A stretch of DNA of 64,000 nucleotides. Origin: Clostridiales bacterium (GTDB lineage Bacteria; Bacillota; Dethiobacteria; Dethiobacterales; Dethiobacteraceae). Below, one piece after another: positions 1 to 64,000 of this stretch; positions within the stretch are counted from its first letter, which is position 1, and each line of letters starts with the position of its first letter. A program made the translations under genes and the position numbers. The notes beneath the pieces are model-generated. The model made no database searches. It saw only the letters and a program-made list of their open reading frames with translations, and was not told where the DNA came from. The stretch spans positions 1-64,000 of the forward strand of contig JAGXRM010000026.1 of the NCBI GenBank assembly GCA_018335855.1, written 5' to 3'.

Positions 1-1
1 A

Positions 2-73
2 TCTAAAAATGAACCATCACAAAAATCATTATACTTAAACTTCTACACGGGTGAAGTGATTCGGGAGGATTGA
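2..73 (+). CDS. C-terminal end of an unrecognised protein (cut by window edge)
   Basis: An open frame runs in from the left edge and ends at TGA 71-73, giving 23 residues that end in TGEVIRED. The composition looks coding, but the piece is too short to assign to a family. It lies upstream of a terminator-like hairpin at 207-251. It may belong to the mobile-element debris that follows. Confidence 0.3.
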   Translation, partial: SKNEPSQKSLYLNFYTGEVIRED

Positions 74-206
74 TAAGAAGAAAAAGAACGTGCACAACGA
101 ACCACATGAAATACTGTGGAACTAAACCTTAACACTGTTTGGACCGTTGTTAAAAATCAATTTGTCCGAGTCAAGAAAAAATGTTGAAGAAATGGTGACT
201 CAAATA

Positions 207-251
207 AAAAGAGCAGAGACTGAGGGGTAACCTAACAATCTTTGCTCTTTT
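207..251. terminator. Terminator-like hairpin
   Basis: A 16-bp imperfect stem (207-222 with 236-251, two mismatched or wobble positions) is flanked by A-rich sequence on the left and four T on the right. It could end transcription from either side. Confidence 0.5.
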
Positions 252-281
252 GCGTATAAGATAAATGAAGGGTTTAGTTCA

Positions 282-458
282 TCACACATGGCACCAATGA
301 CACGTCGAATAACCGATACTCAGAAATATCGGTTTATCCTCCTGCCGCGCCTTCTCAAACGCTTCTTCACCCCAGGGATACCAGTCCACAGGGTTATAGG
401 CATGCTGTAAGAGATAAGGCGATTTCTCAGCAGCCAGTCGGTTCGCTTTTTTATTTAC
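282..458 (-). pseudogene. YyaL-type thioredoxin-domain protein, N-terminal fragment
   Basis: On the minus strand the frame reads the hallmark N-terminus of the DUF255/YyaL (spermatogenesis-associated protein 20-like) family: [20 protein letters not shown], then [17 protein letters not shown], which contains the thioredoxin-like CxxC. It stops at TGA directly after CHWCHV, whereas family members run to roughly 600-700 residues. There is also no start codon at the usual place: the codon before the conserved NKKANRL is GTA. The gene is therefore broken at both ends and is a remnant. Confidence 0.8.
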
Positions 459-459
459 A

Positions 460-786
460 TCATGAATGCATTTTTTCTACAATTTGAGCTGTGGTAAGAT
501 TGCCTAAATTGCTTACTATAGTGTCAATCGATGTAATTTCATTATCATTAAGCTTTTGGATGGTAAACCCTGGAGTTGTTTTAAACCGATATGCAATATC
601 ATCATATAAGACAGTATCAAAACTAACTCCTTCTAGTAACACTATCTGTTCATAACCCTCTGGTACAGCTCCCATTGGTAATGCACTATATGCAAGGCCA
701 GTAATAGATCTTCCATACCTTGTACTTAGCACTTCTGATACAGCAACAAAAGCAGGAGAGATACATTCTGACCAGGATTGTATCAA
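460..786 (-). CDS. Hypothetical protein, 108 aa, possibly truncated
   Basis: A continuous minus-strand frame from a TTG start at 786 to TGA at 460. An AGGG sits about seven bases before the TTG, so the start is possible but weak. I see no signal peptide, membrane segment or recognised motif. Its start overlaps the start of the plus-strand frame at 778, so one or both probably lost their true 5 prime ends at this junction. No function is assigned. Confidence 0.3.
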
Positions 787-1317
787 AGATTAACCCTGAC
801 ACAAAAAAGCTCTGCCTCAATTTCGGTTGCTACAAATACAGGAAATGGATGGAAGCTTAGTGGTGGAGTTACACGAGATGTCGAAACTAGTCTTTCTAAT
901 ACTTTTACTCCAGCTTCTGGTTACCGTCAAAAATACCTGCGTCAATTTTACCGATATGAACATAGACAATGGTATACTGATGGTGTACCAATATATCAAG
1001 AGGTAATTGCAATACGAAATACAGGCTCTGCCTCACCTACAGAAACTACCAACTCAAGAAATGGTGCATCTTGGAGCTTAGTAGATTCAGCACAGCGGGG
1101 GAATCTACATTGGGTAGGTCCTGGTCAAGAAATAACGATAAGCAGAACAAATACAACTTTTGCTGGAGCGGTGGTTCCTTTTTCCGGGGTTAGCCTTAAT
1201 CTAACTACCGCCTATGCTAACAGGACTGAAAATAAAGTAGGGAGTACTGGTTCGCAAATTGCCTATTTCTATGACTGGGATTGGTCAAAGAATATTTGGT
1301 ATGTTACAACGCCGTAG
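778..1317 (+). CDS. Hypothetical protein, probably the C-terminal part of a secreted protein
   Basis: A 179-residue frame rich in Ser, Thr, Asn, Tyr and Trp, ending DWDWSKNIWYVTTP, with the beta-rich composition of an exported protein. The only start is a TTG at 778 just after an in-frame stop at 769, with no good ribosome binding site and no signal peptide. This suggests a 5 prime-deleted gene. A hairpin (1346-1387) follows the stop. The family is not recognised. Confidence 0.4.
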   Translation: MYQRLTLTQKSSASISVATNTGNGWKLSGGVTRDVETSLSNTFTPASGYRQKYLRQFYRYEHRQWYTDGVPIYQEVIAIRNTGSASPTETTNSRNGASWSLVDSAQRGNLHWVGPGQEITISRTNTTFAGAVVPFSGVSLNLTTAYANRTENKVGSTGSQIAYFYDWDWSKNIWYVTTP

Positions 1318-1345
1318 TTGTATTTATATGAAACTATGACAGTAA

Positions 1346-1387
1346 GCCTCGGCATCATAGGTATATATTTTGACTAGATGCCGAGGC
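1346..1387 (+). terminator. Hairpin after the truncated secreted-protein gene
   Basis: A perfect 11-bp inverted repeat (GCCTCGGCATC at 1346-1356, its complement at 1377-1387) with a 20-base loop. There is no strong T run after it, so it is a terminator or an mRNA-end hairpin. Confidence 0.5.
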
Positions 1388-1477
1388 ACCTTCGTTCTAA
1401 ATATGATACAATTACCTTAAAAACTGTTCTACTGTCCAATTCTAATTCTGCCGCACTCCCCACCTCTCCTATATTAA

Positions 1478-2179
1478 AGCTGGATATGGAAAGACCCCAA
1501 GCGCCGTGACCGGCTGACCAGGCTTTACAACGACCGCTTCAACGCCGTCCGCCCACGCGAGTACGACGGCAGCCATATCCGCTTTACGGGCATGAACCCG
1601 GAAATTGCCCTGCGCAAGCATCAGGTTGACGCTGTGGCCCACATCCTTTACGGCGGCAATACATTATTAGCGCACTGTGTCGGTGCGGGGAAGACCTACG
1701 AGATGACGGCTGCAGCGATGGAAAGCAAGCATCTGGGGCTGTGCAGCAAAAGCCTGTTCGTCGTGCCCAACCACTTGACTGAGCAGTGGGCCGGAGAGTT
1801 TTTGCAGCTCTATCCATCTGCCAATATCCTTGTAGCTACCAAAAAAGACTTTGAGACCAAAAACCGTAAGAAATTCTGTGCCCGCATTGCCACCGGCGAC
1901 TACGACGCCGTAATCATCGGGCACAGTCAGTTTGAGAAAATTCCCATATCACAGGAACGCCAAAGGATGCAGTGTGAGCAACAGATTGCGGAAATCACCA
2001 GCGGCATCCGGGAAATGAAGGAGGAACGGGGCGAGCGTTACGCCATCAAGCAGCTCGAAAAGACAAAAAAGACCCTGGAGCTTAAGCTAAAAAAGCTTAA
2101 CGACACCAGCCGCAAGGATGATGTCGTTACTTTCGAGGAACTTGGCGTTGACCGGTTGTTTGTTGACGGGGCAGATTGA
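1478..2179 (+). pseudogene. Fragment of a giant conjugative-element helicase (DEAD/SNF2-type)
   Basis: Open from AGC 1478, just after TAA 1475, to TGA 2179. The frame matches the helicase core of the very large helicase/N6-methylase proteins carried by Firmicutes integrative conjugative elements. It shows SWIW at the left edge, RPREYDGSH, a Walker A-like VGAGKT, VVPNHLTEQW, and a DEAH-box region that should read FVDEAH but ends FVDGAD and stop. Homology starts abruptly at SWIW and ends at motif II, so only about 230 residues of a protein normally over 2000 remain. The sequence is more GC-rich than its neighbours, consistent with transfer. Confidence 0.8.
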
Positions 2180-2261
2180 GGTGCCGGAGGGTGGGAAGGA
2201 TGTAAATGATTGTTTAAAAGTTGTACTGAGAATGCGACAGAAGATTAGCGTGGAAAGATAA
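2166..2261 (+). pseudogene. C-terminal scrap fused by deletion to the helicase fragment
   Basis: In the frame next to the helicase, the sequence reads GQIEVPEGGKDVNDCLK and ends at TAA 2259-2261. The GKDVNDCL stretch resembles the end of Toprim/DUF3854-like primase proteins of mobile elements. That family assignment is an inference from a short match. The helicase similarity breaks at the same point, so this looks like an internal deletion joining two genes of one element. Confidence 0.4.
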
Positions 2262-2298
2262 TTATTTGTTCTAATCACGACATTAATAAAAAACCCCC

Positions 2299-2327
2299 TT
2301 GAACTTAGTTATCGTATATGATAACAT
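2299..2327 (+). promoter_or_regulatory. Promoter with palindromic operator for the higBA-type pair
   Basis: A -35 TTGAAC (2299-2304), a 17-base spacer and a -10 TAACAT (2322-2327). The spacer holds GTTATC, six bases, GATAAC (2308-2325), an inverted repeat placed where a repressor would block RNA polymerase. Toxin-antitoxin operons are normally autorepressed by the antitoxin, which here has an HTH domain. Confidence 0.55.
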
Positions 2328-2352
2328 GATAATGAGGAGTTGGAGGTGTATC

Positions 2353-2718
2353 ATGGATTGGCAAGTGGAATATTATAAAAAGGAAAACGGGAAAATTCCA
2401 GTCCTTGAGTATTTACTTTCGCTAGATGCAAAAATACGAGCAAAAGCCTTTCATGAAATAGAACTGCTTGAAAAGCATGGTTCTGAACTAAGAGAACCTT
2501 ATGTAAAGCCTATCAAGGGCGCAAAATACAAAGGGCTTTTTGAAATGAGAGTAAAGTTTGCGTCGGACATTATCAGGATATTCTATTTCAAATACTGCCA
2601 GAAGACCTTTGTGCTGCTTCATGGTTTTACGAAAAAGGCTGAAAAGACGCCACAAGGAGAGCTTGAAAGGGCGCTGCGCTATAAAAAAGATTATGAAAGA
2701 AGGTGTGATGATGAGTAA
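2353..2718 (+). CDS. RelE/HigB-family mRNA-interferase toxin (Gp49-like)
   Basis: A 121-residue protein starting at ATG 2353 behind a GGAGTTGGAGGTG ribosome binding site. Upstream in-frame TTG codons fall inside the promoter. The sequence has the HigB/Gp49 (PF05973) pattern: an N-terminal region ending NGKIPVLEYL, the central VKPIKGAKYKGLFEMRV, then DIIRIFYF and LLHGFTKKAEKTP. Members are ribosome-dependent ribonucleases that cut mRNA during translation. The stop overlaps the start of the HTH antitoxin, giving the toxin-first order typical of higBA. The gene looks intact. Confidence 0.85.
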   Translation: MDWQVEYYKKENGKIPVLEYLLSLDAKIRAKAFHEIELLEKHGSELREPYVKPIKGAKYKGLFEMRVKFASDIIRIFYFKYCQKTFVLLHGFTKKAEKTPQGELERALRYKKDYERRCDDE

Positions 2719-2995
2719 AGCAGGTGCAAAGTTTTCCGAAGTGAAAGAACTTTTGTTGAAGGATGAAGAATTCAAAACAGAGTACAAAAAGCTAAAACCG
2801 CGTTATGATGTAATTTCACAAATTATTGAAGCAAGAACAAGCCAGAATATTACACAGGAAGAATTGGCGCTCCGGGTTGGAACTCAAAAATCCAATATCA
2901 GCCGCCTGGAAAGCGGAACGTATAATCCATCCCTTGACTTCCTGGCTAAAGTTGCCCGCTGCCTTGGGAAAGAGGTACAGGTCACCTTAGAATAA
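2708..2995 (+). CDS. HigA-like HTH (Xre) antitoxin
   Basis: A 95-residue protein starting at tandem ATG codons (2708, 2711), overlapping the toxin stop, with AGAAGG upstream. Residues from about 40 form a Cro/C1-type helix-turn-helix (TQEELALRVGTQKSNISRLE, then PSLDFLAKVARCLG). The N-terminal 35 residues probably wrap the toxin. It should neutralise the partner and repress the promoter palindrome at 2308-2325. Confidence 0.85.
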   Translation: MMSKAGAKFSEVKELLLKDEEFKTEYKKLKPRYDVISQIIEARTSQNITQEELALRVGTQKSNISRLESGTYNPSLDFLAKVARCLGKEVQVTLE

Positions 2996-3145
2996 AGTAT
3001 TGAGAAGTCATAAAGATTAATATAAGCAATGTTTAGAATTTATTGGGAAAAATTAAATGCCGGGCACGGAGAAAAAAGATGCATGGCATGTAACCGTATT
3101 CGCACAAAAAAGGAGGTTGGCACACTATAGGCACCATTGGAAAAA

Positions 3146-3187
3146 CAAAAAGGGCTATGGCGACTGTTTCCAGTTCCATAAGCCCTT
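3146..3187 (-). terminator. Intrinsic terminator of tRNA-Leu
   Basis: Immediately downstream (minus strand) of the tRNA is a long stem, AAGGGCTTATGG pairing with CCATAGCCCTT, followed by TTTTTGTTTTT. Confidence 0.8.
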
Positions 3188-3196
3188 TAAATTCAA

Positions 3197-3282
3197 TGGT
3201 GCCGAAGGCCGGACTCGAACCGGCACAGTCAGAGACCGCTTGATTTTGAGTCAAGTGCGTCTGCCAATTCCGCCACTTCGGC
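3197..3282 (-). tRNA. tRNA-Leu (anticodon CAA)
   Basis: An 86-base class II tRNA with encoded CCA. The acceptor stem is GCCGAAG/CTTCGGC, the anticodon stem CTTGA/TCAAG has loop CTCAAAA (anticodon CAA, reading UUG), there is a long variable arm, and the T arm carries GGTTCGAGTCC. It is nearly identical to the copy at 29675-29760. The two differences are a compensating G-C to A-T change in the variable-arm stem. Confidence 0.97.
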
Positions 3283-3425
3283 AATAAACCCTTTAATCTT
3301 CTCATTCTTAAATCATCTATAGTTGCACATTCTGAATACCAAATGTCTTACCGTGAGACTCGCTGACGCAAAATTGATCCCCTTCGCGTTGGCGATTCTT
3401 TTTTTTGCAAATTCCGAAATGAGCT

Positions 3426-3470
3426 AAAAATATCCATGAGGTTTAAATTTGAACTCTCATGGTTATTTTT
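3426..3470 (-). terminator. Terminator for the serine-protease remnant
   Basis: An inverted repeat (CCATGAG with CTCATGG plus flanking A/T pairs) with T-rich sequence on both outer sides lies 30 bases beyond the minus-strand protease stop. It can work in both directions. Confidence 0.6.
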
Positions 3471-3502
3471 TATATATGGTGCCGGGCACGTTTTTAACCC
3501 CG

Positions 3503-4961
3503 TTATTTAACTAGAGGGACGGCACTTAGTTCTGTTCGAATACCCGTATAAGGTGTGAAGTACCGATATCCTCCAGCTGTACTACCAACATGTAAGCCAT
3601 AATAAGTAGTGTGCCATTGACCGAAAAGGTACTCACGATAATATACCGGACCACCGCTATCGCCAGCCCCAGCGTTGTAATCAACTTCTACCTGATTATA
3701 CAGCGTCCCAAAGGCCGCACTATATTTTGACTTCTTTGTTGCTATTACTGTTCCAAATGTTACAAGAGTAGTTCTACCTGATTTATATACTGTTTGACCA
3801 ACAGTAGGGTCATAATAATCGTTTACATCAATAATTGTACCGCTCCCAGTATGGATACCCTGTCGAACGCTTGAGAAAGCAATGCGGGCAGCATCGGCAT
3901 TCCCATTTGATGGTGCTGTAAGGTTATTGGTTCCCGCAGGACGTGATCCATCTGGCTGGTACATTTGTGTACCACTCGGTAGACGAGTTGGAAGACCATT
4001 AACAAAAGGCCCCAAGTGTCCAGCAACTATATAGTACAGAGCCCCCTGTGCTAACATTACGTGCGGCAATGTTTGTGGTGCCTCCTTGCCAACTTGATGC
4101 ACAACTAACACCACCAGGTATGTTTGTGTAAATGCTATCGTATGAATGCAACTCAGTCTCGGTTGCACTCCACCTAAATAGCATAGGAAGCTCATCTATT
4201 CCCGTACTTGTCGCCTCTTTTTTAAGCTGATTGTACAGCTTATTAAGAAAAGTATCATCTACCATTTCTTTTTTATCTTCAGCGAGTTCAATGACAAAGT
4301 AGCCCGTGATTTCTACTCCGTGCGAAAATATCGGGCCATTGGGGTAGTATAATTCGCTATTAAGTCTGATGGGTTCAGCAAAATCCTCTAATTTTTTATA
4401 CCAACTTCCTTTTCCAGTCTCTGTATTAAATGAGGATGGAATTCTCCCCATTGTTTTAAATGAATTGTCTGTTAGTTGTTTAATAAGTAATCCTCGAACA
4501 TCATTTAATGCCTCTTTTGTTTCTTCCTTGTTCATGTTCGTTGGCAAAATACGTTCTGGCAATTTTTCAATAAGATATTCTCTAATTGCACGCCGTTCTT
4601 GTATTTCCAAAATTGGATTTTGAAACATTGTATTAGGAGATATTTCTTTAGAGCTTGCTTTATCAATCTCGTACCAATAATTTGACAGCCTGTCAAGCAA
4701 AGTATCCCGGACATTACGGTCTAAGCTACTAAGTAAGTCTTCATACTCTGCCATGGTTAAATTCATGATGTCAATATCAAGACTCTGTTCGTTAACAAAC
4801 TGCTCAACAATTGTTTTTATACTTTCTTGATGCCCATCTATAATTTCTTCCCACCAATTAGCCGATACATTGCTGTCCCTAGCAAGTGCTAAAGGCAATC
4901 CCATACTAAAAATCACAAGAATTAATAAAAAGGATACGCATTTAAATAGATTTGCTTTCAA
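3503..4961 (-). pseudogene. Secreted trypsin-like serine protease, frameshifted
   Basis: It starts at TTG 4961 behind a GGGGGG ribosome binding site with a signal peptide (KANLFKCVSFLLILVIFSMG...ALA). The first frame runs to TAA 3999. A second frame, overlapping from about 4195, continues the same protein to 3503. The joined product would be about 480 residues: a long N-terminal region, then a chymotrypsin-fold domain with VAGHLGPF (candidate catalytic His), SGRTT, and GAGDSGGPVYY (catalytic Ser in GDSGGP). A one-base frame change near 4030-4070 separates the His and Ser halves, so the gene as read cannot give active enzyme unless ribosomes shift. A sequencing error is the other explanation. 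Confidence 0.8.
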
Positions 4962-5386
4962 TTTTCTTACCCCCCAGATTATTTGGTTCTCATCATAACA
5001 TTTCCGTCGTATATCAGCAAGGATATATGACGAGAGAAGAGAGGAAGAGTGCCGATGTTTCGGGCATTCTTTGAAGCTCTGAACGATGTCGTACTTGAAT
5101 CAACGTTGACCCACGATAAAAAATAAGGAAGAGAGATCCACGCTCAAACGAAGCTATCGAAAGAAACGATTATCTCTCTATTTATTAGGTGAGCTGCCAT
5201 AGATAATAACAAGCAGTATTCATCCCTGATTTTACTCTCGGTCGTATGGGCAAATTTTGACTCCGAGTTGTTTGCTGTAGAGTTGAGTATACTGTCTATT
5301 AGACGGGTATAAATAAAACCAAACAATTCAAACTGAGATGAATAATGCTCTTCCTCACAGGGTAAACTCATACCCTAAAAAACTTG
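4962..5386. other. Intergenic, no convincing gene
   Basis: Short frames on both strands (minus 5144-5371; plus 5055-5126, starting MFRAFFEALNDVV behind GAGGAAG) show no recognisable family. The region is AT-rich and lies between the broken protease and the eut promoter. The 23-residue frame at 5055 could be a scrap of a lost gene. Confidence 0.4.
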
Positions 5387-5415
5387 TTGCAATATTTAAA
5401 ATATTAAGATATAAT
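5387..5415 (+). promoter_or_regulatory. Sigma-A-type promoter ahead of eutVW
   Basis: TTGCAA (5387-5392), a 17-base spacer and a perfect TATAAT (5410-5415). If used, it gives a leader of about 350 bases before eutV. Confidence 0.55.
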
Positions 5416-5770
5416 TCAATTAAATTAAATAAAAATATTACACAGTGGAGTGTAATAGGTTATGCGATGTGGCTACTGAGGGGTGTGGAGCACCCTGAGG
5501 TTGCCTTTTGTGTATTGGAAGAATATTTGTAATTTTTCCCTCTATGTGAGCATAGATGTTAGCATAAATAAATTATAATAGACATTTCGGACTCTTTTCT
5601 CCCTGGCTATTATTAGTTATCGGACAAGCGCCTTGTTTGTAACAATATTTACTGGGTGAAAGTACGTGATACTGAAGCTAGGAGTGTATGCTTAGCGCCT
5701 GAAAGCTAACCTAAATACAATCAACTGAGCAAAGAAGCTCAGTACGGTTGCTTATTAAGGAGGGAGAAAA
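5416..5770 (+). promoter_or_regulatory. Long structured leader of eutV with ANTAR-like hairpins
   Basis: The leader has no supported gene. Near its end are two tandem hairpins: TTAGC/GCTAA (5692-5696 with 5705-5709, 8-base loop) and a 7-bp ACTGAGC/GCTCAGT stem (5724-5730 with 5737-5743). The second has the hexaloop AAAGAA, with A at position 1 and G at position 4, as ANTAR proteins such as EutV require. No terminator follows, so any control here would act differently from the eutW-eutA element. Other pairings in the leader (GAGGGGTG region near 5480, ACAAG/CTTGT near 5625) suggest more structure. The eutV ribosome binding site is AAGGAGGGAG at 5757-5766. Confidence 0.4.
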
Positions 5771-6340
5771 ATGATCTTAAGGGTAGTAATAGCCGATGAC
5801 GAACCTATTACTAGAATGGACCTAAGCGAAATTTTCAGGGAAATGGGTTACGACGTTGTAGGAGAAGCATCCGATGGATTTGACGCTGTTGAACTCTGTC
5901 GGAATTTAAAGCCTGACCTAGTGTTGATGGATATAAAAATGCCTCTTCTCGATGGTTTAAATGCATCAAAAATGATTATCAATGAAGAGTTGGCTACATC
6001 TGTGGTATTGTTGACCGCCTACAGTAGTAATGAATTTATAGAGCGTGCAAAAGAAGCCGGTGTTATGGGATATATTGTGAAACCTGTTGATGGTAAATAC
6101 TTAATGCCTTCTATTGAAGTGGCTGTGTGTAAGGGGCGGGAAATACAGGAAATAAAGAGCAAAATGAAAACAATGAAGGATCAGTTAGATGCACGAAAGA
6201 TAATCGAGAAAGCAAAAGGGATCCTCATGGTTAAACAGGAGATGACAGAGGAAGAAGCTTATAATGAAATTAGAAAAATAAGTATGAATAAACGGTGCCC
6301 TATGAAACAGGTTGCCTCAGCTATTGTTACAAATGGATAA
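5771..6340 (+). CDS. eutV: EutV, ANTAR-domain response regulator
   Basis: 189 residues. The receiver domain (about 1-120) has acidic pocket D9/D10, phospho-acceptor D54 in LVLMDIKMP, T82 and K104 (VKP). A coiled linker leads to a C-terminal ANTAR RNA-binding domain (about 126-186: IIEKAKGILM, then EEAYNEIRKISMNKR). When phosphorylated by EutW, EutV proteins dimerise and bind paired hexaloop hairpins in nascent mRNA, preventing terminator formation. A matching target lies at 7787-7859. The gene is followed 17 bases later by eutW, as in other Firmicutes eut loci. Confidence 0.93.
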   Translation: MILRVVIADDEPITRMDLSEIFREMGYDVVGEASDGFDAVELCRNLKPDLVLMDIKMPLLDGLNASKMIINEELATSVVLLTAYSSNEFIERAKEAGVMGYIVKPVDGKYLMPSIEVAVCKGREIQEIKSKMKTMKDQLDARKIIEKAKGILMVKQEMTEEEAYNEIRKISMNKRCPMKQVASAIVTNG

Positions 6341-6357
6341 GCCCGAGGTGAGTCGGA

Positions 6358-7773
6358 ATGCATAAATTAAGAGAACTATGTAATGCACACACCAGTTTAT
6401 CAGAGCCTGATATAGCGCAGCTGGAGAGTATTGCAGTGAACCTGCCGATTATTGCTGAACTGGTAAAGGCAGATGTATTTATAGACTGTATTACACGAGA
6501 CAGAAATGCGGCTATTGTTGTTGCAGAAGCGAAGCCTCCGGGACATCCGTCTATGTATAAGCATTCGGTGGTAGGGGAGCTGGCCTTACGAGAAAATGAA
6601 CCGGCTGCGTTAAGAACTTTGGAAATTGGTATGCCGACAAGAGATTTAAAAGCAATTACTCAGGAAAATATGACAGTGAAACAAAATGTCGTTGCAATAA
6701 AGAATAAGCAGGAAAAGACAATTGCAGTGTTAATTATGGAAGAGGATGTTACAGAACGGGTAATTCAGAATAAACAAATGGAGGTTCTGGCAGAAACAGC
6801 TGAGCAATTGAGTGAAACCTTGTTAACTTTTATGGAAGATGAAAGAACGATTACTAATTATGTTAACGATGCTATTGTCATATTTGATCGCTATGGGAGA
6901 GCAACTTATTCTAATCCTGTAGCCTATGAATTATATAAAAAGTTAGGGTATAAAGATCATATTATCGGTATGCATTTTAATAACCTTGTTTTGGACGGGA
7001 CGATATTCAAGAATAATATCTTAGAACAGGACTATCATATGAAGGATGTTGATATAGGAGATTTATCACTACAAGTAAAATACGCAGTAATGAAGCATAA
7101 AAAAATATTAAGTGGCATGATTATGTTAATTAAAGATATTACAGATGTGAAAGAAAAAGAAAAAGAGTTGATTCTAAAATCGGTAGCAATTCGAGAGATT
7201 CATCATCGTGTCAAAAATAACCTTCAAACTATTGCCAGCCTTCTAAGGCTACAGTCCCGAAGAATTGATAATGAAACTGTAAAAAAATATTTTCAAGAAA
7301 GCATTAACAGGATACTAAGCATTGCCATAACCCATGAAATTTTAGCGCAAAAAGGTGTTGACAATGTTGATATTAAAACTATCATCTCCAGAATTAAAGA
7401 AAGTGCGTTGGACTATGAGCTTATCTTAAACAAAAATATTACTCTGAACATTATCGGTGATAATTTGATTATTGACTCGGACAAAGCTACTTCGATTGCA
7501 TTAGTAGTAAATGAGCTACTGCAAAATTGTTTTCAATATGCCTTTAAGGAAAAAAGCGTAGGTTCGATAGAAGTGTGGATTCAAAAAGGCAGTATGTATT
7601 CCAGTATTTTTATTATAGATAATGGCGGCGGTTTTGATATCAATAATATCCGCAAAGGGAGCCTGGGACTCAAAATAGTCGAACAAATCGTAAAGGAAAA
7701 ACTTAAGGGTGAGTTCAGCATTGATTCATCCGATAGAGGAACAAAAATCATATTTGATTTTAAAAACGAATAG
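6358..7773 (+). CDS. eutW: EutW, ethanolamine-sensing histidine kinase
   Basis: 471 residues without membrane segments, so cytosolic. An N-terminal PdtaS/EutW-type GAF-like sensor (about 1-150) is followed by a PAS domain (about 165-275), then a HisKA_2 dimerisation helix with the phospho-acceptor in REIHHRVKNNLQ (His 282/283). The HATPase domain has the N box NELLQNC and G boxes DNGGGFD and GSLGLKIV. In enterococci EutW autophosphorylates with ethanolamine and passes phosphate to EutV. Its position right after eutV supports the same circuit here. Confidence 0.92.
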   Translation: MHKLRELCNAHTSLSEPDIAQLESIAVNLPIIAELVKADVFIDCITRDRNAAIVVAEAKPPGHPSMYKHSVVGELALRENEPAALRTLEIGMPTRDLKAITQENMTVKQNVVAIKNKQEKTIAVLIMEEDVTERVIQNKQMEVLAETAEQLSETLLTFMEDERTITNYVNDAIVIFDRYGRATYSNPVAYELYKKLGYKDHIIGMHFNNLVLDGTIFKNNILEQDYHMKDVDIGDLSLQVKYAVMKHKKILSGMIMLIKDITDVKEKEKELILKSVAIREIHHRVKNNLQTIASLLRLQSRRIDNETVKKYFQESINRILSIAITHEILAQKGVDNVDIKTIISRIKESALDYELILNKNITLNIIGDNLIIDSDKATSIALVVNELLQNCFQYAFKEKSVGSIEVWIQKGSMYSSIFIIDNGGGFDINNIRKGSLGLKIVEQIVKEKLKGEFSIDSSDRGTKIIFDFKNE

Positions 7774-7786
7774 AATATAAATGTAA

Positions 7787-7859
7787 AGGCACAAAGCAGT
7801 GCCTGGTTTAAAGCAACGAAGCTAATGAGGAATACGAATATTCCTTGTTAGCTTTTTTT
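7787..7859 (+). promoter_or_regulatory. EutV (ANTAR) antitermination element with intrinsic terminator
   Basis: P1 is a 6-bp stem AGGCAC/GTGCCT (7787-7792, 7799-7804) with hexaloop AAAGCA. P2 is a short AGC/GCT stem (7812-7814, 7821-7823) with hexaloop AACGAA. Both loops carry the A1 and G4 that ANTAR proteins need. The terminator stem pairs 7819-7834 with 7839-7854, two wobble or mismatch positions, followed by seven T. P2 uses bases 7819-7823, the start of the terminator stem, so the two structures exclude each other. EutV bound to P1-P2 should therefore let polymerase continue into eutA. Confidence 0.85.
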
Positions 7860-7885
7860 GTTTTCTTTAGAAGGGCGGAGTTCAT

Positions 7886-9322
7886 TTGAGGGAGTCAATT
7901 TTGAGTGTAGGAATTGATATTGGCACATCCACAACGCAGTTAATATTTAGCAGAATTATCCTGGAAAATAAAGCCTCAGGTGCATCTGTTCCTAGAATTC
8001 AAATTGTAGGCAAAGAAATTATATATAGAAGTCGTATTTATTTTACACCTTTATTGTCGCAGTCGGAGATTGATACCGACGGAGTTATGCGCATTATAAA
8101 ACAGGAATATAAAAGCGCAGGATTACTCCCTGAAGAAATTGGAACCGGTGCAGTTATTATTACGGGAGAAACGGCCAGAAAAGAGAATGCTGCTCAGTTA
8201 CTTCAGAAGCTTAGCGGTTTTGCGGGCGACTTTGTTGTTGCCACGGCAGGCCCGGATCTGGAGGCTATCTTGGCAGGAAAGGGTGCCGGAGCAGAACAGA
8301 TTTCCAAAGATAAAAACTGTACGGTTATGAATTTAGATATTGGTGGGGGAACTACAAACATCGCTGTATTTAATAACGGAGAAGTTATTGATACAACATG
8401 CCTTGATATTGGAGGGCGGCTGATTCGCTTTAATCGGCACACTGGTAAAACAGATTATGTCTCACCAAAAATAAAAAAACTTGCTGATGAAATGGAGCTT
8501 AATATTGGGTCTGACAGGAAGGCAGAAATCACACATCTAAAAACGATAACTCGAAGAATGTCAGCTATCCTGGAAGAGGCTGTTGGTCTTAGGGAGAAGA
8601 CTCCGGAGTTTAGGATGATTCTTACAACACGGGAACTCAGGCGTAATTACTCTGTTGATTTCGTTACCTTTTCCGGCGGGGTTGCAGACTATATTTATGA
8701 TAAGAATGAGTATGATCTATTTAGGTACGGCGACATTGGTATATTGCTGGCTCAGGCTGTTAAGGAATCCAGGCTGATGACAATGTTTACAATAACAAAA
8801 CCACTAGAAACCTTGAATGCCACTGTAGTAGGAGCAGGGTCATACAGCATGGAAATTAGTGGAAGCACAATTACCTTCACACAGGACGTCTTTCCCCTGA
8901 AAAATATACCTATTATTAAAATGACTCCCAGTGAGGAACAGTTGGATGGCGGCAGCTTCGTAGGAAAAATCAGAGAAAAAGTTCGTTGGTTTTATTTGGA
9001 TGATAAAAGTGTACAACTGGTTGCAATTGCCATAAAAGGAATAGAGAACCCTACATTTCTTAGAGTAAGGCAGATAGCTGAAAGAATAATTAGCGGAATG
9101 GAAGTGATTACACAACAACATCCCTTATTAATAGTTGTCGTAGAACATGATATGGCAAAAGTTTTGGGGCAAACCCTTTATAGGCTATTGGAGTATAAAA
9201 AGGAAGTGGTGTGTATTGACGACATCAAGGTAGATAACGGGGATTATATTGACATTGGCAAACCGCTGGCAAATAACCGTGTGGTTCCGGTTGTCGTGAA
9301 GACCTTAGTTTTTAATTCCTGA
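7886..9322 (+). CDS. eutA: EutA, ethanolamine ammonia-lyase reactivating factor
   Basis: 478 residues from TTG 7886 (ribosome binding site GAAGGGCGGAG). Actin/HSP70-like ATPase fold: phosphate 1 motif VGIDIGTSTTQ at the N-terminus and the second phosphate loop DIGGGTTNIAV near residue 150. EutA exchanges damaged cobalamin from EutBC using ATP and is needed because the lyase inactivates during turnover. It is the first gene after the antitermination element and 16 bases before eutB. Length matches the family. Confidence 0.95.
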   Translation: MRESILSVGIDIGTSTTQLIFSRIILENKASGASVPRIQIVGKEIIYRSRIYFTPLLSQSEIDTDGVMRIIKQEYKSAGLLPEEIGTGAVIITGETARKENAAQLLQKLSGFAGDFVVATAGPDLEAILAGKGAGAEQISKDKNCTVMNLDIGGGTTNIAVFNNGEVIDTTCLDIGGRLIRFNRHTGKTDYVSPKIKKLADEMELNIGSDRKAEITHLKTITRRMSAILEEAVGLREKTPEFRMILTTRELRRNYSVDFVTFSGGVADYIYDKNEYDLFRYGDIGILLAQAVKESRLMTMFTITKPLETLNATVVGAGSYSMEISGSTITFTQDVFPLKNIPIIKMTPSEEQLDGGSFVGKIREKVRWFYLDDKSVQLVAIAIKGIENPTFLRVRQIAERIISGMEVITQQHPLLIVVVEHDMAKVLGQTLYRLLEYKKEVVCIDDIKVDNGDYIDIGKPLANNRVVPVVVKTLVFNS

Positions 9323-9338
9323 TGAGAGGTGTTTATTT

Positions 9339-10700
9339 ATGAGGCTTAAAACCAAACTATTCAAACAGGTTTATCAGTTTAACTCAGTAAAAGAAGTTCT
9401 GGCAAAAGCAAACGAACAAAAATCCGGAGATAGCTTAGCGGAGATTGGTGCTGCTTCTGTTACTGAGAGGGTGGCAGCAAAGGAAGTGTTGAGTAATTTA
9501 ATTTTAAGCGATTTAAGAAATTATCCGGTAGTCCCTTATGAAGATGACGAAGTAACCAGGGTTATTCAGGATAGTGTGAATGAAAAAATTTACACACAGA
9601 TTGAAAACTGGACAGTGTCTGAACTGAGGGAATGGATTCTTGCTCATGACACAACAGGTGAAGATATTAAGAGAATAAGCAGGGGGTTAACCAGTGAAAT
9701 GATAGCAGGCGTGACAAAGATTATGTCAAATCTGGACCTGCTTTATGGTGCAAATAAAATAAGAGTCAGCGCCCACTGTAATACGACTGTCGGATTACCA
9801 GGTACTCTTTCGGCAAGGCTTCAGCCCAATCACCCAACAGATAATATAAATGGAATTATGGCATCAGTGATGGAGGGCTTAAGCTATGGAGTAGGGGATG
9901 CAGTTATTGGCCTCAACCCTGTGGAAGATACATCGGAAAATCTGGCAACTGTACTAAAAACTTTTCAGGAATTCAAGGAAAAATGGAAAATACCAACTCA
10001 AATTTGTGTTTTGGGCCATGTAACAACCCAGATGGAAGCAATTCGACGGGGAGCACCAAGTGACCTGATATTTCAGAGTATTGCAGGCTCTCAAAAAGGG
10101 AATGAAGCCTTTGGTATCTCTGTGGCACTTTTGGACGAGGCTAAGGATTTAGTCATGCGAGAAGGAACTGCAACTGGGCCAAATGTTATGTATTTTGAGA
10201 CAGGTCAGGGATCAGAGCTTTCTTCCGATTCACATTACAATGCAGATCAAGTTACCATGGAGGCCCGCTGCTACGGACTTGCTAAGAGGTATAGTCCTTT
10301 TCTGGTAAATACGGTCGTCGGTTTTATCGGGCCGGAATATCTTTATGACAGTAAACAGGTTATCCGTGCCGGACTTGAAGATCACTTTATGGGTAAGCTG
10401 ACCGGCGTATCTATGGGGGTAGATGTCTGCTACACAAATCATATGAAAGCTGATCAAAACGATGTTGAAAATTTATCTGTTCTGTTAACCAGTGCAGGGT
10501 GCAATTATTTCATGGGTGTGCCCGCCGGGGATGATGTTATGCTTAACTACCAATGCACAGGATATCACGAGACTCCTTCGCTAAGAGAATTGTTAAAGTT
10601 GCGGCCTATCAGAGAGTTTGAACTCTGGTTGGAGACCATGAACCTAATGAAAGACGGCAGGTTAACCGAAAGGGCTGGTGACGCTTCCATTTTTATGTAG
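9339..10700 (+). CDS. eutB: EutB, ethanolamine ammonia-lyase large subunit
   Basis: 453 residues, normal family length. The TIM-barrel catalytic subunit opens MRLKTKLFKQVYQFNSVKEVLAKANE. It contains the substrate and cobalamin region motifs SAHCNTTVGLPGTLSARLQP (about 145-164) and CVLGHVTTQMEA, and ends RAGDASIFM. With EutC it converts ethanolamine to acetaldehyde and ammonia using adenosylcobalamin, inside the microcompartment. The ribosome binding site is GAGAGGTG. The eutA-B-C order matches other Firmicutes. Confidence 0.97.
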   Translation: MRLKTKLFKQVYQFNSVKEVLAKANEQKSGDSLAEIGAASVTERVAAKEVLSNLILSDLRNYPVVPYEDDEVTRVIQDSVNEKIYTQIENWTVSELREWILAHDTTGEDIKRISRGLTSEMIAGVTKIMSNLDLLYGANKIRVSAHCNTTVGLPGTLSARLQPNHPTDNINGIMASVMEGLSYGVGDAVIGLNPVEDTSENLATVLKTFQEFKEKWKIPTQICVLGHVTTQMEAIRRGAPSDLIFQSIAGSQKGNEAFGISVALLDEAKDLVMREGTATGPNVMYFETGQGSELSSDSHYNADQVTMEARCYGLAKRYSPFLVNTVVGFIGPEYLYDSKQVIRAGLEDHFMGKLTGVSMGVDVCYTNHMKADQNDVENLSVLLTSAGCNYFMGVPAGDDVMLNYQCTGYHETPSLRELLKLRPIREFELWLETMNLMKDGRLTERAGDASIFM

Positions 10701-10777
10701 TAAAGGGAGTGGTAAGATGAACTTCAGAAATGTCTTTAGGTACCGAATTTCTTAAATAATGAAGAGGGGGGACGATA

Positions 10778-11674
10778 ATGATTTCTGAAAAAGAGCTTAA
10801 GAGTGTTATAGAACAGGTTTTAGAAGAGTTAGGGATGGCATCAGAAAAAAATAAACTAAATAATTCTCAGGATTTAGCAAGTCAGAAAGACGAAGAATCA
10901 CAGGTTTCTGATGAAGGCTTGTTAGATATTACTGAAGTCGATTTAAAAAAACAGGTACTGGTTCCTGACCCTGAAAATTTAGAGGGGTTATTAAAGATCA
11001 AGGAAACAACACCTGCCAGAATAGGCGTTTGGAGGGCAGGACCCCGGTATAAGACGGAAACGTTACTACGGTTTCGAGCTGATCATGCAGTAGCAATGGA
11101 TGCTGTTTTTACAGATGTATCAGAAGAACTGTTAAGTGAAATGGATTTATTTTCTATCCAAACTATGTGTAATAACAAGGATGAATATCTTACAAGGCCG
11201 GATTTAGGAAGAAAATTTGGTGAAGAAGCATTGCAAGTAGTCAAAAACAGCTGTGTTAAGAACCCTCAAGTACAGATTTATGTGTCTGATGGATTGAGTT
11301 CTACCGCAATTGATGCAAATATCAGAGACATCTTACCAGCTATTATGCAAGGGTTAGAAGGATATGGAGTAAAAGCAGGGACACCTTTTTTTGTTAAATA
11401 CGGCAGAGTTCCCGCAATGGATGTTATATCAGAGACAACAGGTGCAGAAGTAACATGTGTCTTAATTGGCGAAAGGCCGGGTCTTGCTACCGGCGAGAGT
11501 ATGAGTGCTTATATGGCATATAAAGCTACTGTAAATATGCCGGAAGCACGACGAACAGTTGTTTCAAATATTCATAAGGGTGGTACCGCTGCAGTGGAAG
11601 CCGGTGCCCACATAGCTCATGTTTTAAAGCAAATGCTTGACAAAAAGGCAAGCGGACTGGATCTGAAAATGTAA
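10778..11674 (+). CDS. eutC: EutC, ethanolamine ammonia-lyase small subunit
   Basis: 298 residues. The N-terminal helix (EKELKSVIEQVLEELGM) has the look of a BMC encapsulation peptide, followed by a low-complexity linker to about residue 65. The Rossmann-like domain then begins (TPARIGVWRAGPRYKT) and continues with VSDGLSSTAID and IGERPGLATGESMSAYMAY. It binds the nucleotide loop of adenosylcobalamin at the EutB interface. The ribosome binding site is GAGGGGGG. The 77-base gap from eutB holds a weak inverted repeat (AGAAAT/ATTTCT) but no gene. Confidence 0.96.
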   Translation: MISEKELKSVIEQVLEELGMASEKNKLNNSQDLASQKDEESQVSDEGLLDITEVDLKKQVLVPDPENLEGLLKIKETTPARIGVWRAGPRYKTETLLRFRADHAVAMDAVFTDVSEELLSEMDLFSIQTMCNNKDEYLTRPDLGRKFGEEALQVVKNSCVKNPQVQIYVSDGLSSTAIDANIRDILPAIMQGLEGYGVKAGTPFFVKYGRVPAMDVISETTGAEVTCVLIGERPGLATGESMSAYMAYKATVNMPEARRTVVSNIHKGGTAAVEAGAHIAHVLKQMLDKKASGLDLKM

Positions 11675-11699
11675 TAAATCGATGAATGGGGGGATAACT

Positions 11700-12353
11700 G
11701 TGAGGAATGATCCAATCAGAGCAAAAGTTTTAAGTGTCAAACTGATTCCGAATGTCAGCCCGGATTTGGCAAAAGAGCTAAAACTTGAGTCAAACCAAAA
11801 AAGTATTGGGTTGATTACTACAGATATTGATGATGTTTCTTATACGGCACTGGACGAAGCGACAAAAAAAGCAGATGTAATTGTTGTTTATGCCCGTTCT
11901 TTCTATGGTGGTGCCGCAAATGCCAACACTAAGCTGGCAGGTGAATTTATTGGAATACTGGCCGGGCCTGATCCCGCAGAAGTAAAGAGTGGAATAAATG
12001 CAGCTATTGAGTTTATCGAAAATGACGCGTGTTTTTACAGTGCCAACGAAGATGATTCGATTGCTTATTTTGCCCACTGTATCTCCAGAACCGGGTCTTA
12101 CCTGTCGAAAGGTGCAGGGATTGAGCAGGGCGAGGCGATAGCTTACCTGATTGCTCCTCCAATAGAAGCTATGTATGCACTTGATGCTGCTCTTAAAGCA
12201 GCTGATGTAAGAATGGTAGCATTTTACGGGCCTCCATCTGAAACTAACTTTGGCGGTGGGTTACTTACTGGAAGCCAGTCAGCTTGTAAGGCTGCCTGTG
12301 AGGCTTTCGCAGATGCAGTGCTGTATGTAGCTGATAATCCTACGAAAATTTAG
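11700..12353 (+). CDS. eutL: EutL, tandem-domain BMC shell trimer
   Basis: 217 residues from GTG 11700, chosen because the run of G at 11688-11693 then sits at ribosome-binding distance. An ATG at 11682 is in frame but has no such site. Two BMC domains, with family-typical GLITTDIDDVSYTALDEATK, HCISRTGSYLS and PPSETNFGGGLLTGSQ. EutL trimers form large gated pores in the ethanolamine shell and bind ethanolamine. Length is close to the enterobacterial protein. Confidence 0.95.
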   Translation: MRNDPIRAKVLSVKLIPNVSPDLAKELKLESNQKSIGLITTDIDDVSYTALDEATKKADVIVVYARSFYGGAANANTKLAGEFIGILAGPDPAEVKSGINAAIEFIENDACFYSANEDDSIAYFAHCISRTGSYLSKGAGIEQGEAIAYLIAPPIEAMYALDAALKAADVRMVAFYGPPSETNFGGGLLTGSQSACKAACEAFADAVLYVADNPTKI

Positions 12354-12393
12354 GTGAAGATCAGGTTGTTTAGATAGTAGGGTGGTGAATTAT

Positions 12394-12906
12394 TTGAATC
12401 AGCAAGCTATTGGACTGGTGGAAACATACGGGTTTCTGACAGCAGTGGAAGCAGCCGATACCTGTCTAAAAGCGGCAAAAGTGTCTTTTCTTTGTTGCCA
12501 GAAGATAGGCGGTGGAATGGTAACTATCAAGATAGCGGGGGATGTAGGTGCTGTCCAGGCTGCGATTAAGGCTGCCGGTGCTGCCGCAAATAAAGTGGGA
12601 AAGCTCATCGGTACTCACGTAATTCCAAGGCCTGTTCCTAATATTGAAAATTTATTCTTCCCGGAAGTGAATATGAAAAGTCCATTCTCTATTTCAGGAA
12701 CCACTGCCAAAGCAACAGAACAGGTTGAGACTCCTTGTCTATATAAAACGGAGCAGGAATTGAAAGAAATGAAAACTGTAGAACTGCGGGCATTGGCAAG
12801 GAAGTTACCCGGTATAGGTATTGAAAGACGTGCAATTAAATTCGCCAGAAAAGAAGAACTTATAGAAGCCATACTCATCGTTTATAAAGATCAGTACCCC
12901 GGCTAA
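12394..12906 (+). CDS. EutK-like BMC-H protein with a C-terminal SAP/Rho-N-like tail
   Basis: 170 residues from TTG 12394 (ribosome binding site GGTGGTG; in-frame GTG codons at 12382/12385 are alternatives). Residues 1-85 are a BMC hexamer domain (AIGLVETYGFLTAVEAADTC ... HVIPRPVPNIE). A Ser/Thr-rich linker leads to a basic helical domain, LKEMKTVELRALARKLP then IKFARKEELIEAIL, resembling SAP or Rho-N nucleic-acid-binding modules. Salmonella EutK also has a C-terminal extension with a nucleic-acid-binding fold, but a winged helix, so this is analogous rather than the same. The loop carries CCQKIGGGM, with two Cys near the pore-lining segment. Confidence 0.8.
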   Translation: MNQQAIGLVETYGFLTAVEAADTCLKAAKVSFLCCQKIGGGMVTIKIAGDVGAVQAAIKAAGAAANKVGKLIGTHVIPRPVPNIENLFFPEVNMKSPFSISGTTAKATEQVETPCLYKTEQELKEMKTVELRALARKLPGIGIERRAIKFARKEELIEAILIVYKDQYPG

Positions 12907-12924
12907 ATTGAAAGGAGAGAAAAA

Positions 12925-13209
12925 ATGTCAGCTACAAGCGCACTTGGCATGATTGAGACAAAAGGACTGGTCGGATCAATTGAAGCGGCAGATGCTATGG
13001 TAAAGGCAGCTAATGTAACACTGGTTGGAAAAGTCCTTGTTGGAGGCGGTTTAGTATCGGTTATGGTTCGTGGTGATGTGGGTGCCGTTAAGGCTGCAAC
13101 AGATGCTGGCGCTGCTGCAGCTCAGAGAGTAGGTGAATTGATTTCAGTACATGTTATTCCGAGACCTCATGGTGAAGTTGAATTAATACTACCACAGCAG
13201 GAAAGCTGA
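12925..13209 (+). CDS. eutM: EutM-like BMC-H shell protein (copy 1)
   Basis: 94 residues, a single BMC domain ([20 protein letters not shown] ... [19 protein letters not shown] ... [11 protein letters not shown]). It forms hexamers that tile the shell facets and pass small metabolites through a central pore. The ribosome binding site is AAGGAGAG. The next gene encodes an almost identical protein, so this is a recent tandem duplication. Confidence 0.95.
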
Positions 13210-13263
13210 TTTATGTAAAAAAGTATACTATGGAAAAAGTAAAAAAGATTAGGAGGAAGGATT

Positions 13264-13551
13264 ATGAGTACAACTGTTGCTTTAGGAATGATTGAAACAA
13301 AGGGGCTTGTAGGGTCCATAGAGGCAGCCGATGCTATGGTAAAGGCAGCAAATGTAACATTAATAGGCAAGGTTCTTGTCGGGGGCGGTTTGGTAACAGT
13401 TATGGTCCGTGGTGACGTAGGTGCTGTAAAGGCTGCTACTGACGCCGGAGCTGCTGCAGCTGAGAGAGTGGGAGAATTACTTTCTGTCCATGTTATTCCA
13501 CGTCCCCATAATGAGGTAGAATTCATTCTTCCCACCATATCAGAAAAATAA
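13264..13551 (+). CDS. eutM: EutM-like BMC-H shell protein (copy 2)
   Basis: 95 residues, differing from the upstream copy at only about eight positions before the last few residues (for example S5V, V34I, S45T, Q67E, I73L, G83N). The C-terminus diverges (PTISEK instead of PQQES). The pore-lining KVLVGGGL segment is unchanged. The ribosome binding site is AGGAGGAAGG. The pair probably make mixed or dose-adjusted hexamers. Confidence 0.95.
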
Positions 13552-13650
13552 GAATGAACAACACTTATGTCCCTTGCCTGATTTGAAAGGCCGAAGCCAG
13601 AGCAGAAATCTGTGATTAATATTTACATGCAAGGAAATGGGGTACAGTGC

Positions 13651-14475
13651 ATGTTGGGAAATGAGATGGTCAGAAAACTGGAAGAAGTTATTGAAAAACC
13701 CCTTAAACAATCTCCAGGCACACAACTTTACACAGGAGTGGATCTGGGGACAGCTTATATTGTCATTGTGGTACTTGATTCCATGCTTCGGCCGGTAGCA
13801 GGTGCAATGCAGTTTGCCCAGGTAGTAAGAGACGGCTTGGTTGTAGAGTACATGGAGGCAATAAAAATTGTCCAAAATCTAAAAGCCCTCCTTGAAGAGC
13901 AATTAGGAGTGGAGCTCTCAGTAGCAGCTACAGCTTTTCCACCTGGTGTATCTATCGGTGACAGACAAAGCATTAAGTATGTGGTGGAAGCTGCCGGATT
14001 TGAAGTTGTTAAAATGGATGATGAGCCTTCGGTGGCAAATAGAGTTTTAGGTATAACAGACGGTGCAATTGTTGACATCGGAGGAGGCACCACTGGAATT
14101 GCTATTGTTAAGAACGGAGAGGTGGTGTATGTCGCCGATGAACCAACGGGAGGAACCCATTTTACTCTGGTTTTAGCCGGAGCACGGCGGATTCCGTTTA
14201 CAGATGCTGAAGCCATTAAAGCAGACCCACGTAACTACAAGGAGATTCAACCTCTACTTATACCTGTTATGGAAAAAGTTGCGGCTATCATTAAAAGGCA
14301 TATTCAGGGACATAAGGTAAGGGATATTTACCTTGTAGGTGGAACCAGTTGCTTGCCCGGCATTGAAACTGTGGTGGAGAAGCATACAGGTGTTAAGACC
14401 ACAAAACCATCAAACCCCTTGCTTGTAACGCCTCTCGGTATTGCTATGAGCTGCCTGAACAATGTAGACCAGTGA
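13651..14475 (+). CDS. eutJ: EutJ, HSP70-like chaperone of the eut operon
   Basis: 274 residues from ATG 13651 (GGGG about nine bases upstream; earlier in-frame GTG 13612 and ATG 13627 are possible). Actin-like ATPase: GVDLGTAYIV, then DIGGGTTGIAIV and YLVGGTSCLPGIE. EutJ is a DnaK/FtsA-related protein of unproven role, thought to help assemble or maintain compartment enzymes. It lies between the shell genes and eutN as in many loci. Confidence 0.92.
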   Translation: MLGNEMVRKLEEVIEKPLKQSPGTQLYTGVDLGTAYIVIVVLDSMLRPVAGAMQFAQVVRDGLVVEYMEAIKIVQNLKALLEEQLGVELSVAATAFPPGVSIGDRQSIKYVVEAAGFEVVKMDDEPSVANRVLGITDGAIVDIGGGTTGIAIVKNGEVVYVADEPTGGTHFTLVLAGARRIPFTDAEAIKADPRNYKEIQPLLIPVMEKVAAIIKRHIQGHKVRDIYLVGGTSCLPGIETVVEKHTGVKTTKPSNPLLVTPLGIAMSCLNNVDQ

Positions 14476-14502
14476 CTTTGTTGTAAAAATAGGAGTGATC
14501 GC

Positions 14503-14817
14503 ATGTTACTGGGAAGAGTTGTTGGAAATGTTTGGTCAACACGCAAAGATGATTCATTAATAGGAATAAAATTAATGGTTGTACAGCTTCTGGATACTCC
14601 AGAAGAGAAGCCGGTTAAAACAATTGTAGCTGCTGACTTAATTGGTGCGGGAGTAGGAGAAATGGTAATCTTAACAATCGGTAGTTCAGCCCGTAAAGTA
14701 GATGGCCTCGATAATTCACCTATTGATGCAACGATTGTTGGCATTGTTGATGAAAATGAGCTGGAGGAATCTGGTGATGACCAGAGAGCAGCAGGTCGAA
14801 TTACTGGAAAAAATTAA
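14503..14817 (+). CDS. eutN: EutN/CcmL-type pentameric vertex protein
   Basis: 104 residues starting MLLGRVVGNVWSTRKDDSL, with LIGIKLMVVQ and GAGVGEMVILTIGSSAR. This is the BMC-P fold that caps shell vertices as pentamers. The last residues (QRAAGRITGKN) extend past the family core and overlap the next gene by 41 bases, suggesting translational coupling. Confidence 0.94.
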   Translation: MLLGRVVGNVWSTRKDDSLIGIKLMVVQLLDTPEEKPVKTIVAADLIGAGVGEMVILTIGSSARKVDGLDNSPIDATIVGIVDENELEESGDDQRAAGRITGKN

Positions 14818-16102
14818 ATCTGCCGGTGTTGTTGGTGCAGGAGGGGCTGGCTTTCCTACTCATACAAAACTACTTGCCACTGCTGAGTATTTGGTAATCA
14901 ACGGTGCTGAATGTGAGCCTCTCCTGCAAACCGATCAACGGTTAATGCAACTAAAGGCCAGTGAGCTGTTATATGCTCTTGAGGTTCTTATTGACGCAAT
15001 AGGAGTAACCAAGGCAATTATAGCAGTTAAAATGAAGTACGAACAAGCTTGGCAATCTCTTCTTCAATTTAAAAAGGACCCCAGGATAGAGTTATTTCCT
15101 CTTCAAGACTTTTACCCGGCTGGTGATGAGCAGGTATTAGTCTATGAAGTACTTGGTCGCATTGTTCCGCAGGGAGGAATTCCAATTAAAGTCGGCTGCA
15201 TCGTTACCAATGTGGAGACTTTACTAAATGTATCTGCAGCCATCGATGGTTACCCTGTGCTTGATAAATATGTCTGCATTACCGGGGCTGTAAGTACTCC
15301 TTTAACAGCTAAGCTCCCTCTGGGAACAACCATAAGGGATGCTGTTTCACTATCACAACCATATGTAACAGATACCCTGCAGGTTATTGAAGGCGGTCCT
15401 GTAATGGGTAAAATTGTTACAGATTTGGACGCTCCAATAACTAAGACTACGAAAGGATTAATAGTGTTATCCCAAGAGCATGTACTTGTCAGTCAGAAAC
15501 AATTACCGTTATCCAGAATATTAAAGAGAGCACAGTCGGTCTGTGTGCAGTGCATGAGATGTACTGATCTTTGTCCAAGAGCACTATTGGGCCATGACAT
15601 AAAACCACACAAGATTATGCGTTCTATTAGCTATGGAATAAGCGACACTGAAGTGTTAAGCGGGTCGTTGCTATGTTCAGAATGTGGTGTATGTGAGTTC
15701 GCTTGTCTGATGCAGTTGTCTCCCAGAAAAGTAAACAGCATCTTAAAGGTTAAATTGGGTAAAGCGGGGATAAAGGCTTCAATAAAGGGTGCCGGGCCTG
15801 TTGCCCCGGAAAGAGAGTTCAGGAAGCTGAGTTCGGATAGATTGATTGCCAGTATTGGTTTATCACAGTTTCATTATGCTGCCCCGATACAAGATGTGCA
15901 ATTTGAACCACAAAAAGTAATTATTCCGCTCAAACAGCACCTGGGAGCACCGTCTTATCCAGTAGTTAAGGTAGGACAAAAGGTTCAGCGTGGAGACTTG
16001 CTAGGCGAGATTCCTGAAGAAGCATTGGGTGCCAGAATACATGCCAGTATTTCTGGTACTGTAACGGATATAGCTGACCGGATAACCATTTTGTCGGATT
16101 AA
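14777..16102 (+). CDS. pduS: PduS-like cobalamin reductase (RnfC-type Fe-S flavoprotein)
   Basis: 441 residues from ATG 14777 (ribosome binding site CTGGAGG, inside the end of eutN). The N-terminal RnfC/NuoF-like nucleotide-flavin part has GVVGAGGAGFPTHTK and NGAECEPLLQTDQ. An SLBB domain follows, then two 4Fe-4S motifs (CVQCMRCTDLCP; CSECGVCEFACLM) and a C-terminal barrel (GARIHASISGTVTDI). PduS reduces cob(III)alamin so that an adenosyltransferase (here EutT) can make the coenzyme, and may pass electrons through the PduT-like shell protein encoded next. Confidence 0.9.
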   Translation: MTREQQVELLEKIKSAGVVGAGGAGFPTHTKLLATAEYLVINGAECEPLLQTDQRLMQLKASELLYALEVLIDAIGVTKAIIAVKMKYEQAWQSLLQFKKDPRIELFPLQDFYPAGDEQVLVYEVLGRIVPQGGIPIKVGCIVTNVETLLNVSAAIDGYPVLDKYVCITGAVSTPLTAKLPLGTTIRDAVSLSQPYVTDTLQVIEGGPVMGKIVTDLDAPITKTTKGLIVLSQEHVLVSQKQLPLSRILKRAQSVCVQCMRCTDLCPRALLGHDIKPHKIMRSISYGISDTEVLSGSLLCSECGVCEFACLMQLSPRKVNSILKVKLGKAGIKASIKGAGPVAPEREFRKLSSDRLIASIGLSQFHYAAPIQDVQFEPQKVIIPLKQHLGAPSYPVVKVGQKVQRGDLLGEIPEEALGARIHASISGTVTDIADRITILSD

Positions 16103-16117
16103 TTGGGGGTAGTGCAT

Positions 16118-16666
16118 GTGTATAAATCAATTGGACTGGTGGAATTCGGGAGCATTGCTTTGGGAATAATCGGCGCTGATGTCATGCTCAAGACAGCAGA
16201 GGTTGAACTAATTACAGCTGGTACTGTATGTCCCGGCAAATATACGGTAATGGTAGGCGGAGGTGTTGCTGCCGTCGAAAGCTCTGTCAGGGCGGGAGTT
16301 AAGCAAAATGAAACATCCGTTATAGATGAATTTATCATTCCCAATGTACATCCTGAGGTTTTCCCTGCTATTGCCGGTGTAAACAATATATCGCAAATAG
16401 ATTCCCTTGGAGTTATTGAGACTTTTTCTGTTGCATCCTTAATTATCGCTGCCGATGCTGCAGTGAAAGCAGGTGCAGTCCGGTTAGTAGAAATACGATT
16501 GGCTATTGGAATGGGAGGTAAATCGTTTGTCACTTTAACCGGGGATGTGGCGGCCGTTAAGTCCGCCGTTCAGGCCGGCAGTGACGTTGCGGCCGTAAGT
16601 GGAATGCTAGCTAACAAGGTTATTATACCCTCACCCCACTCGCGGCTAAAAGAAGTCATAATCTAA
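16118..16666 (+). CDS. pduT: PduT-like tandem BMC shell protein with Fe-S-type Cys
   Basis: 182 residues from GTG 16118 (run of G at 16105-16109 as ribosome binding site; GTG 16112 and TTG 16103 also in frame). Two BMC domains: SIGLVEFGSIALGIIGADVM with TAGTVCPGKYTVMVGGG, and SLGVIETFSVASLIIAADAA with GIGMGGK-like IGMGGKSFV. The CPG Cys corresponds to the residue that binds a 4Fe-4S cluster on the three-fold axis of PduT. It directly follows the PduS-like gene, fitting an electron relay across the shell. Confidence 0.9.
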   Translation: MYKSIGLVEFGSIALGIIGADVMLKTAEVELITAGTVCPGKYTVMVGGGVAAVESSVRAGVKQNETSVIDEFIIPNVHPEVFPAIAGVNNISQIDSLGVIETFSVASLIIAADAAVKAGAVRLVEIRLAIGMGGKSFVTLTGDVAAVKSAVQAGSDVAAVSGMLANKVIIPSPHSRLKEVII

Positions 16667-16685
16667 GTGGAAGCGAGGTGATATT

Positions 16686-17303
16686 ATGAAGAAGCTTATA
16701 TCGACAGAAACAATAAAGCAATATCAAAAAAATGGTGAGAGTCAGATAGCTGTAGACGCGAACACGATTATCACCTGCGCTGCACGAGATCTGGCCTCGG
16801 AGTTGGATATATGTTTTGTCAGTTCGGTGCATAGGGAAGAAAGCCCGGCACCAGAACCTTGTATGGCGCCCAAACCCGAGCAGGAAAACACTGACCTTAC
16901 ATTAGTATCTCTAATCTTGCAAAAAGTACTCGAACAGTTAAATATCTCCCAGGCATGTAACCCGGTAATTGAAGCCGATATCTCGGGGTTTCGTCTGGTG
17001 CACTCAAATGCCGATAATGAAGCGGTTTGCAAAGAAAGCTCAAATAGCGACAAGGTAACAAATAAAGACATCATTACAGTCAGAGATGGTATAAAAGCTG
17101 GTTTTATATCAATAAATTCCACAAACTACACACGGCTTTTAAATTGTCAGGAGGTCAATTACGTAATTGAAGGTAATCTTGAAGTTATAATCGGAGATAA
17201 AACTTTTAGTTGCAGGGCGGGAGATGTTTTAATTCTTCCGCAGGATAAAGAACTGATATTTTCAAGCTCAGACTGCGTTAAGATGTTCTATGTAACCTGT
17301 TAG
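16686..17303 (+). CDS. eutQ: EutQ, cupin-domain acetate-kinase-like protein
   Basis: 205 residues. The N-terminal part (MKKLISTETIKQYQKNGESQ, then TIITCAARDLASE) is typical of EutQ and a variable linker follows. A C-terminal cupin (about 125-205) has NYVIEGNLEVIIGDKTFSC and RAGDVLILP. EutQ has been linked to compartment assembly and to acetate kinase activity in Salmonella. The ribosome binding site is AAGCGAGGTG. Confidence 0.88.
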   Translation: MKKLISTETIKQYQKNGESQIAVDANTIITCAARDLASELDICFVSSVHREESPAPEPCMAPKPEQENTDLTLVSLILQKVLEQLNISQACNPVIEADISGFRLVHSNADNEAVCKESSNSDKVTNKDIITVRDGIKAGFISINSTNYTRLLNCQEVNYVIEGNLEVIIGDKTFSCRAGDVLILPQDKELIFSSSDCVKMFYVTC

Positions 17304-17344
17304 CTGAATAGTTGTCAAGGTTGGCTAGAGGAGGCTGATTCCGG

Positions 17345-18793
17345 ATGCTTGATTACGACCTAGCTTCAGTGCAAGAGGCAAGAAATTTGGCAAGGATTGC
17401 TTCGGAAGCACAAAAATGGCTCGACGAAATTTCTCAGCAAGAAGCAGACAGACTTGTTTATGCCCTCGTTCAGGCGGCCGATGTCAATGCTAAACGTTTA
17501 GCACGTATGGCTGTGGAAGAAACAGGATTTGGTATCTATCAAGATAAAGTTATAAAAAACCAGTTTGCCTCGAGGAACGTCTGGTCATCTGTTAAAGATG
17601 TGAAGACTGTCGGAGTTATCTATGAGGACAGAGATAAGAAAATAGTAGAAATAGCCGTCCCGGTCGGGGTGATTATGGGGTTAGTTCCATCAACTAATCC
17701 TACTTCAACAGTAATTTATAAAGCGATAATTTCCCTAAAGTCAAGGAACGCCATTATTTTTTCACCTCATCCCTCAGCGGCTAAATGTACTTTTGCTGCG
17801 GCACAGGTTATGCAGGAAGCTGCTGTTAATGCCGGTGCGCCAGGAGGGGTAATAGGATGCCTTAGTAAGGTCACAATGGAAGCAACCGAATCTTTGATGC
17901 GCGATCAAAATGTTTCATTGATACTGGCGACAGGCGGTAGCGGCATGGTAAAAGCGGCCTACAGTGTCGGAAAACCTGCTCTGGGTGTTGGACCCGGTAA
18001 CGTACCTGCTTTTATTGAGCGTAGTGCCGATATTAAACAGTCTGTTGCTAATATTTTGAGAGGAAAATGTTTTGACAATGGAACCATTTGTGCTTCAGAG
18101 CAGGCAGTAGTAACTGAAGAGTGTATTAAAGAGCAGGTAATGGATGAGTTCAGGGCTCAGGGTGGATATTTCCTAAGCCAAAAAGAAGTAAAGCAGGTTT
18201 GTGGTTTTTTGTTTGATGACCGGGGCGGAATGAATGCTGCCTCTGTGGGAAAGAGCCCGGAGGTAATTGCGCAACAGGCAGGTATCGAGATACCTGCGGG
18301 TACAAAAGTACTTATTGGCGAACAGGAAGGCGTAGGCGTAGCATACCCTCTATCCAGGGAAAAACTTACTACAGTTCTGGCGTTCTATACAGAAAAAGAC
18401 TGGCATGCTGCCTGTACACGTTGTATCGAGTTGTTGAATGAGGGGGGTATAGGGCATACCCTGGTAATCCATTCTCAGAACGAGGATGTTATCAGAGAAT
18501 TTGCCCTAAAGAAACCAGTGTTTCGTATTCTTGTAAATACGCCTTCATCCTTAGGTGGAATTGGTTATACTACCGGCCTGGTTCCTGCATTAACGTTAGG
18601 AAGTGGTACTTGGGGCGGAAGTGCCACATCTGACAATGTCTCACCTCTAAACCTTATTAATCGTAAACGGTTAGCGTATCACCTTGAAAATAGTATGGAG
18701 CAGGTGTCATCATCTCATGGCCAAGCGGTACTCTCTGTGTCAAACCATGAATTAGAGACAATTATAAAGAGAGTTATATCCCGTCTGGCATAG
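17345..18793 (+). CDS. eutE: EutE/PduP, CoA-acylating acetaldehyde dehydrogenase
   Basis: 482 residues. Opens with an amphipathic helix (YDLASVQEARNLARIASEAQ) able to act as an encapsulation peptide. The NAD fold has GLVPSTNPTSTVI, and the active-site Cys is in DNGTICASEQ. The C-terminal tail (SNHELETIIKRVISRLA) is another amphipathic helix. It oxidises toxic acetaldehyde to acetyl-CoA inside the compartment. The ribosome binding site is AGAGGAGG. It is the only aldehyde-handling enzyme in the locus. Confidence 0.94.
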   Translation: MLDYDLASVQEARNLARIASEAQKWLDEISQQEADRLVYALVQAADVNAKRLARMAVEETGFGIYQDKVIKNQFASRNVWSSVKDVKTVGVIYEDRDKKIVEIAVPVGVIMGLVPSTNPTSTVIYKAIISLKSRNAIIFSPHPSAAKCTFAAAQVMQEAAVNAGAPGGVIGCLSKVTMEATESLMRDQNVSLILATGGSGMVKAAYSVGKPALGVGPGNVPAFIERSADIKQSVANILRGKCFDNGTICASEQAVVTEECIKEQVMDEFRAQGGYFLSQKEVKQVCGFLFDDRGGMNAASVGKSPEVIAQQAGIEIPAGTKVLIGEQEGVGVAYPLSREKLTTVLAFYTEKDWHAACTRCIELLNEGGIGHTLVIHSQNEDVIREFALKKPVFRILVNTPSSLGGIGYTTGLVPALTLGSGTWGGSATSDNVSPLNLINRKRLAYHLENSMEQVSSSHGQAVLSVSNHELETIIKRVISRLA

Positions 18794-18847
18794 TAAAGTT
18801 ACTGCAGAAGAGCATTACAAAAATGTATTATAGGGGATGATTTATTA

Positions 18848-19468
18848 ATGGCGGAACTTAGGGCGTATGTTTATATTGATAGAATGCAAGCCCAATATGC
18901 AGCTTATGTAGGAACTGTAATTCGTGGGGATACGCCTGTTGAGGGCATGGCGGAACTGTATATAGAAATAGCACCGGGCATTGAAATATTTAGGACAATA
19001 GATGTAGCACTTAAAGCAGCTGAGGTAAGGCCGGCTTCTCTGGTTATTGAAAGAGAGTTCGGTATGATGGAAATTCATGGGTGGGAACAATCGGCTGTTC
19101 TTACCGCAGGCCAGGCCGTTTTACAATATCTGGGACTGCAGGAAAGTGATCGTCTTAAACCTAATGTGGTCTCTGCCCAGATTATTAGCAATATTGACCC
19201 GTATCAGGCTCAGTTAATTAACAGGTTTAAAAATGGAAGCATGATGCTTGGTGGCCAGGCACTTTATATTCTGGAAGTCTTTCCGGCTGCTTATGCAGTA
19301 CTTGCCGCAAACGAAGCTGAGAAAGCAGTTGGTATAAATATTGTCGATATAAGAAATGTCGGTCGTTTTGGCAGGCTATTTATATCGGGTACGGAGGCAG
19401 AGGTATTGGCCGCTAAAGAAGCATCCATTATTGCAATTGAATCTTTGACCGGAGCGGAAGGGAAATAA
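18848..19468 (+). CDS. Tandem BMC-domain shell protein, divergent
   Basis: 206 residues with two BMC-like repeats. The first is at about 32-95 (MAELYIEIAPGIEIFRTIDV, AALKAAEV-type helix, REFGMMEIHG). The second is at about 135-200 (ALYILEVFPAAYAVLAANEA, FGRLFISGTEAEVLAAKEAS). Neither has the IGGG-type pore loop of EutM. It is not EutL and not the PduT-like protein, so the locus encodes a third trimeric tile. It lies between eutE and eutT, and its pore specificity is unknown. Confidence 0.75.
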   Translation: MAELRAYVYIDRMQAQYAAYVGTVIRGDTPVEGMAELYIEIAPGIEIFRTIDVALKAAEVRPASLVIEREFGMMEIHGWEQSAVLTAGQAVLQYLGLQESDRLKPNVVSAQIISNIDPYQAQLINRFKNGSMMLGGQALYILEVFPAAYAVLAANEAEKAVGINIVDIRNVGRFGRLFISGTEAEVLAAKEASIIAIESLTGAEGK

Positions 19469-19487
19469 GAAAGAAAGGGTGGATGGT

Positions 19488-20240
19488 ATGGAAGTATTAA
19501 CAGAAGGTGCGCTGCGTACTGCATTAAAAAATACAAAACTTAGTAAATACAAGGTAAGAAAAGGTACTATTATAACTCCGTCTGCCCGACAATTTTTAAA
19601 AGAAAAAAATATAGAATTGATTATTGGTGAAGAAAATCATATTAATCAACAAATTTATAATCAAAACGATTCTGAAAAATCAGTTTCTAAACCCAGTTAT
19701 TTATGTGCCTATTGTGGTGATTATTACGAACAAAAGTTAGAGCATATGACACACTTACAGGGAAACAAGCTGGTATATAAAGACCATCCTCGGATTAAGT
19801 TCAGGGGAAAACTGGATAGTTTGCAGGCAAAAATACTGGAAGTTCAATTTATGGCTTCCAGGATAAAGGCTGAGAAACTTGTAACTGATTTGGAAGAAGT
19901 CTTACAATTTGTACGAAACATGGTTCGGGCAGAAGTTCTGGAAGAAAACTTGTCACAAACAAAGTTGTTCGGACTTGAGGAGCAAGAGCTAAGAACTTTG
20001 TCCCATAATCCAAGTCTCTATTTTAAAATAGCTCATATTACACCAACCTATGATATGGGTGAAATACTTGTTGGGTTAAATTCTTTAAGAACAGCTGTCA
20101 GAGAAACAGAAATAGGAGGTATAAAAACTTTTCGTAAGCATGAAGTAATTGAAAGGCAGGATATTATTCAGGCTCTAAACCGCCTAAGCAGTGCTGTATA
20201 CATAATGATGTTGCGATGGCAAACACGATTTTATAAATGA
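19488..20240 (+). CDS. eutT: EutT, cobalamin adenosyltransferase
   Basis: 250 residues from ATG 19488 (AAAGGGTGG upstream). The N-terminal segment (LTEGALRTALKNTKLSKYKV, ITPSARQFLKEKNIEL) is typical of EutT. A Cys pair in YLCAYCGDYYEQK, at the position of the metal-binding motif, follows. The C-terminal four-helix-bundle domain (about 95-250) ends SSAVYIMMLRWQTR. It makes adenosylcobalamin for EutBC from cob(I)alamin, the product expected from the PduS-like reductase. Confidence 0.88.
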   Translation: MEVLTEGALRTALKNTKLSKYKVRKGTIITPSARQFLKEKNIELIIGEENHINQQIYNQNDSEKSVSKPSYLCAYCGDYYEQKLEHMTHLQGNKLVYKDHPRIKFRGKLDSLQAKILEVQFMASRIKAEKLVTDLEEVLQFVRNMVRAEVLEENLSQTKLFGLEEQELRTLSHNPSLYFKIAHITPTYDMGEILVGLNSLRTAVRETEIGGIKTFRKHEVIERQDIIQALNRLSSAVYIMMLRWQTRFYK

Positions 20241-20403
20241 GATGGGGTGACTACCAGTGCAATAGAATTATTCTTAACAGAAAGGAGTTGTTTGCCAAGG
20301 AAAGAATGAGGCAGAAAGCCGGGAATCGTTTAATCATCATTCTTAACTCTCTATTAAGGGCGACCACGAAATCGCTTGATTAATTTCTACGAGGAGGAAG
20401 AAT
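20241..20403 (+). promoter_or_regulatory. Structured gap before eutH
   Basis: The 163-base gap has no supported gene. It holds several small inverted repeats: CTTAA/TTAAG (20343-20359), GCGA/TCGC around CCACGAAA (near 20360-20375), and AAGAATGA/TCATTCTT. The last small hairpin lacks the A1 of the ANTAR loop and no terminator is visible, so an EutV site is only a possibility. The eutH ribosome binding site GAGGAGGAAG sits at 20391-20400. Confidence 0.3.
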
Positions 20404-21522
20404 ATGAATATCAATGATATAATTGTTTACATCATGGTGTTCTTTATGATTGTGGGAGCACTTGACAAAATTATGGATAATAAGTATGGCTACGGAGAAA
20501 AATTTGACGAAGGCTTTATGGCTTTGGGTTCGCTTGCTATTGCAATGGTAGGAGTTGTTTCTCTTGCACCAGTACTTGCAAATATCCTGAAGCCTGTTGT
20601 TGTCCCTATCTATACTGCGCTAGGTGCAGACCCCGCCATGTTTGCTACCACACTATTGGCTAATGACATGGGTGGTTATCCACTTGCTATGGAACTTGCA
20701 CTTACTCCGGAGGCAGGTTTATTTGCAGGATTAATTTTGGGAGCTATGATGGGACCGACAATCGTTTTTTCTATTCCGGTTGCCCTTGGGATAATTAAAA
20801 AAAATGATCATAAATATCTGGCAAAAGGTATTCTGGCAGGAATGATTACCATCCCTATTGGTTGTTTTGCAGGGGGGTTGGTAGCCGGGTTTAGTATTCC
20901 CATGATCTTAAGTAATTTAGTGCCAATAATAATCGTGTCTTTACTTATAGCATTAGGCCTTTGGAAAATTCCCGACAAGATGATTAATGGATTTACTAAG
21001 TTTGGAAGAGGTGTAGTAATTGTTATAACAATAGGGACTGCTGCTATTGTTTTTGAGACTTTAACGGGAATTGTAATTATTCCTGGAATGGCACCTGTCT
21101 GGGATGGTATTGAGATTATAGGGGCTATCGCCATAATGTTAATCGGGGCTTTTCCAATGGTTCATTTTATTACACAAGCCTTTAAGAACCCACTAATGAA
21201 AATGGGTAGAATGCTGGGAATGGGTGATATTGCAGCTGCAGGTATGGTGGCTACTCTCGCAAATAATATTCCGATGTTTGGCATGATGAAAGATATGGAT
21301 GAAAGAGGTAAAGTAATTAATGTCGCCTTTGCTGTCAGTGCTGCTTTTGTATTTGGAGACCACTTGGGCTTTACAGCAGGTGTGAATAGGGATTTGATAT
21401 TTGCTATGGTTGTGGGGAAGCTGGTGGCCGGAGTTACAGCCGTTGCTCTGGCTGCCATGATTACACCTAAGGTTTCAATTATGACAACCGAAAGCAAGGC
21501 ACAAAATTTAGCAACCAGCTAA
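20404..21522 (+). CDS. eutH: EutH, ethanolamine permease
   Basis: 372 residues with about ten hydrophobic membrane segments. EutH family signatures are GALDKIMDNKYGYGEKFDEG near the N-terminus, LLANDMGGYPLAMELAL, and GDHLGFTAGVNRDLI near the C-terminus. It brings ethanolamine into the cell by a route important at low concentration or low pH. It is the last gene of the locus before the terminator at 21630. Confidence 0.96.
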   Translation: MNINDIIVYIMVFFMIVGALDKIMDNKYGYGEKFDEGFMALGSLAIAMVGVVSLAPVLANILKPVVVPIYTALGADPAMFATTLLANDMGGYPLAMELALTPEAGLFAGLILGAMMGPTIVFSIPVALGIIKKNDHKYLAKGILAGMITIPIGCFAGGLVAGFSIPMILSNLVPIIIVSLLIALGLWKIPDKMINGFTKFGRGVVIVITIGTAAIVFETLTGIVIIPGMAPVWDGIEIIGAIAIMLIGAFPMVHFITQAFKNPLMKMGRMLGMGDIAAAGMVATLANNIPMFGMMKDMDERGKVINVAFAVSAAFVFGDHLGFTAGVNRDLIFAMVVGKLVAGVTAVALAAMITPKVSIMTTESKAQNLATS

Positions 21523-21523
21523 A

Positions 21524-21625
21524 CCTTGTATCATCGTAGTCGACTGTTACGACATATTAAATTTTGGTCAGATTAACAGACTTCCTGATGCAATTAAAGA
21601 TCAGATAATTAATGAGGCAATATAG
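21524..21625 (+). pseudogene. Short coding-like remnant after eutH
   Basis: A frame without a start codon, ending at TAG 21623-21625, reads CIIVVDCYDILNFGQINRLP and continues to INEAI. It looks like the C-terminus of a protein. The family is not recognised. It may be a gene end left by rearrangement behind the eut operon. Confidence 0.3.
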
Positions 21626-21629
21626 CTAT

Positions 21630-21664
21630 GAAAGCCTTGACGAAGAGTTCGTCAGGGCTTTATT
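21630..21664 (+). terminator. Intrinsic terminator of the eut operon
   Basis: The stem AAAGCCTTGACGAA pairs with TTCGTCAGGGCTTT around GAG, followed by ATTTTG. Confidence 0.85.
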
Positions 21665-21835
21665 TTGAATACTATGTAAATATCTGCACAGGCTAATGAT
21701 AGTTGAGATGAATAACCGTTTAATTAATGTCTTCATCGCTGAATTGTTGGTGGAGTGTCGCTATGATATGCTGAATCAGTTTGTCTATACTTAAGTTACC
21801 CACAAGTCAACAACGTAGAGAAAGGATTTGAAAAA

Positions 21836-22813
21836 ATGGTATTTGGTACTCGTAGAAAAACAGAAACAGCCCAACAAATACTTAATGTTCAGGAAGTATA
21901 TGCTCTCTGGGATTTACTTAAGGCAAAGTATAACCAGTCAGAACACATGAATATTTATACCAATTTAGCTCACGACACAGAGTTTAAAGCTCTATTGACA
22001 AAAATGCTAAAAACTGAACGTAATGAAACTATGGAACTAGAGAACCAGTTTCGCAAATATAAAATAGAGTCACCAAGTCCAGTACGCAAGGACGTAAAAA
22101 CATCTGTTAATACAGAGATTCTTACAGATGAATTTATGGCTGGTATAATCCTGTTCCTTAATCAGGAATTGCTTGAATTAGGACTTCGGGGTTTTCGTTC
22201 ATCAACTACTAACGACTCTATTCGTGACTATTTCCTGAACTTCACAAAAAAAATCATTTTTCTTCATGATGATTTAATAAAATATCTTAAATTAAAAGGG
22301 TGGGTGGATCCAGCCCCTTCTTATCCAAATATACCGTCAACTTCGTCCGAAAAAATCAACGTGGGGGAAGTGTTTAATCTGTGGGATCATCTTACATACC
22401 GCTACACTACCGTTGAAATAACTGAAATTTATAATGTTTTAGCACAAGATGGCGATTTCAAACTGTTATTGACAAGGGGCATTCAAGGTATTTTGAATAA
22501 AGAAATAGTAAGACTAGAGGGTGAATTAACATCCTTTGGCATCCCTTTTCCCAAACAATCTAAACGGATATATGAACATTTGGGTACAGTAGAAATTTCT
22601 GATGAATCTATGTTCAAGCAACTCCATTCAGGGATACAATCTGCGACGGGTGTTCATGCTCAATCCTTAAAGCAAAGTTCAACGAATGACCGGGTAAGAA
22701 AGATATTTAATGATTTGTTACTATCTGAAATGAATGTTTTGGACAATATTATAAAGTATGGCAAGGTAAAAGGTTGGATTCAACCAATACCATCCTTTAA
22801 TGCTGTAAAGTAA
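21836..22813 (+). CDS. Twin DUF3231 protein (spore-associated, ferritin-like)
   Basis: 325 residues made of two repeats of about 160: NVQEVYALWDLLKAKYN ... SSTTNDSIRDYF ... LKGWVDPAPSYPN, then NVGEVFNLWDHLTYRYT ... SSTNDRVRKIF ... VKGWIQPIPSFN. DUF3231 proteins occur in spore formers, and some are coat or forespore proteins. Their function is unknown. The ribosome binding site is GAGAAAGGA. The gene is single. Confidence 0.85.
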   Translation: MVFGTRRKTETAQQILNVQEVYALWDLLKAKYNQSEHMNIYTNLAHDTEFKALLTKMLKTERNETMELENQFRKYKIESPSPVRKDVKTSVNTEILTDEFMAGIILFLNQELLELGLRGFRSSTTNDSIRDYFLNFTKKIIFLHDDLIKYLKLKGWVDPAPSYPNIPSTSSEKINVGEVFNLWDHLTYRYTTVEITEIYNVLAQDGDFKLLLTRGIQGILNKEIVRLEGELTSFGIPFPKQSKRIYEHLGTVEISDESMFKQLHSGIQSATGVHAQSLKQSSTNDRVRKIFNDLLLSEMNVLDNIIKYGKVKGWIQPIPSFNAVK

Positions 22814-22815
22814 AA

Positions 22816-23256
22816 TCACACTCTTGTGTGCAGACGGAGCATTATTTTATAAATTATCCGATAGTCCCTCTGACGCACACGGTATCGCTCCTGGGCCGAG
22901 AATTTTTCACAACTGGCAGGTCGCGGGTCGTTGCGCAACGCTTCAATACGCTCAAGGATTCTTTTGACATCTTTATTCGGCAAGTGCTGGAAATCCTTGG
23001 CTACGGACTCCTTAAAGAGAATCTCAAAGCTTGCCATCGGCTCTGAGTTCTTAAGCAGCACTTCGTAACTTAGGGTAGGTTCGGCAATCCGTTCTTCGAA
23101 AGCGGCCAAATCCTCCTGGTCCTCACGGAGGGCATGCGGCACAGCCTCATTTACCAGATCAGATAAAGAGCGGTTCGTCACAGCCGCTTTCAAACGCAAA
23201 GCTCTGTAGATTTCCGGCTTGAAATACACTGTGGAACGCTTGGTGGCTTCACTCAT
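22816..23256 (-). pseudogene. RHH antitoxin fused to a truncated RelE toxin
   Basis: One 146-residue frame joins two usually separate genes. Residues 1-70 are a ribbon-helix-helix antitoxin (KRSTVYFKPEIYRALRLKAA). From MASFEILFKESVAKDFQHLP onward it is a RelE-type toxin. The antitoxin stop is lost (reads LLKNSEPMASFE). The toxin stops after RVRQRDYRIIYKI, before the final strand that usually ends near VGHRxxVYR. It reads well from ATG behind AAGAGGTGA. The toxin half is probably inactive. GC content is higher than in the flanks, suggesting transfer. Confidence 0.8.
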
Positions 23257-23562
23257 TAAGAAATCACCTCTTGGCTTCCATTATAGCATTATGACGTCAA
23301 AACATTACTTCTTACTTTGTGTTTAAACTGTGATAACGTGAATTGCAAAAGTAAATTCCACCCATCTATTAGCAAACCAAGAGGTAAAATGAAGCTCCTA
23401 TCAGTGTCAGTGAGACTTGTAGTTCTAAGGTTATTATGATATAGTAAATTATGGGAGTTTATCTGAGTGTGGTCTCTATAGGCTGAGTTGGCACACAAAA
23501 ATGCACACAATAAATGAACCACAAGTTTACCTATTAGAAAATAATTCTGGGGGGTGCCTCTA

Positions 23563-23958
23563 GTGGATAGTTTTGATAGAGGAGTTTCATACTGGGTCGA
23601 TATAGCCGAGTATGATTTGGAAACCGCAGAAGCGATGTTGATAACTAAAAGATATCTGTATGTGGGGTTTATGTGTCATCAGACGATAGAAAAGCTCCTT
23701 AAAGGATATTTTGTAAATGCTCTAAATGATACACCACCATATACTCACAACCTGTCTCGCTTGGCTATCCAGGCTAAAATTTATGACATATTAAATGAGG
23801 AGCAGAAGGATTTTTTAGATACATTGGAGCCTCTAAATATTGAAGCGCGGTATCCTACGGTTAAGGATACGGTACTTAAGTCTTTAAATCAAGCAAGATG
23901 CGAGGAATTGATTAGAAAGACAAAGGAGCTATCGCAATGGATAAAGACTCAGTTATAA
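23563..23958 (+). CDS. HEPN-domain protein of a HEPN-MNT pair
   Basis: 131 residues from GTG 23563 (CTGGGGGGTG upstream). An all-helical HEPN domain with WVDIAEYDLETAEAML, VGFMCHQTIEKLLKGYF and TPPYTHNLSRLA. HEPN proteins paired with minimal nucleotidyltransferases form toxin-antitoxin systems in which HEPN is often an RNase and the MNT partner AMPylates it. The gene overlaps the next by 22 bases, so the pair is co-translated. Confidence 0.85.
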   Translation: MDSFDRGVSYWVDIAEYDLETAEAMLITKRYLYVGFMCHQTIEKLLKGYFVNALNDTPPYTHNLSRLAIQAKIYDILNEEQKDFLDTLEPLNIEARYPTVKDTVLKSLNQARCEELIRKTKELSQWIKTQL

Positions 23959-24251
23959 CCTTAGCGAAAAAGTACTCTGAATTGGTTAGTAAACATATGC
24001 CTGTAAAGCAGGTAGTGTTGTATGGATCGTATGCAAAAAATTCAGCAGGCCCGAACTCAGATATTGACATAGCCGTTATCGTAGAAAAGTTAGAAGGTGA
24101 TTATTTAGATACACATGCCAGATTATTTAAACTTCGCCGTACAATCGATTTCCGTATCGAACCTGTACTAATCGAACAAGGTGAAGATATCAGTGGATTT
24201 CTCAAGGATATTTTGGACAAGGGTCATATTGTATACTCATCAGCTATGTAG
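23937..24251 (+). CDS. MNT-domain nucleotidyltransferase antitoxin
   Basis: 104 residues with the polymerase-beta-like motif VVLYGSYAKNSAGPNSDIDI: GS, then the metal-binding Asp pair in SDIDIAV. A third acidic position is in IDFRIEPVLIE. Minimal nucleotidyltransferases of this type silence the adjacent HEPN toxin. The start at ATG 23937 lies inside the HEPN gene. Confidence 0.88.
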   Translation: MDKDSVITLAKKYSELVSKHMPVKQVVLYGSYAKNSAGPNSDIDIAVIVEKLEGDYLDTHARLFKLRRTIDFRIEPVLIEQGEDISGFLKDILDKGHIVYSSAM

Positions 24252-24618
24252 CAAATAATTGCATTACAATTGAAAGCTAACAAAAAGGCTCTTTCGCCAC
24301 TTAATGTTCTAGTGCGACCCTTGGTATTGAGCTGTCACCGTCTTGGATAGTTACAGTGCCAATGTATTGAGTCAAATAGGTGAAGGCATGTTGTAAATTT
24401 TTTGTGTAATGTAATATGTTGCCTTATTTCATAACTTTTTGCATTTTTCTTTAAAAATAGGTATATTTTGTTATTGCAATGCGCTACTGTTAGAGGCTCA
24501 AGTCCTTTCGCTAACACCCCGGATTGCTATCCCCTATAAGATAATAAGCGTACTGACTCTTTCCTTTTGGAGAGAGCCATTTTCTAAAAGCCCGTACCGC
24601 TCTGTTAACAACAAAAAT
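24252..24618. other. Intergenic with a possible tRNA 3 prime-half scar
   Basis: No gene is supported. At 24490-24518, TTAGAGGCTCAAGTCC followed by CGCTAACACC resembles a T arm plus acceptor end of a tRNA, without any 5 prime half. The rest is AT-rich. Confidence 0.3.
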
Positions 24619-24656
24619 ACCGCCAGCATCATTATCTTAGCTGAGCGGTGTTTTTA
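24619..24656 (+). terminator. Terminator-like hairpin after the HEPN-MNT region
   Basis: ACCGCCAGC pairs with GCTGAGCGGT (imperfect), followed by GTTTTTAT. Confidence 0.55.
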
Positions 24657-24756
24657 TGTTAGCATAACCTACCCACTAGAATGCACTTTGTGTACTTCAG
24701 ATTGGAAGATAGTTAATTTGAACAGAATTCAAGAAAATTGATCTCCGCGTCGTGTT

Positions 24757-26190
24757 CTATTCTATTCTATTACGTACTTTACGGAGGACTGCAATTATCA
24801 GCAGAAGTATAGCTATGATAAGGGGTAGGGCGTTATTTGTAGAAGTAGAGACAATAGGTTTACTATCAATATCACTGGATGTGCCCAATATCTCTATTTC
24901 ATCGAAGTTGCTTTCTATTGTATCTTCTGGAATGTTTTCCGTAAAAGTACTTTTATCATCGTTCACTGTATCATCGCTTTTTACAATCTCATCTTCGCTC
25001 GCTGGAGGATCATGTCTGACTACAATCTCTTCAACCTTAACTTTATTACCAGCAATAGTTTCCTCACGATCTGTACCAGTATTCGGTTGTATATCAGAGA
25101 CTTTTTCCTCAATGGGTGATGGTTCAGTAACGGGCATTTTAGGTGCGGAAATAACTTCGCTGTCAGAGTCCGGAGGCAAAGTACGAATAGTTTCTACAGT
25201 TTCCTGTGCATACCGGCGCGCTCCCCAATAGTTACTTGCATAGTTTCCTTCGGTAATCGAATCGAATTTTATCTCAGAACTGCTATTGGGTGCGTGAATC
25301 ATTGTCCCATCACCAATATACAAGCCAACATGGTAAATCCTACTTCCATTATGAAAAAAGACCAAATCTCCAGGTAACAAGTCATTTTTATTGACTGGCA
25401 TACCCTCGTTAAATTGTTCGCTAGCATCCCGTGATATATTAATTCCCTGTGATTGATAGAGCCGTAAAGTGAACCCAGAGCAGTCATATCCATAGGCAGC
25501 GGTTCCTCCCCAGATATAGCCCAGGCCTTGAAACTTCAAAGATTCTTCTACGATTCCAGTCTTGGAAAATGACAGTTCTTGAATTTTCTTCACATCACTG
25601 CGAGATATATAACCTACATTACCATCTGGAAGGCTGACGGTAACAATATTATTATTTTCCGCAATGAGGGGCAATGTCACCATATAACTTGTTTCTTGGA
25701 TTTTTTTCGTTAAAGCCATATCTGAATATATGAAAGAGAAAGGTTTATGAACCGCCACAAGCGGTGCACTACGCATATTTTTTATGTATGCGTCATTCGT
25801 TATAACATGATGACTAGGAACCCATCCAGGATAGCCATATGAATTTTTTACTGTTCTATGATTAACAGCCGCTATTTTAATCCAGTCACCCCGTTGCTCA
25901 AGGATAATAACCTGTTCTCCAAACAGGAGCATGGTCTCAACTTTACCAACTAACCACTGCCGCATTGCAGAGTTCATTCCATTCGCCCATGCTCTGGGGT
26001 TATTATTCTCAGATAAAATTAGGGAGTCATAATCCCTTAATTGCCCGGGTTGAACCCAAACCATGGTTGCGGGAACTTTAATAGCACCAAAACTTATTTC
26101 GCTAGCCATCGAATCTCCTACTTGAAGGTCTAAAAGAAAAGTTGTAACGAGAACCAGGATACCAAGTACGATAATAATTTTTTTATACAT
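24757..26190 (-). CDS. SH3b-NlpC/P60 endopeptidase with C-terminal membrane anchor
   Basis: 477 residues. An N-terminal signal peptide or anchor (KKIIIVLGILVLVTTFLL) is followed by SH3-like regions (about 45-215). The NlpC/P60 domain (about 225-335) has Cys in AYGYDCSGFT, His in YHVGLYIGDG and a polar third residue in IHAPN. An acidic, disordered stretch (about 340-450) leads to a C-terminal membrane helix and a basic tail (RKVRNRIE). Such enzymes cut gamma-D-glutamyl-diaminoacid bonds in peptidoglycan stems (YkfC-like). The C-terminal anchor would hold it on the outer face of the membrane. Confidence 0.88.
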   Translation of the reverse strand: MYKKIIIVLGILVLVTTFLLDLQVGDSMASEISFGAIKVPATMVWVQPGQLRDYDSLILSENNNPRAWANGMNSAMRQWLVGKVETMLLFGEQVIILEQRGDWIKIAAVNHRTVKNSYGYPGWVPSHHVITNDAYIKNMRSAPLVAVHKPFSFIYSDMALTKKIQETSYMVTLPLIAENNNIVTVSLPDGNVGYISRSDVKKIQELSFSKTGIVEESLKFQGLGYIWGGTAAYGYDCSGFTLRLYQSQGINISRDASEQFNEGMPVNKNDLLPGDLVFFHNGSRIYHVGLYIGDGTMIHAPNSSSEIKFDSITEGNYASNYWGARRYAQETVETIRTLPPDSDSEVISAPKMPVTEPSPIEEKVSDIQPNTGTDREETIAGNKVKVEEIVVRHDPPASEDEIVKSDDTVNDDKSTFTENIPEDTIESNFDEIEILGTSSDIDSKPIVSTSTNNALPLIIAILLLIIAVLRKVRNRIE

Positions 26191-26361
26191 AATACACCTC
26201 TTGACCTAGGACTATCTTGTTGCTAACTTAGAGACACATTTATTGTGAATAGCATTATTCAACCAACCAACCTGTTTCACCTGTAAAATACATCTTGGAA
26301 AGTTCTGTCTTTATGGCCAGAACCCTGAAACTAAAGGCTCTCTGTCATCTTTTTTGATTGT

Positions 26362-26399
26362 AAGGACGGTATTCGATTCGGTTATCGAGTACCGTCCTT
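26362..26399 (+). terminator. Strong hairpin next to the intron stub
   Basis: AAGGACGGTA plus TCGA pairs with TCGA plus TACCGTCCTT across an 8-base loop. It sits five bases before the group II intron 5 prime end and is probably the old terminator that was its target. Confidence 0.7.
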
Positions 26400-26403
26400 A
26401 TTG

Positions 26404-26528
26404 GTGCGCCCATGGGTACAGTCTAATGGGTGGCAGTCCCGAACAAGCCCGTTAGTGGGAAGTGTATAGCCAAGGCTAAGCGCGTCCATCGTGAAGTCGA
26501 GTATAAAGGAAGGCGGAGGCAAATCTTT
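26404..26528 (+). mobile_element. Group II intron, 5 prime stub
   Basis: It begins with the group II 5 prime consensus GTGCGCCC and continues with domain I-like segments GGGTGGCAGTCCCGAAC, AGTGTATAGCCAAGGCTAAG, CGTCCATCGTGAAGTCGAG and AAGGCGGAGGCAAA. These are familiar from bacterial group II introns. No reverse transcriptase/maturase and no domain V/VI are present, so only about 125 bases survive and it cannot splice. Position directly behind a hairpin matches class C intron insertion. Confidence 0.75.
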
Positions 26529-26532
26529 GAAA

Positions 26533-26571
26533 AAGTGAGACAGCAGAGAACCGTCCCCGGTTGTCTCACTT
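26533..26571. repeat. REP-like palindrome (GTGAGAC ... GTCTCAC)
   Basis: The inverted repeat AAGTGAGAC/GTCTCACTT encloses AGAACCGTCCCCGG. The same GAACCGTCCCC core appears at 37718-37814. Such elements resemble those spread by RAYT (REP-associated Y1) transposases. No transposase is in the window. Confidence 0.6.
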
Positions 26572-26706
26572 TGTTCCAGTAAAAGTAAATTAGGCCATTC
26601 CATTTCCATGAGGGTCTAAGTTCTCATTAGGTGCAGCATTATTTACTAGTTATAAGGTATTGATTAAAGTTGGCTTTTAAGCATCAAATAAGGCCCTTAT
26701 AGTAGA

Positions 26707-26736
26707 TTGATTAAACGTTATCCACCCTATTATAAT
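26707..26736 (+). promoter_or_regulatory. Candidate sigma-A promoter for the GH18 gene
   Basis: TTGATT (26707-26712), an 18-base spacer and TATAAT (26731-26736), 230 bases before the next gene. The leader between them contains no supported gene. Confidence 0.45.
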
Positions 26737-26968
26737 CTAGTAGACATAAAACTATAAGGCAAAAAGGATGCGTAGAATATTCTTGTTTGCTGAAAAGGAG
26801 GAATTATTCTAACCGTAAGGTTAATCTCAGTATGCAAATAAATAGATAGCTCTTAACAGCGACTATCATTGTTGTGATGTCAAACATGGTTTCATTAGCG
26901 AAAGTATCGAATGAATTTGCAATTTTAATATGTAATGAACAAAACAGTTGATGAAAAGGATGGATGAT

Positions 26969-28951
26969 ATGTTAAGAAAAGTTGCGGCTTACATAGTTAT
27001 GATAACGTTACTATGTAGTATTGTCTTTACCGGGTTGCCGGTAGCTGCTTCTCAATTTCCTCAGATAAATACAACGGTTTCTAATCTTAACTTCCGTATC
27101 GGTCCCGGAACGCCGTTTCTTTCTCTGGAAAGACTGGGGCAGGGAACTAGGTTATCGGTACTTACTGTTGAAAACGGTTGGTTTCTCGTAAGGAAAACTG
27201 ACGGTACTACAGGTTGGGTTTCAGGACAGTTTTCTTCCAATCCCGGGGCTATTGGCCCGATATCTTTAACCGGTAGGGGTACTGTGTTGGTTACTACCAA
27301 TGGTCTCAATATCCGTACCGGTCCTGGTACTTCATACCAGAGTATTGACAGGTTAGCTTCAGGTACTCAGCTCAGAGTTTTGACAGAAGAGAGAGGATGG
27401 TTTCTGGTTCGCCTTTCTTCCGGCTCGACAGGCTGGGTGTCCGAGAATCATGTTAGCAGTCTTAGCGGAGGCAGTGGAGGAGACACCTCAGGAAACAGTG
27501 TGACAGTAAATACTGCCGACCTTAGTTTTCGTGTTGGACCGGGGACGCATTTCTGGTCTCATGAACGGCTGGCTCGGGGAACAGGGTTAACCGTACTTGC
27601 AGCAGAAAACGGTTGGCTCCTTTCCCGTAAATCCAATGGTGCAACCGGTTGGGTGGCCGGCAGCCATACATCCAATCCCGGGGCCAGGGGTTCTGTCTCT
27701 CTCCAGGGGACGGGCACTGTCTGGACTACGGTAGAGGGCCTGAACATCCGTACCGGCCCGGGAACAGGTTTTTTCAGAATAGATACCCTGGTCAGGGGCA
27801 CGCATCTGCGGGTGCTGATGGAGGAAAACGGATGGCTGTTGGTAAGGTTTAATGGCTCTACCGGTTGGGTGTCTGCGAGATTTACAGCACCTGATGACGG
27901 GGAAAAAATGGTCGGGTATTATCCTTCCTGGGCAGCATACGGGGAGTTTACCCCGGATAAAATGGATGCTGGCAAGCTGACCCATATAAATTATGCTTTT
28001 GCCAACATCGACAGCAATCTCAGAATCACTATGGGAGATCCGCAGATAGATCCAGTTAACTTCACAAAACTTAATGAACTGAAGCAAAAATATCCCGGTC
28101 TTAAAACGTTGATATCCGTTGGAGGATGGACCTGGTCGGGCAGGTTTTCCGACGTGGCTCTGACTGATGCATCCAGAACCGCGTTTGCCAAAAGTGCTGT
28201 GGATTTCATTTTAAGGCATGGGTTCGATGGTGTTGACCTGGATTGGGAGTATCCCGTGAGTGGGGGATTGCCCTCAAATATCAGAAGAGCGGCAGACAAA
28301 CAAAACTTTACCCTGCTGCTGCAAAAAATTCGGGAACGTCTTGATGCCCAGAGCGCCATTGATGGAAATACATACCTTCTGACCATCGCCGGCGGAGCTC
28401 ATTCCAGTTTTGTAAACAATACGGAACTTGGCAAACTTCATCGTTACCTGGACTTTGCCAATATCATGACCTATGATATTTATGGGAGCTGGGACAGTTT
28501 CACCGGTTTTAATGCTCCGTTATATGCTACAAGCGAGTCTTTGCCTCATCACAGGTGGAGCGTGGATCAGGGTGTTAACGCCTGGATAAACGCCGGTTTT
28601 CCCAAAGAAAAACTGGTCATGGGGGTGCCTTTCTATGGGCGCAGATATGACGGAGTAACGAACGCTAATCGTGGACTGTATCAGCTTTTTTCAGGCGGAT
28701 CACCCGTCAGTTATGCTGATATCAACGCTAACTTCCTGAACAGAAATGGTTTTGTTCGGTACTTTCATTCAGAAGCAATGGTCCCATGGCTCTTTAACGG
28801 TTCAACATTCATCAGCTATGAGGATGAACATTCTATGAGACTGAAAGCGGAATATATCAGAAACAACGGCCTGGCCGGCGCGATGATGTGGGAATTAAGC
28901 CATGACCCAAACAGCGTCCTGCTTAACTCACTTTATAATGTATTGAAATAA
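26969..28951 (+). CDS. Secreted GH18 glycosidase with four SH3b domains
   Basis: 660 residues from ATG 26969 (AAAGGATGG upstream; ATG 26951 also in frame). A signal peptide ([18 protein letters not shown]...AAS) is followed by four SH3b repeats (about 25-300), each with NxRxGPG and GWV motifs, arranged as two pairs with a Gly/Ser linker. The GH18 barrel (about 310-655) has catalytic [10 protein letters not shown] and [11 protein letters not shown] near the end. Likely a chitinase-fold peptidoglycan or spore-cortex glycosidase (YaaH/SleL-like role is possible), with the SH3b units holding it on the wall. Confidence 0.9.
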
Positions 28952-29622
28952 CGTATTGATTAAGATTAGTGTAATAAAAACGAATTGTGCATCTTCTTAT
29001 TCCCGCCTTGTACTCAAAAATACAGGATGATTTTAGAAAAGACGCTAAAACACAATAAGTCTTAAGAGTCTCTATATCATAACACTTTACAGACCTTAAA
29101 CACCCATAATAATACTCGCTTATTGTAACTGGGGTCAAGAGGTCGCAGGTACAAATCCTGTCGCTCCGACCATAAAAAGCCAATAACATGTATTTGAGCG
29201 GGTTATTATTTTTGAGTATGAGCGAGGAATTCGCTATCAAAAAGGAAAATTTACCGGCATCCTGCAGTCCGGAGTACATTGGTTTACACGCCACAATAAC
29301 CATATCTTTAAAGCTGATACACGTCCCATATCGTAATCAGCATGTTAGGGGTTCAAGCCTTTTTGCCGAAAACAACCTGAATTCTCAGCAGTGCAGAATA
29401 ACTTTGCTCGTTGATCCGTCCGTGGTGGGTTCAATTCCCCACTTACTCGATGCATGCCTTAAGTAGGTACTGGTGAGGCTAAAGCAGCTACGGGCAAAAA
29501 GGGATCATTGCAATTTAATGCTATACCGTTCTATGTGATAACAGGGGAATATACACCATTGATTGAAGTATTTTAGTCAAAATTTTAGTCAAAATGTACT
29601 CCGCAGTGATTTTAGTCAAGGT
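28952..29622. other. Intergenic region with tRNA-like scars
   Basis: About 670 bases without a supported gene. T-arm-like strings occur at about 29150 (GGTACAAATCC), 29347 (GGGTTCAAGCC) and 29429 (GGGTTCAATTCC). Near 29570-29620 TTTTAGTCAA occurs three times. AATAAC/GTTATT followed by ATTTTT (near 29180-29215) may be a terminator. Confidence 0.5.
29128..29172 (+). other. tRNA 3 prime half (tRNA-Pro-like) scar
   Basis: The sequence GAGGTCGCAGGTACAAATCC then TGTCGCTCCGACCA matches the variable loop, T arm, acceptor strand and CCA of a proline-type tRNA. The T loop is altered (GGTAC for GGTTC) and no 5 prime half precedes it. Site-specific integrases use tRNA 3 prime halves as attachment sites, so this is most simply an att scar or a deleted tRNA. 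Confidence 0.65.
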
Positions 29623-29662
29623 ATAAAAAAGTAACCACAGGCCATAAACGCCTGTGGTTACT
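29623..29662 (-). terminator. Terminator of the second tRNA-Leu
   Basis: A perfect 13-bp stem AGTAACCACAGGC/GCCTGTGGTTACT, followed on the minus strand by TTTTTTAT. Confidence 0.9.
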
Positions 29663-29674
29663 GTGTTTATAAGA

Positions 29675-29760
29675 TGGTGCCGAAGGCCGGACTCGAACCG
29701 GCACAATCAGAGATCGCTTGATTTTGAGTCAAGTGCGTCTGCCAATTCCGCCACTTCGGC
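29675..29760 (-). tRNA. tRNA-Leu (anticodon CAA), second copy
   Basis: 86 bases with CCA and anticodon loop CTCAAAA. It differs from the 3197-3282 copy at only two positions, which pair with each other in the variable arm (GTC/GAC becomes ATC/GAT). Flanks on both sides are unrelated to the first copy. Confidence 0.97.
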
Positions 29761-29805
29761 ATGTTATTTAGGCAAAGAGTATCATACCATATTCTAATGT
29801 GGTTT

Positions 29806-30633
29806 TCAAGAGTTGGATTTTGGATAAAAGCGTTCTCCGGGTATGCTGCTCTCACAGGGGACGTTGCTTTGGCATTTGCCGCAGGCACTGTACGGGTAGC
29901 CGAATTCTTTGTTTGTGTCTTGTAGAGGATTATCCGTAAATAAATAGTAGTGGCATTTGGCTTTATCCTTGCCTTCTTTGGTTATGGCGTTTACGGGGCA
30001 GCGTTGAATACAAGCGCCGCATTTGCCATCATTGGTTTGTGGGCAGTGGGCAAAGGGGTGAGAGTAACTGCGGGGGGTCGGGTCAAACTTGAGGTTTGTA
30101 ATAACACTGCCGAAACGGCCTGACATGCCTTTCTCGGTAATTAGGGCGGCGTTTAGGCTGAAGGTGCCGAGTCCGGCGATGTAGGCGGCGTGGCGCTCAG
30201 ACCAGTTGCTGGCATAAATATTATAGTCGATAACCATTTCTGGCTCAAGCATGGGGGCCAGGGCTTTGCCGCCGGCGTTTTCCAGTTCTTTGATGACGAT
30301 TCTACGCATTTGATTGTTGAATTCTTCGCCGGGAAACCGAGCGTGGAGCCACTCAATGGATGCGAGTCCAGGTTCGTGATTGGAGTGTCTTACTTCAGTA
30401 GTAAAGGGAAGGAAGTAGGAAATTACGGTTGTGGCTTCCGGCAACCACTCTTTGGGTAGCCGGTAGATGTCTCCGATAATTTCATCTTTTTTCATTTCCT
30501 GAAACAGCTGGTCATCGGCGTCGGCAAAGCCAATGATGGGCGGATCATAAAAACGATATGTGTTTTTAAAGGTATTTCCTGTGGAGGTTAATGCTGTTTC
30601 AGTCATTATCTGCAGTAACTTTTTTTTATTCAT
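29806..30633 (-). CDS. QueG-like 4Fe-4S reductase family protein
   Basis: 275 residues. The C-terminal ferredoxin region has CGACIQRCPVNAITKEG and a later CGKCQSNVPCESS, enough for two clusters. The upstream part has AAYIAGLGTFSLN and GRFGSVITNL, as in epoxyqueuosine reductase relatives. Corrinoid and tRNA-binding features of true QueG are not evident, so the substrate is unknown. It overlaps the previous gene by eight bases and is co-transcribed with it. Confidence 0.8.
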   Translation of the reverse strand: MNKKKLLQIMTETALTSTGNTFKNTYRFYDPPIIGFADADDQLFQEMKKDEIIGDIYRLPKEWLPEATTVISYFLPFTTEVRHSNHEPGLASIEWLHARFPGEEFNNQMRRIVIKELENAGGKALAPMLEPEMVIDYNIYASNWSERHAAYIAGLGTFSLNAALITEKGMSGRFGSVITNLKFDPTPRSYSHPFAHCPQTNDGKCGACIQRCPVNAITKEGKDKAKCHYYLFTDNPLQDTNKEFGYPYSACGKCQSNVPCESSIPGERFYPKSNS

Positions 30634-31393
30634 GATGACCTCCTAAGGGGCAAGAGGCCATGCACTTGAAGCAAAAGTACTGAAAGCCGATGAAACCGGA
30701 TTGGTAGAGTTTCCAGTATTCTTCGCCGGAGAGCATCTTTTTTTGTTCTTCAGGAGGGCTGTCGACAAGTTTTGTCCAAAAGCCGATATTGCTACCGATG
30801 CCGTACGGCTGGCTATTTTTGAGGCAGCGTCCCAGATGTGTTTTGCCTTCTGCTTCTAGTGCGTTACCGGGACAGTTATCGACGCACAGGTTGCAATCTG
30901 CACATAAATGTTCTGCCGGGTGGTCTGAGGGTAAGTCCATATCTGTCATGACAGCGGAGAAAACAACGCGGCTTCCCAGCTTGGGATGAATTATGAGGTT
31001 GTGCCGTCCGAAGCTGCCTAGTCCTGCGGCACTGGCCGCATGGCGGAGGGAGACATCGCCGATACATCCTTTTGTCTTATAGCTCATCTCCAGAGGATAG
31101 GAAAGGGGTACAGTCATGACTTTGGCATTGAATTCTTTTTTTAAAAAACGGGCCAGTTTGTAGTTGCATGAGCGGGCAAACTCCATAATGTCCAGGCGGC
31201 CGTTAAAGGCAATTTGCGGGTTGTTGCTTTCACAGTTATCTAACTCATTGTAGGCCATGACAACCAGGGAACGGACATCGGGAAACAAGCTCTGCAATTG
31301 TGGTGAATTGGGACTGTTGTAGTCTTCGATGGAGGCAATTCCCGCATCATCAACCCCCATGTCCAGGATGAACTTTTTGATTTTCTCTTGCAT
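30626..31393 (-). CDS. QueG-like 4Fe-4S reductase family protein
   Basis: 255 residues, paralogous to the next gene. AASAAGLGSFGRHNLIIHP and SRVVFSAVMTDMDL are followed by CADCNLCVDNCPGNALEAEG and a C-terminal CFKCMASCPLGG. It lies in an operon marR, this gene, then the second paralogue. The MarR control suggests a response to an oxidant or aromatic compound. That is an inference from the regulator type. Confidence 0.8.
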   Translation of the reverse strand: MQEKIKKFILDMGVDDAGIASIEDYNSPNSPQLQSLFPDVRSLVVMAYNELDNCESNNPQIAFNGRLDIMEFARSCNYKLARFLKKEFNAKVMTVPLSYPLEMSYKTKGCIGDVSLRHAASAAGLGSFGRHNLIIHPKLGSRVVFSAVMTDMDLPSDHPAEHLCADCNLCVDNCPGNALEAEGKTHLGRCLKNSQPYGIGSNIGFWTKLVDSPPEEQKKMLSGEEYWKLYQSGFIGFQYFCFKCMASCPLGGHHE

Positions 31394-31426
31394 TCGTTTC
31401 TCCTCCGTTTCTATATATTTTTGACT

Positions 31427-31861
31427 CTATAGCTCTGAGTCGTAAAGATCATCGAGCACCTTTAAAAAAGTGATAAATTCTGCTTCAGGTATCTGTTGAC
31501 GAACATCATCATCGAAGCCATCGGCCAGGCGAACCATTTCCTGCCCCTGGCTTTTTGATTTTGCTGTTAAGTAAACCAGCAGCGAACGGCGGTCTTCCGG
31601 ATCATCTTGTCGTTTCACAAAGCCGGAACGTTCCATTCGATCAAGGATGCCGGTCAGAGTAGCTCCGTCCATATTAACTTTTTCTGCAAGCTCTTTAAAC
31701 TTTAAACCGTCCTTTTCCCAGAGGACATTAAATACGTAAAATTGGACAGGTGTGATGCCGAATGCAACCAGCCTGTTCTCATAATACTTCTGTACCTTGC
31801 GCATCACTTTGCTGAGTTTAAAGCAAATATATTTAGCTGGGCCAGTTGTGTTTAACTCCAT
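31427..31861 (-). CDS. MarR-family transcriptional regulator
   Basis: 144 residues from ATG 31861, chosen for the AAGGAG eight bases upstream. A longer in-frame start at 31906 overlaps the operator. Winged-helix core: LKFKELAEKVNMDGATLTGI, LDRMERSGFVKRQDD, PEDRRSLLVYLT. It probably represses its own operon through the palindrome at 31896-31907, releasing when a ligand binds or a thiol is oxidised. Confidence 0.92.
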   Translation of the reverse strand: MELNTTGPAKYICFKLSKVMRKVQKYYENRLVAFGITPVQFYVFNVLWEKDGLKFKELAEKVNMDGATLTGILDRMERSGFVKRQDDPEDRRSLLVYLTAKSKSQGQEMVRLADGFDDDVRQQIPEAEFITFLKVLDDLYDSEL

Positions 31862-31895
31862 GTGATAACTCCTTTTTATGGTTGCGTGCGAATTG

Positions 31896-31937
31896 TTTGT
31901 ATACAAATATATTATCTGACAAGCTCGTTGACGTCAA
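31896..31937 (-). promoter_or_regulatory. marR promoter and operator
   Basis: On the minus strand, -35 TTGACG (31932-31937), a 17-base spacer and -10 TAATAT (31909-31914). A perfect palindrome TTTGTATACAAA (31896-31907) lies just past the -10, over the expected start point, the usual place for a MarR dimer. Confidence 0.7.
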
Positions 31938-32063
31938 TAAGATTGTTCTGGAGTGGTTTTTTTGTGTGATTAAATGGGGCAGGATAATGGAGTGAAATGT
32001 TAAATATATAGTTGGAAAGAAATGAGAGTATGTTTGAAATGATAAACCTTGGAGGTGTAAATA

Positions 32064-33173
32064 TTGGTTAATAAAGAGCGCTTGGTGAATGGGTTTATGG
32101 ATATTGTGCGGGTGGACAGCGGGACATTGAAAGAACGGAAAATGGCGGATTATTTGAAAGGGAAGCTGGGTGAGTTGGGACTTAGTGTGACAGAGGATCG
32201 GGCCGGGGAGGCGCATGGCGGGGAAGCGGGGAATGTAATTGGTGTGTTAGAAGGGTCAGAGGATAAAGAAACGCTGATGTTTCTGGCTCATATGGACCGG
32301 GTAACGCCTGGGACGGGGATTCAGCCGGTATGGGAAGGCGATATTGTTAAGAGTGATGGCAAGACGATTTTAGGAGCCGATGACGGTTCGGGGTTAGCTG
32401 CTATTTTAGAGATGCTGACAGTTGTTAAGGATAATAATGTGCCGCATGGGAGGGTGGAAGTTGTTTTCACCATAGCAGAGGAGGGCGGCTTATACGGCGC
32501 AAAAGGTTTTGATGAGCAGGCTTTGCAGGCAAAAAAGGCGATTGTTCTGGATAGCAACGGCAGAGCCGGGACGGTGATTAACCAGGCGCCGGCCCAGGAT
32601 GAGATTATTGCCAGATTTTATGGCAAGGCAGCCCATGCCGGAGTGGCCCCGGAGAAAGGCGTTAATGCTATTGTTGCAGCGTCAAAGGCAATTAGCCGGA
32701 TGAAAATTGGACGTCTAGATGAAGAAACAACTGCGAACATTGGGGTAATACAAGGCGGGAAAGCGACAAACATTGTGCCGGATTTTGTGGAAGTTCGTGG
32801 TGAATCGAGAAGTTTGGTTGAAGAAAAACTGATACGGGTTACTGAAGAAATGTCCGGAGAATTCATTCGTGCGGCGGCGGAGGAAAATAGTCGTGTGGAA
32901 TTGGACGTAAAACGTCTTTATCCTGCATATCATGTAGCGGAGGACCATGACTTGCTTCGTTTGGTGAAGAAGGCGGGAGAAGAAGTCGGTCTTACCGTAA
33001 AGATTCAGTCTACCGGAGGTGGTAGTGACGCCAATATTATTAACGGTAAAGGTATTGCAGCGGTAAATCTGGCTGTGGGAAATGAGGAAGTGCATACGCT
33101 GGATGAGTTTCAGCGGGTGGATGATTTGGTCCGGGCTGTAGAGTTTTGTTTAAAAATCCTGGAGTTGGCTTAA
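32064..33173 (+). CDS. M20-family metallopeptidase (PepT-like)
   Basis: 369 residues from TTG 32064 behind GGAGGTG. Two-zinc aminopeptidase motifs: LAHMDRVTPG (metal His and following Asp), ILGADDGSG (bridging Asp), FTIAEEGGLYGAK (catalytic Glu), and STGGGSDANI near the C-terminus. A dimerisation or lid domain (about 180-290) lies between. Likely an intracellular tripeptidase-like enzyme. The exact substrate is not shown by sequence. Confidence 0.88.
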   Translation: MVNKERLVNGFMDIVRVDSGTLKERKMADYLKGKLGELGLSVTEDRAGEAHGGEAGNVIGVLEGSEDKETLMFLAHMDRVTPGTGIQPVWEGDIVKSDGKTILGADDGSGLAAILEMLTVVKDNNVPHGRVEVVFTIAEEGGLYGAKGFDEQALQAKKAIVLDSNGRAGTVINQAPAQDEIIARFYGKAAHAGVAPEKGVNAIVAASKAISRMKIGRLDEETTANIGVIQGGKATNIVPDFVEVRGESRSLVEEKLIRVTEEMSGEFIRAAAEENSRVELDVKRLYPAYHVAEDHDLLRLVKKAGEEVGLTVKIQSTGGGSDANIINGKGIAAVNLAVGNEEVHTLDEFQRVDDLVRAVEFCLKILELA

Positions 33174-33238
33174 TTTGCACCAAACCGGCAGAGTGTGCAT
33201 ATACTGGAATGTAATTGTACATAGGAAGGGGTGATGAT

Positions 33239-33412
33239 TTGCGGTCGTACAGAGTAATGGCTCTGCTCCGCAGATTTATCGGCCTGGCTCTGGCGGTGGC
33301 AGGCATTGCCATCGTCATCGATTCCCTGCCGGGATACTTATGGGTCTTGTTGTTAGGCTTTGGTCTGATTTGGGCAGGCTGGGCGATGTTTCGCATGCAG
33401 CGGATTTATTAA
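33239..33412 (+). CDS. Small two-helix membrane protein
   Basis: 57 residues from TTG 33239 (ribosome binding site GGAAGGGGTGATG). Basic N-terminus (RSYRVMALLRRF), then two hydrophobic segments (IGLALAVAGIAIVI and YLWVLLLGFGLIWAGWAMF). It is 13 bases ahead of spoVM and probably co-transcribed. No family assigned. Confidence 0.65.
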   Translation: MRSYRVMALLRRFIGLALAVAGIAIVIDSLPGYLWVLLLGFGLIWAGWAMFRMQRIY

Positions 33413-33425
33413 GGGGGGAAGAAGA

Positions 33426-33503
33426 ATGCGCTTTTATACCGTACGCGTACCGAAGGTTATCGGTAAAATATTAAAAGGCTTTTTTGGAATATGGCAAAAA
33501 TAA
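33426..33503 (+). CDS. spoVM: SpoVM, spore morphogenesis peptide
   Basis: Only 25 residues, starting MRFYTVRVPKVIGKILKG and ending FGIWQK. It aligns along its whole length with B. subtilis SpoVM (MKFYTIKLPKFLGG...), keeping the K/R-FYT and PK motifs and the amphipathic helix. SpoVM recognises the convex forespore membrane and anchors SpoIVA to start coat and cortex assembly. The ribosome binding site is AGGGGGGAAG. It precedes rpmB as in Bacillus, although rpmB is on the other strand here. Confidence 0.9.
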   Translation: MRFYTVRVPKVIGKILKGFFGIWQK

Positions 33504-33526
33504 AAAAAGCGCACTGCGCTTTTTTT
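33502..33526. terminator. Bidirectional terminator between spoVM and rpmB
   Basis: Seven A, GCGC, ACT, GCGC, seven T: a perfect stem usable from both converging genes. Confidence 0.9.
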
Positions 33527-33548
33527 GTTGTGTATAAAATAGATTGTA

Positions 33549-33740
33549 TTATACGACCCGTTTAACTTTGCCTGCTTTCAGGCAACGGGTACACACGGCG
33601 ACCCTGCGGGGTGCACCGTCCACGAGAGCTTTGATTTTCTGGACATTGGCTTTCCAGGTTCTTCTTGTTTTGATATTAGAGTGACTGACGGCATTTCCTG
33701 TTTCCGTTCCTTTGCCGCATATAGTACATCTTCTGGCCAA
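33549..33740 (-). CDS. rpmB: Ribosomal protein L28
   Basis: 63 residues. RCTICGKGTETGNAVSHSN and VCTRCLKAGKVKR: both Cys pairs of the zinc-binding (C+) form are kept. A large-subunit protein. The gene is single, on the minus strand, with GGAGGTG before ATG 33740. Confidence 0.97.
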   Translation of the reverse strand: MARRCTICGKGTETGNAVSHSNIKTRRTWKANVQKIKALVDGAPRRVAVCTRCLKAGKVKRVV

Positions 33741-33928
33741 ACTTTACACCTCCTCGATAAGCCGCTGTATTAAGCGGGATACATGAGCATAACATAAAAA
33801 AATCACTTTTTAAATTCTAACATACAGAACATGTCGTTGCAAGTAAATAATTTGGCTTAAGCAGGAATTCCTTATAGTTTTATGGAATAAATATTCACAG
33901 GAAAATCCCGATTTAAGGGGGAACAGGA

Positions 33929-34144
33929 ATGAGAATCACTAAAGAACTGACAATTTTCGAAACGATTCGATCTCACCCGAAGGCGATGGGTGTCTTAAAA
34001 TTGTATGATATGAGCTGCGGTGGTTGCATGGCTGTAATGGATGAAAGTATTGAACAAGGGGCTCGCAGGCACGGCGCAGACCTTGAGGGCCTCCTCAGGG
34101 ATTTAAATGCATTGTTCAATGACGACTGCGGGGGGGAAAACTGA
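33929..34144 (+). CDS. DUF1858-like small redox-disulfide domain protein
   Basis: 71 residues. TIFETIRSHPKAMGVLKLYD leads to MSCGGCMAVMDESIEQGA, the CxxC of DUF1858 (hybrid-cluster-associated disulfide) proteins. A short acidic tail ends DDCGGEN. Its function is unknown, perhaps Fe-S or redox handling. Its last base overlaps the first of the Asp23 gene. Confidence 0.75.
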   Translation: MRITKELTIFETIRSHPKAMGVLKLYDMSCGGCMAVMDESIEQGARRHGADLEGLLRDLNALFNDDCGGEN

Positions 34145-34503
34145 TGACAAATGAAATGGACAATGAACTTGGTAAAGTTGTCATATCAGATGAGTTAATT
34201 GCTACCCTCGCCGGTGTGGCTGCCGTGGAGTGTTATGGCCTTGTAGGGATGTCCTCGCGTAAGCTTAAGGACGGTATTGCAGAACTGTTGGGGCGGGATA
34301 ATTTAAGCCGGGGTGTGGAAGTGCACTTAACAGATGATACTGTGACTGTAGATTTACATATCATCGTGTCTTACGGTACGAAGATACCGGAAGTGGCTGT
34401 TAATGTTATGGAAAAGGTGAAGTATACACTAGAGAAACTGACAGGTCTGGCCGTTACCCAGGTGAATATTCACGTGCAGGGAGTACGCGTGGCCGATAAT
34501 TAG
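34144..34503 (+). CDS. Asp23/Gls24 envelope-stress protein (YloU)
   Basis: 119 residues: VVISDELIATLAGVAAVECY, GLVGMSSRKLKDGIAELLG, and VAVNVMEKVKYTLEKLTG. DUF322 fold. In B. subtilis yloU precedes yloV (fakA), as it does here. Related proteins sit at the membrane and help wall homeostasis. Confidence 0.92.
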   Translation: MTNEMDNELGKVVISDELIATLAGVAAVECYGLVGMSSRKLKDGIAELLGRDNLSRGVEVHLTDDTVTVDLHIIVSYGTKIPEVAVNVMEKVKYTLEKLTGLAVTQVNIHVQGVRVADN

Positions 34504-34512
34504 GAGGGCGAC

Positions 34513-36123
34513 ATGGAGCAACTGGAAGGTATTCAACTTGAAAAAATGTTAATTGCCGGCGCCCACCTCCTTAATAACAATAAAGAAGTTATTAACGCGA
34601 TGAACACCTTTCCTGTGCCTGACGGTGATACAGGAACCAATATGAGTCTTACAATGCGATCCGCTCTTAACGAGATGCAGAAGGCAAATAAAGACTCGGT
34701 ATCATCGGTTGCCGGTGCGTTAGCGACAGGTTCTCTGCTCGGTGCAAGGGGAAACTCCGGGGTAATACTATCCCAGTTATTCCGCGGATTTGCTAAAGGG
34801 TTGGAGGGCAAGGATCATGTCAGGCCAAAAGAATTTGCTGCAGCAATGCAGGATGGGGTAAATACTGCTTACAGGGCAGTGATGAAGCCGGTGGAAGGGA
34901 CGATGCTGACCATCGGTAAAGAGAGTGCTAAAGCTGCGGCAATCTCAGTGAGCAAGGGTGCCGGCTTTGTCGCGATGATGGAAGATGTAGTCCGACATGC
35001 TGCTATTGTGCTTGAAAAAACACCGGACATGCTTCCTGTGTTAAAGGAAGCGGGCGTTGTCGACGCTGGTGGTAAAGGGTTGCTACATATATACGAAGGA
35101 TTTTTACTTGTTCTGAGGGGAGAAGAAATCCCGGCACAAATAGCTGAAGTGGTCGAAGAACATGTTGTTAAACCGATAGAAGCTTTCCGGACCGAGGATA
35201 TTTTGTATGCATATTGTACAGAGTTAATGGTCCGCGGAGAATCTTTGGATGCGGACCGTATCCGGGATAAGATTGGTGATATGGGAGATTCAGTCTTGGC
35301 CGTCGGTGATGAGAAAATGGTTAAGATTCATATTCATACGAACCATCCCGGACAGATTCTGGAATTGTGTGTTGAATACGGCAGCCTGCATAATATTAAG
35401 ATTGACAATATGAAGGAACAGCACGCAGAATTGCTATTTGAGGTGCCACAACCGATTGGGGCGTCGCGTGGGCAGGCTGTTGTAGCCGTTGCAGCGGGTG
35501 AAGGTCTGGGAAAAATTTTCGAGAGCCTGGGAACGGCAAAAGTGATCCAAGGCGGACAGACAATGAATCCCAGTACGGAAGATATCTTGCTGGCTGTGAA
35601 TGAAGTGCCGCAAAAAGAAGTGATCATTCTTCCTAATAATAAAAACATCGTTCTGGCGGCTAAGCAAGTACAGGAACTAAGTGATAAAGAGGTTCGGGTC
35701 ATCAAGACCCGTTCGGTTCCGCAGGGCATTGCAGCTATGCTGGCATTTAACACAGACGTTCCTTTAGATGAAAATGTGGACAGTATGAAGAGGGCCCGTA
35801 AAAAAATTAAATCGGGACAAGTGACGTTTGCTGTTTGCGACAGTAAGTATAACGGCAAGAAAATTAAGATTAATGATATTATCGGTATTAGTGAGGATGA
35901 TATTGTTGTCGTTACCAATGATGTGAATAAAGCGGTTAAGGATTTGCTGTTTTCCATGGTTAAAGATGAAGATGAGATTATTACTTTATATTACGGGGAG
36001 GCTGTGGATAAAGAAACCGCCGGTCGCCTGCAGGAAGAGCTATTCCTGCTTTTCAATGGTAAAGACGTGGAAATGTATGAAGGGGGACAGCCCTTTTATT
36101 ACTATATCGTTTCAGTAGAATAA
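34513..36123 (+). CDS. fakA: Fatty acid kinase catalytic subunit (YloV/FakA)
   Basis: 536 residues. The N-terminal Dha kinase-like ATP domain has NTFPVPDGDTGTNMSLTM (Asp residues binding Mg) and GARGNSGVILSQLFRG. A middle domain and a C-terminal DegV-like domain follow. It phosphorylates fatty acids held by FakB. The partner gene follows 18 bases later. Confidence 0.93.
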   Translation: MEQLEGIQLEKMLIAGAHLLNNNKEVINAMNTFPVPDGDTGTNMSLTMRSALNEMQKANKDSVSSVAGALATGSLLGARGNSGVILSQLFRGFAKGLEGKDHVRPKEFAAAMQDGVNTAYRAVMKPVEGTMLTIGKESAKAAAISVSKGAGFVAMMEDVVRHAAIVLEKTPDMLPVLKEAGVVDAGGKGLLHIYEGFLLVLRGEEIPAQIAEVVEEHVVKPIEAFRTEDILYAYCTELMVRGESLDADRIRDKIGDMGDSVLAVGDEKMVKIHIHTNHPGQILELCVEYGSLHNIKIDNMKEQHAELLFEVPQPIGASRGQAVVAVAAGEGLGKIFESLGTAKVIQGGQTMNPSTEDILLAVNEVPQKEVIILPNNKNIVLAAKQVQELSDKEVRVIKTRSVPQGIAAMLAFNTDVPLDENVDSMKRARKKIKSGQVTFAVCDSKYNGKKIKINDIIGISEDDIVVVTNDVNKAVKDLLFSMVKDEDEIITLYYGEAVDKETAGRLQEELFLLFNGKDVEMYEGGQPFYYYIVSVE

Positions 36124-36141
36124 TAGAGAGGAAGTGAATAA

Positions 36142-36984
36142 GTGACAGTTAAAATTGTTACTGACAGTACTGCGGACTTACCGCAAGGATTGGTGGAAGA
36201 ACTGGATATTGCGGTAGTGCCCCTGAAGGTACATTTCGGAGAAGAGGAGTTTTTGGACTGGATTGAACTGGACTCGGACAGTTTTTTTGAAAAGTTAAAG
36301 AAAAGCGACATCATGCCCCGTACTTCTCAGCCGTCACCGGCTGACTTTGAAGCAGTTTACAAGCGGGTAGGGGAATACGGCGACAGTATAATATCACTAC
36401 ATATTTCCGCACATCTTAGTGGAACATATCAGTCAGCTACGATTGCCAAATCCATGCTGGAAGGCCAGGATATTGAGATTGTGGATTCAAAAGTAACTTC
36501 TATGGCACTGGGTCTTGTCGTTATTGAAGCGGCCCGGGCTGCTAAAGAAGGGAAGACAAAGGAAGAAATTATGGCTCAGGTTTATAATCAACTGAGCAAG
36601 TGCAGAGTCTTTTTTGGTGTAGACACGCTGGAATATCTGCAAAAAAACGGTCGCATAGGGAAGGCAGCAGCGTTGCTTGGTGGGATGTTACATGTTAAAC
36701 CGCTCTTGACGTTGAAGGACGGAGCAATTGTTCCCAAGGAAAAAGTTCGGGGAAGCTCTAAATTAATGCAGCGTTTTGTGGAGATACTAGGAGAAGAGGC
36801 TGGCGGAGAGGTTAACGGCAAAGTCGTTATTTTGCATGGTAATGCGTTGGACGAAGCCATTAAGTTAAAAGAAAAAGTCGATGAAAAATATAATTTTAAA
36901 GAGAGCGTAGTTGCGCAAATTGGTGCGGTAATCGGTACGCATACCGGTCCTGGAGTTTTGGGCGTTGCAGTTTTATATGAATAG
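36142..36984 (+). CDS. fakB: DegV-family fatty-acid-binding protein (FakB)
   Basis: 280 residues from GTG 36142. IVTDSTADLPQGLVEELDI is the DegV start. TSQPSPADFEAVYKR and LHISAHLSGTYQSA contain the Thr/Ser that bind the fatty-acid carboxylate. It presents fatty acid to FakA. A strong terminator follows (37012-37037). Confidence 0.92.
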   Translation: MTVKIVTDSTADLPQGLVEELDIAVVPLKVHFGEEEFLDWIELDSDSFFEKLKKSDIMPRTSQPSPADFEAVYKRVGEYGDSIISLHISAHLSGTYQSATIAKSMLEGQDIEIVDSKVTSMALGLVVIEAARAAKEGKTKEEIMAQVYNQLSKCRVFFGVDTLEYLQKNGRIGKAAALLGGMLHVKPLLTLKDGAIVPKEKVRGSSKLMQRFVEILGEEAGGEVNGKVVILHGNALDEAIKLKEKVDEKYNFKESVVAQIGAVIGTHTGPGVLGVAVLYE

Positions 36985-37011
36985 AAAGTGAAAAAAATAA
37001 ATGTAAAAAAG

Positions 37012-37037
37012 TACCTGAATATCTCAGGTATTTTTTT
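37012..37037 (+). terminator. Terminator after fakB
   Basis: TACCTGA/TCAGGTA stem and seven T. A second small hairpin (TTTCCTGA/TCAGGAAA, 37040-37075) follows before the SASP gene. Confidence 0.9.
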
Positions 37038-37140
37038 CTTTTTCCTGAGAATTATATATTCTTCAGGAAATCAATACTAAGTATATAAGCACTGTTAAGA
37101 GAAATAATAAAGACACCAAGTTAAAAAGGAGGTGAGTTAC

Positions 37141-37371
37141 TTGGCAACGAACAAAGTTAATCAAACTGGACGTAACAGAATCCTGGTTTCCGGGGCTGAA
37201 CAGGCTCTGAACCAATTTAAAAATGAAGTAGCCAGTGAATTAGGCCTTGATTACAATGGTGATAAAGGTAACCTGACCTCTCGTCAGAACGGTTATGTGG
37301 GCGGATTGATGGTTAGAAAGATGATCGCCCAGGCTGAAAGTCAAATGGCCGGTGGAACAATGACCAAGTAA
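37141..37371 (+). CDS. Small acid-soluble spore protein, alpha/beta type
   Basis: 76 residues from TTG 37141, behind a perfect AAGGAGGTGA. The family body is intact: NQFKNEVASELGLDYN, then the GPR-cleavage-like N-terminal region, GNLTSRQNGYVGGLMVRKMI and a Gln/Gly-rich tail. It coats spore DNA into an A-like form that resists UV and heat. The gene is alone, between terminators, as expected for forespore sigma-G control, though no clear sigma-G boxes were found. Confidence 0.95.
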   Translation: MATNKVNQTGRNRILVSGAEQALNQFKNEVASELGLDYNGDKGNLTSRQNGYVGGLMVRKMIAQAESQMAGGTMTK

Positions 37372-37384
37372 CATAATACCATAT

Positions 37385-37417
37385 AAAAAGCGGAAGTTTA
37401 CATATCTTCCGCTTTTT
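37385..37417 (+). terminator. Terminator after the SASP gene
   Basis: AAAAAGCGGAAG/CTTCCGCTTTTT around a 9-base loop. Confidence 0.92.
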
Positions 37418-37511
37418 CTTTTTTTTGTATTCACTGAGTTGTTGTTTTTCATTTTGAGCAGAAAAAGGAAATAACTTTATAAAAGCGAAAAGGGAATACT
37501 AATTTATAATT

Positions 37512-37654
37512 GTAATCCTATTGTGGTCGGGAATTGCAACCCGGGGACCTTCCCCGAGTTGCAGTAAAAAAAGCCCTTCGGGCGGGGAGTCCCGAAGGGT
37601 TGGGAGAGGAGAAACCGGAGGAAGAGCTTATGGGGAATATGTTGTAATCCTATT
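37512..37654. repeat. Hairpin element between 11-base direct repeats
   Basis: GTAATCCTATT occurs at 37512-37522 and 37644-37654. Between the copies are TTGCAACCCGGGGACC... with TCCCCGAGTTGCAG and a CCCTTCGGG/CCCGAAGGG hairpin (37574-37599). This looks like an inserted REP-like unit with its target duplicated. Confidence 0.5.
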
Positions 37655-37717
37655 ATGGACAGCTTTGCTCTGGTTCATACATCAAAAAAAGAGGAAATTA
37701 TTGGTATATGCTAGAGA

Positions 37718-37814
37718 TTGCAACATGAGAACCGTCCCCGATTTGCAGAGTTGCAACATGAGAACCGTCCCCGATTTGCAGAGTTGCAACATGAGAACCG
37801 TCCCCGGGTTGCAG
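37718..37814. repeat. Three tandem 33-base REP-like units
   Basis: TTGCAACATGAGAACCGTCC plus CCGATTTGCAGAG is repeated at 37718, 37751 and 37784 without spacers. The last copy ends CCCCGGGTTGCAG. Each unit is a loose palindrome (TTGCAA/TTGCAG). The core GAACCGTCCCC is shared with 26533-26571. Any frame crossing it is an accident of the repeat. Confidence 0.85.
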
Positions 37815-37836
37815 TTGATTGGTGAGGTGATGATGA

Positions 37837-38457
37837 ATGCGGGTTATTGGCGGGAGTGCGCGAGGTCGGGCATTGAAAACACGGAAAGGAAATGAAACAA
37901 GGCCTACGGCGGACCGCGTTAAGGAGTCGCTGTTTAATATTTTGGCAGGGTTACTGCCCGGTGCTCATTTTCTCGATGTATTTGCCGGAAACGGCGGTAT
38001 TGGGATAGAGGCGCTGAGCAGAGGGGCGGCTACATGTGTTTTTATTGAAAAAAACAGCCATTGTGTTAAAATAATTAAGGAGAATCTTCGGTTGACCGGA
38101 TTGGAAGCACGGGGCAGGGTTTTCCAACGGGAAGTGGATATTTCATTAGTGGGATTGGGTAAGGATGAAGAGAGATTTAATATCATATTCCTTGACCCGC
38201 CCTACCACAGTCCAGACCTTGGGACGGCTCTGTGCCGCATAGCCTCAGGCAACCTTCTTGTTCCAAAAGGGTTGCTGGTGGTAGAACATCACCGGCAGGA
38301 CAAGGAGTGGTGTACTCAAGACTGGGTAATAAACAGAGAAAAAAAATATGGTGATACCGTGCTATCATTTTTAGTGCCCGCCGCTGCTGGCGTGTGCGTG
38401 TCACCGGAAGACGGAGGAGCAAAAGATGAAGATAGCAATCTATCCGGGAAGCTTTGA
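37837..38457 (+). CDS. rsmD: 16S rRNA (guanine966-N2)-methyltransferase
   Basis: 206 residues from ATG 37837 (GAGGTGATG upstream). [30 protein letters not shown], the SAM loop [18 protein letters not shown] and the catalytic FLDPPY are all present. The C-terminus overlaps coaD by 32 bases and is longer than usual ([18 protein letters not shown]). Confidence 0.93.
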
Positions 38458-38911
38458 CCCGGTAACCAATGGGCACAAAGACATTATTGACCGGGCAAGC
38501 CGAGTGTTTGACAAGGTGATTGTTTCCGTACTGGAGAATCCAAGAAAGCAACCGCTTTTCTCTATTGGGGAACGGGTAGAAATGTTGAAGATGATTGTGA
38601 CAAGTTACCCTAATGTGGAAGTAGACTCATTTGAGGGACTCTTAATTGATTATGCAAAGCAAAAAAACTCCAGCATTGTCGTCAAGGGATTGCGCGCCAT
38701 GAGCGACTTTGAATTTGAGTTCCAAATGGCGTTGATTAACCGCAAGCTTGACTCAAGGCTGGAGACGATGTTTATGATGACAAATAACCGTTTTTCTTTT
38801 TTATCAAGCAGTATTGTCAAGGAAATCGGTATTTACGGTGGAGATATATCAGAACTGGTCCCTTGCGAAGTCTATAATATAATTATGCGTAAGTTAAGGG
38901 AAGAGTCCTAG
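38426..38911 (+). CDS. coaD: Phosphopantetheine adenylyltransferase
   Basis: 161 residues: [16 protein letters not shown] (nucleotidyltransferase TxGH), [31 protein letters not shown], and [10 protein letters not shown]. The penultimate step of coenzyme A synthesis. It overlaps rsmD, the usual pairing. Its end overlaps the converging ylbJ gene by four bases. Confidence 0.96.
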
Positions 38912-40149
38912 CGACGAAAACCAGCAATTTTGATTTTGCTGAACATTGCTACAGTCAGTCCAATAGCGATCAGTGTGGTACATAGGATCAGAAACAGGGA
39001 ACTCATTTGCATCGTCCGTGCCCAAAATGTAAGTTCTGTTCCCGGATGCAGATGTTGGAATACCGGAATACTGTAGCGGGACATCGCGGGCGCCAGAGGG
39101 CCCATTAAAAGGTATGTATACGCCGCGGCCAACACTGCGTGAACAAAGCGGGCGGCGATAAAAGGCGTTATTTTCATATCTGTGTCACTGATGATACTGG
39201 CGACCTGAGCGTGGACGGAGAGACCGCTCCAGGCAATGACAGCACCGGCCACCATAACCTTCTGTATCATGGGGACGGCCTCAGCGGCCTGCCCTGCCAA
39301 CTGACTGCCAAGGGTTACTTCGAAAAAGCCGCTAATCAGTGATGGTGTAAGAGCCGGATCAAGTCCAAGAGGCCCCAGCAGGATCATAATTCCCTTGGCA
39401 AAGAATGCAACAACGCCTACCACTGTGAGAATGCGGATGATGACGGCAAATAATATAATAAATCCGCCGATTAATAACAGTGTGTTTACTGACTTGGTTA
39501 CCGCGTCACCCATCAGTTGTCCCATGGGCCGTCCGTCTTTTTTTCTGGCTATGTATAGGGCGTCTAAGGCTCTGACGAAAATATGAGTACGGGATGATGT
39601 CCCTGGGGTATTAGGCTGACTTCTGCCGTAGAAGCGAAGCAGAATCCCGGTAGAAACACTGGAGAGGTAGTGCGCCACGGCAATGGTTGCTCCTATCTGC
39701 GCATTGCCGAACATTCCTACGGCAACAGCGCCGAACATAAACAGCGGGTCGGCCGTGTTGGTGAAACTCATTAACCGTTCCCCTTCCACCTTGGTACACA
39801 TACCTTCACGGCGTAGACGGGCGGTTAATATGGATCCAATAGGAAAACCGGAAGCCAGGCCCATCGACATTACAAAGGAGCCTTCGCCGGGCACATTAAA
39901 GATCGGCCTCATCAGCGGCTCCAGCAGAACACCCATGAAGTGCACCACGCCAAGTCCCATGAGGAGCTCAGAACCGATAAAGAAGGGGAGCAGGGCGGGA
40001 AAAACGATATTCCACCAGACATCCAGGCCTTTAACAGCAGCGGCGAACGCATCCTCGGGAAAAAAAACCATGGACACAGTCAGCGATACGGCAAGTATCG
40101 CCAGGAAATATACGGGAATTGTGTCTTTTACGACAGTTTTCGTCCTCAT
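38908..40149 (-). CDS. ylbJ: YlbJ, sporulation integral membrane protein
   Basis: 413 residues with about eight to ten membrane segments. It contains nucleoside-transporter gate-like repeats: [40 protein letters not shown], and [14 protein letters not shown]. YlbJ is required for spore cortex formation in Bacillus. It is divergent from the patatin gene and converges on coaD. Confidence 0.9.
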
Positions 40150-40236
40150 TTTGCCTCCCCAGCGGTATAAAATGTGTCACAACAGTAATATATATAGTTA
40201 AAGTCCGGGGATTATACCGGTTAGGAGTGTCTGACA

Positions 40237-41046
40237 GTGAACCAGAGACAGAAAAAAGTGGCATTGGCTCTGGGTGGCGGCGCTGCCCGGGGCTTTGCCC
40301 ATATTGGCGTTCTGAAGGTACTGGAGCAAGCAGGCGTTCCGGTTGATATGATTGTCGGGACCAGCATGGGGGGTGTAGTCGGTGCTTTTTATTGTTCCGG
40401 CATGAGCCTGCGGATGATGGAGCGATTAGCCTGTCATACTCAGCGAAACAACTGGGTTGACTTGACCTTTCCGCGTTTAGGCTTATTCTCAGGTGACAAG
40501 CTTGAACAGTTTATGATAGTGCTTACCCGTGGCGCTACATTTAAAGAATTAAAAATACCGCTGGCCGTAGTAGCCACTGACCTGAACAGCGGGGAAAAAG
40601 TAGTAATACAGGACGGCCCTGTTGCCAGGGCCGTACGTGCTACATCGGCAATACCAGGTGTTTTCTGCCCGGTGGAGTATAGGGGGAGAACGTTAGTTGA
40701 CGGAGCGGTGGTCGAGAGGGTGCCAGTACAAAGTGCCCGTGAGTTGGGTGCTGATGTGGTTATTGCTGTCGATGTGGGTATTTACCTTGACGGTGGGAAA
40801 GCGAATCATATCCTTGATGTCATTACACAGTGCCTGGACATTATGTCCAGGGATTTGTGCAAAACCTACACATTGCAAGCAGATATGATTATTTATCCTC
40901 AATTACGCAATGTGGCCCCGGGTCATTTCCATCGTGCCGCAGAAGCTATTCGTGCCGGAGAGGACGCTGCTTTAGCCATGCTTCCACAGGTTATGGAACT
41001 ACTACGAAAAGAGGGCTGTTATGAGCCGAATGCGTCAGATTCGTAA
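40237..41046 (+). CDS. Patatin-like phospholipase (YlbK/RssA type)
   Basis: 269 residues from GTG 40237. The oxyanion loop GGGAARG, nucleophile Ser in GTSMGG and catalytic Asp in LVDGAVV form the Ser-Asp dyad. A cytosolic lipid hydrolase. The neighbours ylbJ and ylbL-like show the same cluster as in Bacillus. It overlaps the next gene by 26 bases. Confidence 0.9.
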   Translation: MNQRQKKVALALGGGAARGFAHIGVLKVLEQAGVPVDMIVGTSMGGVVGAFYCSGMSLRMMERLACHTQRNNWVDLTFPRLGLFSGDKLEQFMIVLTRGATFKELKIPLAVVATDLNSGEKVVIQDGPVARAVRATSAIPGVFCPVEYRGRTLVDGAVVERVPVQSARELGADVVIAVDVGIYLDGGKANHILDVITQCLDIMSRDLCKTYTLQADMIIYPQLRNVAPGHFHRAAEAIRAGEDAALAMLPQVMELLRKEGCYEPNASDS

Positions 41047-42016
41047 ATTATTTATAGCAGTTTTGATTGGCGGCGGTCTTGTTGCCATTTTATTTGCCAG
41101 AACCGGGTACTTATTGGTGAGGCCCGGCTCCGCCGAGGATTTGTCTAAATTTGTTACTGTGCAAAACGGGGATGTTGATGATAACGGTACGTTTTACCTG
41201 GTCACAGTAACACAGCAGCATGCGTCTCCTGTGCTTATGTTGTACGCGGTTCTGGCGCCAAATGTGGATTTGCAGCAACGGCGCCAGGTGATTCCACCCG
41301 GCATGGATCCAGAAGAATACCAGCAGTTGATGCAGCGATGGATGGAGGAGAGTCAAAATCTGGCCAGGGTTATTGCATTGCGCCGGCAGGGTTTTGAAGT
41401 TCCCATTGAAAGTGACGGAGTGGAAGTGGTGGAAGTGGGGGATGATAGTCCCGCCAAAGGGATTTTGCAAGCCGGTGACATCATCAGAGGCGTAGACGGA
41501 GAACCGGTGTTTCTGGCTGAAGAATTGATCAGGATGGTGCAACTCAGGCCTATCGGTAATCCGGTGACACTGCGTATTATCCGTGACAGCCAGGACGAGA
41601 CGGTTATTGTGGACACAACCAGTCATACGGAACAGCCTGATAAAGCGGCCATTCGTGTGCTGATACATACGTTGAACTGGCAGCCCAGGCTTCCCAAAGA
41701 GATTGAGATAGAAACCGGTGAGATTACCGGCCCTTCAGCGGGATTGATGTTTGTCCTGGAGATCCTCAATCAGTTAGATCCTACAGATATCGCAGGGGGC
41801 CGGAAAATTGCCGGTACGGGGACAATCAATTTACAGGAAGAAGTAGGATCAATCGGAGGAGTTCGTCAGAAAGTGGCGGCAGCGGAAAAAGCGGGGGCGG
41901 AGTTCTTCTTTGTACCGCTGGATAACTTTGCGGATGCCCAACCTGCAGCACGGCGGATTACTCTTGTGCCAGTCGGAACACTTGATGAAGCACTGCAGTT
42001 CCTGCAGAATTTATAA
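41021..42016 (+). CDS. PDZ-Lon serine protease (YlbL/SepM type)
   Basis: 331 residues. One N-terminal membrane anchor (KLFIAVLIGGGLVAILFA), then an extracytoplasmic part with a PDZ domain (about 125-205; ILQAGDIIRGVDGEPVFLA). A Lon-type proteolytic domain has Ser in TGPSAGLMFVL and Lys in VRQKVAAAEKAG. Cuts substrates at the outer membrane face. SepM processes a pheromone in streptococci, but the target here is unknown. Confidence 0.92.
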   Translation: MSRMRQIRKLFIAVLIGGGLVAILFARTGYLLVRPGSAEDLSKFVTVQNGDVDDNGTFYLVTVTQQHASPVLMLYAVLAPNVDLQQRRQVIPPGMDPEEYQQLMQRWMEESQNLARVIALRRQGFEVPIESDGVEVVEVGDDSPAKGILQAGDIIRGVDGEPVFLAEELIRMVQLRPIGNPVTLRIIRDSQDETVIVDTTSHTEQPDKAAIRVLIHTLNWQPRLPKEIEIETGEITGPSAGLMFVLEILNQLDPTDIAGGRKIAGTGTINLQEEVGSIGGVRQKVAAAEKAGAEFFFVPLDNFADAQPAARRITLVPVGTLDEALQFLQNL

Positions 42017-42070
42017 GAAAACAAGAGAAATCGGGAGTAAATGCAAGAAAGTAAAGGGTGCCTTAAAATG

Positions 42071-42099
42071 TTGACAAAAAAGTTAATCCTCTATATAAT
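42071..42099 (+). promoter_or_regulatory. Consensus sigma-A promoter for yceD-rpmF
   Basis: TTGACA (42071-42076), exactly 17 bases, TATAAT (42094-42099): both boxes perfect. Confidence 0.85.
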
Positions 42100-42134
42100 A
42101 AAGTTTAGCGCAAGCGAGGTGCTATTCTTTTCCA

Positions 42135-42602
42135 ATGCATATTTCTGTTGAAGACTTAAAAAACATGCCCGGTGAAACGTTAACATATACGTTCACTGCG
42201 GCTGCCGAGCAACTTGATCTGACTGATGAGGAAGTAGAGTTTCTTGAACCCCTCACTGTTGAGTTGTTGGCAACATACAGCAATGGAAAGATCAATGTGG
42301 AAGGTAGCCTGCACTCCAAGGTAGCTCTTGGATGTAGCCGCTGTTTACGAACATTTGTATTTCCGCTGGCTGAGACGTTTGCGGACGAAGTACAGGCTGG
42401 CGATATGGCAACGCTGGATATAGACGACTGGGTAAGGGAAGCATACTTTATCGGGTTACCGTTAAAACCATTGTGCCATGAAGCCTGTAAAGGACTCTGC
42501 CCCCGCTGCGGGAGTGATATGAATGAAAAACAGTGCGATTGCCTGATTGATGAAGTGGATCATCGTTTGTCTGTACTCAAGAAGTTGCTTGAAGAGAAGT
42601 AA
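42135..42602 (+). CDS. YceD/DUF177 protein
   Basis: 155 residues: LGCSRCLRTFVFPLAETFAD, then LPLKPLCHEACKGLCPRCG with CDC, giving zinc-like Cys groups. DUF177 genes are nearly always followed by rpmF, as here (33 bases later), and are linked to 23S rRNA maturation or ribosome assembly. The ribosome binding site GCGAGGTG is rather far (about 12 bases). Confidence 0.9.
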   Translation: MHISVEDLKNMPGETLTYTFTAAAEQLDLTDEEVEFLEPLTVELLATYSNGKINVEGSLHSKVALGCSRCLRTFVFPLAETFADEVQAGDMATLDIDDWVREAYFIGLPLKPLCHEACKGLCPRCGSDMNEKQCDCLIDEVDHRLSVLKKLLEEK

Positions 42603-42635
42603 ATTAGCCTGAAAGTAGTACGAGGAGGTGTAAAT

Positions 42636-42812
42636 ATGGCGGTTCCTAAGCGGAAAACGTCCAAGCAGAGAAAGCATAAACGGAGAACTCATTGGAAATT
42701 GGCCGTCCCTGGCTTGGTTTCCTGCCCGCAGTGTCATGAAGCTAAATTACCCCATCGGGTATGTGTTCATTGCGGTTATTACAAAGGAAGAGAAGCAGTA
42801 GAAACAGAATAG
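42636..42812 (+). CDS. rpmF: Ribosomal protein L32
   Basis: 58 residues from ATG 42636 behind [30 protein letters not shown] at the N-terminus, then [14 protein letters not shown] and [10 protein letters not shown]: the zinc-ribbon (C+) form with four Cys. Co-transcribed with the DUF177 gene. Confidence 0.97.
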
Positions 42813-42841
42813 CTTTTAAATTGAGTGTTTATCATACATTA

Positions 42842-42864
42842 CTCTCCTGAGAAGGAGGGTTTTT
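42842..42864 (+). terminator. Terminator after rpmF
   Basis: CTCTCCT/AGGAGGG stem (one G-T pair) followed by TTTTTG. Confidence 0.8.
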
Positions 42865-42880
42865 GTTATCCGGGTAAATC

Positions 42881-42909
42881 TTGCCACAGGAAACACTTGC
42901 CTGTGGCAA
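42881..42909. repeat. Perfect inverted repeat before plsX
   Basis: TTGCCACAGG and CCTGTGGCAA pair around a 9-base loop. T runs lie on the minus-strand side, so it is not a plus-strand terminator. It ends about ten bases before the plsX ribosome binding site and could affect translation. Confidence 0.6.
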
Positions 42910-42930
42910 AAAAACGGTGAGGTGATCCTT

Positions 42931-43941
42931 GTGATCCGCATAGCGCTTGATACCATGGGGGGTGACCATGCTCCCGATGAGGTCGTTAAGGGTGGGCTAT
43001 CCGCCGTTGCTGAAGTCGCTGACTTGGAGATGCTATTGGTCGGTCCTAAGGAAATTCTAGAGAAGTCCCTTGCCGGCCGTTCCTTTCCAAAGGGCAGGGT
43101 TAGAATTATTCATGCCCCCGACATCATAACGGCAGATGAAGCACCTGTACTTGCGGTACGACGCAAGAAAGATTCATCGATGATTACAGCGGTCCGAATG
43201 GTTAAAGACGGTGAAGCTGATGCGGTTGTATCGGCTGGAAACACCGGAGCTCTCATGGCAGGCAGTTTACTCATGTTTGGCAGAATTTCGGGAATAGAGC
43301 GTCCCGCTTTAACGATTGTAATTCCCACCTTTAATGGTAGTAATGTAGTACTTTTGGATGTGGGTGCCAATATGGACGCCAAAGCAGAGCAACTCGTTCA
43401 GTACGCATTGATGGGTAGCATATATGCCAGGGAAGTGTTAGCAAAGCCCCGGCCTTTTGTAGGCCTGCTCAATGTAGGTACTGAGGACAATAAAGGTAAC
43501 GAACAGACAAAAAAGGCATTTGAACGGTTAAAGGACACCATGGATGGCTTTACCGGAAATGTGGAGGCCAGGGATATTTTCGCTGGCGTGGCGGATGTTG
43601 TTGTTTGCGACGGATTTGTAGGTAATATTCTTTTAAAGTCGGTGGAAGGGATGTCTCTGGGTATTTTTGCCGCTTTACAGGAAGCGTTTACTGCCAACAC
43701 ACGGAGTAAACTGGGTGCAGCTTTGCTTTTACCACAACTTCGGGCATTAAAGACGAAGCTGGATTATGCTGAATATGGCGGTGCTCCTTTGTTGGGAGTG
43801 GATGGCATCTGTATTAAGAGCCATGGGTCATCAAAAGCCCGTGCTATACATACTGCCATTGTCCGGCAAGCGTATCCTTACGCACGGCAGAATGTTAATG
43901 AGCAAATTCGCAGCCAACTTACTGCGGAAGAAGTCAATTAG
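42931..43941 (+). CDS. plsX: Phosphate acyltransferase PlsX
   Basis: 336 residues from GTG 42931 (GGTGAGGTG six bases upstream; GTG 42922 also in frame). RIALDTMGGDHAPDEVVKGG, SAGNTGALMAGSL, VGNILLKSVEG. Makes acyl-phosphate from acyl-ACP for phospholipid synthesis. It heads the fatty-acid cluster. FapR, which often precedes plsX, is not seen. Confidence 0.96.
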   Translation: MIRIALDTMGGDHAPDEVVKGGLSAVAEVADLEMLLVGPKEILEKSLAGRSFPKGRVRIIHAPDIITADEAPVLAVRRKKDSSMITAVRMVKDGEADAVVSAGNTGALMAGSLLMFGRISGIERPALTIVIPTFNGSNVVLLDVGANMDAKAEQLVQYALMGSIYAREVLAKPRPFVGLLNVGTEDNKGNEQTKKAFERLKDTMDGFTGNVEARDIFAGVADVVVCDGFVGNILLKSVEGMSLGIFAALQEAFTANTRSKLGAALLLPQLRALKTKLDYAEYGGAPLLGVDGICIKSHGSSKARAIHTAIVRQAYPYARQNVNEQIRSQLTAEEVN

Positions 43942-43982
43942 CAACGGTTTAACATCATGCCGAACAGAAAGGATGTTCCCGT

Positions 43983-44969
43983 ATGAACCTGCATGGAGTC
44001 GGTATACTGGGTGTTGGGTCTGCCCTGCCAGCCAATATAGTAACAAATTTGGATCTGGAGAAAACTGTGGATACCAACGACGAGTGGATTCGCACCAGGA
44101 CAGGTATTTGTGAGCGACGCGTTGCAGAAGAAGGTATTACCACATCGGATTTGGCTACTAAAGCTGCCCAGGCTGCAATGGCCGATGCCGGAGTTGGGGT
44201 TGAAGAAATCGACCTGATTGTTGTTGCTACCGTTACCCCCGACGTTCCCTTGCCGGCCACGGCATGCTACGTTCAGGCGAAGCTGGGGGCAGTGAATGCG
44301 GCAGCATTTGATATCAATGCAGGTTGCACCGGCTTTATCTACGGCTTGTCTGTCGGCAGCCAATTCGTAAAAGCATGCGTTTACCGACGTGTATTAATCA
44401 TTGGTGCAGAAGTTCTCTCCCGGATTTTAGACTGGAGTGACCGCAGTACGTGTATTCTCTTTGGTGACGGTGCCGGCGCCGTGGTACTCGGACCTGTGGC
44501 TGAAGGACAAGGGATATTAAACTGCAAGCTGGGTTCAGACGGTAGTTTAGCTCATACGTTGTACATTCCAGCAGGCGGTGCAAAGATACCGACCTGTCAG
44601 GAATCGGTGGAAGCACGCCAACACTATGTAAAAATGTCAGGTAATGAAATATTTAAGTTTGCGGTCCGCGCCATGGGAGAAGTGACAGCAGAAGCGCTGG
44701 AGGGAATTGGTCTGGGTAAAGAGGATATAGACTTCTTAGTTCCCCATCAGGCGAACCATAGAATTATTGACGCGGCGCGCAAGCGCTTTGATCTCCCCGA
44801 GGACAAAGTTATCGTTAATATTGACCGGTATGGTAACATGTCGGCTGCTTCTATCCCAGTAGCGCTAGATGAAGCCATACGTTCCGGACGGATAAAACGT
44901 GGTGACTTACTGGGATTGGTAGGGTTTGGTGCAGGGTTGACCTGGGGCGCGGCTATTGTAAGGTTTTAG
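43983..44969 (+). CDS. fabH: 3-oxoacyl-ACP synthase III
   Basis: 328 residues. Catalytic triad: Cys115 in NAGCTGFIYG, His in VPHQANHRI, Asn in DRYGNMSAAS. Starts fatty-acid synthesis by condensing acyl-CoA with malonyl-ACP. The ribosome binding site is GAAAGGATG. Confidence 0.97.
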   Translation: MNLHGVGILGVGSALPANIVTNLDLEKTVDTNDEWIRTRTGICERRVAEEGITTSDLATKAAQAAMADAGVGVEEIDLIVVATVTPDVPLPATACYVQAKLGAVNAAAFDINAGCTGFIYGLSVGSQFVKACVYRRVLIIGAEVLSRILDWSDRSTCILFGDGAGAVVLGPVAEGQGILNCKLGSDGSLAHTLYIPAGGAKIPTCQESVEARQHYVKMSGNEIFKFAVRAMGEVTAEALEGIGLGKEDIDFLVPHQANHRIIDAARKRFDLPEDKVIVNIDRYGNMSAASIPVALDEAIRSGRIKRGDLLGLVGFGAGLTWGAAIVRF

Positions 44970-44988
44970 CACAAGGAGGACTAACTAG

Positions 44989-45936
44989 ATGGCATTAAAA
45001 ACCAGCCTTTGTGAAATACTGGGAATAGAGGTGCCCATTCTTCAGGGGGGCATGGCTTGGGTAGCTACCGGGGAACTGGCGGCTGCCGTGTCGGAAGCGG
45101 GAGGCCTTGGCATTATCGGCTCAGGTAACGCGCCGGCCGCAGTGCTGGAAGTGGAAATCAAGAAAGCAAAGCAACTTACCAAGAAACCTTTTGGCGTAAA
45201 TATTATGCTACTATCACCTTTTGTTGATGAGGTGGTAGACCTGCTTTGCCGTGAAGAAGTTCGTGTGGTTACCACAGGAGCTGGCAACCCGGGTAAATAC
45301 GTAGACCGGTTTAAAGCAGTAGGGACTAAGGTTATCCCGGTGGTATCGTCTGTAGCACTGGCTAAGCGCCTGGAAAGATTGGGTGTTGATGCAATGATCG
45401 CGGAAGGTATGGAAGCGGGAGGGCATATCGGTGATTTGACGACGATGGTGCTGGTGCCGCAGATTGTGGACGCCGTCTCAGTGCCGGTGATTGCTGCCGG
45501 CGGAATTGCTGACGGTCGTGGCGCCGCGGCGGCCTTTTGTCTGGGAGCACAGGGAATTCAGTTGGGTACCCGGTTTATTTGTGCCGATGAATGTACTGTA
45601 CATGATAACTATAAAAAACAGGTTATTAAAGCAAAGGACAGAGATACTGCCGTTACCGGCAGGTCCACCGGCCACCCCGTCCGTGTTCTGTATAATAAAC
45701 TGGCCCGGGAGTATGAACGTTTTGAAAAAGAAGGCGCCACCCCGGAGCAATTGGAGCAGTTTGGTGCCGGCAAATTAGCCGCTGCCGTCCGTGAGGGCGA
45801 TGTTGTGAACGGTTCAGTCATGGCAGGGCAATCTGCGGCCATGGTAAGAAAAGAAGAACCTGCCGCAGCAATTATAGCTGATATTATTGAGGGGACAAAA
45901 CAGGTTATCAGTAAGTTAAAAGAAAAATTTTGTTAA
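44989..45936 (+). CDS. fabK: FMN-dependent enoyl-ACP reductase II
   Basis: 315 residues of the nitronate monooxygenase/FabK TIM-barrel family: PILQGGMAWVATGELAAAVS, GGLGIIGSG, EGMEAGGHIG, IAAGGIADGRGAAAAFCLGA. Reduces the enoyl intermediate with an FMN cofactor. Position between fabH and fabD supports FabK over nitronate monooxygenase. Confidence 0.95.
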   Translation: MALKTSLCEILGIEVPILQGGMAWVATGELAAAVSEAGGLGIIGSGNAPAAVLEVEIKKAKQLTKKPFGVNIMLLSPFVDEVVDLLCREEVRVVTTGAGNPGKYVDRFKAVGTKVIPVVSSVALAKRLERLGVDAMIAEGMEAGGHIGDLTTMVLVPQIVDAVSVPVIAAGGIADGRGAAAAFCLGAQGIQLGTRFICADECTVHDNYKKQVIKAKDRDTAVTGRSTGHPVRVLYNKLAREYERFEKEGATPEQLEQFGAGKLAAAVREGDVVNGSVMAGQSAAMVRKEEPAAAIIADIIEGTKQVISKLKEKFC

Positions 45937-45952
45937 TGCAGAGGTGAGCGCT

Positions 45953-46900
45953 ATGGGCAAAATCGTCTTTATTTTCCCTGGTCAGGGTTCCCAATACATC
46001 GGCATGGGCCAAGAGATGTCAGCCAACTATGAAGTGGCCCGTCAGGTATTTGCTATGGCCGACGATGTGCTCGGGATGCCTTTGACTGAAATTATGTTTA
46101 CAGGCAGTGAGGATCAGTTAAAGATGACGGAAGTAACGCAGCCTGCCATTCTTGCTACCAGTATCGCCTGTCTTAAAGTTTTAGAACAGCACGGCTTGGA
46201 ACCAGATGTGGTAGCAGGGTTGAGCTTGGGTGAGTATTCTGCTTTAATTTCAGCCGGAGCTATGTCATTCACCGATGCGTTGCCGTTGGTACAAAAACGC
46301 GGGCGCTTCATGCAGGAAGCTGTACCCCCGGGAGTGGGCGGTATGGCAGCTATCATGGGCCTTGCCCGGGAATTAGTCATCGAAGCCTGTCGGCGAGCAT
46401 CTTCTACTGGGGTGGTGGAACCTGCTAACTATAATTCACCCCACCAAATTGTGATTGCTGGAGAAATTCCGGCCATCCGTAAAGCGTGTGAGATTGCTAA
46501 AGAGTTGGGAGCAAAGCGAACGATTGAGCTCCCCGTCAGTGTTTCCTTCCACTGCAGTTTATTAAGAGGCGTAGAGCCTCTCCTTGCTGCAGAACTGGAA
46601 AAGGTGACCCTTTCCCGGGCAGCCGTTCCGGTAGTGGCTAACGTTACCGCACAATACATTCATTCTCCTGAAGACATTCGTAACGCGTTAATCCGTCAGG
46701 TTAGCAATGCAGTTTTATGGCAGGACTCTATGGAGAAACTAATCGCTGACGGTTTTGACACGTTTATTGAAGTAGGACCGGGAAAATCACTGACCGGCTT
46801 AATGAAGAAGATTAATCCTGACGTTTGGGTTGCACAGGTTGAAGATATGAAAACATTGGAAAAAGTGGTTTCAGCGCTGCGGGAGCAGGGAGGGGAATAA
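45953..46900 (+). CDS. fabD: Malonyl-CoA:ACP transacylase
   Basis: 315 residues from ATG 45953, seven bases after AGAGGTG (the GTG at 45944 overlaps that site). FPGQGSQYIGMGQEM, nucleophile in GLSLGEYSALI, His in SVSFHCSLL, and GPGKSLTGL. Loads malonate on ACP. Confidence 0.96.
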   Translation: MGKIVFIFPGQGSQYIGMGQEMSANYEVARQVFAMADDVLGMPLTEIMFTGSEDQLKMTEVTQPAILATSIACLKVLEQHGLEPDVVAGLSLGEYSALISAGAMSFTDALPLVQKRGRFMQEAVPPGVGGMAAIMGLARELVIEACRRASSTGVVEPANYNSPHQIVIAGEIPAIRKACEIAKELGAKRTIELPVSVSFHCSLLRGVEPLLAAELEKVTLSRAAVPVVANVTAQYIHSPEDIRNALIRQVSNAVLWQDSMEKLIADGFDTFIEVGPGKSLTGLMKKINPDVWVAQVEDMKTLEKVVSALREQGGE

Positions 46901-46901
46901 T

Positions 46902-47648
46902 TTGTTTTTAAAAGATAAAACAGCAGTGGTAACCGGTGCTTCCCGGGGAATAGGACGGGCTGTGGCGGTGGAGCTGGCGAAAAACGGTGCAAACGTAGTT
47001 ATTAACTATGCTGCAAATGAAGCGGCTGCTAAGGAAACGTTGTTTGCGGTAGAAGCGGCAGGCGGTCGGGGTATCCTTGTCCAGGCTGACGTGGCTGAAC
47101 TACAGTCCTGCGAATGTTTAATTAAGGCTGCTATTGATAATTTCGGAAAAATTGATATACTAATTAATAATGCGGGCATAACCCGCGACAATATTGTGGC
47201 ACGGATGAAAGCAGAAGAATGGCAGTCTGTGTTGGATACCAATCTCACAGGTGCGTTTAACTGCATAAAAGCAGCCATGCGTCCGCTTCTTAAGCAGAAG
47301 TCCGGCGGACGGATTGTCAATATTTCTTCGGTGATTGGCCTTGTCGGCGGCAGCGGACAGGCAAATTACGCGGCAGCCAAGGCAGGGATAATCGGATTAA
47401 CAAAATCCCTGGCCAGGGAATTGGCTGGCAGAAATATCACTGTGAATGCTATTGCTCCCGGTTATATTGATACGGAAATGACTGCTGTACTTCCCCCCGA
47501 TTTGAAAGAAGCTATGTTGTCCCAAATTCCGCTGGGTCGGACAGGGACTCCGGAAGATATCGCCGAAACAGTCGTTTTTCTCTGCGTCGGTGCAAATTAT
47601 ATCACCGGGCAAGTTATCGCAGTCGACGGCGGGTTAGTCATGCACTGA
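46902..47648 (+). CDS. fabG: 3-oxoacyl-ACP reductase
   Basis: 248 residues from TTG 46902, directly after the fabD stop. The SDR nucleotide site VTGASRGIGRA, NNAG, catalytic Ser in NISSVIG and YAAAK Tyr/Lys are present, ending GQVIAVDGGLVMH. First reduction of the elongation cycle. Confidence 0.96.
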   Translation: MFLKDKTAVVTGASRGIGRAVAVELAKNGANVVINYAANEAAAKETLFAVEAAGGRGILVQADVAELQSCECLIKAAIDNFGKIDILINNAGITRDNIVARMKAEEWQSVLDTNLTGAFNCIKAAMRPLLKQKSGGRIVNISSVIGLVGGSGQANYAAAKAGIIGLTKSLARELAGRNITVNAIAPGYIDTEMTAVLPPDLKEAMLSQIPLGRTGTPEDIAETVVFLCVGANYITGQVIAVDGGLVMH

Positions 47649-47713
47649 TAAATTTAATTTGACATTTCGCCCTGTTTTACTTAGTATATTCTAAGGGAGG
47701 AGGTGAATCATGA

Positions 47714-47941
47714 GTGGATGTTTTTTCTAAAATTAAAGGACTTATCAGTGAACAACTAGGTGCTGAAGAAGCCAATATTGCTTTGGAAACCTCTTTTGAG
47801 GATCTGGACGCAGACTCTTTGGATATTGTGGAACTGGTTATGTCTCTTGAAGAAGAATTTAACCTGGAAATCTCCGATGAGGAAGTTGAAAATATTAAAA
47901 CCGTGGGAGATGTGGTACGGTACATAGAAGCCCATGTTTAA
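47714..47941 (+). CDS. acpP: Acyl carrier protein
   Basis: 75 residues from GTG 47714 behind GGAGGAGGTG. Acidic helices and phosphopantetheine Ser35 in [12 protein letters not shown]. Carrier of growing chains in the surrounding Fab enzymes. Confidence 0.97.
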
Positions 47942-47952
47942 AAAAAACGCGA

Positions 47953-47982
47953 AATAAGCCCTGCATGCTGCAGGGCTTATTT
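47953..47982 (+). terminator. Hairpin between acpP and fabF
   Basis: AATAAGCCCTGCA pairs perfectly with TGCAGGGCTTATT around TGC. The T run is short, so it may be a partial terminator or 3 prime stabiliser raising acpP over fabF output. Confidence 0.7.
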
Positions 47983-48022
47983 AAAAGCCGGGCTTGATAT
48001 GATAGGCAAATGAGGTGAGAGA

Positions 48023-49264
48023 ATGAAACGACGCGTGGTGGTAACAGGCTTGGGAATGGTAACGCCAGTTGGAACCGGCAAGGAAAGTTTTTGGACCAAT
48101 CTGTGCGCGGGTAAATCGGGAATCGTTCCGGTGTCTCATTTTAATGTAGATGATTACCCCACACAAATTGGCGCCGAAGTGCAGGACTTCGACCCACTGG
48201 ACTATATAGATAAAAAAGAAGTCCGTCGCATGGATCGCTTTTGTCATTTTGCCGTTGCAGCGGCTCGTCTGGCCCTGGATGATGCCAAGATGGATTTGAC
48301 AGCTTTAGACAGCGAGAGGGCCGGTGTTTCTGTAGGATCTGGCATCGGCGGTATTAAGACGATTGAAGACCAAATTGCGGTCCTTAAAGAAAAAGGCCCG
48401 CGCCGTGTCAGCCCTTTTTTTGTAACCATGCTGATTGCCAATATGGCATCCGGCTATATTTCGATTGAATTTGGTCTCAAAGGCCCCAATACTACCATCG
48501 TTACGGCTTGTGCCACAGGTACCCACTCCATTGGAGAAGCCGTAAAAGCAATAGAACGGGGCGATGCTGACGTGATGCTGGCAGGAGGAAGTGAAGCCTC
48601 TTTTACCCCGGTGGCATTTGCTGGTTTTTGCGCGATGCGTGCTATGTCAACCCGTAATGATGACCCGGATCATGCTTCCCGGCCTTTTGACCGGGACCGT
48701 GACGGATTCGTGATGGGGGAAGGGGCAGGGGTGGTTGTCCTGGAACTGTTAGAGCATGCATTAGCCCGTAATGCCAAAATATATGCAGAGGTAATCGGTT
48801 ACGGCCTTTCCGCCGACGCTTACCATGTAACAGCTCCGGATCCTGACGGGTCAGGGGCGCGTCGTTGCATGGAATCTGCGCTACGGGATGCCGGAATCGA
48901 GCTGGGAGAAATGGACTATATCAATGCTCACGGTACATCCACCGAATTAAATGATAAGACGGAAACAAGCGCCATTAAAAAGGTTTTCGGTGACCATGCG
49001 TATAAGCTTGCTGTCGGTTCGACTAAATCAATGACAGGCCACTTACTGGGTGCAGCCGGTGGTATGGAGGCTATTGTTTGTGCATTGACTATTGAAACTG
49101 GCATTATTCCGCCGACAATTAACTATGAAAACCCTGATCCGGAATGCGATCTTGACTATGTGCCAAACAAGGCTAGGGAGCGGGCTGTCACCGTGGCCAT
49201 GTCTAACTCGTTTGGTTTCGGCGGCACAAACGCATCCATCATCTTAAAAAAATATACTGCGTAA
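48023..49264 (+). CDS. fabF: 3-oxoacyl-ACP synthase II
   Basis: 413 residues. Cys in [11 protein letters not shown], His in [11 protein letters not shown], His in [15 protein letters not shown], and [11 protein letters not shown]. Chain elongation and temperature control of unsaturation or length. Confidence 0.97.
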
Positions 49265-49280
49265 ACGCATAGGGTGATTT

Positions 49281-49982
49281 ATGGGTAAAAAGGATATTAT
49301 GCAGGTTATGGAAAAATTAAATATTACTCCACAGTCAACTGAACTGTACCAACTGGCCCTCACCCATTCATCCTATGCCCATGAGCATGGACTGGGCAAT
49401 CATGCACATAATGAACGGCTGGAGTTTCTAGGAGACGCAGTACTGGAACTTGCAGTTTCAGAAGAGCTGTATCTTCGTTTTCCTGATTTACCCGAGGGCA
49501 AGCTGACCCGGTTCCGGGCAGGTTTAGTCTGCGAAGATTCCCTCTTCAATCTGGCGATTCAGTTAGACTTGGGTGCATACCTGCGCCTTGGTAAGGGGGA
49601 AGCCGCCAGCGGTGGCCGGAAGCGTCCATCCTTACTGGCAGATGCTTTTGAAGCTCTGCTGGGTGCTGTGTATCTCGATCTGGGTTTTGAAACAGTTAAA
49701 CGTGTAACAAATAAGCTGTTTGCATACATGCTTTCGGATATAGCTAATGGTTGCCTGCGCCATGACTATAAGACGTTGATGCAGGAGTATACCCAAGCGA
49801 AGCTCTCTACTACACCGGAATACCAAATTGTGTCCGAGCTGGGACCGGATCACTCCAAAGAGTTCGTCTCACAGTTTATTTTAAACGGCGAGGTTTTAGG
49901 CCAGGGAAAAGGCCGGTCTAAAAAAGAAGCGGAGCAGGAGGCGGCAAGGGTAGCATATGAGCGTTTAATAAAAAACAAATAA
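49281..49982 (+). CDS. rnc: Ribonuclease III
   Basis: 233 residues. Endonuclease signature NERLEFLGDAVLELAVSEEL, second acidic cluster in LADAFEALLGAVYLDLG, and a C-terminal dsRNA-binding domain (about 160-230, GKGRSKKEAEQEAAR). Processes rRNA and dsRNA. The acpP-rnc-smc order is conserved, with fabF and spoVS inserted. Confidence 0.97.
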   Translation: MGKKDIMQVMEKLNITPQSTELYQLALTHSSYAHEHGLGNHAHNERLEFLGDAVLELAVSEELYLRFPDLPEGKLTRFRAGLVCEDSLFNLAIQLDLGAYLRLGKGEAASGGRKRPSLLADAFEALLGAVYLDLGFETVKRVTNKLFAYMLSDIANGCLRHDYKTLMQEYTQAKLSTTPEYQIVSELGPDHSKEFVSQFILNGEVLGQGKGRSKKEAEQEAARVAYERLIKNK

Positions 49983-50089
49983 TTTTACCAATAGCAGGAT
50001 TTTCTTCCCCTATCACGAATACATATGAAAAATAGCCTACAGTTTACCAACGCAGCTCTATATGAACTTTTTGAAGGGGGAGAAGTATC

Positions 50090-50350
50090 ATGGAAGTCCT
50101 GAAGGTATCTTCACGCTCCAACCCCAAGTCTGTAGCAGGTGCATTGGCAGCAGTTCTCCGGGAAAAGGGAAAGGCAGAAGTGCAGGCCGTCGGTGCCGGT
50201 GCAGTTAACCAGTCTGTAAAGGCTATTGCCATTTGCCGTGGCTTTGTCGCGCCCAATGGTATTGACTTAATCACAATCCCTGCATTTGCCGAAATCATCA
50301 TCGATTCAGAAGAAAGAACAGCTATCCGGTTTATTGTCGAACCACGATAA
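50090..50350 (+). CDS. spoVS: Stage V sporulation protein S
   Basis: 86 residues: MEVLKVSSRSNPKSVAGALA, AVGAGAVNQSVKAIAICRG, and FVAPNGIDLITIPAFAEI. An Alba-like fold regulator needed for spore development. The ribosome binding site is AAGGGGGAG. The 100-base upstream gap has no other gene. Confidence 0.96.
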   Translation: MEVLKVSSRSNPKSVAGALAAVLREKGKAEVQAVGAGAVNQSVKAIAICRGFVAPNGIDLITIPAFAEIIIDSEERTAIRFIVEPR

Positions 50351-50433
50351 AGTTGATATCTTAAACCTGCTTGGATGCAAGCAGGTATTTTTGCGGCTTT
50401 TTTTATTCTGTCGTTATATAGGGGGACTCGGTT

Positions 50434-53400
50434 TTGTTTGTCAAACGTTTGGATATGCACGGATTTAAATCATTTGCGGATAAGACATCACTGCAGTTGA
50501 CGGAAGGCATTACTGTAGTCGTTGGTCCAAACGGCTGCGGCAAAAGTAATATTACGGACGCAATCCGGTGGGTCTTTGGTGAACAGAGTGCCCGTCATCT
50601 CCGGGGAACACGAATGGACGACATTATCTTCGGGGGAACGTCAAGCCGGAAACCGCTGAGTTTCGCGGAAGTTTCTGTTACTCTGGACCACAGTGACGGT
50701 ATGCTTGGCATCGATTACAGCGAGATTACAGTGACCCGCCGAATTTACCGTAACGGAGAAAGCGAGTACTTACTGAATAAACGGCCATGCCGACTGAAAG
50801 ATATCGTCGAACTTTTTCTGGATACCGGTATTGGCAAAGAAGCGTATTCTTTTATGGGACAAGGTCGGGTGGACGAGTTGTTAAATGCCCGTCCCGAGGA
50901 AAGACGTCAGATCTTTGAAGAAGCAGCAGGCATTCTTAAATATAAAAGCCGTAAGCGGGAAGCCGAGCGGCGATTGGCTGAAACGGCGGAAAACCTGCTT
51001 CGCGTCGGTGATATTATCCACGAACTGTCTGCTCAGTTAGAACCCCTATCCGGACAGGCAAAGACGGCACAGCGGTTTCTTACCCTGCGGGGAGACTTAA
51101 AGAAACAGGAAGTGGATCTGTCTGTACATGATGCTTCTAAGCTGCGGGAACGCTGGTACGACTTAGACCAACAGGCCCTGAAAGCAGCCGATGAGCTCTT
51201 AGAGCGCCAAACAGCTATTGGTAAACTTGAAAATCAACTCACTGATAAACAGTTATTTTTAGATGAAGAGCAATCGGCGGTAACCCTTGTACAAAGGGAC
51301 GCTCAGCAATGTACGGCAGAGCTGGAGAAGTTGCAGGGGAAAATGGCTGTAACCAGAGAGAAAATAATCGGAACAGAACGTCAGGCTGCCAACGCGAATC
51401 TGGCACTTGCAGAACTGGATACGGGGGATGAAGCGCTAGAAGCAGAATGCAGGCGAATTACAGAGTTACTCAAAGAGCTGGAAATAAATCTAGATAAGGC
51501 CAGAGATAACCTGAACACTGCTGAACGGGAACTGGCGGCTATGGATACCTCGCCGGAAGCACTTCGCTCCCATGCATGTACTGAGGAACTGGAAGCTCTG
51601 CTGCCCGAGACTCGGCGTCTGCAGAATGACTTGGACAGATTGGAGATAGAAACGGAACAATTTACTGCACGACTGCTCCGCCTGCAAACAGAAGAAGCAG
51701 GGAAAGCAGAAGCTCGTCTGGTTCTTGGTGAGAAGACGGAACGACTTTACGCAGAAGAACAGGACTTTGCAAAGCTTTTGACCGGTATCGTCCAACAGCA
51801 AGTCGAACTCAGGGAGCAGCGTAACCGTTTCATTCAGACTCAGTCCGCATTAGCCGCCAAGCGAGATGCCGGGGAAAAAAAACTCAGTGATATTCTAAGC
51901 CGTATTCGGCTTCTCAGTGAGTTAGACGAGGCCATGTCCGGTTATTTTCACGGCGTAAAAACTGTGTTAGCCGCCAAAAAGCAGGATAACAATATTTTCC
52001 CCGGTGTTTTGGGAACAGTGGCTGACATGGTAGATGTTCCGCCAGAATATGTGAGTGCAGTAGAGGCAGCCCTTGGGCCGGCTCTGCAAAATTTAATAGC
52101 TGTGGATGACAGTGTGGCCAAAGAGGCTATTACATATTTAAAAAAGATAAAGGGAGGGCGGGCCACCTTTTTACCATTGAATTTAATTGATTCACCTCCC
52201 AGAAGAAACGTACCACCTGAATTAAGCTCACAACCGGGCTATATCGGTGTTGCTGCCGATTTAATCAATACCTCTGCGCGCTTCCGACCCATTGTGGAAT
52301 CACTCCTTTCCAGGGTGCATGTTGTCCGTGATCTAAACGCTACTGTTCCGGCAGCTAAGTCTTTGCAGTTCCGGGAGCGGGTCGTTTCCCTGGAAGGGGA
52401 CGTTATTCTTCCAGGAGGCGCTATCACAGGTGGTACGGAGAAAAAGCCGGCCGGTGTTCTCTCCCGGCGTAAAGAAGCCGATTCGTTAAAGAAAGAAGAA
52501 AGCCAACAAAGGGAACGGCTTATTTCTTTCGAGAAAGAGCAAACTGAAATTAACACCGAACTGGCTGCAATAGACAAAGAACTGACCGAATACGAAGAAA
52601 AAGCACGCAGTCTTGAAGTCACACAAAGCGTAAAACAGAATGAATATAGATTCTTACAAGAACAGGCTGTAGTTTTAGACAAGGAGTTAGCTGCGTTTTC
52701 ACGTGAGGCCGGAGAACTGTCCAAAGCGGAAGAAATCCGTTCCGCTGCAATGCTTACGGTTAAAGATAAATGGGAACGTAACCAGGAACAGGAACGAAAC
52801 CTCCGTTATGAACAAGCCAAATTATCCGGCGTACTCTCTGCCAGAGAGCAGGAAAAGCGAAGCCTGCGGGAGCGTTACACAGATTACAGGGTGCGTCTTG
52901 CCTCGCTACAGCAACAACGACGCCATCTTGAGGAAGAAATGGAGCGGCTGCGTAATGAGCAGACAGCGCTAAAAGGGCGGCGACACGGAAAAGAGACGGA
53001 AATTAAAGAGCTGCAAACTGCGCTCCTGGTGTTACAGGGAACTCTGGAAGAAGGAAAAGAAGAAGTATCTGCTGTGGAAGAAAAACGCAGCATTATGCTG
53101 GCAGGGCTGCTGGAGCGGGAAAAAGCGCTGCGGGAAGCAACGACTGCGTTTCGCGAGGAAACGGAAGAATTGCGGCAACAGGAAAAAACACTGACTTCAC
53201 TGGAACGGCGAATGGCCCGGCAGGAAGTGGACCGTGGTAAAGTGGAAACGGAATTAGATGCAGTGCTTACCCGGCTCCGTGAGAGCTGGGAGCTGGAGTT
53301 CGAAGACGCCCAAAAAATTGCTGCGCCCCTCACTGACAGAGAAGCAGTACGTGCAAGCATCTCAACTTTAAAAGAAGAAATGCAGGCATTAGGAACTGTT

Positions 53401-54012
53401 AACCTTGGCGCCATCGACGAATATAAACGTGTTGCTGAGCGGGTGGAATTTTTAACGGTACAGCGGGCAGACTTGCAGGAAGGGGAAAAAGACCTGCAGC
53501 GGATTATCCAGGAAATTGACGGTCGCATGGGAGAAAAGTTTTCTACTTCCTTTGCTGTGATTAACGAAAGCTTTGGTGTGGTGTTTAAGGAGTTGTTCGG
53601 CGGCGGGCGTGCATATCTGCGCCTTACCGACCCGGAAAACCCCCTCGAGTCAGGGATTGAAATGATTGCCCAGCCTCCCGGGAAAAAGCTGCAGCACCTG
53701 TCACTTCTCTCGGGCGGAGAGAAGGCGCTGACGGCAATCGCCTTGCTTTTTGCCTTTCTAAAAGTGAAACCAACACCGTTTTGTGTCCTTGATGAAATTG
53801 AAGCCGCCCTTGATGAAACAAATCTGGCTAAATTTAATAAATTCCTGCAAAGCTTGCGGGGTCAGACCCAGTTTATTATTATCTCGCATCGTAAAAAAAC
53901 GATGGAGCAGGCTGATATCCTCTATGGGGTTACGATGGAGGAGTCAGGCATATCTAAGCTTATTTCCGTGAAACTCCGTGATGAAAAAGAACCATCTGAG
54001 GCTGCCGGATAA
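50434..54012 (+). CDS. smc: Chromosome segregation ATPase SMC
   Basis: 1192 residues from TTG 50434. Walker A GPNGCGKSNITDAIRW near residue 32, a long coiled coil, a hinge at about 515-635 (FPGVLGTVADMV ... GGRATFLPLN), a return coil, the ABC signature LSGGEKALTAIALLFA, and Walker B FCVLDEIEAALDE. Organises and separates chromosomes with ScpAB. A normal length. Confidence 0.97.
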   Translation: MFVKRLDMHGFKSFADKTSLQLTEGITVVVGPNGCGKSNITDAIRWVFGEQSARHLRGTRMDDIIFGGTSSRKPLSFAEVSVTLDHSDGMLGIDYSEITVTRRIYRNGESEYLLNKRPCRLKDIVELFLDTGIGKEAYSFMGQGRVDELLNARPEERRQIFEEAAGILKYKSRKREAERRLAETAENLLRVGDIIHELSAQLEPLSGQAKTAQRFLTLRGDLKKQEVDLSVHDASKLRERWYDLDQQALKAADELLERQTAIGKLENQLTDKQLFLDEEQSAVTLVQRDAQQCTAELEKLQGKMAVTREKIIGTERQAANANLALAELDTGDEALEAECRRITELLKELEINLDKARDNLNTAERELAAMDTSPEALRSHACTEELEALLPETRRLQNDLDRLEIETEQFTARLLRLQTEEAGKAEARLVLGEKTERLYAEEQDFAKLLTGIVQQQVELREQRNRFIQTQSALAAKRDAGEKKLSDILSRIRLLSELDEAMSGYFHGVKTVLAAKKQDNNIFPGVLGTVADMVDVPPEYVSAVEAALGPALQNLIAVDDSVAKEAITYLKKIKGGRATFLPLNLIDSPPRRNVPPELSSQPGYIGVAADLINTSARFRPIVESLLSRVHVVRDLNATVPAAKSLQFRERVVSLEGDVILPGGAITGGTEKKPAGVLSRRKEADSLKKEESQQRERLISFEKEQTEINTELAAIDKELTEYEEKARSLEVTQSVKQNEYRFLQEQAVVLDKELAAFSREAGELSKAEEIRSAAMLTVKDKWERNQEQERNLRYEQAKLSGVLSAREQEKRSLRERYTDYRVRLASLQQQRRHLEEEMERLRNEQTALKGRRHGKETEIKELQTALLVLQGTLEEGKEEVSAVEEKRSIMLAGLLEREKALREATTAFREETEELRQQEKTLTSLERRMARQEVDRGKVETELDAVLTRLRESWELEFEDAQKIAAPLTDREAVRASISTLKEEMQALGTVNLGAIDEYKRVAERVEFLTVQRADLQEGEKDLQRIIQEIDGRMGEKFSTSFAVINESFGVVFKELFGGGRAYLRLTDPENPLESGIEMIAQPPGKKLQHLSLLSGGEKALTAIALLFAFLKVKPTPFCVLDEIEAALDETNLAKFNKFLQSLRGQTQFIIISHRKKTMEQADILYGVTMEESGISKLISVKLRDEKEPSEAAG

Positions 54013-54081
54013 CTGTATAGAAAGGCAGATAAAGACAAGCCTATGGAATAAACGCCCCTATCAAAGAAAGGAATGACAGCA

Positions 54082-54996
54082 ATGGGTTTCTTCAGTCGGA
54101 TTAAGGAAGGACTGAAAAAAACACGGACAGGGATTATGGGTCGAATGGACGGCCTGTTTGCCCGTAATATGTTTGATGATCAGTTCTATGAGGAATTGGA
54201 AGAGATATTGATATCAGCTGACATAGGTGTAGAGACAACCCTGGAACTGGTGGAGAATCTGCGCCAGAAGGTTAAGGAAACAAAGGCCAAAGAAGGGGAC
54301 CAGGTAGTTACACTACTAAAAGAGTTAATTCTGGACATTATCGGTACCGAAATATATGGGCTGGCAGAAGTGGAAGAAAAACCTGCTGTGATCCTTGTTC
54401 TCGGCGTTAACGGTGTGGGCAAGACCACGACAATTGGCAAACTGGCCGCCCGCTACCAGCGGGAAAAGAAAAAAGTTATCCTGGCTGCCGGAGATACGTT
54501 CCGCGCCGCAGCATGTGAACAACTGGAAATCTGGGCCGACCGGGCCGGCTGCGAAATGATTAAGCACCAGGGAGGCGCCGATCCGTCTGCCGTGCTTTTT
54601 GATGCCATTTCCGCCGCCAAAGCCCGCGGCGTCGATGCGGTCCTTTGTGACACTGCAGGCAGGCTCCATAACAAAACGAATCTGATGAATGAACTAAAAA
54701 AAGTTCATCGGGTGGTGGAGAAAGCAATGCCCGGCGCACCCCACGAGGTGTTGCTTGTTCTGGACGCCACCACTGGCCAGAACGCACTGGCCCAGGCTAA
54801 AGTCTTTAACGAGGCTGCACCGCTAACCGGCGTTGTACTCACCAAATTGGACGGCACGGCCAAAGGCGGCATCGTAATCGCCGTCGCCCGGGCTCTGAAA
54901 GTGCCGGTAAAATTCATCGGCGTCGGAGAAAAATCCGACGACCTCCAACCCTTCGACCCCCGGGAATACGTAGACGGCCTCTTCACCCAAGACTAA
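54082..54996 (+). CDS. ftsY: Signal recognition particle receptor FtsY
   Basis: 304 residues from ATG 54082 (AAAGGA nine bases upstream; ATG 54073 is too close to it). NG domain: LGVNGVGKTTTIGKLA, GDTFRAAACEQLEIW, DTAGRLHNK, TKLDGTAKGG. It lacks the long acidic N-terminal region of enterobacterial FtsY. Docks SRP-ribosomes at the membrane. Confidence 0.96.
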   Translation: MGFFSRIKEGLKKTRTGIMGRMDGLFARNMFDDQFYEELEEILISADIGVETTLELVENLRQKVKETKAKEGDQVVTLLKELILDIIGTEIYGLAEVEEKPAVILVLGVNGVGKTTTIGKLAARYQREKKKVILAAGDTFRAAACEQLEIWADRAGCEMIKHQGGADPSAVLFDAISAAKARGVDAVLCDTAGRLHNKTNLMNELKKVHRVVEKAMPGAPHEVLLVLDATTGQNALAQAKVFNEAAPLTGVVLTKLDGTAKGGIVIAVARALKVPVKFIGVGEKSDDLQPFDPREYVDGLFTQD

Positions 54997-55030
54997 CCCG
55001 GGGTCAGTTTAACAATTGATCTTTAGCTTA

Positions 55031-55105
55031 GGGGTCAGGTTTGCTTTGATCTAACTGTCAGCAAAAGGTGAAGGCCGGAGTTAGATCAATTGCAAACCTG
55101 ACCCC
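55031..55105. repeat. Long imperfect palindrome (REP-like)
   Basis: GGGGTCAGGTTTGC then TGATCTAACT is mirrored by AGTTAGATCA and TTGCAAACCTGACCCC, around a 22-base centre. A partial copy (GGGGTCAGTTT) starts at 55003. A dispersed-repeat type different from the GTCCCC family. Confidence 0.8.
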
Positions 55106-55115
55106 AAGACTTTAC

Positions 55116-55144
55116 TTGCGTGGGGAGATATTTTAAGGTAAAAT
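55116..55144 (+). promoter_or_regulatory. Promoter for ylxM-ffh
   Basis: TTGCGT (55116-55121), 17 bases, TAAAAT (55139-55144). Confidence 0.5.
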
Positions 55145-55147
55145 AGG

Positions 55148-55181
55148 GACTGTAAAGTAAATTTGCTTTACAGTCTTTTTT
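55148..55181 (+). terminator. Terminator or attenuator just before ylxM
   Basis: A perfect 10-bp stem GACTGTAAAG/CTTTACAGTC, 8-base loop, then TTTTTT, ending 13 bases before ylxM. It either ends upstream transcription or attenuates the promoter at 55116. Confidence 0.85.
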
Positions 55182-55193
55182 GGATGTGATACA

Positions 55194-55529
55194 ATGCTTG
55201 AGGATACCACGCGAATTAATTTACTCTATGATTTTTACGGCAGTTTGCTTACGCAAAAACAGCGGGAGTATCTGGAACTGTACTACCAAAATGACTTGAG
55301 TCTGGCAGAGATTGCTGAACAGAGTGGTATTTCCAGGCAGGGAGTCCATGACCTGCTCAAGCGGGCTGTGCGCACATTGGAGCGGGCTGAGAGCCGTTTG
55401 GGACTGGTTGGACGCTTCGCCGCCCAGGAGATAGTGCTGCAACGGTTAAGGGATATCCTCGTTGATGATCACATTTCAGATATAGGTCGTCGTGAAGCAC
55501 TGGCGCTGGTGGAACAACTGTTAGACTAA
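55194..55529 (+). CDS. ylxM: YlxM, SRP-associated HTH protein
   Basis: 111 residues: INLLYDFYGSLLTQKQREYL, LYYQNDLSLAEIAEQSGISR, QGVHDLLKRAVRTLE. A sigma-70 region 4-like helix-turn-helix. YlxM is encoded before ffh in Firmicutes and modulates SRP. Confidence 0.94.
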   Translation: MLEDTTRINLLYDFYGSLLTQKQREYLELYYQNDLSLAEIAEQSGISRQGVHDLLKRAVRTLERAESRLGLVGRFAAQEIVLQRLRDILVDDHISDIGRREALALVEQLLD

Positions 55530-55548
55530 CCTCTGTGGAGGGAAAAAC

Positions 55549-56889
55549 ATGGTTTTTGAAAACCTTTCTAATAAGCTGCAGGAAACGCTGCGTAAGCTAA
55601 AAGGAAAAGGAAAACTTACGGAAAAAGATGTGGATGCCGCGCTGCGCGAAGTCCGGCTTGCTCTTTTGGAAGCTGACGTCAACTTTAAAGTTGTGAAAGA
55701 CTTTGTTGCCAAAGTAAAAGAGCGCTGTCTTGGCAAAGAAGTGCTGGAGAGTTTGACGCCTGGTCAGCAGGTTATTAAGATTGTTAATGATGAGCTAACC
55801 AGACTGATGGGTGAATCGGTGGCCAAGCTGAACCAGGCTTCCAGCCCACCAACCATTGTAATGATGGTAGGCTTGCAGGGATCAGGTAAAACGACGTCTT
55901 CTGCCAAACTGGCCCACTTGTTAAAGAAGAAGAATCATACACCGCTTTTGGTGGCTGCTGATATCTATCGCCCCGCGGCGATTAAACAGTTGCAGGTGTT
56001 GGGAGAGCAACTGGATGTACCCGTCTTTCAGATGGGGGAACAGGACCCGGCATCCACGGCAAAAGCAGCACTGGAACTGGCAAAAAAGAACAGGCATGAT
56101 TACCTCATTATTGATACAGCCGGCCGCCTGCATATTGACGAAGAACTGATGAATGAACTGGGGCGGATGGAAAAAGCCGTATCCCCCCATGAGATACTTC
56201 TTGTGGTTGATGCGATGACAGGCCAGGATGCCGTTAATGTGGCTCAATCCTTCCGTGATAAGTTGGGGCTGACCGGTGTGGTGTTGACTAAGCTGGACGG
56301 TGACACCCGCGGCGGCGCGGCTCTCTCCGTACGGGCGGTGACCGGCTGTCCCGTAAAATTTGCCGGACTTGGTGAAAATACCGATGCGTTTGAGCCGTTT
56401 CACCCGGATCGCATGTCCTCACGGATTCTGGGAATGGGTGACGTTCTTACACTGATTGAAAAAGCGCAGTCTTCTTTTGATCAGAAGCAGGCGCAGGAGA
56501 TGGAAAGAAAGCTTCGCACCCAGCAGTTTACTCTGGATGATTTTCTTGAGCAACTGCAGCAGATTAAAAAGATGGGCCCGCTAAATCAGATTATGGAAAT
56601 GATGCCCGGCATGGGCGGCCTTGGCAAAAAGCTCAAAGGTATGTCGGTAGACGAACAGCAATTCGTAAGAGTAGAAGCAATTATTAAATCCATGACAAAA
56701 AAAGAGCGGCAGGAACCGGTGATTATTAACAGCAGTCGTCGCAAACGAATAGCTGCCGGCAGCGGCACGAAAGTACAGGATGTTAACAATCTGCTGAAGC
56801 AGTTTGATATGATGCAAAAAATGATGAAACAACTTGGTAAGATGGAAAAAGGCAAGTTTAAAGGAAAAGGGAAATTTCCATTTATGTAA
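55549..56889 (+). CDS. ffh: Signal recognition particle protein Ffh
   Basis: 446 residues. N domain, then GLQGSGKTTSSAKLA, ADIYRPAAIKQL, DTAGRLHID, TKLDGDTRGG. Met-rich M domain from about 300 (MMPGMGGLGKKL, SRRKRIAAGSG RNA-binding motif). Binds SRP RNA and signal sequences. Confidence 0.97.
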   Translation: MVFENLSNKLQETLRKLKGKGKLTEKDVDAALREVRLALLEADVNFKVVKDFVAKVKERCLGKEVLESLTPGQQVIKIVNDELTRLMGESVAKLNQASSPPTIVMMVGLQGSGKTTSSAKLAHLLKKKNHTPLLVAADIYRPAAIKQLQVLGEQLDVPVFQMGEQDPASTAKAALELAKKNRHDYLIIDTAGRLHIDEELMNELGRMEKAVSPHEILLVVDAMTGQDAVNVAQSFRDKLGLTGVVLTKLDGDTRGGAALSVRAVTGCPVKFAGLGENTDAFEPFHPDRMSSRILGMGDVLTLIEKAQSSFDQKQAQEMERKLRTQQFTLDDFLEQLQQIKKMGPLNQIMEMMPGMGGLGKKLKGMSVDEQQFVRVEAIIKSMTKKERQEPVIINSSRRKRIAAGSGTKVQDVNNLLKQFDMMQKMMKQLGKMEKGKFKGKGKFPFM

Positions 56890-56904
56890 AGGAGGTGAAA
56901 GAGC

Positions 56905-57150
56905 ATGGCAGTAAGAATTCGTTTAAAAAGGGTTGGAGCCAAGAAGCGCCCGTTCTATCGTATTGTGGTGGCGGACTCCCGCTCACCCCGTGATGGTGCT
57001 TTTATTGAGGAAATCGGTTACTATAACCCCACTACCGATCCCACTACGTTGAAGATTGACGGTGAGAAGGCAGTAGAGTGGATTCAGAAAGGCGCACAGC
57101 CCTCTGATAGAGTGAAGTCACTGATGGTCAAGGCAGGTATCAGCAAATAG
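56905..57150 (+). CDS. rpsP: Ribosomal protein S16
   Basis: 81 residues: [58 protein letters not shown]. Ribosome binding site AAAGGAGGTGAAAG. In the conserved ffh-rpsP-khpA-rimM-trmD-rplS run. Confidence 0.98.
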
Positions 57151-57170
57151 TTAACGGACGGTGATGAAAG

Positions 57171-57401
57171 TTGAAGGATTTGGTTGAATTCATCGCTAAA
57201 GCCCTGGTAGATCAGCCGGAGCAGGTATCTGTGGAGCGGCTTGAAGATAACTATGCAATTACCCTTGAGCTTCGGGTAGCTCCTGAGGATATGGGCAAGG
57301 TTATCGGTAAGCAGGGTCGGATTGCCAAAGCAATTCGCACTGTAGTTAACGCTGCCGCAGTGAACGAAAAGAAACGGGTTTTGGTTGATATCGTTCAGTA
57401 G
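57171..57401 (+). CDS. khpA: KH-domain RNA-binding protein KhpA
   Basis: 76 residues from TTG 57171. A single KH fold with the GxxG loop in MGKVIGKQGRIAKAIRTV. A small RNA-binding protein acting with KhpB/Jag in cell elongation control and ribosome-related work. Confidence 0.94.
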   Translation: MKDLVEFIAKALVDQPEQVSVERLEDNYAITLELRVAPEDMGKVIGKQGRIAKAIRTVVNAAAVNEKKRVLVDIVQ

Positions 57402-57411
57402 AGGTGATCTT

Positions 57412-57930
57412 GTGGACCAGATGGCCACCATTGGGAAGGTAATCAATACCCACGGAATCCGGGGCGGGTTAAAGGTTCTCCCTTTTAGTGATTTCCCGGA
57501 CCGGGTAAAGGATCTTCGCCGTCTCTTTGTTCAGATAAAGGGCCAGCGGACGCCGTATCCGGTTGTCGATGCCTTTGTTAATGGCCGTTATTGGGTGGTT
57601 TTCCTAAACGGCGTGAGTACAGTGGAAGCTGCAGAAGAACTGATTGGTTCACTACTTGAGATTCCTCTGTCGGAACGGGTAACTCTGCCGGAAAATGCAT
57701 TTTATCTCGATGAGATCATCGGATTGAAAGTGTTTACAGTCGATGGAGACTACCTTGGCCCGATAAAAGACGTGCTGCAGACAGGGGCGAATGACGTCTA
57801 TGTCATTGAGCGCGAAGGCAATGAGTCTCAAAATACCGACATTCTCATCCCGGCACTGAAGTCTGTCGTTCTTAATATAGACATTAAGAACGAACGAATG
57901 GATGTGCAACTACCCGATGGTTTGTTGTGA
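57412..57930 (+). CDS. rimM: 16S rRNA processing protein RimM
   Basis: 172 residues from GTG 57412 behind GAGGTGAT (ATG 57421 also possible). TIGKVINTHGIRGGLKVLPF N-terminal barrel, PRC-barrel with ENAFYLDEIIGLKVFTVDG and ILIPALKSVV. Helps mature the 30S head. Confidence 0.95.
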   Translation: MDQMATIGKVINTHGIRGGLKVLPFSDFPDRVKDLRRLFVQIKGQRTPYPVVDAFVNGRYWVVFLNGVSTVEAAEELIGSLLEIPLSERVTLPENAFYLDEIIGLKVFTVDGDYLGPIKDVLQTGANDVYVIEREGNESQNTDILIPALKSVVLNIDIKNERMDVQLPDGLL

Positions 57931-57941
57931 GGTGATTTGCT

Positions 57942-58688
57942 GTGCGCATTGATATTATTACAATTTTTCCCGGAATGTTCGCAGCATTGGGCGAAAGCAT
58001 TGTACGACGTGCCGAAGACGCCGGGCTTGCGCAAATCCATATCACCGATTTGCGAGAGCACTCAACGAATAAACATCGTAATGTGGACGACTACCCTTAT
58101 GGGGGCGGTCCTGGAATGGTTATGCAGTCCGAACCTTTTTTTCGGGCTGTGGATGCGTTACGCAAGGAAGATACGCGTAGAGGTAGGGTAATCCTGCTCG
58201 GTCCGAGAGGGAAACCTTTCAACCAGCGCAAGGCACAGGGATTGGCTTCGCTCGATCGGGTTTTTCTGTTGTGTGGCCATTACGAAGGGATAGATGAAAG
58301 GGTCCGTGATTATTTAGCGGACGAGGAAATATCCCTTGGTGATTTCGTGCTGACAGGTGGAGAAATTCCGGCTATGGCCGTGGCTGATGCTGTGATTCGA
58401 CTCTTGCCCGGAGTTCTACCCCGGGAGTCGGTTGAACAGGAGTCATTCTCCGATGAATTACTGGAATTCCCGCAGTATACGCGGCCCGCAGAGTTCCGTG
58501 GCATGTCGGTACCGGATATCTTACTATCCGGCGATCATGAAAAAATACGGCGGTGGCGCAGGGAACAGTCCCTGCTGCAGACGTTGATCAGTCGCCCGGA
58601 TCTTTTAAAAAATGCTGACCTAACTAAGGAAGAACGGCATATGCTAAGGTCGGAAGCACAACGCTTGGGATTTTCCCCGGAGTTGTAA
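57942..58688 (+). CDS. trmD: tRNA (guanine37-N1)-methyltransferase
   Basis: 248 residues from GTG 57942. SPOUT knot: [59 protein letters not shown]. Prevents frameshifting by methylating G37. Confidence 0.97.
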
Positions 58689-58759
58689 AGCAGTTACCTG
58701 TATGGTATAATTTTTCTGGTTTGTTGAACAGTTTGTTTGGACGAAAGGAGGCAATCACA

Positions 58760-59101
58760 ATGGATATTATTAGTCAGATTGAATCTGAGCAGATGAAAAA
58801 AGATCTGCCATTGGTTTCACCGGGAGATACAGTGCGTGTGCACGTTAAAGTTGTGGAAGGTACCCGTGAACGGACCCAGGTTTTTGAGGGTGTTGTCATC
58901 AAGCGGCAAGGTTCCGGTCTGCGCGAAACGTTTACTGTTCGCCGCATCAGCTATAATGTCGGGGTGGAGAGAACATTTCCGCTTCATTCTCCAAAAATCG
59001 ATAAGCTTGAAGTGATGCGGCACGGTGTTGTAAGACGTGCCAAACTGTATTACTTGCGTAAACTTACAGGCAAGGCAGCCCGCATCAAAGAAAGACGCTA
59101 G
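58760..59101 (+). CDS. rplS: Ribosomal protein L19
   Basis: 113 residues from ATG 58760 (GAAAGGAGGC). [59 protein letters not shown]. Followed by a terminator. Confidence 0.98.
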
Positions 59102-59102
59102 T

Positions 59103-59136
59103 AAAAAAGTGGACTGTCCGTACAGTCCCTTTTTTT
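59103..59136 (+). terminator. Terminator after rplS
   Basis: GGACTGT/ACAGTCC stem with a CCGT loop, flanked by A and seven T. Confidence 0.88.
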
Positions 59137-59180
59137 CATTTATTGTGTTATGGTTGGTGAGAGGAAGGACAGTGACGTTA

Positions 59181-59705
59181 ATGATTGGTGCGGAGACAAA
59201 AGAACTGTGGGAATGGATAAAGTCAATTATTATTGCCATTCTTCTGGCCTTAATAATCCGGGCTTTTCTTGTCGAAGTCTTCCTGGTGCAGGGACAGTCT
59301 ATGTTGCCGACACTGCATGACAGGGAAAGGCTTATAGTCAGCAAGGTCCAGTTCTATTACCGCGAGCCGTTGAATGGTGAAATAGTTGTTTTTAAGGCTA
59401 CTGATGACCGGGACTTTATAAAGCGGGTCATTGGTGTGGCCGGTGACGAGGTACGGGTTGATATTGACGGTGTCTACGTTAACGGTCAGCGCTTAAAGGA
59501 GCCGTATATTCTTGAAAAAGCACGGGAGACTTTCGGCCCGGTTATTGTACCTGAGGGGACGATTTTCGCCATGGGTGATAACCGCAATAACAGCATGGAC
59601 AGCCGCCATCCCAGTGTTGGCTTTGTTTCATTGGAGCGATTGAAAGGTAAAGCGATGCTTGTCTTTTGGCCCATGGACAGTATTCGCCTGATTAGCCATC
59701 CGTAA
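59181..59705 (+). CDS. lepB: Signal peptidase I
   Basis: 174 residues from ATG 59181 (GAGGAAGGA upstream). One N-terminal membrane helix (IKSIIIAILLALIIRAFLV), catalytic Ser in VQGQSMLPTL, catalytic Lys in FIKRVIGVAGD, and GDNRNNSMDSR. Removes signal peptides outside the membrane. Confidence 0.96.
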   Translation: MIGAETKELWEWIKSIIIAILLALIIRAFLVEVFLVQGQSMLPTLHDRERLIVSKVQFYYREPLNGEIVVFKATDDRDFIKRVIGVAGDEVRVDIDGVYVNGQRLKEPYILEKARETFGPVIVPEGTIFAMGDNRNNSMDSRHPSVGFVSLERLKGKAMLVFWPMDSIRLISHP

Positions 59706-59731
59706 CGCTTAGGCGCATAAGGAGTGCTTAT

Positions 59732-60565
59732 ATGGAAGTACAGTGGTACCCCGGCCAAATGGCCAAGGCGAAGAGATTGCTGCGCGAGAATTTAAAGCTG
59801 GTAGATGCTATTATTGAGGTCCTGGATGCACGTATTCCCAAAAGTAGCCGCAACCCGGATATCCGGGATATTTTAGTTGCTAAGCCGGTAGTTGCTGTTT
59901 TAACAAGGATGGATTTAGCCGATCCGTCGACTACAGCCCGGTGGCAAGATGCTCTGCGAAAAGATTACTGGGGTGTGGCCGCCGTTAACGCGAATACCGG
60001 TGACGGGGTGCAAAAATTACTTCAACTCCTGACAGAATTACCAAAAGGGACAAAAAGCGGTAAACGCCCTGTACGTCTTTTGGTGGTGGGGGTTCCCAAT
60101 GTAGGCAAGTCTTCGTTAATCAACAGGCTTACCGGCAGGAGTCCGACAATCACCGGAGATAAACCGGGAGTTACGAAGAATAAACAGTGGGTACGTGTTC
60201 ATGAATTCCTGGAAATTCTGGACACTCCGGGAATGCTCTGGCCAAAAATCACCTCAGCTAAGCAGGCATTCGGCCTGGCAGCTGTAGGTTCGGTTAAAGA
60301 TGAAATCTTGGATCCTGTTCAATTGGGTTCCGAATTGGTAGGATATTTATCTGAACACAATCCAGACTCTTTGCAAGAGCGGTATAAGCTGGAAACACTT
60401 TCAACCGATGTCAGGGAAGTGTTGGCCCAGATCGGCAAAAAAAGGGGCTGCCTTGTTAAAGGCGGCGGCGTAGACATGGATACAGCGGCCCGATTATTTA
60501 TTAAGGACTACCGTGAAGGCCGCCTTGGCAGGATTACACTGGAGGCACCGGGGGAGGTTGAGTAG
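59732..60565 (+). CDS. rbgA: Ribosome biogenesis GTPase RbgA (YlqF)
   Basis: 277 residues. Circularly permuted G motifs: G4 in VLTRMDLAD (about 70), then G1 VGVPNVGKSSLINRL and G3 LDTPGMLWP. Starts VQWYPGQMAKAKRLL, as in the family. Needed for late 50S assembly. Confidence 0.96.
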   Translation: MEVQWYPGQMAKAKRLLRENLKLVDAIIEVLDARIPKSSRNPDIRDILVAKPVVAVLTRMDLADPSTTARWQDALRKDYWGVAAVNANTGDGVQKLLQLLTELPKGTKSGKRPVRLLVVGVPNVGKSSLINRLTGRSPTITGDKPGVTKNKQWVRVHEFLEILDTPGMLWPKITSAKQAFGLAAVGSVKDEILDPVQLGSELVGYLSEHNPDSLQERYKLETLSTDVREVLAQIGKKRGCLVKGGGVDMDTAARLFIKDYREGRLGRITLEAPGEVE

Positions 60566-60566
60566 A

Positions 60567-61343
60567 ATGGATGTAACCAGTATGACAGTAGAGCAAGTTA
60601 GCCGCTTTCTTAATGATGATAGCAACCCTACGGAGCAGCAGTTGGAAATCCTGGCCAGGGATAATCGCGCCGGGGTTAAGCGCTCCCTGGCACGTTATTT
60701 TGCCGCCAGGGAAGCAAAACGTTGTGAACTAGACCGGCTGCAAGCGATGCTCAAGTATGAAACATCACTCAGGCAGCAGGGATATACATATATTGCGGGC
60801 GTAGATGAAGCAGGCCGCGGTCCCCTGGCAGGACCTGTAGTGGCTGCTGCTGTGATTCTGCCGGAAGGCCTGATTATACCGGGATTAAATGACTCTAAAA
60901 AGCTTCTGCCGTCAAAGCGGGAAGCACTCTACAGAGTGATTACGACCCAGGCCGTAGCCTGGTCTGTCGGCATCGGTGAAGTTTTTGAAATTGATACTGT
61001 CAATATCTTAGAGGCTAGTAAGCTGGCCATGCGCAGATCAATTGCCGGTCTGTCTGTCAAACCCCAGTATGTCTTAATCGATGCTCTGGAACTGGATGAT
61101 TTGGATTGTCCGCAAAAGGGCATTATCGGCGGGGACGGAGTGTCCCAGTCAATTGCGGCCGGCTCCATTGTAGCCAAAGTAACCCGCGACAGATGGATGT
61201 GCGAAATGGATAAAGTCTATCCCGGTTACGGCTTTGCTGTACATAAGGGATACCCGACAAATGAGCATCGCCGTGCTCTCAGTGCTATGGGAGCATGTCC
61301 AATGCATCGGCGTTCCTTTACTCTCTTGCCCGGAGATAAATAA
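60567..61343 (+). CDS. rnhB: Ribonuclease HII
   Basis: 258 residues from ATG 60567, two bases after rbgA. A 70-residue N-terminal extension (RFLNDDSNPTEQQLEILARD) is typical of Firmicutes. Catalytic GVDEAGRGPLAGPVVAAAVI (Asp and Glu), IDALEL, and VTRDRWM. Removes ribonucleotides from DNA. Confidence 0.96.
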   Translation: MDVTSMTVEQVSRFLNDDSNPTEQQLEILARDNRAGVKRSLARYFAAREAKRCELDRLQAMLKYETSLRQQGYTYIAGVDEAGRGPLAGPVVAAAVILPEGLIIPGLNDSKKLLPSKREALYRVITTQAVAWSVGIGEVFEIDTVNILEASKLAMRRSIAGLSVKPQYVLIDALELDDLDCPQKGIIGGDGVSQSIAAGSIVAKVTRDRWMCEMDKVYPGYGFAVHKGYPTNEHRRALSAMGACPMHRRSFTLLPGDK

Positions 61344-61682
61344 ATGGTGTCACTGGGACGGCAGGGTGAGGAGTTGGCTGCTGCATATCTGGTGGATAAA
61401 GGTTATCAGATATTGGTTCGTAACTGGCGTTGTCGGCATGGTGAAATTGACCTTGTCGCTATGGATGGTAAAACAATGGTATTTATTGAAGTGAAGACGA
61501 GGCGAACAGTGCGCCTTGGACTGCCGGCAGAGGCGGTAGATATCCGTAAGCAGGAACGTCTGCGTTCCCTGGCAAGAAGGTATATTTACGAAACCGGCCA
61601 AACTGCAGGGGCCTATCGCTTTGACGTTGTCGCTGTCACAACCACGGATAATTCGATCACGCTCATTCAAAATGCATTCTGA
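61344..61682 (+). CDS. yraN: YraN-family nuclease-fold protein
   Basis: 112 residues: GRQGEELAAAYLVDKGYQIL, WRCRHGEIDLVAMDGKTMVF, IEVKTRR. The E-x-D...ExK pattern of a restriction-endonuclease-like fold (UPF0102). Its role is uncertain. It abuts rnhB. Confidence 0.93.
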   Translation: MVSLGRQGEELAAAYLVDKGYQILVRNWRCRHGEIDLVAMDGKTMVFIEVKTRRTVRLGLPAEAVDIRKQERLRSLARRYIYETGQTAGAYRFDVVAVTTTDNSITLIQNAF

Positions 61683-61705
61683 AGGCAGCGAAAGCTGTCT
61701 TTTTT
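61683..61705 (+). terminator. Terminator after yraN
   Basis: AGGCAGC/GCTGTCT with a GAAA tetraloop, then six T. Confidence 0.88.
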
Positions 61706-61830
61706 CTTGTTATCCATTTCCAATACCATGGAAATGGCAATTATAGCGAGTATATATATAGGATGTTAAAGAGGTATGCATTAAGGTATAGTGTTGCGGT
61801 ATGTACTGCGGTATAGCCTGATATGCTCCT

Positions 61831-61859
61831 TTGCCCTAGTTAACATAATACGTTATAAT
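61831..61859 (+). promoter_or_regulatory. Promoter of the c-di-AMP riboswitch transcript
   Basis: TTGCCC (61831-61836), 17 bases, perfect TATAAT (61854-61859). Confidence 0.65.
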
Positions 61860-61885
61860 GTTCACATGTGCTAAAACATACTAGA

Positions 61886-61999
61886 CAGCCGAGTCCCCCT
61901 GGAAGCAGGGGGTACGGGGGACCCACTTATGTGGGGTGAAACCTTTTCCTAGGTCGGGCACTCCAGCCCAAACCCGTCAGCTAACCCCGGAGGCGACAA
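61886..61999 (+). ncRNA. c-di-AMP riboswitch (ydaO/yuaA leader)
   Basis: Conserved blocks occur in order: GCCGAGTCC, GGGGGACCCA, TGGGGTGAAACC, TAGGTCGGGC, and CCCAAACCCGTCAGCTAACC then GGAGGCG. c-di-AMP binding usually lowers expression. These leaders commonly control wall hydrolases and osmolyte or potassium transporters, which fits the SleB-like gene starting at 62013. Confidence 0.93.
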
Positions 62000-62012
62000 A
62001 GGAGGGCTATGT

Positions 62013-62753
62013 ATGAAAAAAAAGTTTTCTGTACAGGTATTGGTATTGCTAATGGTCGTATTATTGGTGGCGGCAGGAGTCGCAGAAGCTGCAGTATTTG
62101 GCAGCCGCATGTTGCAACAAGGTGTTCGCGGTGATGATGTTGCTGAACTACAGTTATTTTTAAATGAACAGGGTTACCGTGTGGGTAATATAGACGGAGT
62201 TTTTGGTCCTCTCACATATGGAGGCGTCATCGGGTTTCAAGAGGAACATGGCCTGCTTGTTGATGGAATCGTTGGCAATCAGACTTTCGGCATGATTATC
62301 AGTTTAAATGATGGGAACATCTCGATTGCTGCATCCGCTCCCATTGAACTGCAGGCAGTTGACAACGACTCCGATGAATTTAACTTCTCCGCTGCTGATT
62401 TAGACCTGTTTGCGCGTATCGTTCATGCAGAAGCTGCAGGGGAGACTTTCCAGGGACAAGTCGCCGTGGCAGCCTCAATTATTAACAGAATTCGCAGCAC
62501 ACGTTATCCGAACACTATGCCCGGAGTTGTTAATCAAAAAGTCAGCGGATACTTCCAGTACAGTCCGGTACTGGACGGGAGAATTAACCGTCCCGCAGGA
62601 GAAAGCGCAAAAAAAGCAATACAAGAAGCTCTAAATGGCAACGATCCTTCAAATGGTGCGCTAGGTTTTTATAACCCGGCTAAAACAAGTAACCAATGGG
62701 TTCGCTCCCAGCCTGTAACCACAACAATCGGCCGTCATGTATTCTTTAAGTAA
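62013..62753 (+). CDS. Secreted cell-wall hydrolase (PG-binding plus SleB/CwlJ domain)
   Basis: 246 residues. A signal peptide (KKFSVQVLVLLMVVLLVAAG...AEA), a peptidoglycan-binding domain (about 33-95; GDDVAELQLFLNEQGY, DGVFGPLTYGGVIGFQ) and a Hydrolase_2 domain (about 125-245; FARIVHAEAAGETFQGQVAV, with the catalytic Glu in HAEA). Similar to the cortex-lytic amidase/transglycosylase SleB. The riboswitch implies control by c-di-AMP during wall growth, so it may be vegetative rather than germination-specific. Confidence 0.92.
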   Translation: MKKKFSVQVLVLLMVVLLVAAGVAEAAVFGSRMLQQGVRGDDVAELQLFLNEQGYRVGNIDGVFGPLTYGGVIGFQEEHGLLVDGIVGNQTFGMIISLNDGNISIAASAPIELQAVDNDSDEFNFSAADLDLFARIVHAEAAGETFQGQVAVAASIINRIRSTRYPNTMPGVVNQKVSGYFQYSPVLDGRINRPAGESAKKAIQEALNGNDPSNGALGFYNPAKTSNQWVRSQPVTTTIGRHVFFK

Positions 62754-62772
62754 AAACAGAGGATTGTAAACA

Positions 62773-62799
62773 AAAGGAGCCTTCATAAAAGGCTCCTTT
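62773..62799 (+). terminator. Terminator after the hydrolase
   Basis: AAAGGAGCCTT/AAGGCTCCTTT stem with a short loop. Confidence 0.9.
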
Positions 62800-62815
62800 G
62801 TTGTACATCATTAAT

Positions 62816-62868
62816 TTGACACGAGTGTGCAGGCAGATTATAATCAAGATAAATGGACATATGTTCAT
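62816..62868 (+). promoter_or_regulatory. Consensus promoter plus palindromic operator of the DUF134 gene
   Basis: TTGACA (62816-62821), 17 bases, TATAAT (62839-62844). ATGGACAT/ATGTTCAT (62853-62868, one mismatch) lies over the expected start point. Confidence 0.7.
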
Positions 62869-62912
62869 AATAAAGTTCGTAGTACGGCCGATTACTTAGA
62901 GAGGAGAGCTGT

Positions 62913-63341
62913 ATGCCCAGACCAACGAAATGCAGAAGGGTAGAGCTTGAACCGAAGTTTACTTATTTTAAGCCTGCAGGGATTCCCAAACATCTTTTGA
63001 CAGAGTTAGAACTGAGTGTGGAAGAGTTAGAGGCCATCCGGCTGAAAGATCTTGCGGGGCTGGAACAGGAAGAATGCGCAACCAGGATGAACGTGTCCCG
63101 GCCCACATTTCAGCGGATACTTTCCGCGGCACGGGGTAAGCTGGCTGAGGCAGTTGTAGAGGGAAAGGCAATAAAAATAACAGGTGGCCACTATCGGGTT
63201 GAACGGAGAACGGCAGACTGTGATTCCTGTGACCACAGCTTTGAAATACAGGAGACCCGGGACTGCCGCCAGGAAGTCTGTTGTCCCCGCTGCGGAAAAC
63301 ATATGGAGAAAAAAGAGAAGGGCCCGGAATCTTGTTCATGA
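62913..63341 (+). CDS. DUF134 HTH protein with Cys-rich C-terminus
   Basis: 142 residues. MPRPTKCRRVELEPKFTYFK is the DUF134 start. A sigma-4-like helix-turn-helix follows (LSVEELEAIRLKDLAGLEQE, ECATRMNVSRPTFQRIL), then an extra zinc-ribbon-like tail with CDSCDHSFE and CCPRCGKHM. Probably a DNA-binding regulator, and the promoter palindrome is a candidate self-target. Ribosome binding site GAGAGGAG. Confidence 0.88.
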   Translation: MPRPTKCRRVELEPKFTYFKPAGIPKHLLTELELSVEELEAIRLKDLAGLEQEECATRMNVSRPTFQRILSAARGKLAEAVVEGKAIKITGGHYRVERRTADCDSCDHSFEIQETRDCRQEVCCPRCGKHMEKKEKGPESCS

Positions 63342-63356
63342 TCCGGCCCTTCTTTG
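63318..63356 (+). terminator. Terminator overlapping the end of the DUF134 gene
   Basis: AAGGGCC-GGAAT stem pairing with ATCCGGCCCTT, then CTTTGTTTTTT. It begins inside the last codons. Confidence 0.8.
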
Positions 63357-63360
63357 TTTT

Positions 63361-63789
63361 TTATTTTACTTTAGTGATAATAACTTTCCCGCTTGCTATA
63401 ATCTCATCAACGTCAAACACGTAGTAAGCGTCCACTTTGCTTAAGGTTCCGCTGACCTGCAAACTTTCTCCTTCGGCAGGCAGTGTCCCGGTATAAAGGG
63501 AAGCGGTTTCCAGTATGGTTTGCTGTTCTGTAGTAAAAGGAACGAGCAAGGGAATTGTGCAGCAACCGCCACCATCAACAATTATGATTACACTTTCTTC
63601 TTCATAGATCGCTCCGGCATCACCGGTGATTGTTAGCTTGCCAAGATAGTCATTGGGGGCGGCCGAGACTTCTGAAACGCCAATAACACCTCTGGAATTA
63701 CCCGCACTGCTCTGGGATAGACGCGGATAAATGGCCAAGCCGGCAACTATTAGGATTAAGGCTACAATAAGCAGTGTCTTTTTTTGCAT
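63361..63789 (-). CDS. Exported small OB-fold-like protein
   Basis: 142 residues. An N-terminal hydrophobic signal or anchor (KKTLLIVALILIVAGLAIYP), then a beta-rich domain with LGKLTITGDAGAIYE, VDGGGCCTIPLL and SLQVSGTLSKVDAYYVFDV, resembling the OB-fold tRNA_anti-like/BOF exported proteins. The adjacent Cys pair could bind metal. Function unknown. Confidence 0.65.
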   Translation of the reverse strand: MQKKTLLIVALILIVAGLAIYPRLSQSSAGNSRGVIGVSEVSAAPNDYLGKLTITGDAGAIYEEESVIIIVDGGGCCTIPLLVPFTTEQQTILETASLYTGTLPAEGESLQVSGTLSKVDAYYVFDVDEIIASGKVIITKVK

Positions 63790-63877
63790 TTGTTATCCTC
63801 CTTCACATAGTTCTATTATACGGGGGGAGGGTTCTTACGTCTAGTAGTAGATTGTGAATTTTTTGTGAACATTAACA

Positions 63878-63907
63878 AATTGCCTTCCGCTTTGACGGAA
63901 AGCAATT
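63878..63907 (-). terminator. Terminator of the partial yqeY gene
   Basis: AATTGCTTTCCG pairs with CGGAAGGCAATT (one G-T) around TCAAAG on the minus strand, then TTGTT. Confidence 0.7.
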
Positions 63908-63910
63908 CTT

Positions 63911-64000
63911 TTAAGAGAGATTTTTCTTAACAGCAGCCTTGACACGGGTTCCGTCTGCTTTCCCCTTAACCAGGGGCATCAATTTTCCCATGACTTTGCC
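63911..64000 (-). CDS. yqeY: GatB/YqeY-domain protein, C-terminal end (cut by window edge)
   Basis: The last 29 codons, reading GKVMGKLMPLVKGKADGTRV and ending AAVKKNLS at TAA 63911. This is the conserved end of YqeY proteins, which resemble the tRNA-binding tail domain of GatB. The rest lies beyond the window. Confidence 0.9.
   Translation of the reverse strand, partial: GKVMGKLMPLVKGKADGTRVKAAVKKNLS

Follow-up and report, generated by a model that had tools for sequence, protein, structure and literature searches.

EutV-responsive antitermination is described in Enterococcus faecalis for the eutP, eutG, eutS, and eutA elements (Ramesh 2012, PMC3369931). The two hairpins of these elements, P1 and P2, are separated by a linker of 5-12 nt, and swapping the AC/GU closing pairs of the eutP P1 abolished induction (PMC3369931). 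In E. faecalis and Listeria, control by AdoCbl is added by a cobalamin riboswitch RNA that itself carries an EutV site (EutX/Rli55). We analyzed a window of 64,000 nt from a Clostridiales bacterium (contig JAGXRM010000026.1), which contains a eut operon. The region between eutW and eutA (7787-7858) is, very likely, a transcription attenuator of the ANTAR dual-hexaloop type that responds to EutV.

The element between eutW and eutA

The gap between the two genes is 112 nt long and contains, on the plus strand, a P1 hairpin (7787-7804), a linker of 7 nt (7805-7811), a P2 hairpin (7812-7823), and an intrinsic terminator with its U tract (7818-7858). P1, AGGCAC[AAAGCA]GUGCCU, has 6 Watson-Crick pairs (-8.7 kcal/mol) and was identified from the sequence and by a covariance model; P2, AGC[AACGAA]GCU, has 3 pairs, was identified from the sequence and from pairing probabilities, and excludes the terminator. 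The linker was read from the sequence, and the terminator was found by folding and by a terminator search; its stem (7818-7855) has 17 pairs and a 4-nt loop, is followed by a U-rich tail, and has an energy of -19.5 kcal/mol. In both loops position 1 is A and position 4 is G, as a first-pass annotation of this DNA had stated with the right coordinates and letters. The same annotation gave 7819-7823 as the bases common to P2 and the 5' arm of the terminator. The overlap is real but its extent was one base short: since the terminator spans 7818-7855, the shared bases are 7818-7823.

The element thus passes the tests of the class, i.e., two hexaloop stems of at least 3 pairs (A1, G4), a linker of about 5-12 nt, and a P2 that overlaps the terminator. 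P1 also has the AC/GU closing pairs, and the loop letters, closing pairs, linker, and terminator overlap fit the requirements known from E. faecalis, which bears out the earlier assignment to the enterococcal ANTAR dual-hairpin design. The region 7770-7875 folds at -34 kcal/mol (z -5.55), a value equaled by none of 200 shuffles. In shuffled 64-kb windows, a search of both strands for two ANNGNN hexaloops ahead of an overlapping terminator gave 0.6 hits per window. Not one of 40 such windows had a hit with a P1 of at least 5 pairs and a terminator score of at least 30, as in the eutA element. The other dual-hexaloop match in the window, at 35725, is within a coding frame and has a poor terminator.

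The first-pass annotation had proposed a search with a covariance model. We used one built from 11 elements, all from the eut loci of other organisms, so that the sites studied here were held out. Its top match in the whole 2.96-Mb genome is 7787-7825 (34.1 bits, E 3.9e-6); second comes 5438-5476, in the leader of eutV, with 21.9 bits and E 0.012. The ten matches after these (at most 16.2 bits) are mostly in coding sequence and none has an evident overlapping terminator. The other intergenic stretches of the operon have no strong dual element beyond the one at 5436. Rfam has nothing at the eutA site, neither in the window at gathering score nor in 4950-8000 at E up to 1.

Growing-transcript thermodynamics gave the closing pair of P2 a probability of 0.81-0.90 up to position 7850 and of 0 at 7858. 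Termination is the default, because the terminator displaces P2 once its 3' arm is made, and therefore a protein holding P2 would allow read-through. We infer from the family (PMC3369931, PMC8934654, PMC5821096) that this protein is EutV and that the ethanolamine signal arrives via EutW. As the polymerase moves past eutW, P1 and P2 would form first. When active EutV is absent, the terminator arm would open P2 and transcription would stop ahead of eutA. When ethanolamine is sensed by EutW, EutV would be phosphorylated and would bind both hexaloops, holding P2 and blocking the terminator, and the polymerase would then continue into eutA and the downstream genes. By analogy, EutV binding, its phosphorylation, and a response to ethanolamine are thus expected at this element.

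Regulator, operon, and relatives

From 5771 on, the genes are in the order eutV, eutW, eutA, eutB, and eutC (assigned from position and sequence), with shell-protein genes, followed by eutQ, eutT, and eutH, all on the plus strand. The response regulator gene eutV (5771-6340) lies 1.4 kb upstream of the eutA element and encodes REC and ANTAR domains (PF00072, PF03861), the latter being the only ANTAR domain in the genome. An alignment with E. faecalis EutV (6wsh, E 1.4e-59) shows that the protein has 10 of the 11 residues through which its E. faecalis counterpart contacts RNA in the solved structure (R142, K143, K147, K149, E160, Y164, R168, M172, N173, and R175). The one changed contact is R177, replaced by P; in E. 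faecalis this residue was part of a triple mutant without binding. A domain search of eutW (6358-7773) revealed a sensor kinase with GAF_PdtaS, HisKA_2, and HATPase domains, and the gene has no match among 59 related genomes. The first gene past the switch is eutA (7886-9322; PF06277, E 2e-196), and the rest of the operon, from eutB to eutQ, eutT, and eutH (9339-21522), is putatively under both gates described in this work. A terminator lies 3' of eutH (21631-21661). The only matches to eutP in the genome are weak, on a different contig, and inside longer frames.

The 26 kb that include the eut operon lie between two minus-strand tRNA-Leu(CAA) genes (3196-3283 and 29674-29761), which are 98% identical over 88 nt, and the eut block is possibly a genomic island. 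Also in the window, two overlapping frames on the minus strand (3503-4961) look as if a frameshift had split a single trypsin-like secreted protein, and a c-di-AMP riboswitch (61877-62010, 84 bits) precedes a gene of peptidoglycan-binding and cell wall hydrolase-like sequence.

Among relatives, whose loci were fetched with EutV, the element is also found at the eutW-eutA junction of Maledivibacter halophilus (L008), Lutispora (L009), and a Clostridiaceae MAG (L012), as well as in the Desulfobacterota Desulfoluna (L010) and a Desulfobacterales MAG (L011). Pfam confirmed EutA in all of these but L011. In a set of 13 elements with 111 pair cells, standard pairs fill 98% of the cells and covariation is 0.531, compared with 0.203 after shuffling and no more than 0.152 after sliding, the P1 figures being flattered because the elements were partly chosen by their P1 pairing. 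P2 has 3 pairs in 11 of the 13, and two pairs with a U-U in the remaining 2. A P2 of this length, which the first-pass annotation took for unusually short, is therefore normal, and the stems of the published motif are of 3 pairs by definition. In 100 related genomes, model matches at E up to 0.1 were found in 22 of the 59 with an ANTAR gene and in 4 of the 41 without (p 0.0015), i.e., the regulator and its RNA sites occur together. None of the 41 genomes without an ANTAR gene has a match at 21 bits, and their best (20.1 bits) falls just under the eutV-leader copy. With the top model match, a lone ANTAR protein encoded nearby, and a conserved junction, the complete EutV switch that had been claimed between eutW and eutA is supported. 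We base the assignment on the anatomy of the element, its overlap with the terminator, its conserved position, its covariation, and the single matching regulator.

Some further elements were found in other genomes. Desulfoluna spongiiphila has three of EutV type (2980-3022, 5036-5076, and 8119-8161), which precede eutH, a shell-protein gene, and eutA, and whose P2 loops start with G. Genomes of the same class as ours (L112 and L115, 1500-1570 in both) have ANTAR-type elements ahead of a gene for a glutamate synthase-like glutamine amidotransferase, with P1 loops AACUUC or AGCUUU in which position 4 is U, not G.

A putative second gate in the eutV leader

The second match of the model belongs to a weaker element (5436-5513) 0.3 kb upstream of eutV, to which the first-pass annotation had not referred. 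It has a P1 identified by sequence and model (5436-5457, UAUUACAC[AGUGGA]GUGUAAUA), a linker of 6 nt, a P2 identified by the model (5464-5473, GC[GAUGUG]GC), and a terminator (5471-5510, -20.5 kcal/mol, fold z -3.77) with a short U4 tail, all on the plus strand. P2 and terminator overlap, as the class demands, and G5472-C5473 are common to the two and paired in both folds. P2 has only two pairs and its loop has G at positions 1 and 4, which leaves it outside the membership rule of A1 and 3 pairs. Upstream are promoter-like boxes TTGCAA-17-TATAAT (5387-5415, 10 of 12 consensus positions), a consensus match that is equally common in shuffled sequence. In relatives an element lies upstream of eutP-eutV, and one is present at the head of the corresponding gene block (L008 at 4956, L009 at 5021, L012 at 5085, and another locus, L013, at 639). 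Elements of L010, L011, and L013 likewise have P2 loops that start with G. We consider 5436-5510 a likely variant EutV element, not a full member of the class. The second-best match in the genome thus lies ahead of eutV and comes with promoter-like boxes and a terminator of its own, so that two EutV gates probably control the operon, of which the first would make eutVW self-activating: if the leader element gates eutVW as its counterpart does at eutA, the result would be a positive feedback. The function of the leader copy is in this sense our inference. What is new here is this element as a likely second gate, since the eutA element itself is a usual representative of a class already known.

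Other readings of these structures have to be weighed. A strong terminator is present at 7818-7858 and terminators internal to operons are common, such that it could be a plain partial terminator that fixes the eutVW:eutABC ratio, with hexaloops arising by chance. We hold this to be highly improbable, given that the dual hexaloop with terminator is rare in shuffles, that the site is the best match in the genome of a model from other species, and that distant eut operons have an element at the same junction. It is easier to doubt the leader. The eutA element alone could be real and the hairpins at 5436-5510 due to chance or to another regulator, in line with a match of only 21.9 bits (genome E 0.012), a two-pair, G-first P2 and a U4 tail, and the existence of 20-bit matches in genomes lacking ANTAR. 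Yet this match is the second of the genome and lies directly 5' of its sole ANTAR gene, the corresponding gene block of relatives starts with an element too (L008, L009, L012, and L013), and G-first P2 loops are seen in L010, L011, and L013. We see a chance origin or another regulator as rather improbable and prefer a variant EutV element.

A third reading concerns the 240 nt between the leader terminator and eutV (5530-5770), which have no annotated open frame and no Rfam match, and whose fold is 3.3 sd beyond shuffles; in relatives, eutP is at this place. Just 5' of the eutV ribosome site is a lone hairpin, ACUGAGC[AAAGAA]GCUCAGU (5724-5743, plus strand), whose core GAGCAANGAAGCTC is present in a single copy in the genome. 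EutV could act there to alter the translation of eutV, which would make part of the control something other than attenuation. The AGC[AAAGAA]GCU fits the P2 consensus 28 nt from the start codon, and EutV binds single hexaloops in vitro (PMC8934654). Against this, a partner hairpin at permitted distance is absent, no relative has a hairpin at that place, and the covariance model gave only 8.5 bits. We find such translational control unlikely.

Comparison with known eut systems

The EutX/Rli55 arm appears to be absent, because none of the five cobalamin riboswitches of the genome is on the eut contig (all are on others) or has an EutV site: the whole-genome search gave a model match beside 0 of 5. 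Hence, no pair of riboswitch and EutV site places this genome among those with an EutX/Rli55 sponge. The eut region has no cobalamin riboswitch, nor do the eut loci of relatives within the fetched stretches. A more far-reaching reading, which we see as possible but less probable than not, is a system of two serial EutV gates and no cobalamin sponge, where phosphorylated EutV would open its own leader via a G-first P2 loop. If true, loop position 1 would be a purine rather than strictly A, and ethanolamine alone would drive a self-amplifying switch, without the AdoCbl signal of E. faecalis and Listeria.

Our results locate a textbook ANTAR switch in a eut operon with a kinase gene unmatched in 59 related genomes, and provide a natural example of EutV control in a genome where an EutX-like riboswitch decoy was not found. 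Unlike in E. faecalis, which has four elements, there are apparently two, of which the second precedes eutV and has a P2 loop that starts with G, and there is no eutP and no EutX nearby or with the riboswitches. The EutX/Rli55 RNA, a riboswitch-controlled decoy, carries an EutV site as does this locus, even if the decoy itself was not found in the genome. Clostridium eut loci are similar in being regulated by EutV at a locus without a cobalamin riboswitch, and the need of AdoCbl for induction at such loci is a question posed for that genus (PMC5821096); here, the search extended to the whole genome and found no EutV site by any of the five riboswitches. The nasF (NasR) and amiE (AmiR) leaders, compared from the literature alone, follow the same dual-hexaloop logic with regulators and signals different from those of the eut switch. 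The closest likeness remains with the E. faecalis antiterminators (Ramesh 2012, PMC3369931), which share with the element studied here the two A..G.. hexaloops, the AC/GU on P1, a linker within 5-12 nt, a P2 inside the 5' arm of the terminator, and a position preceding eutA.
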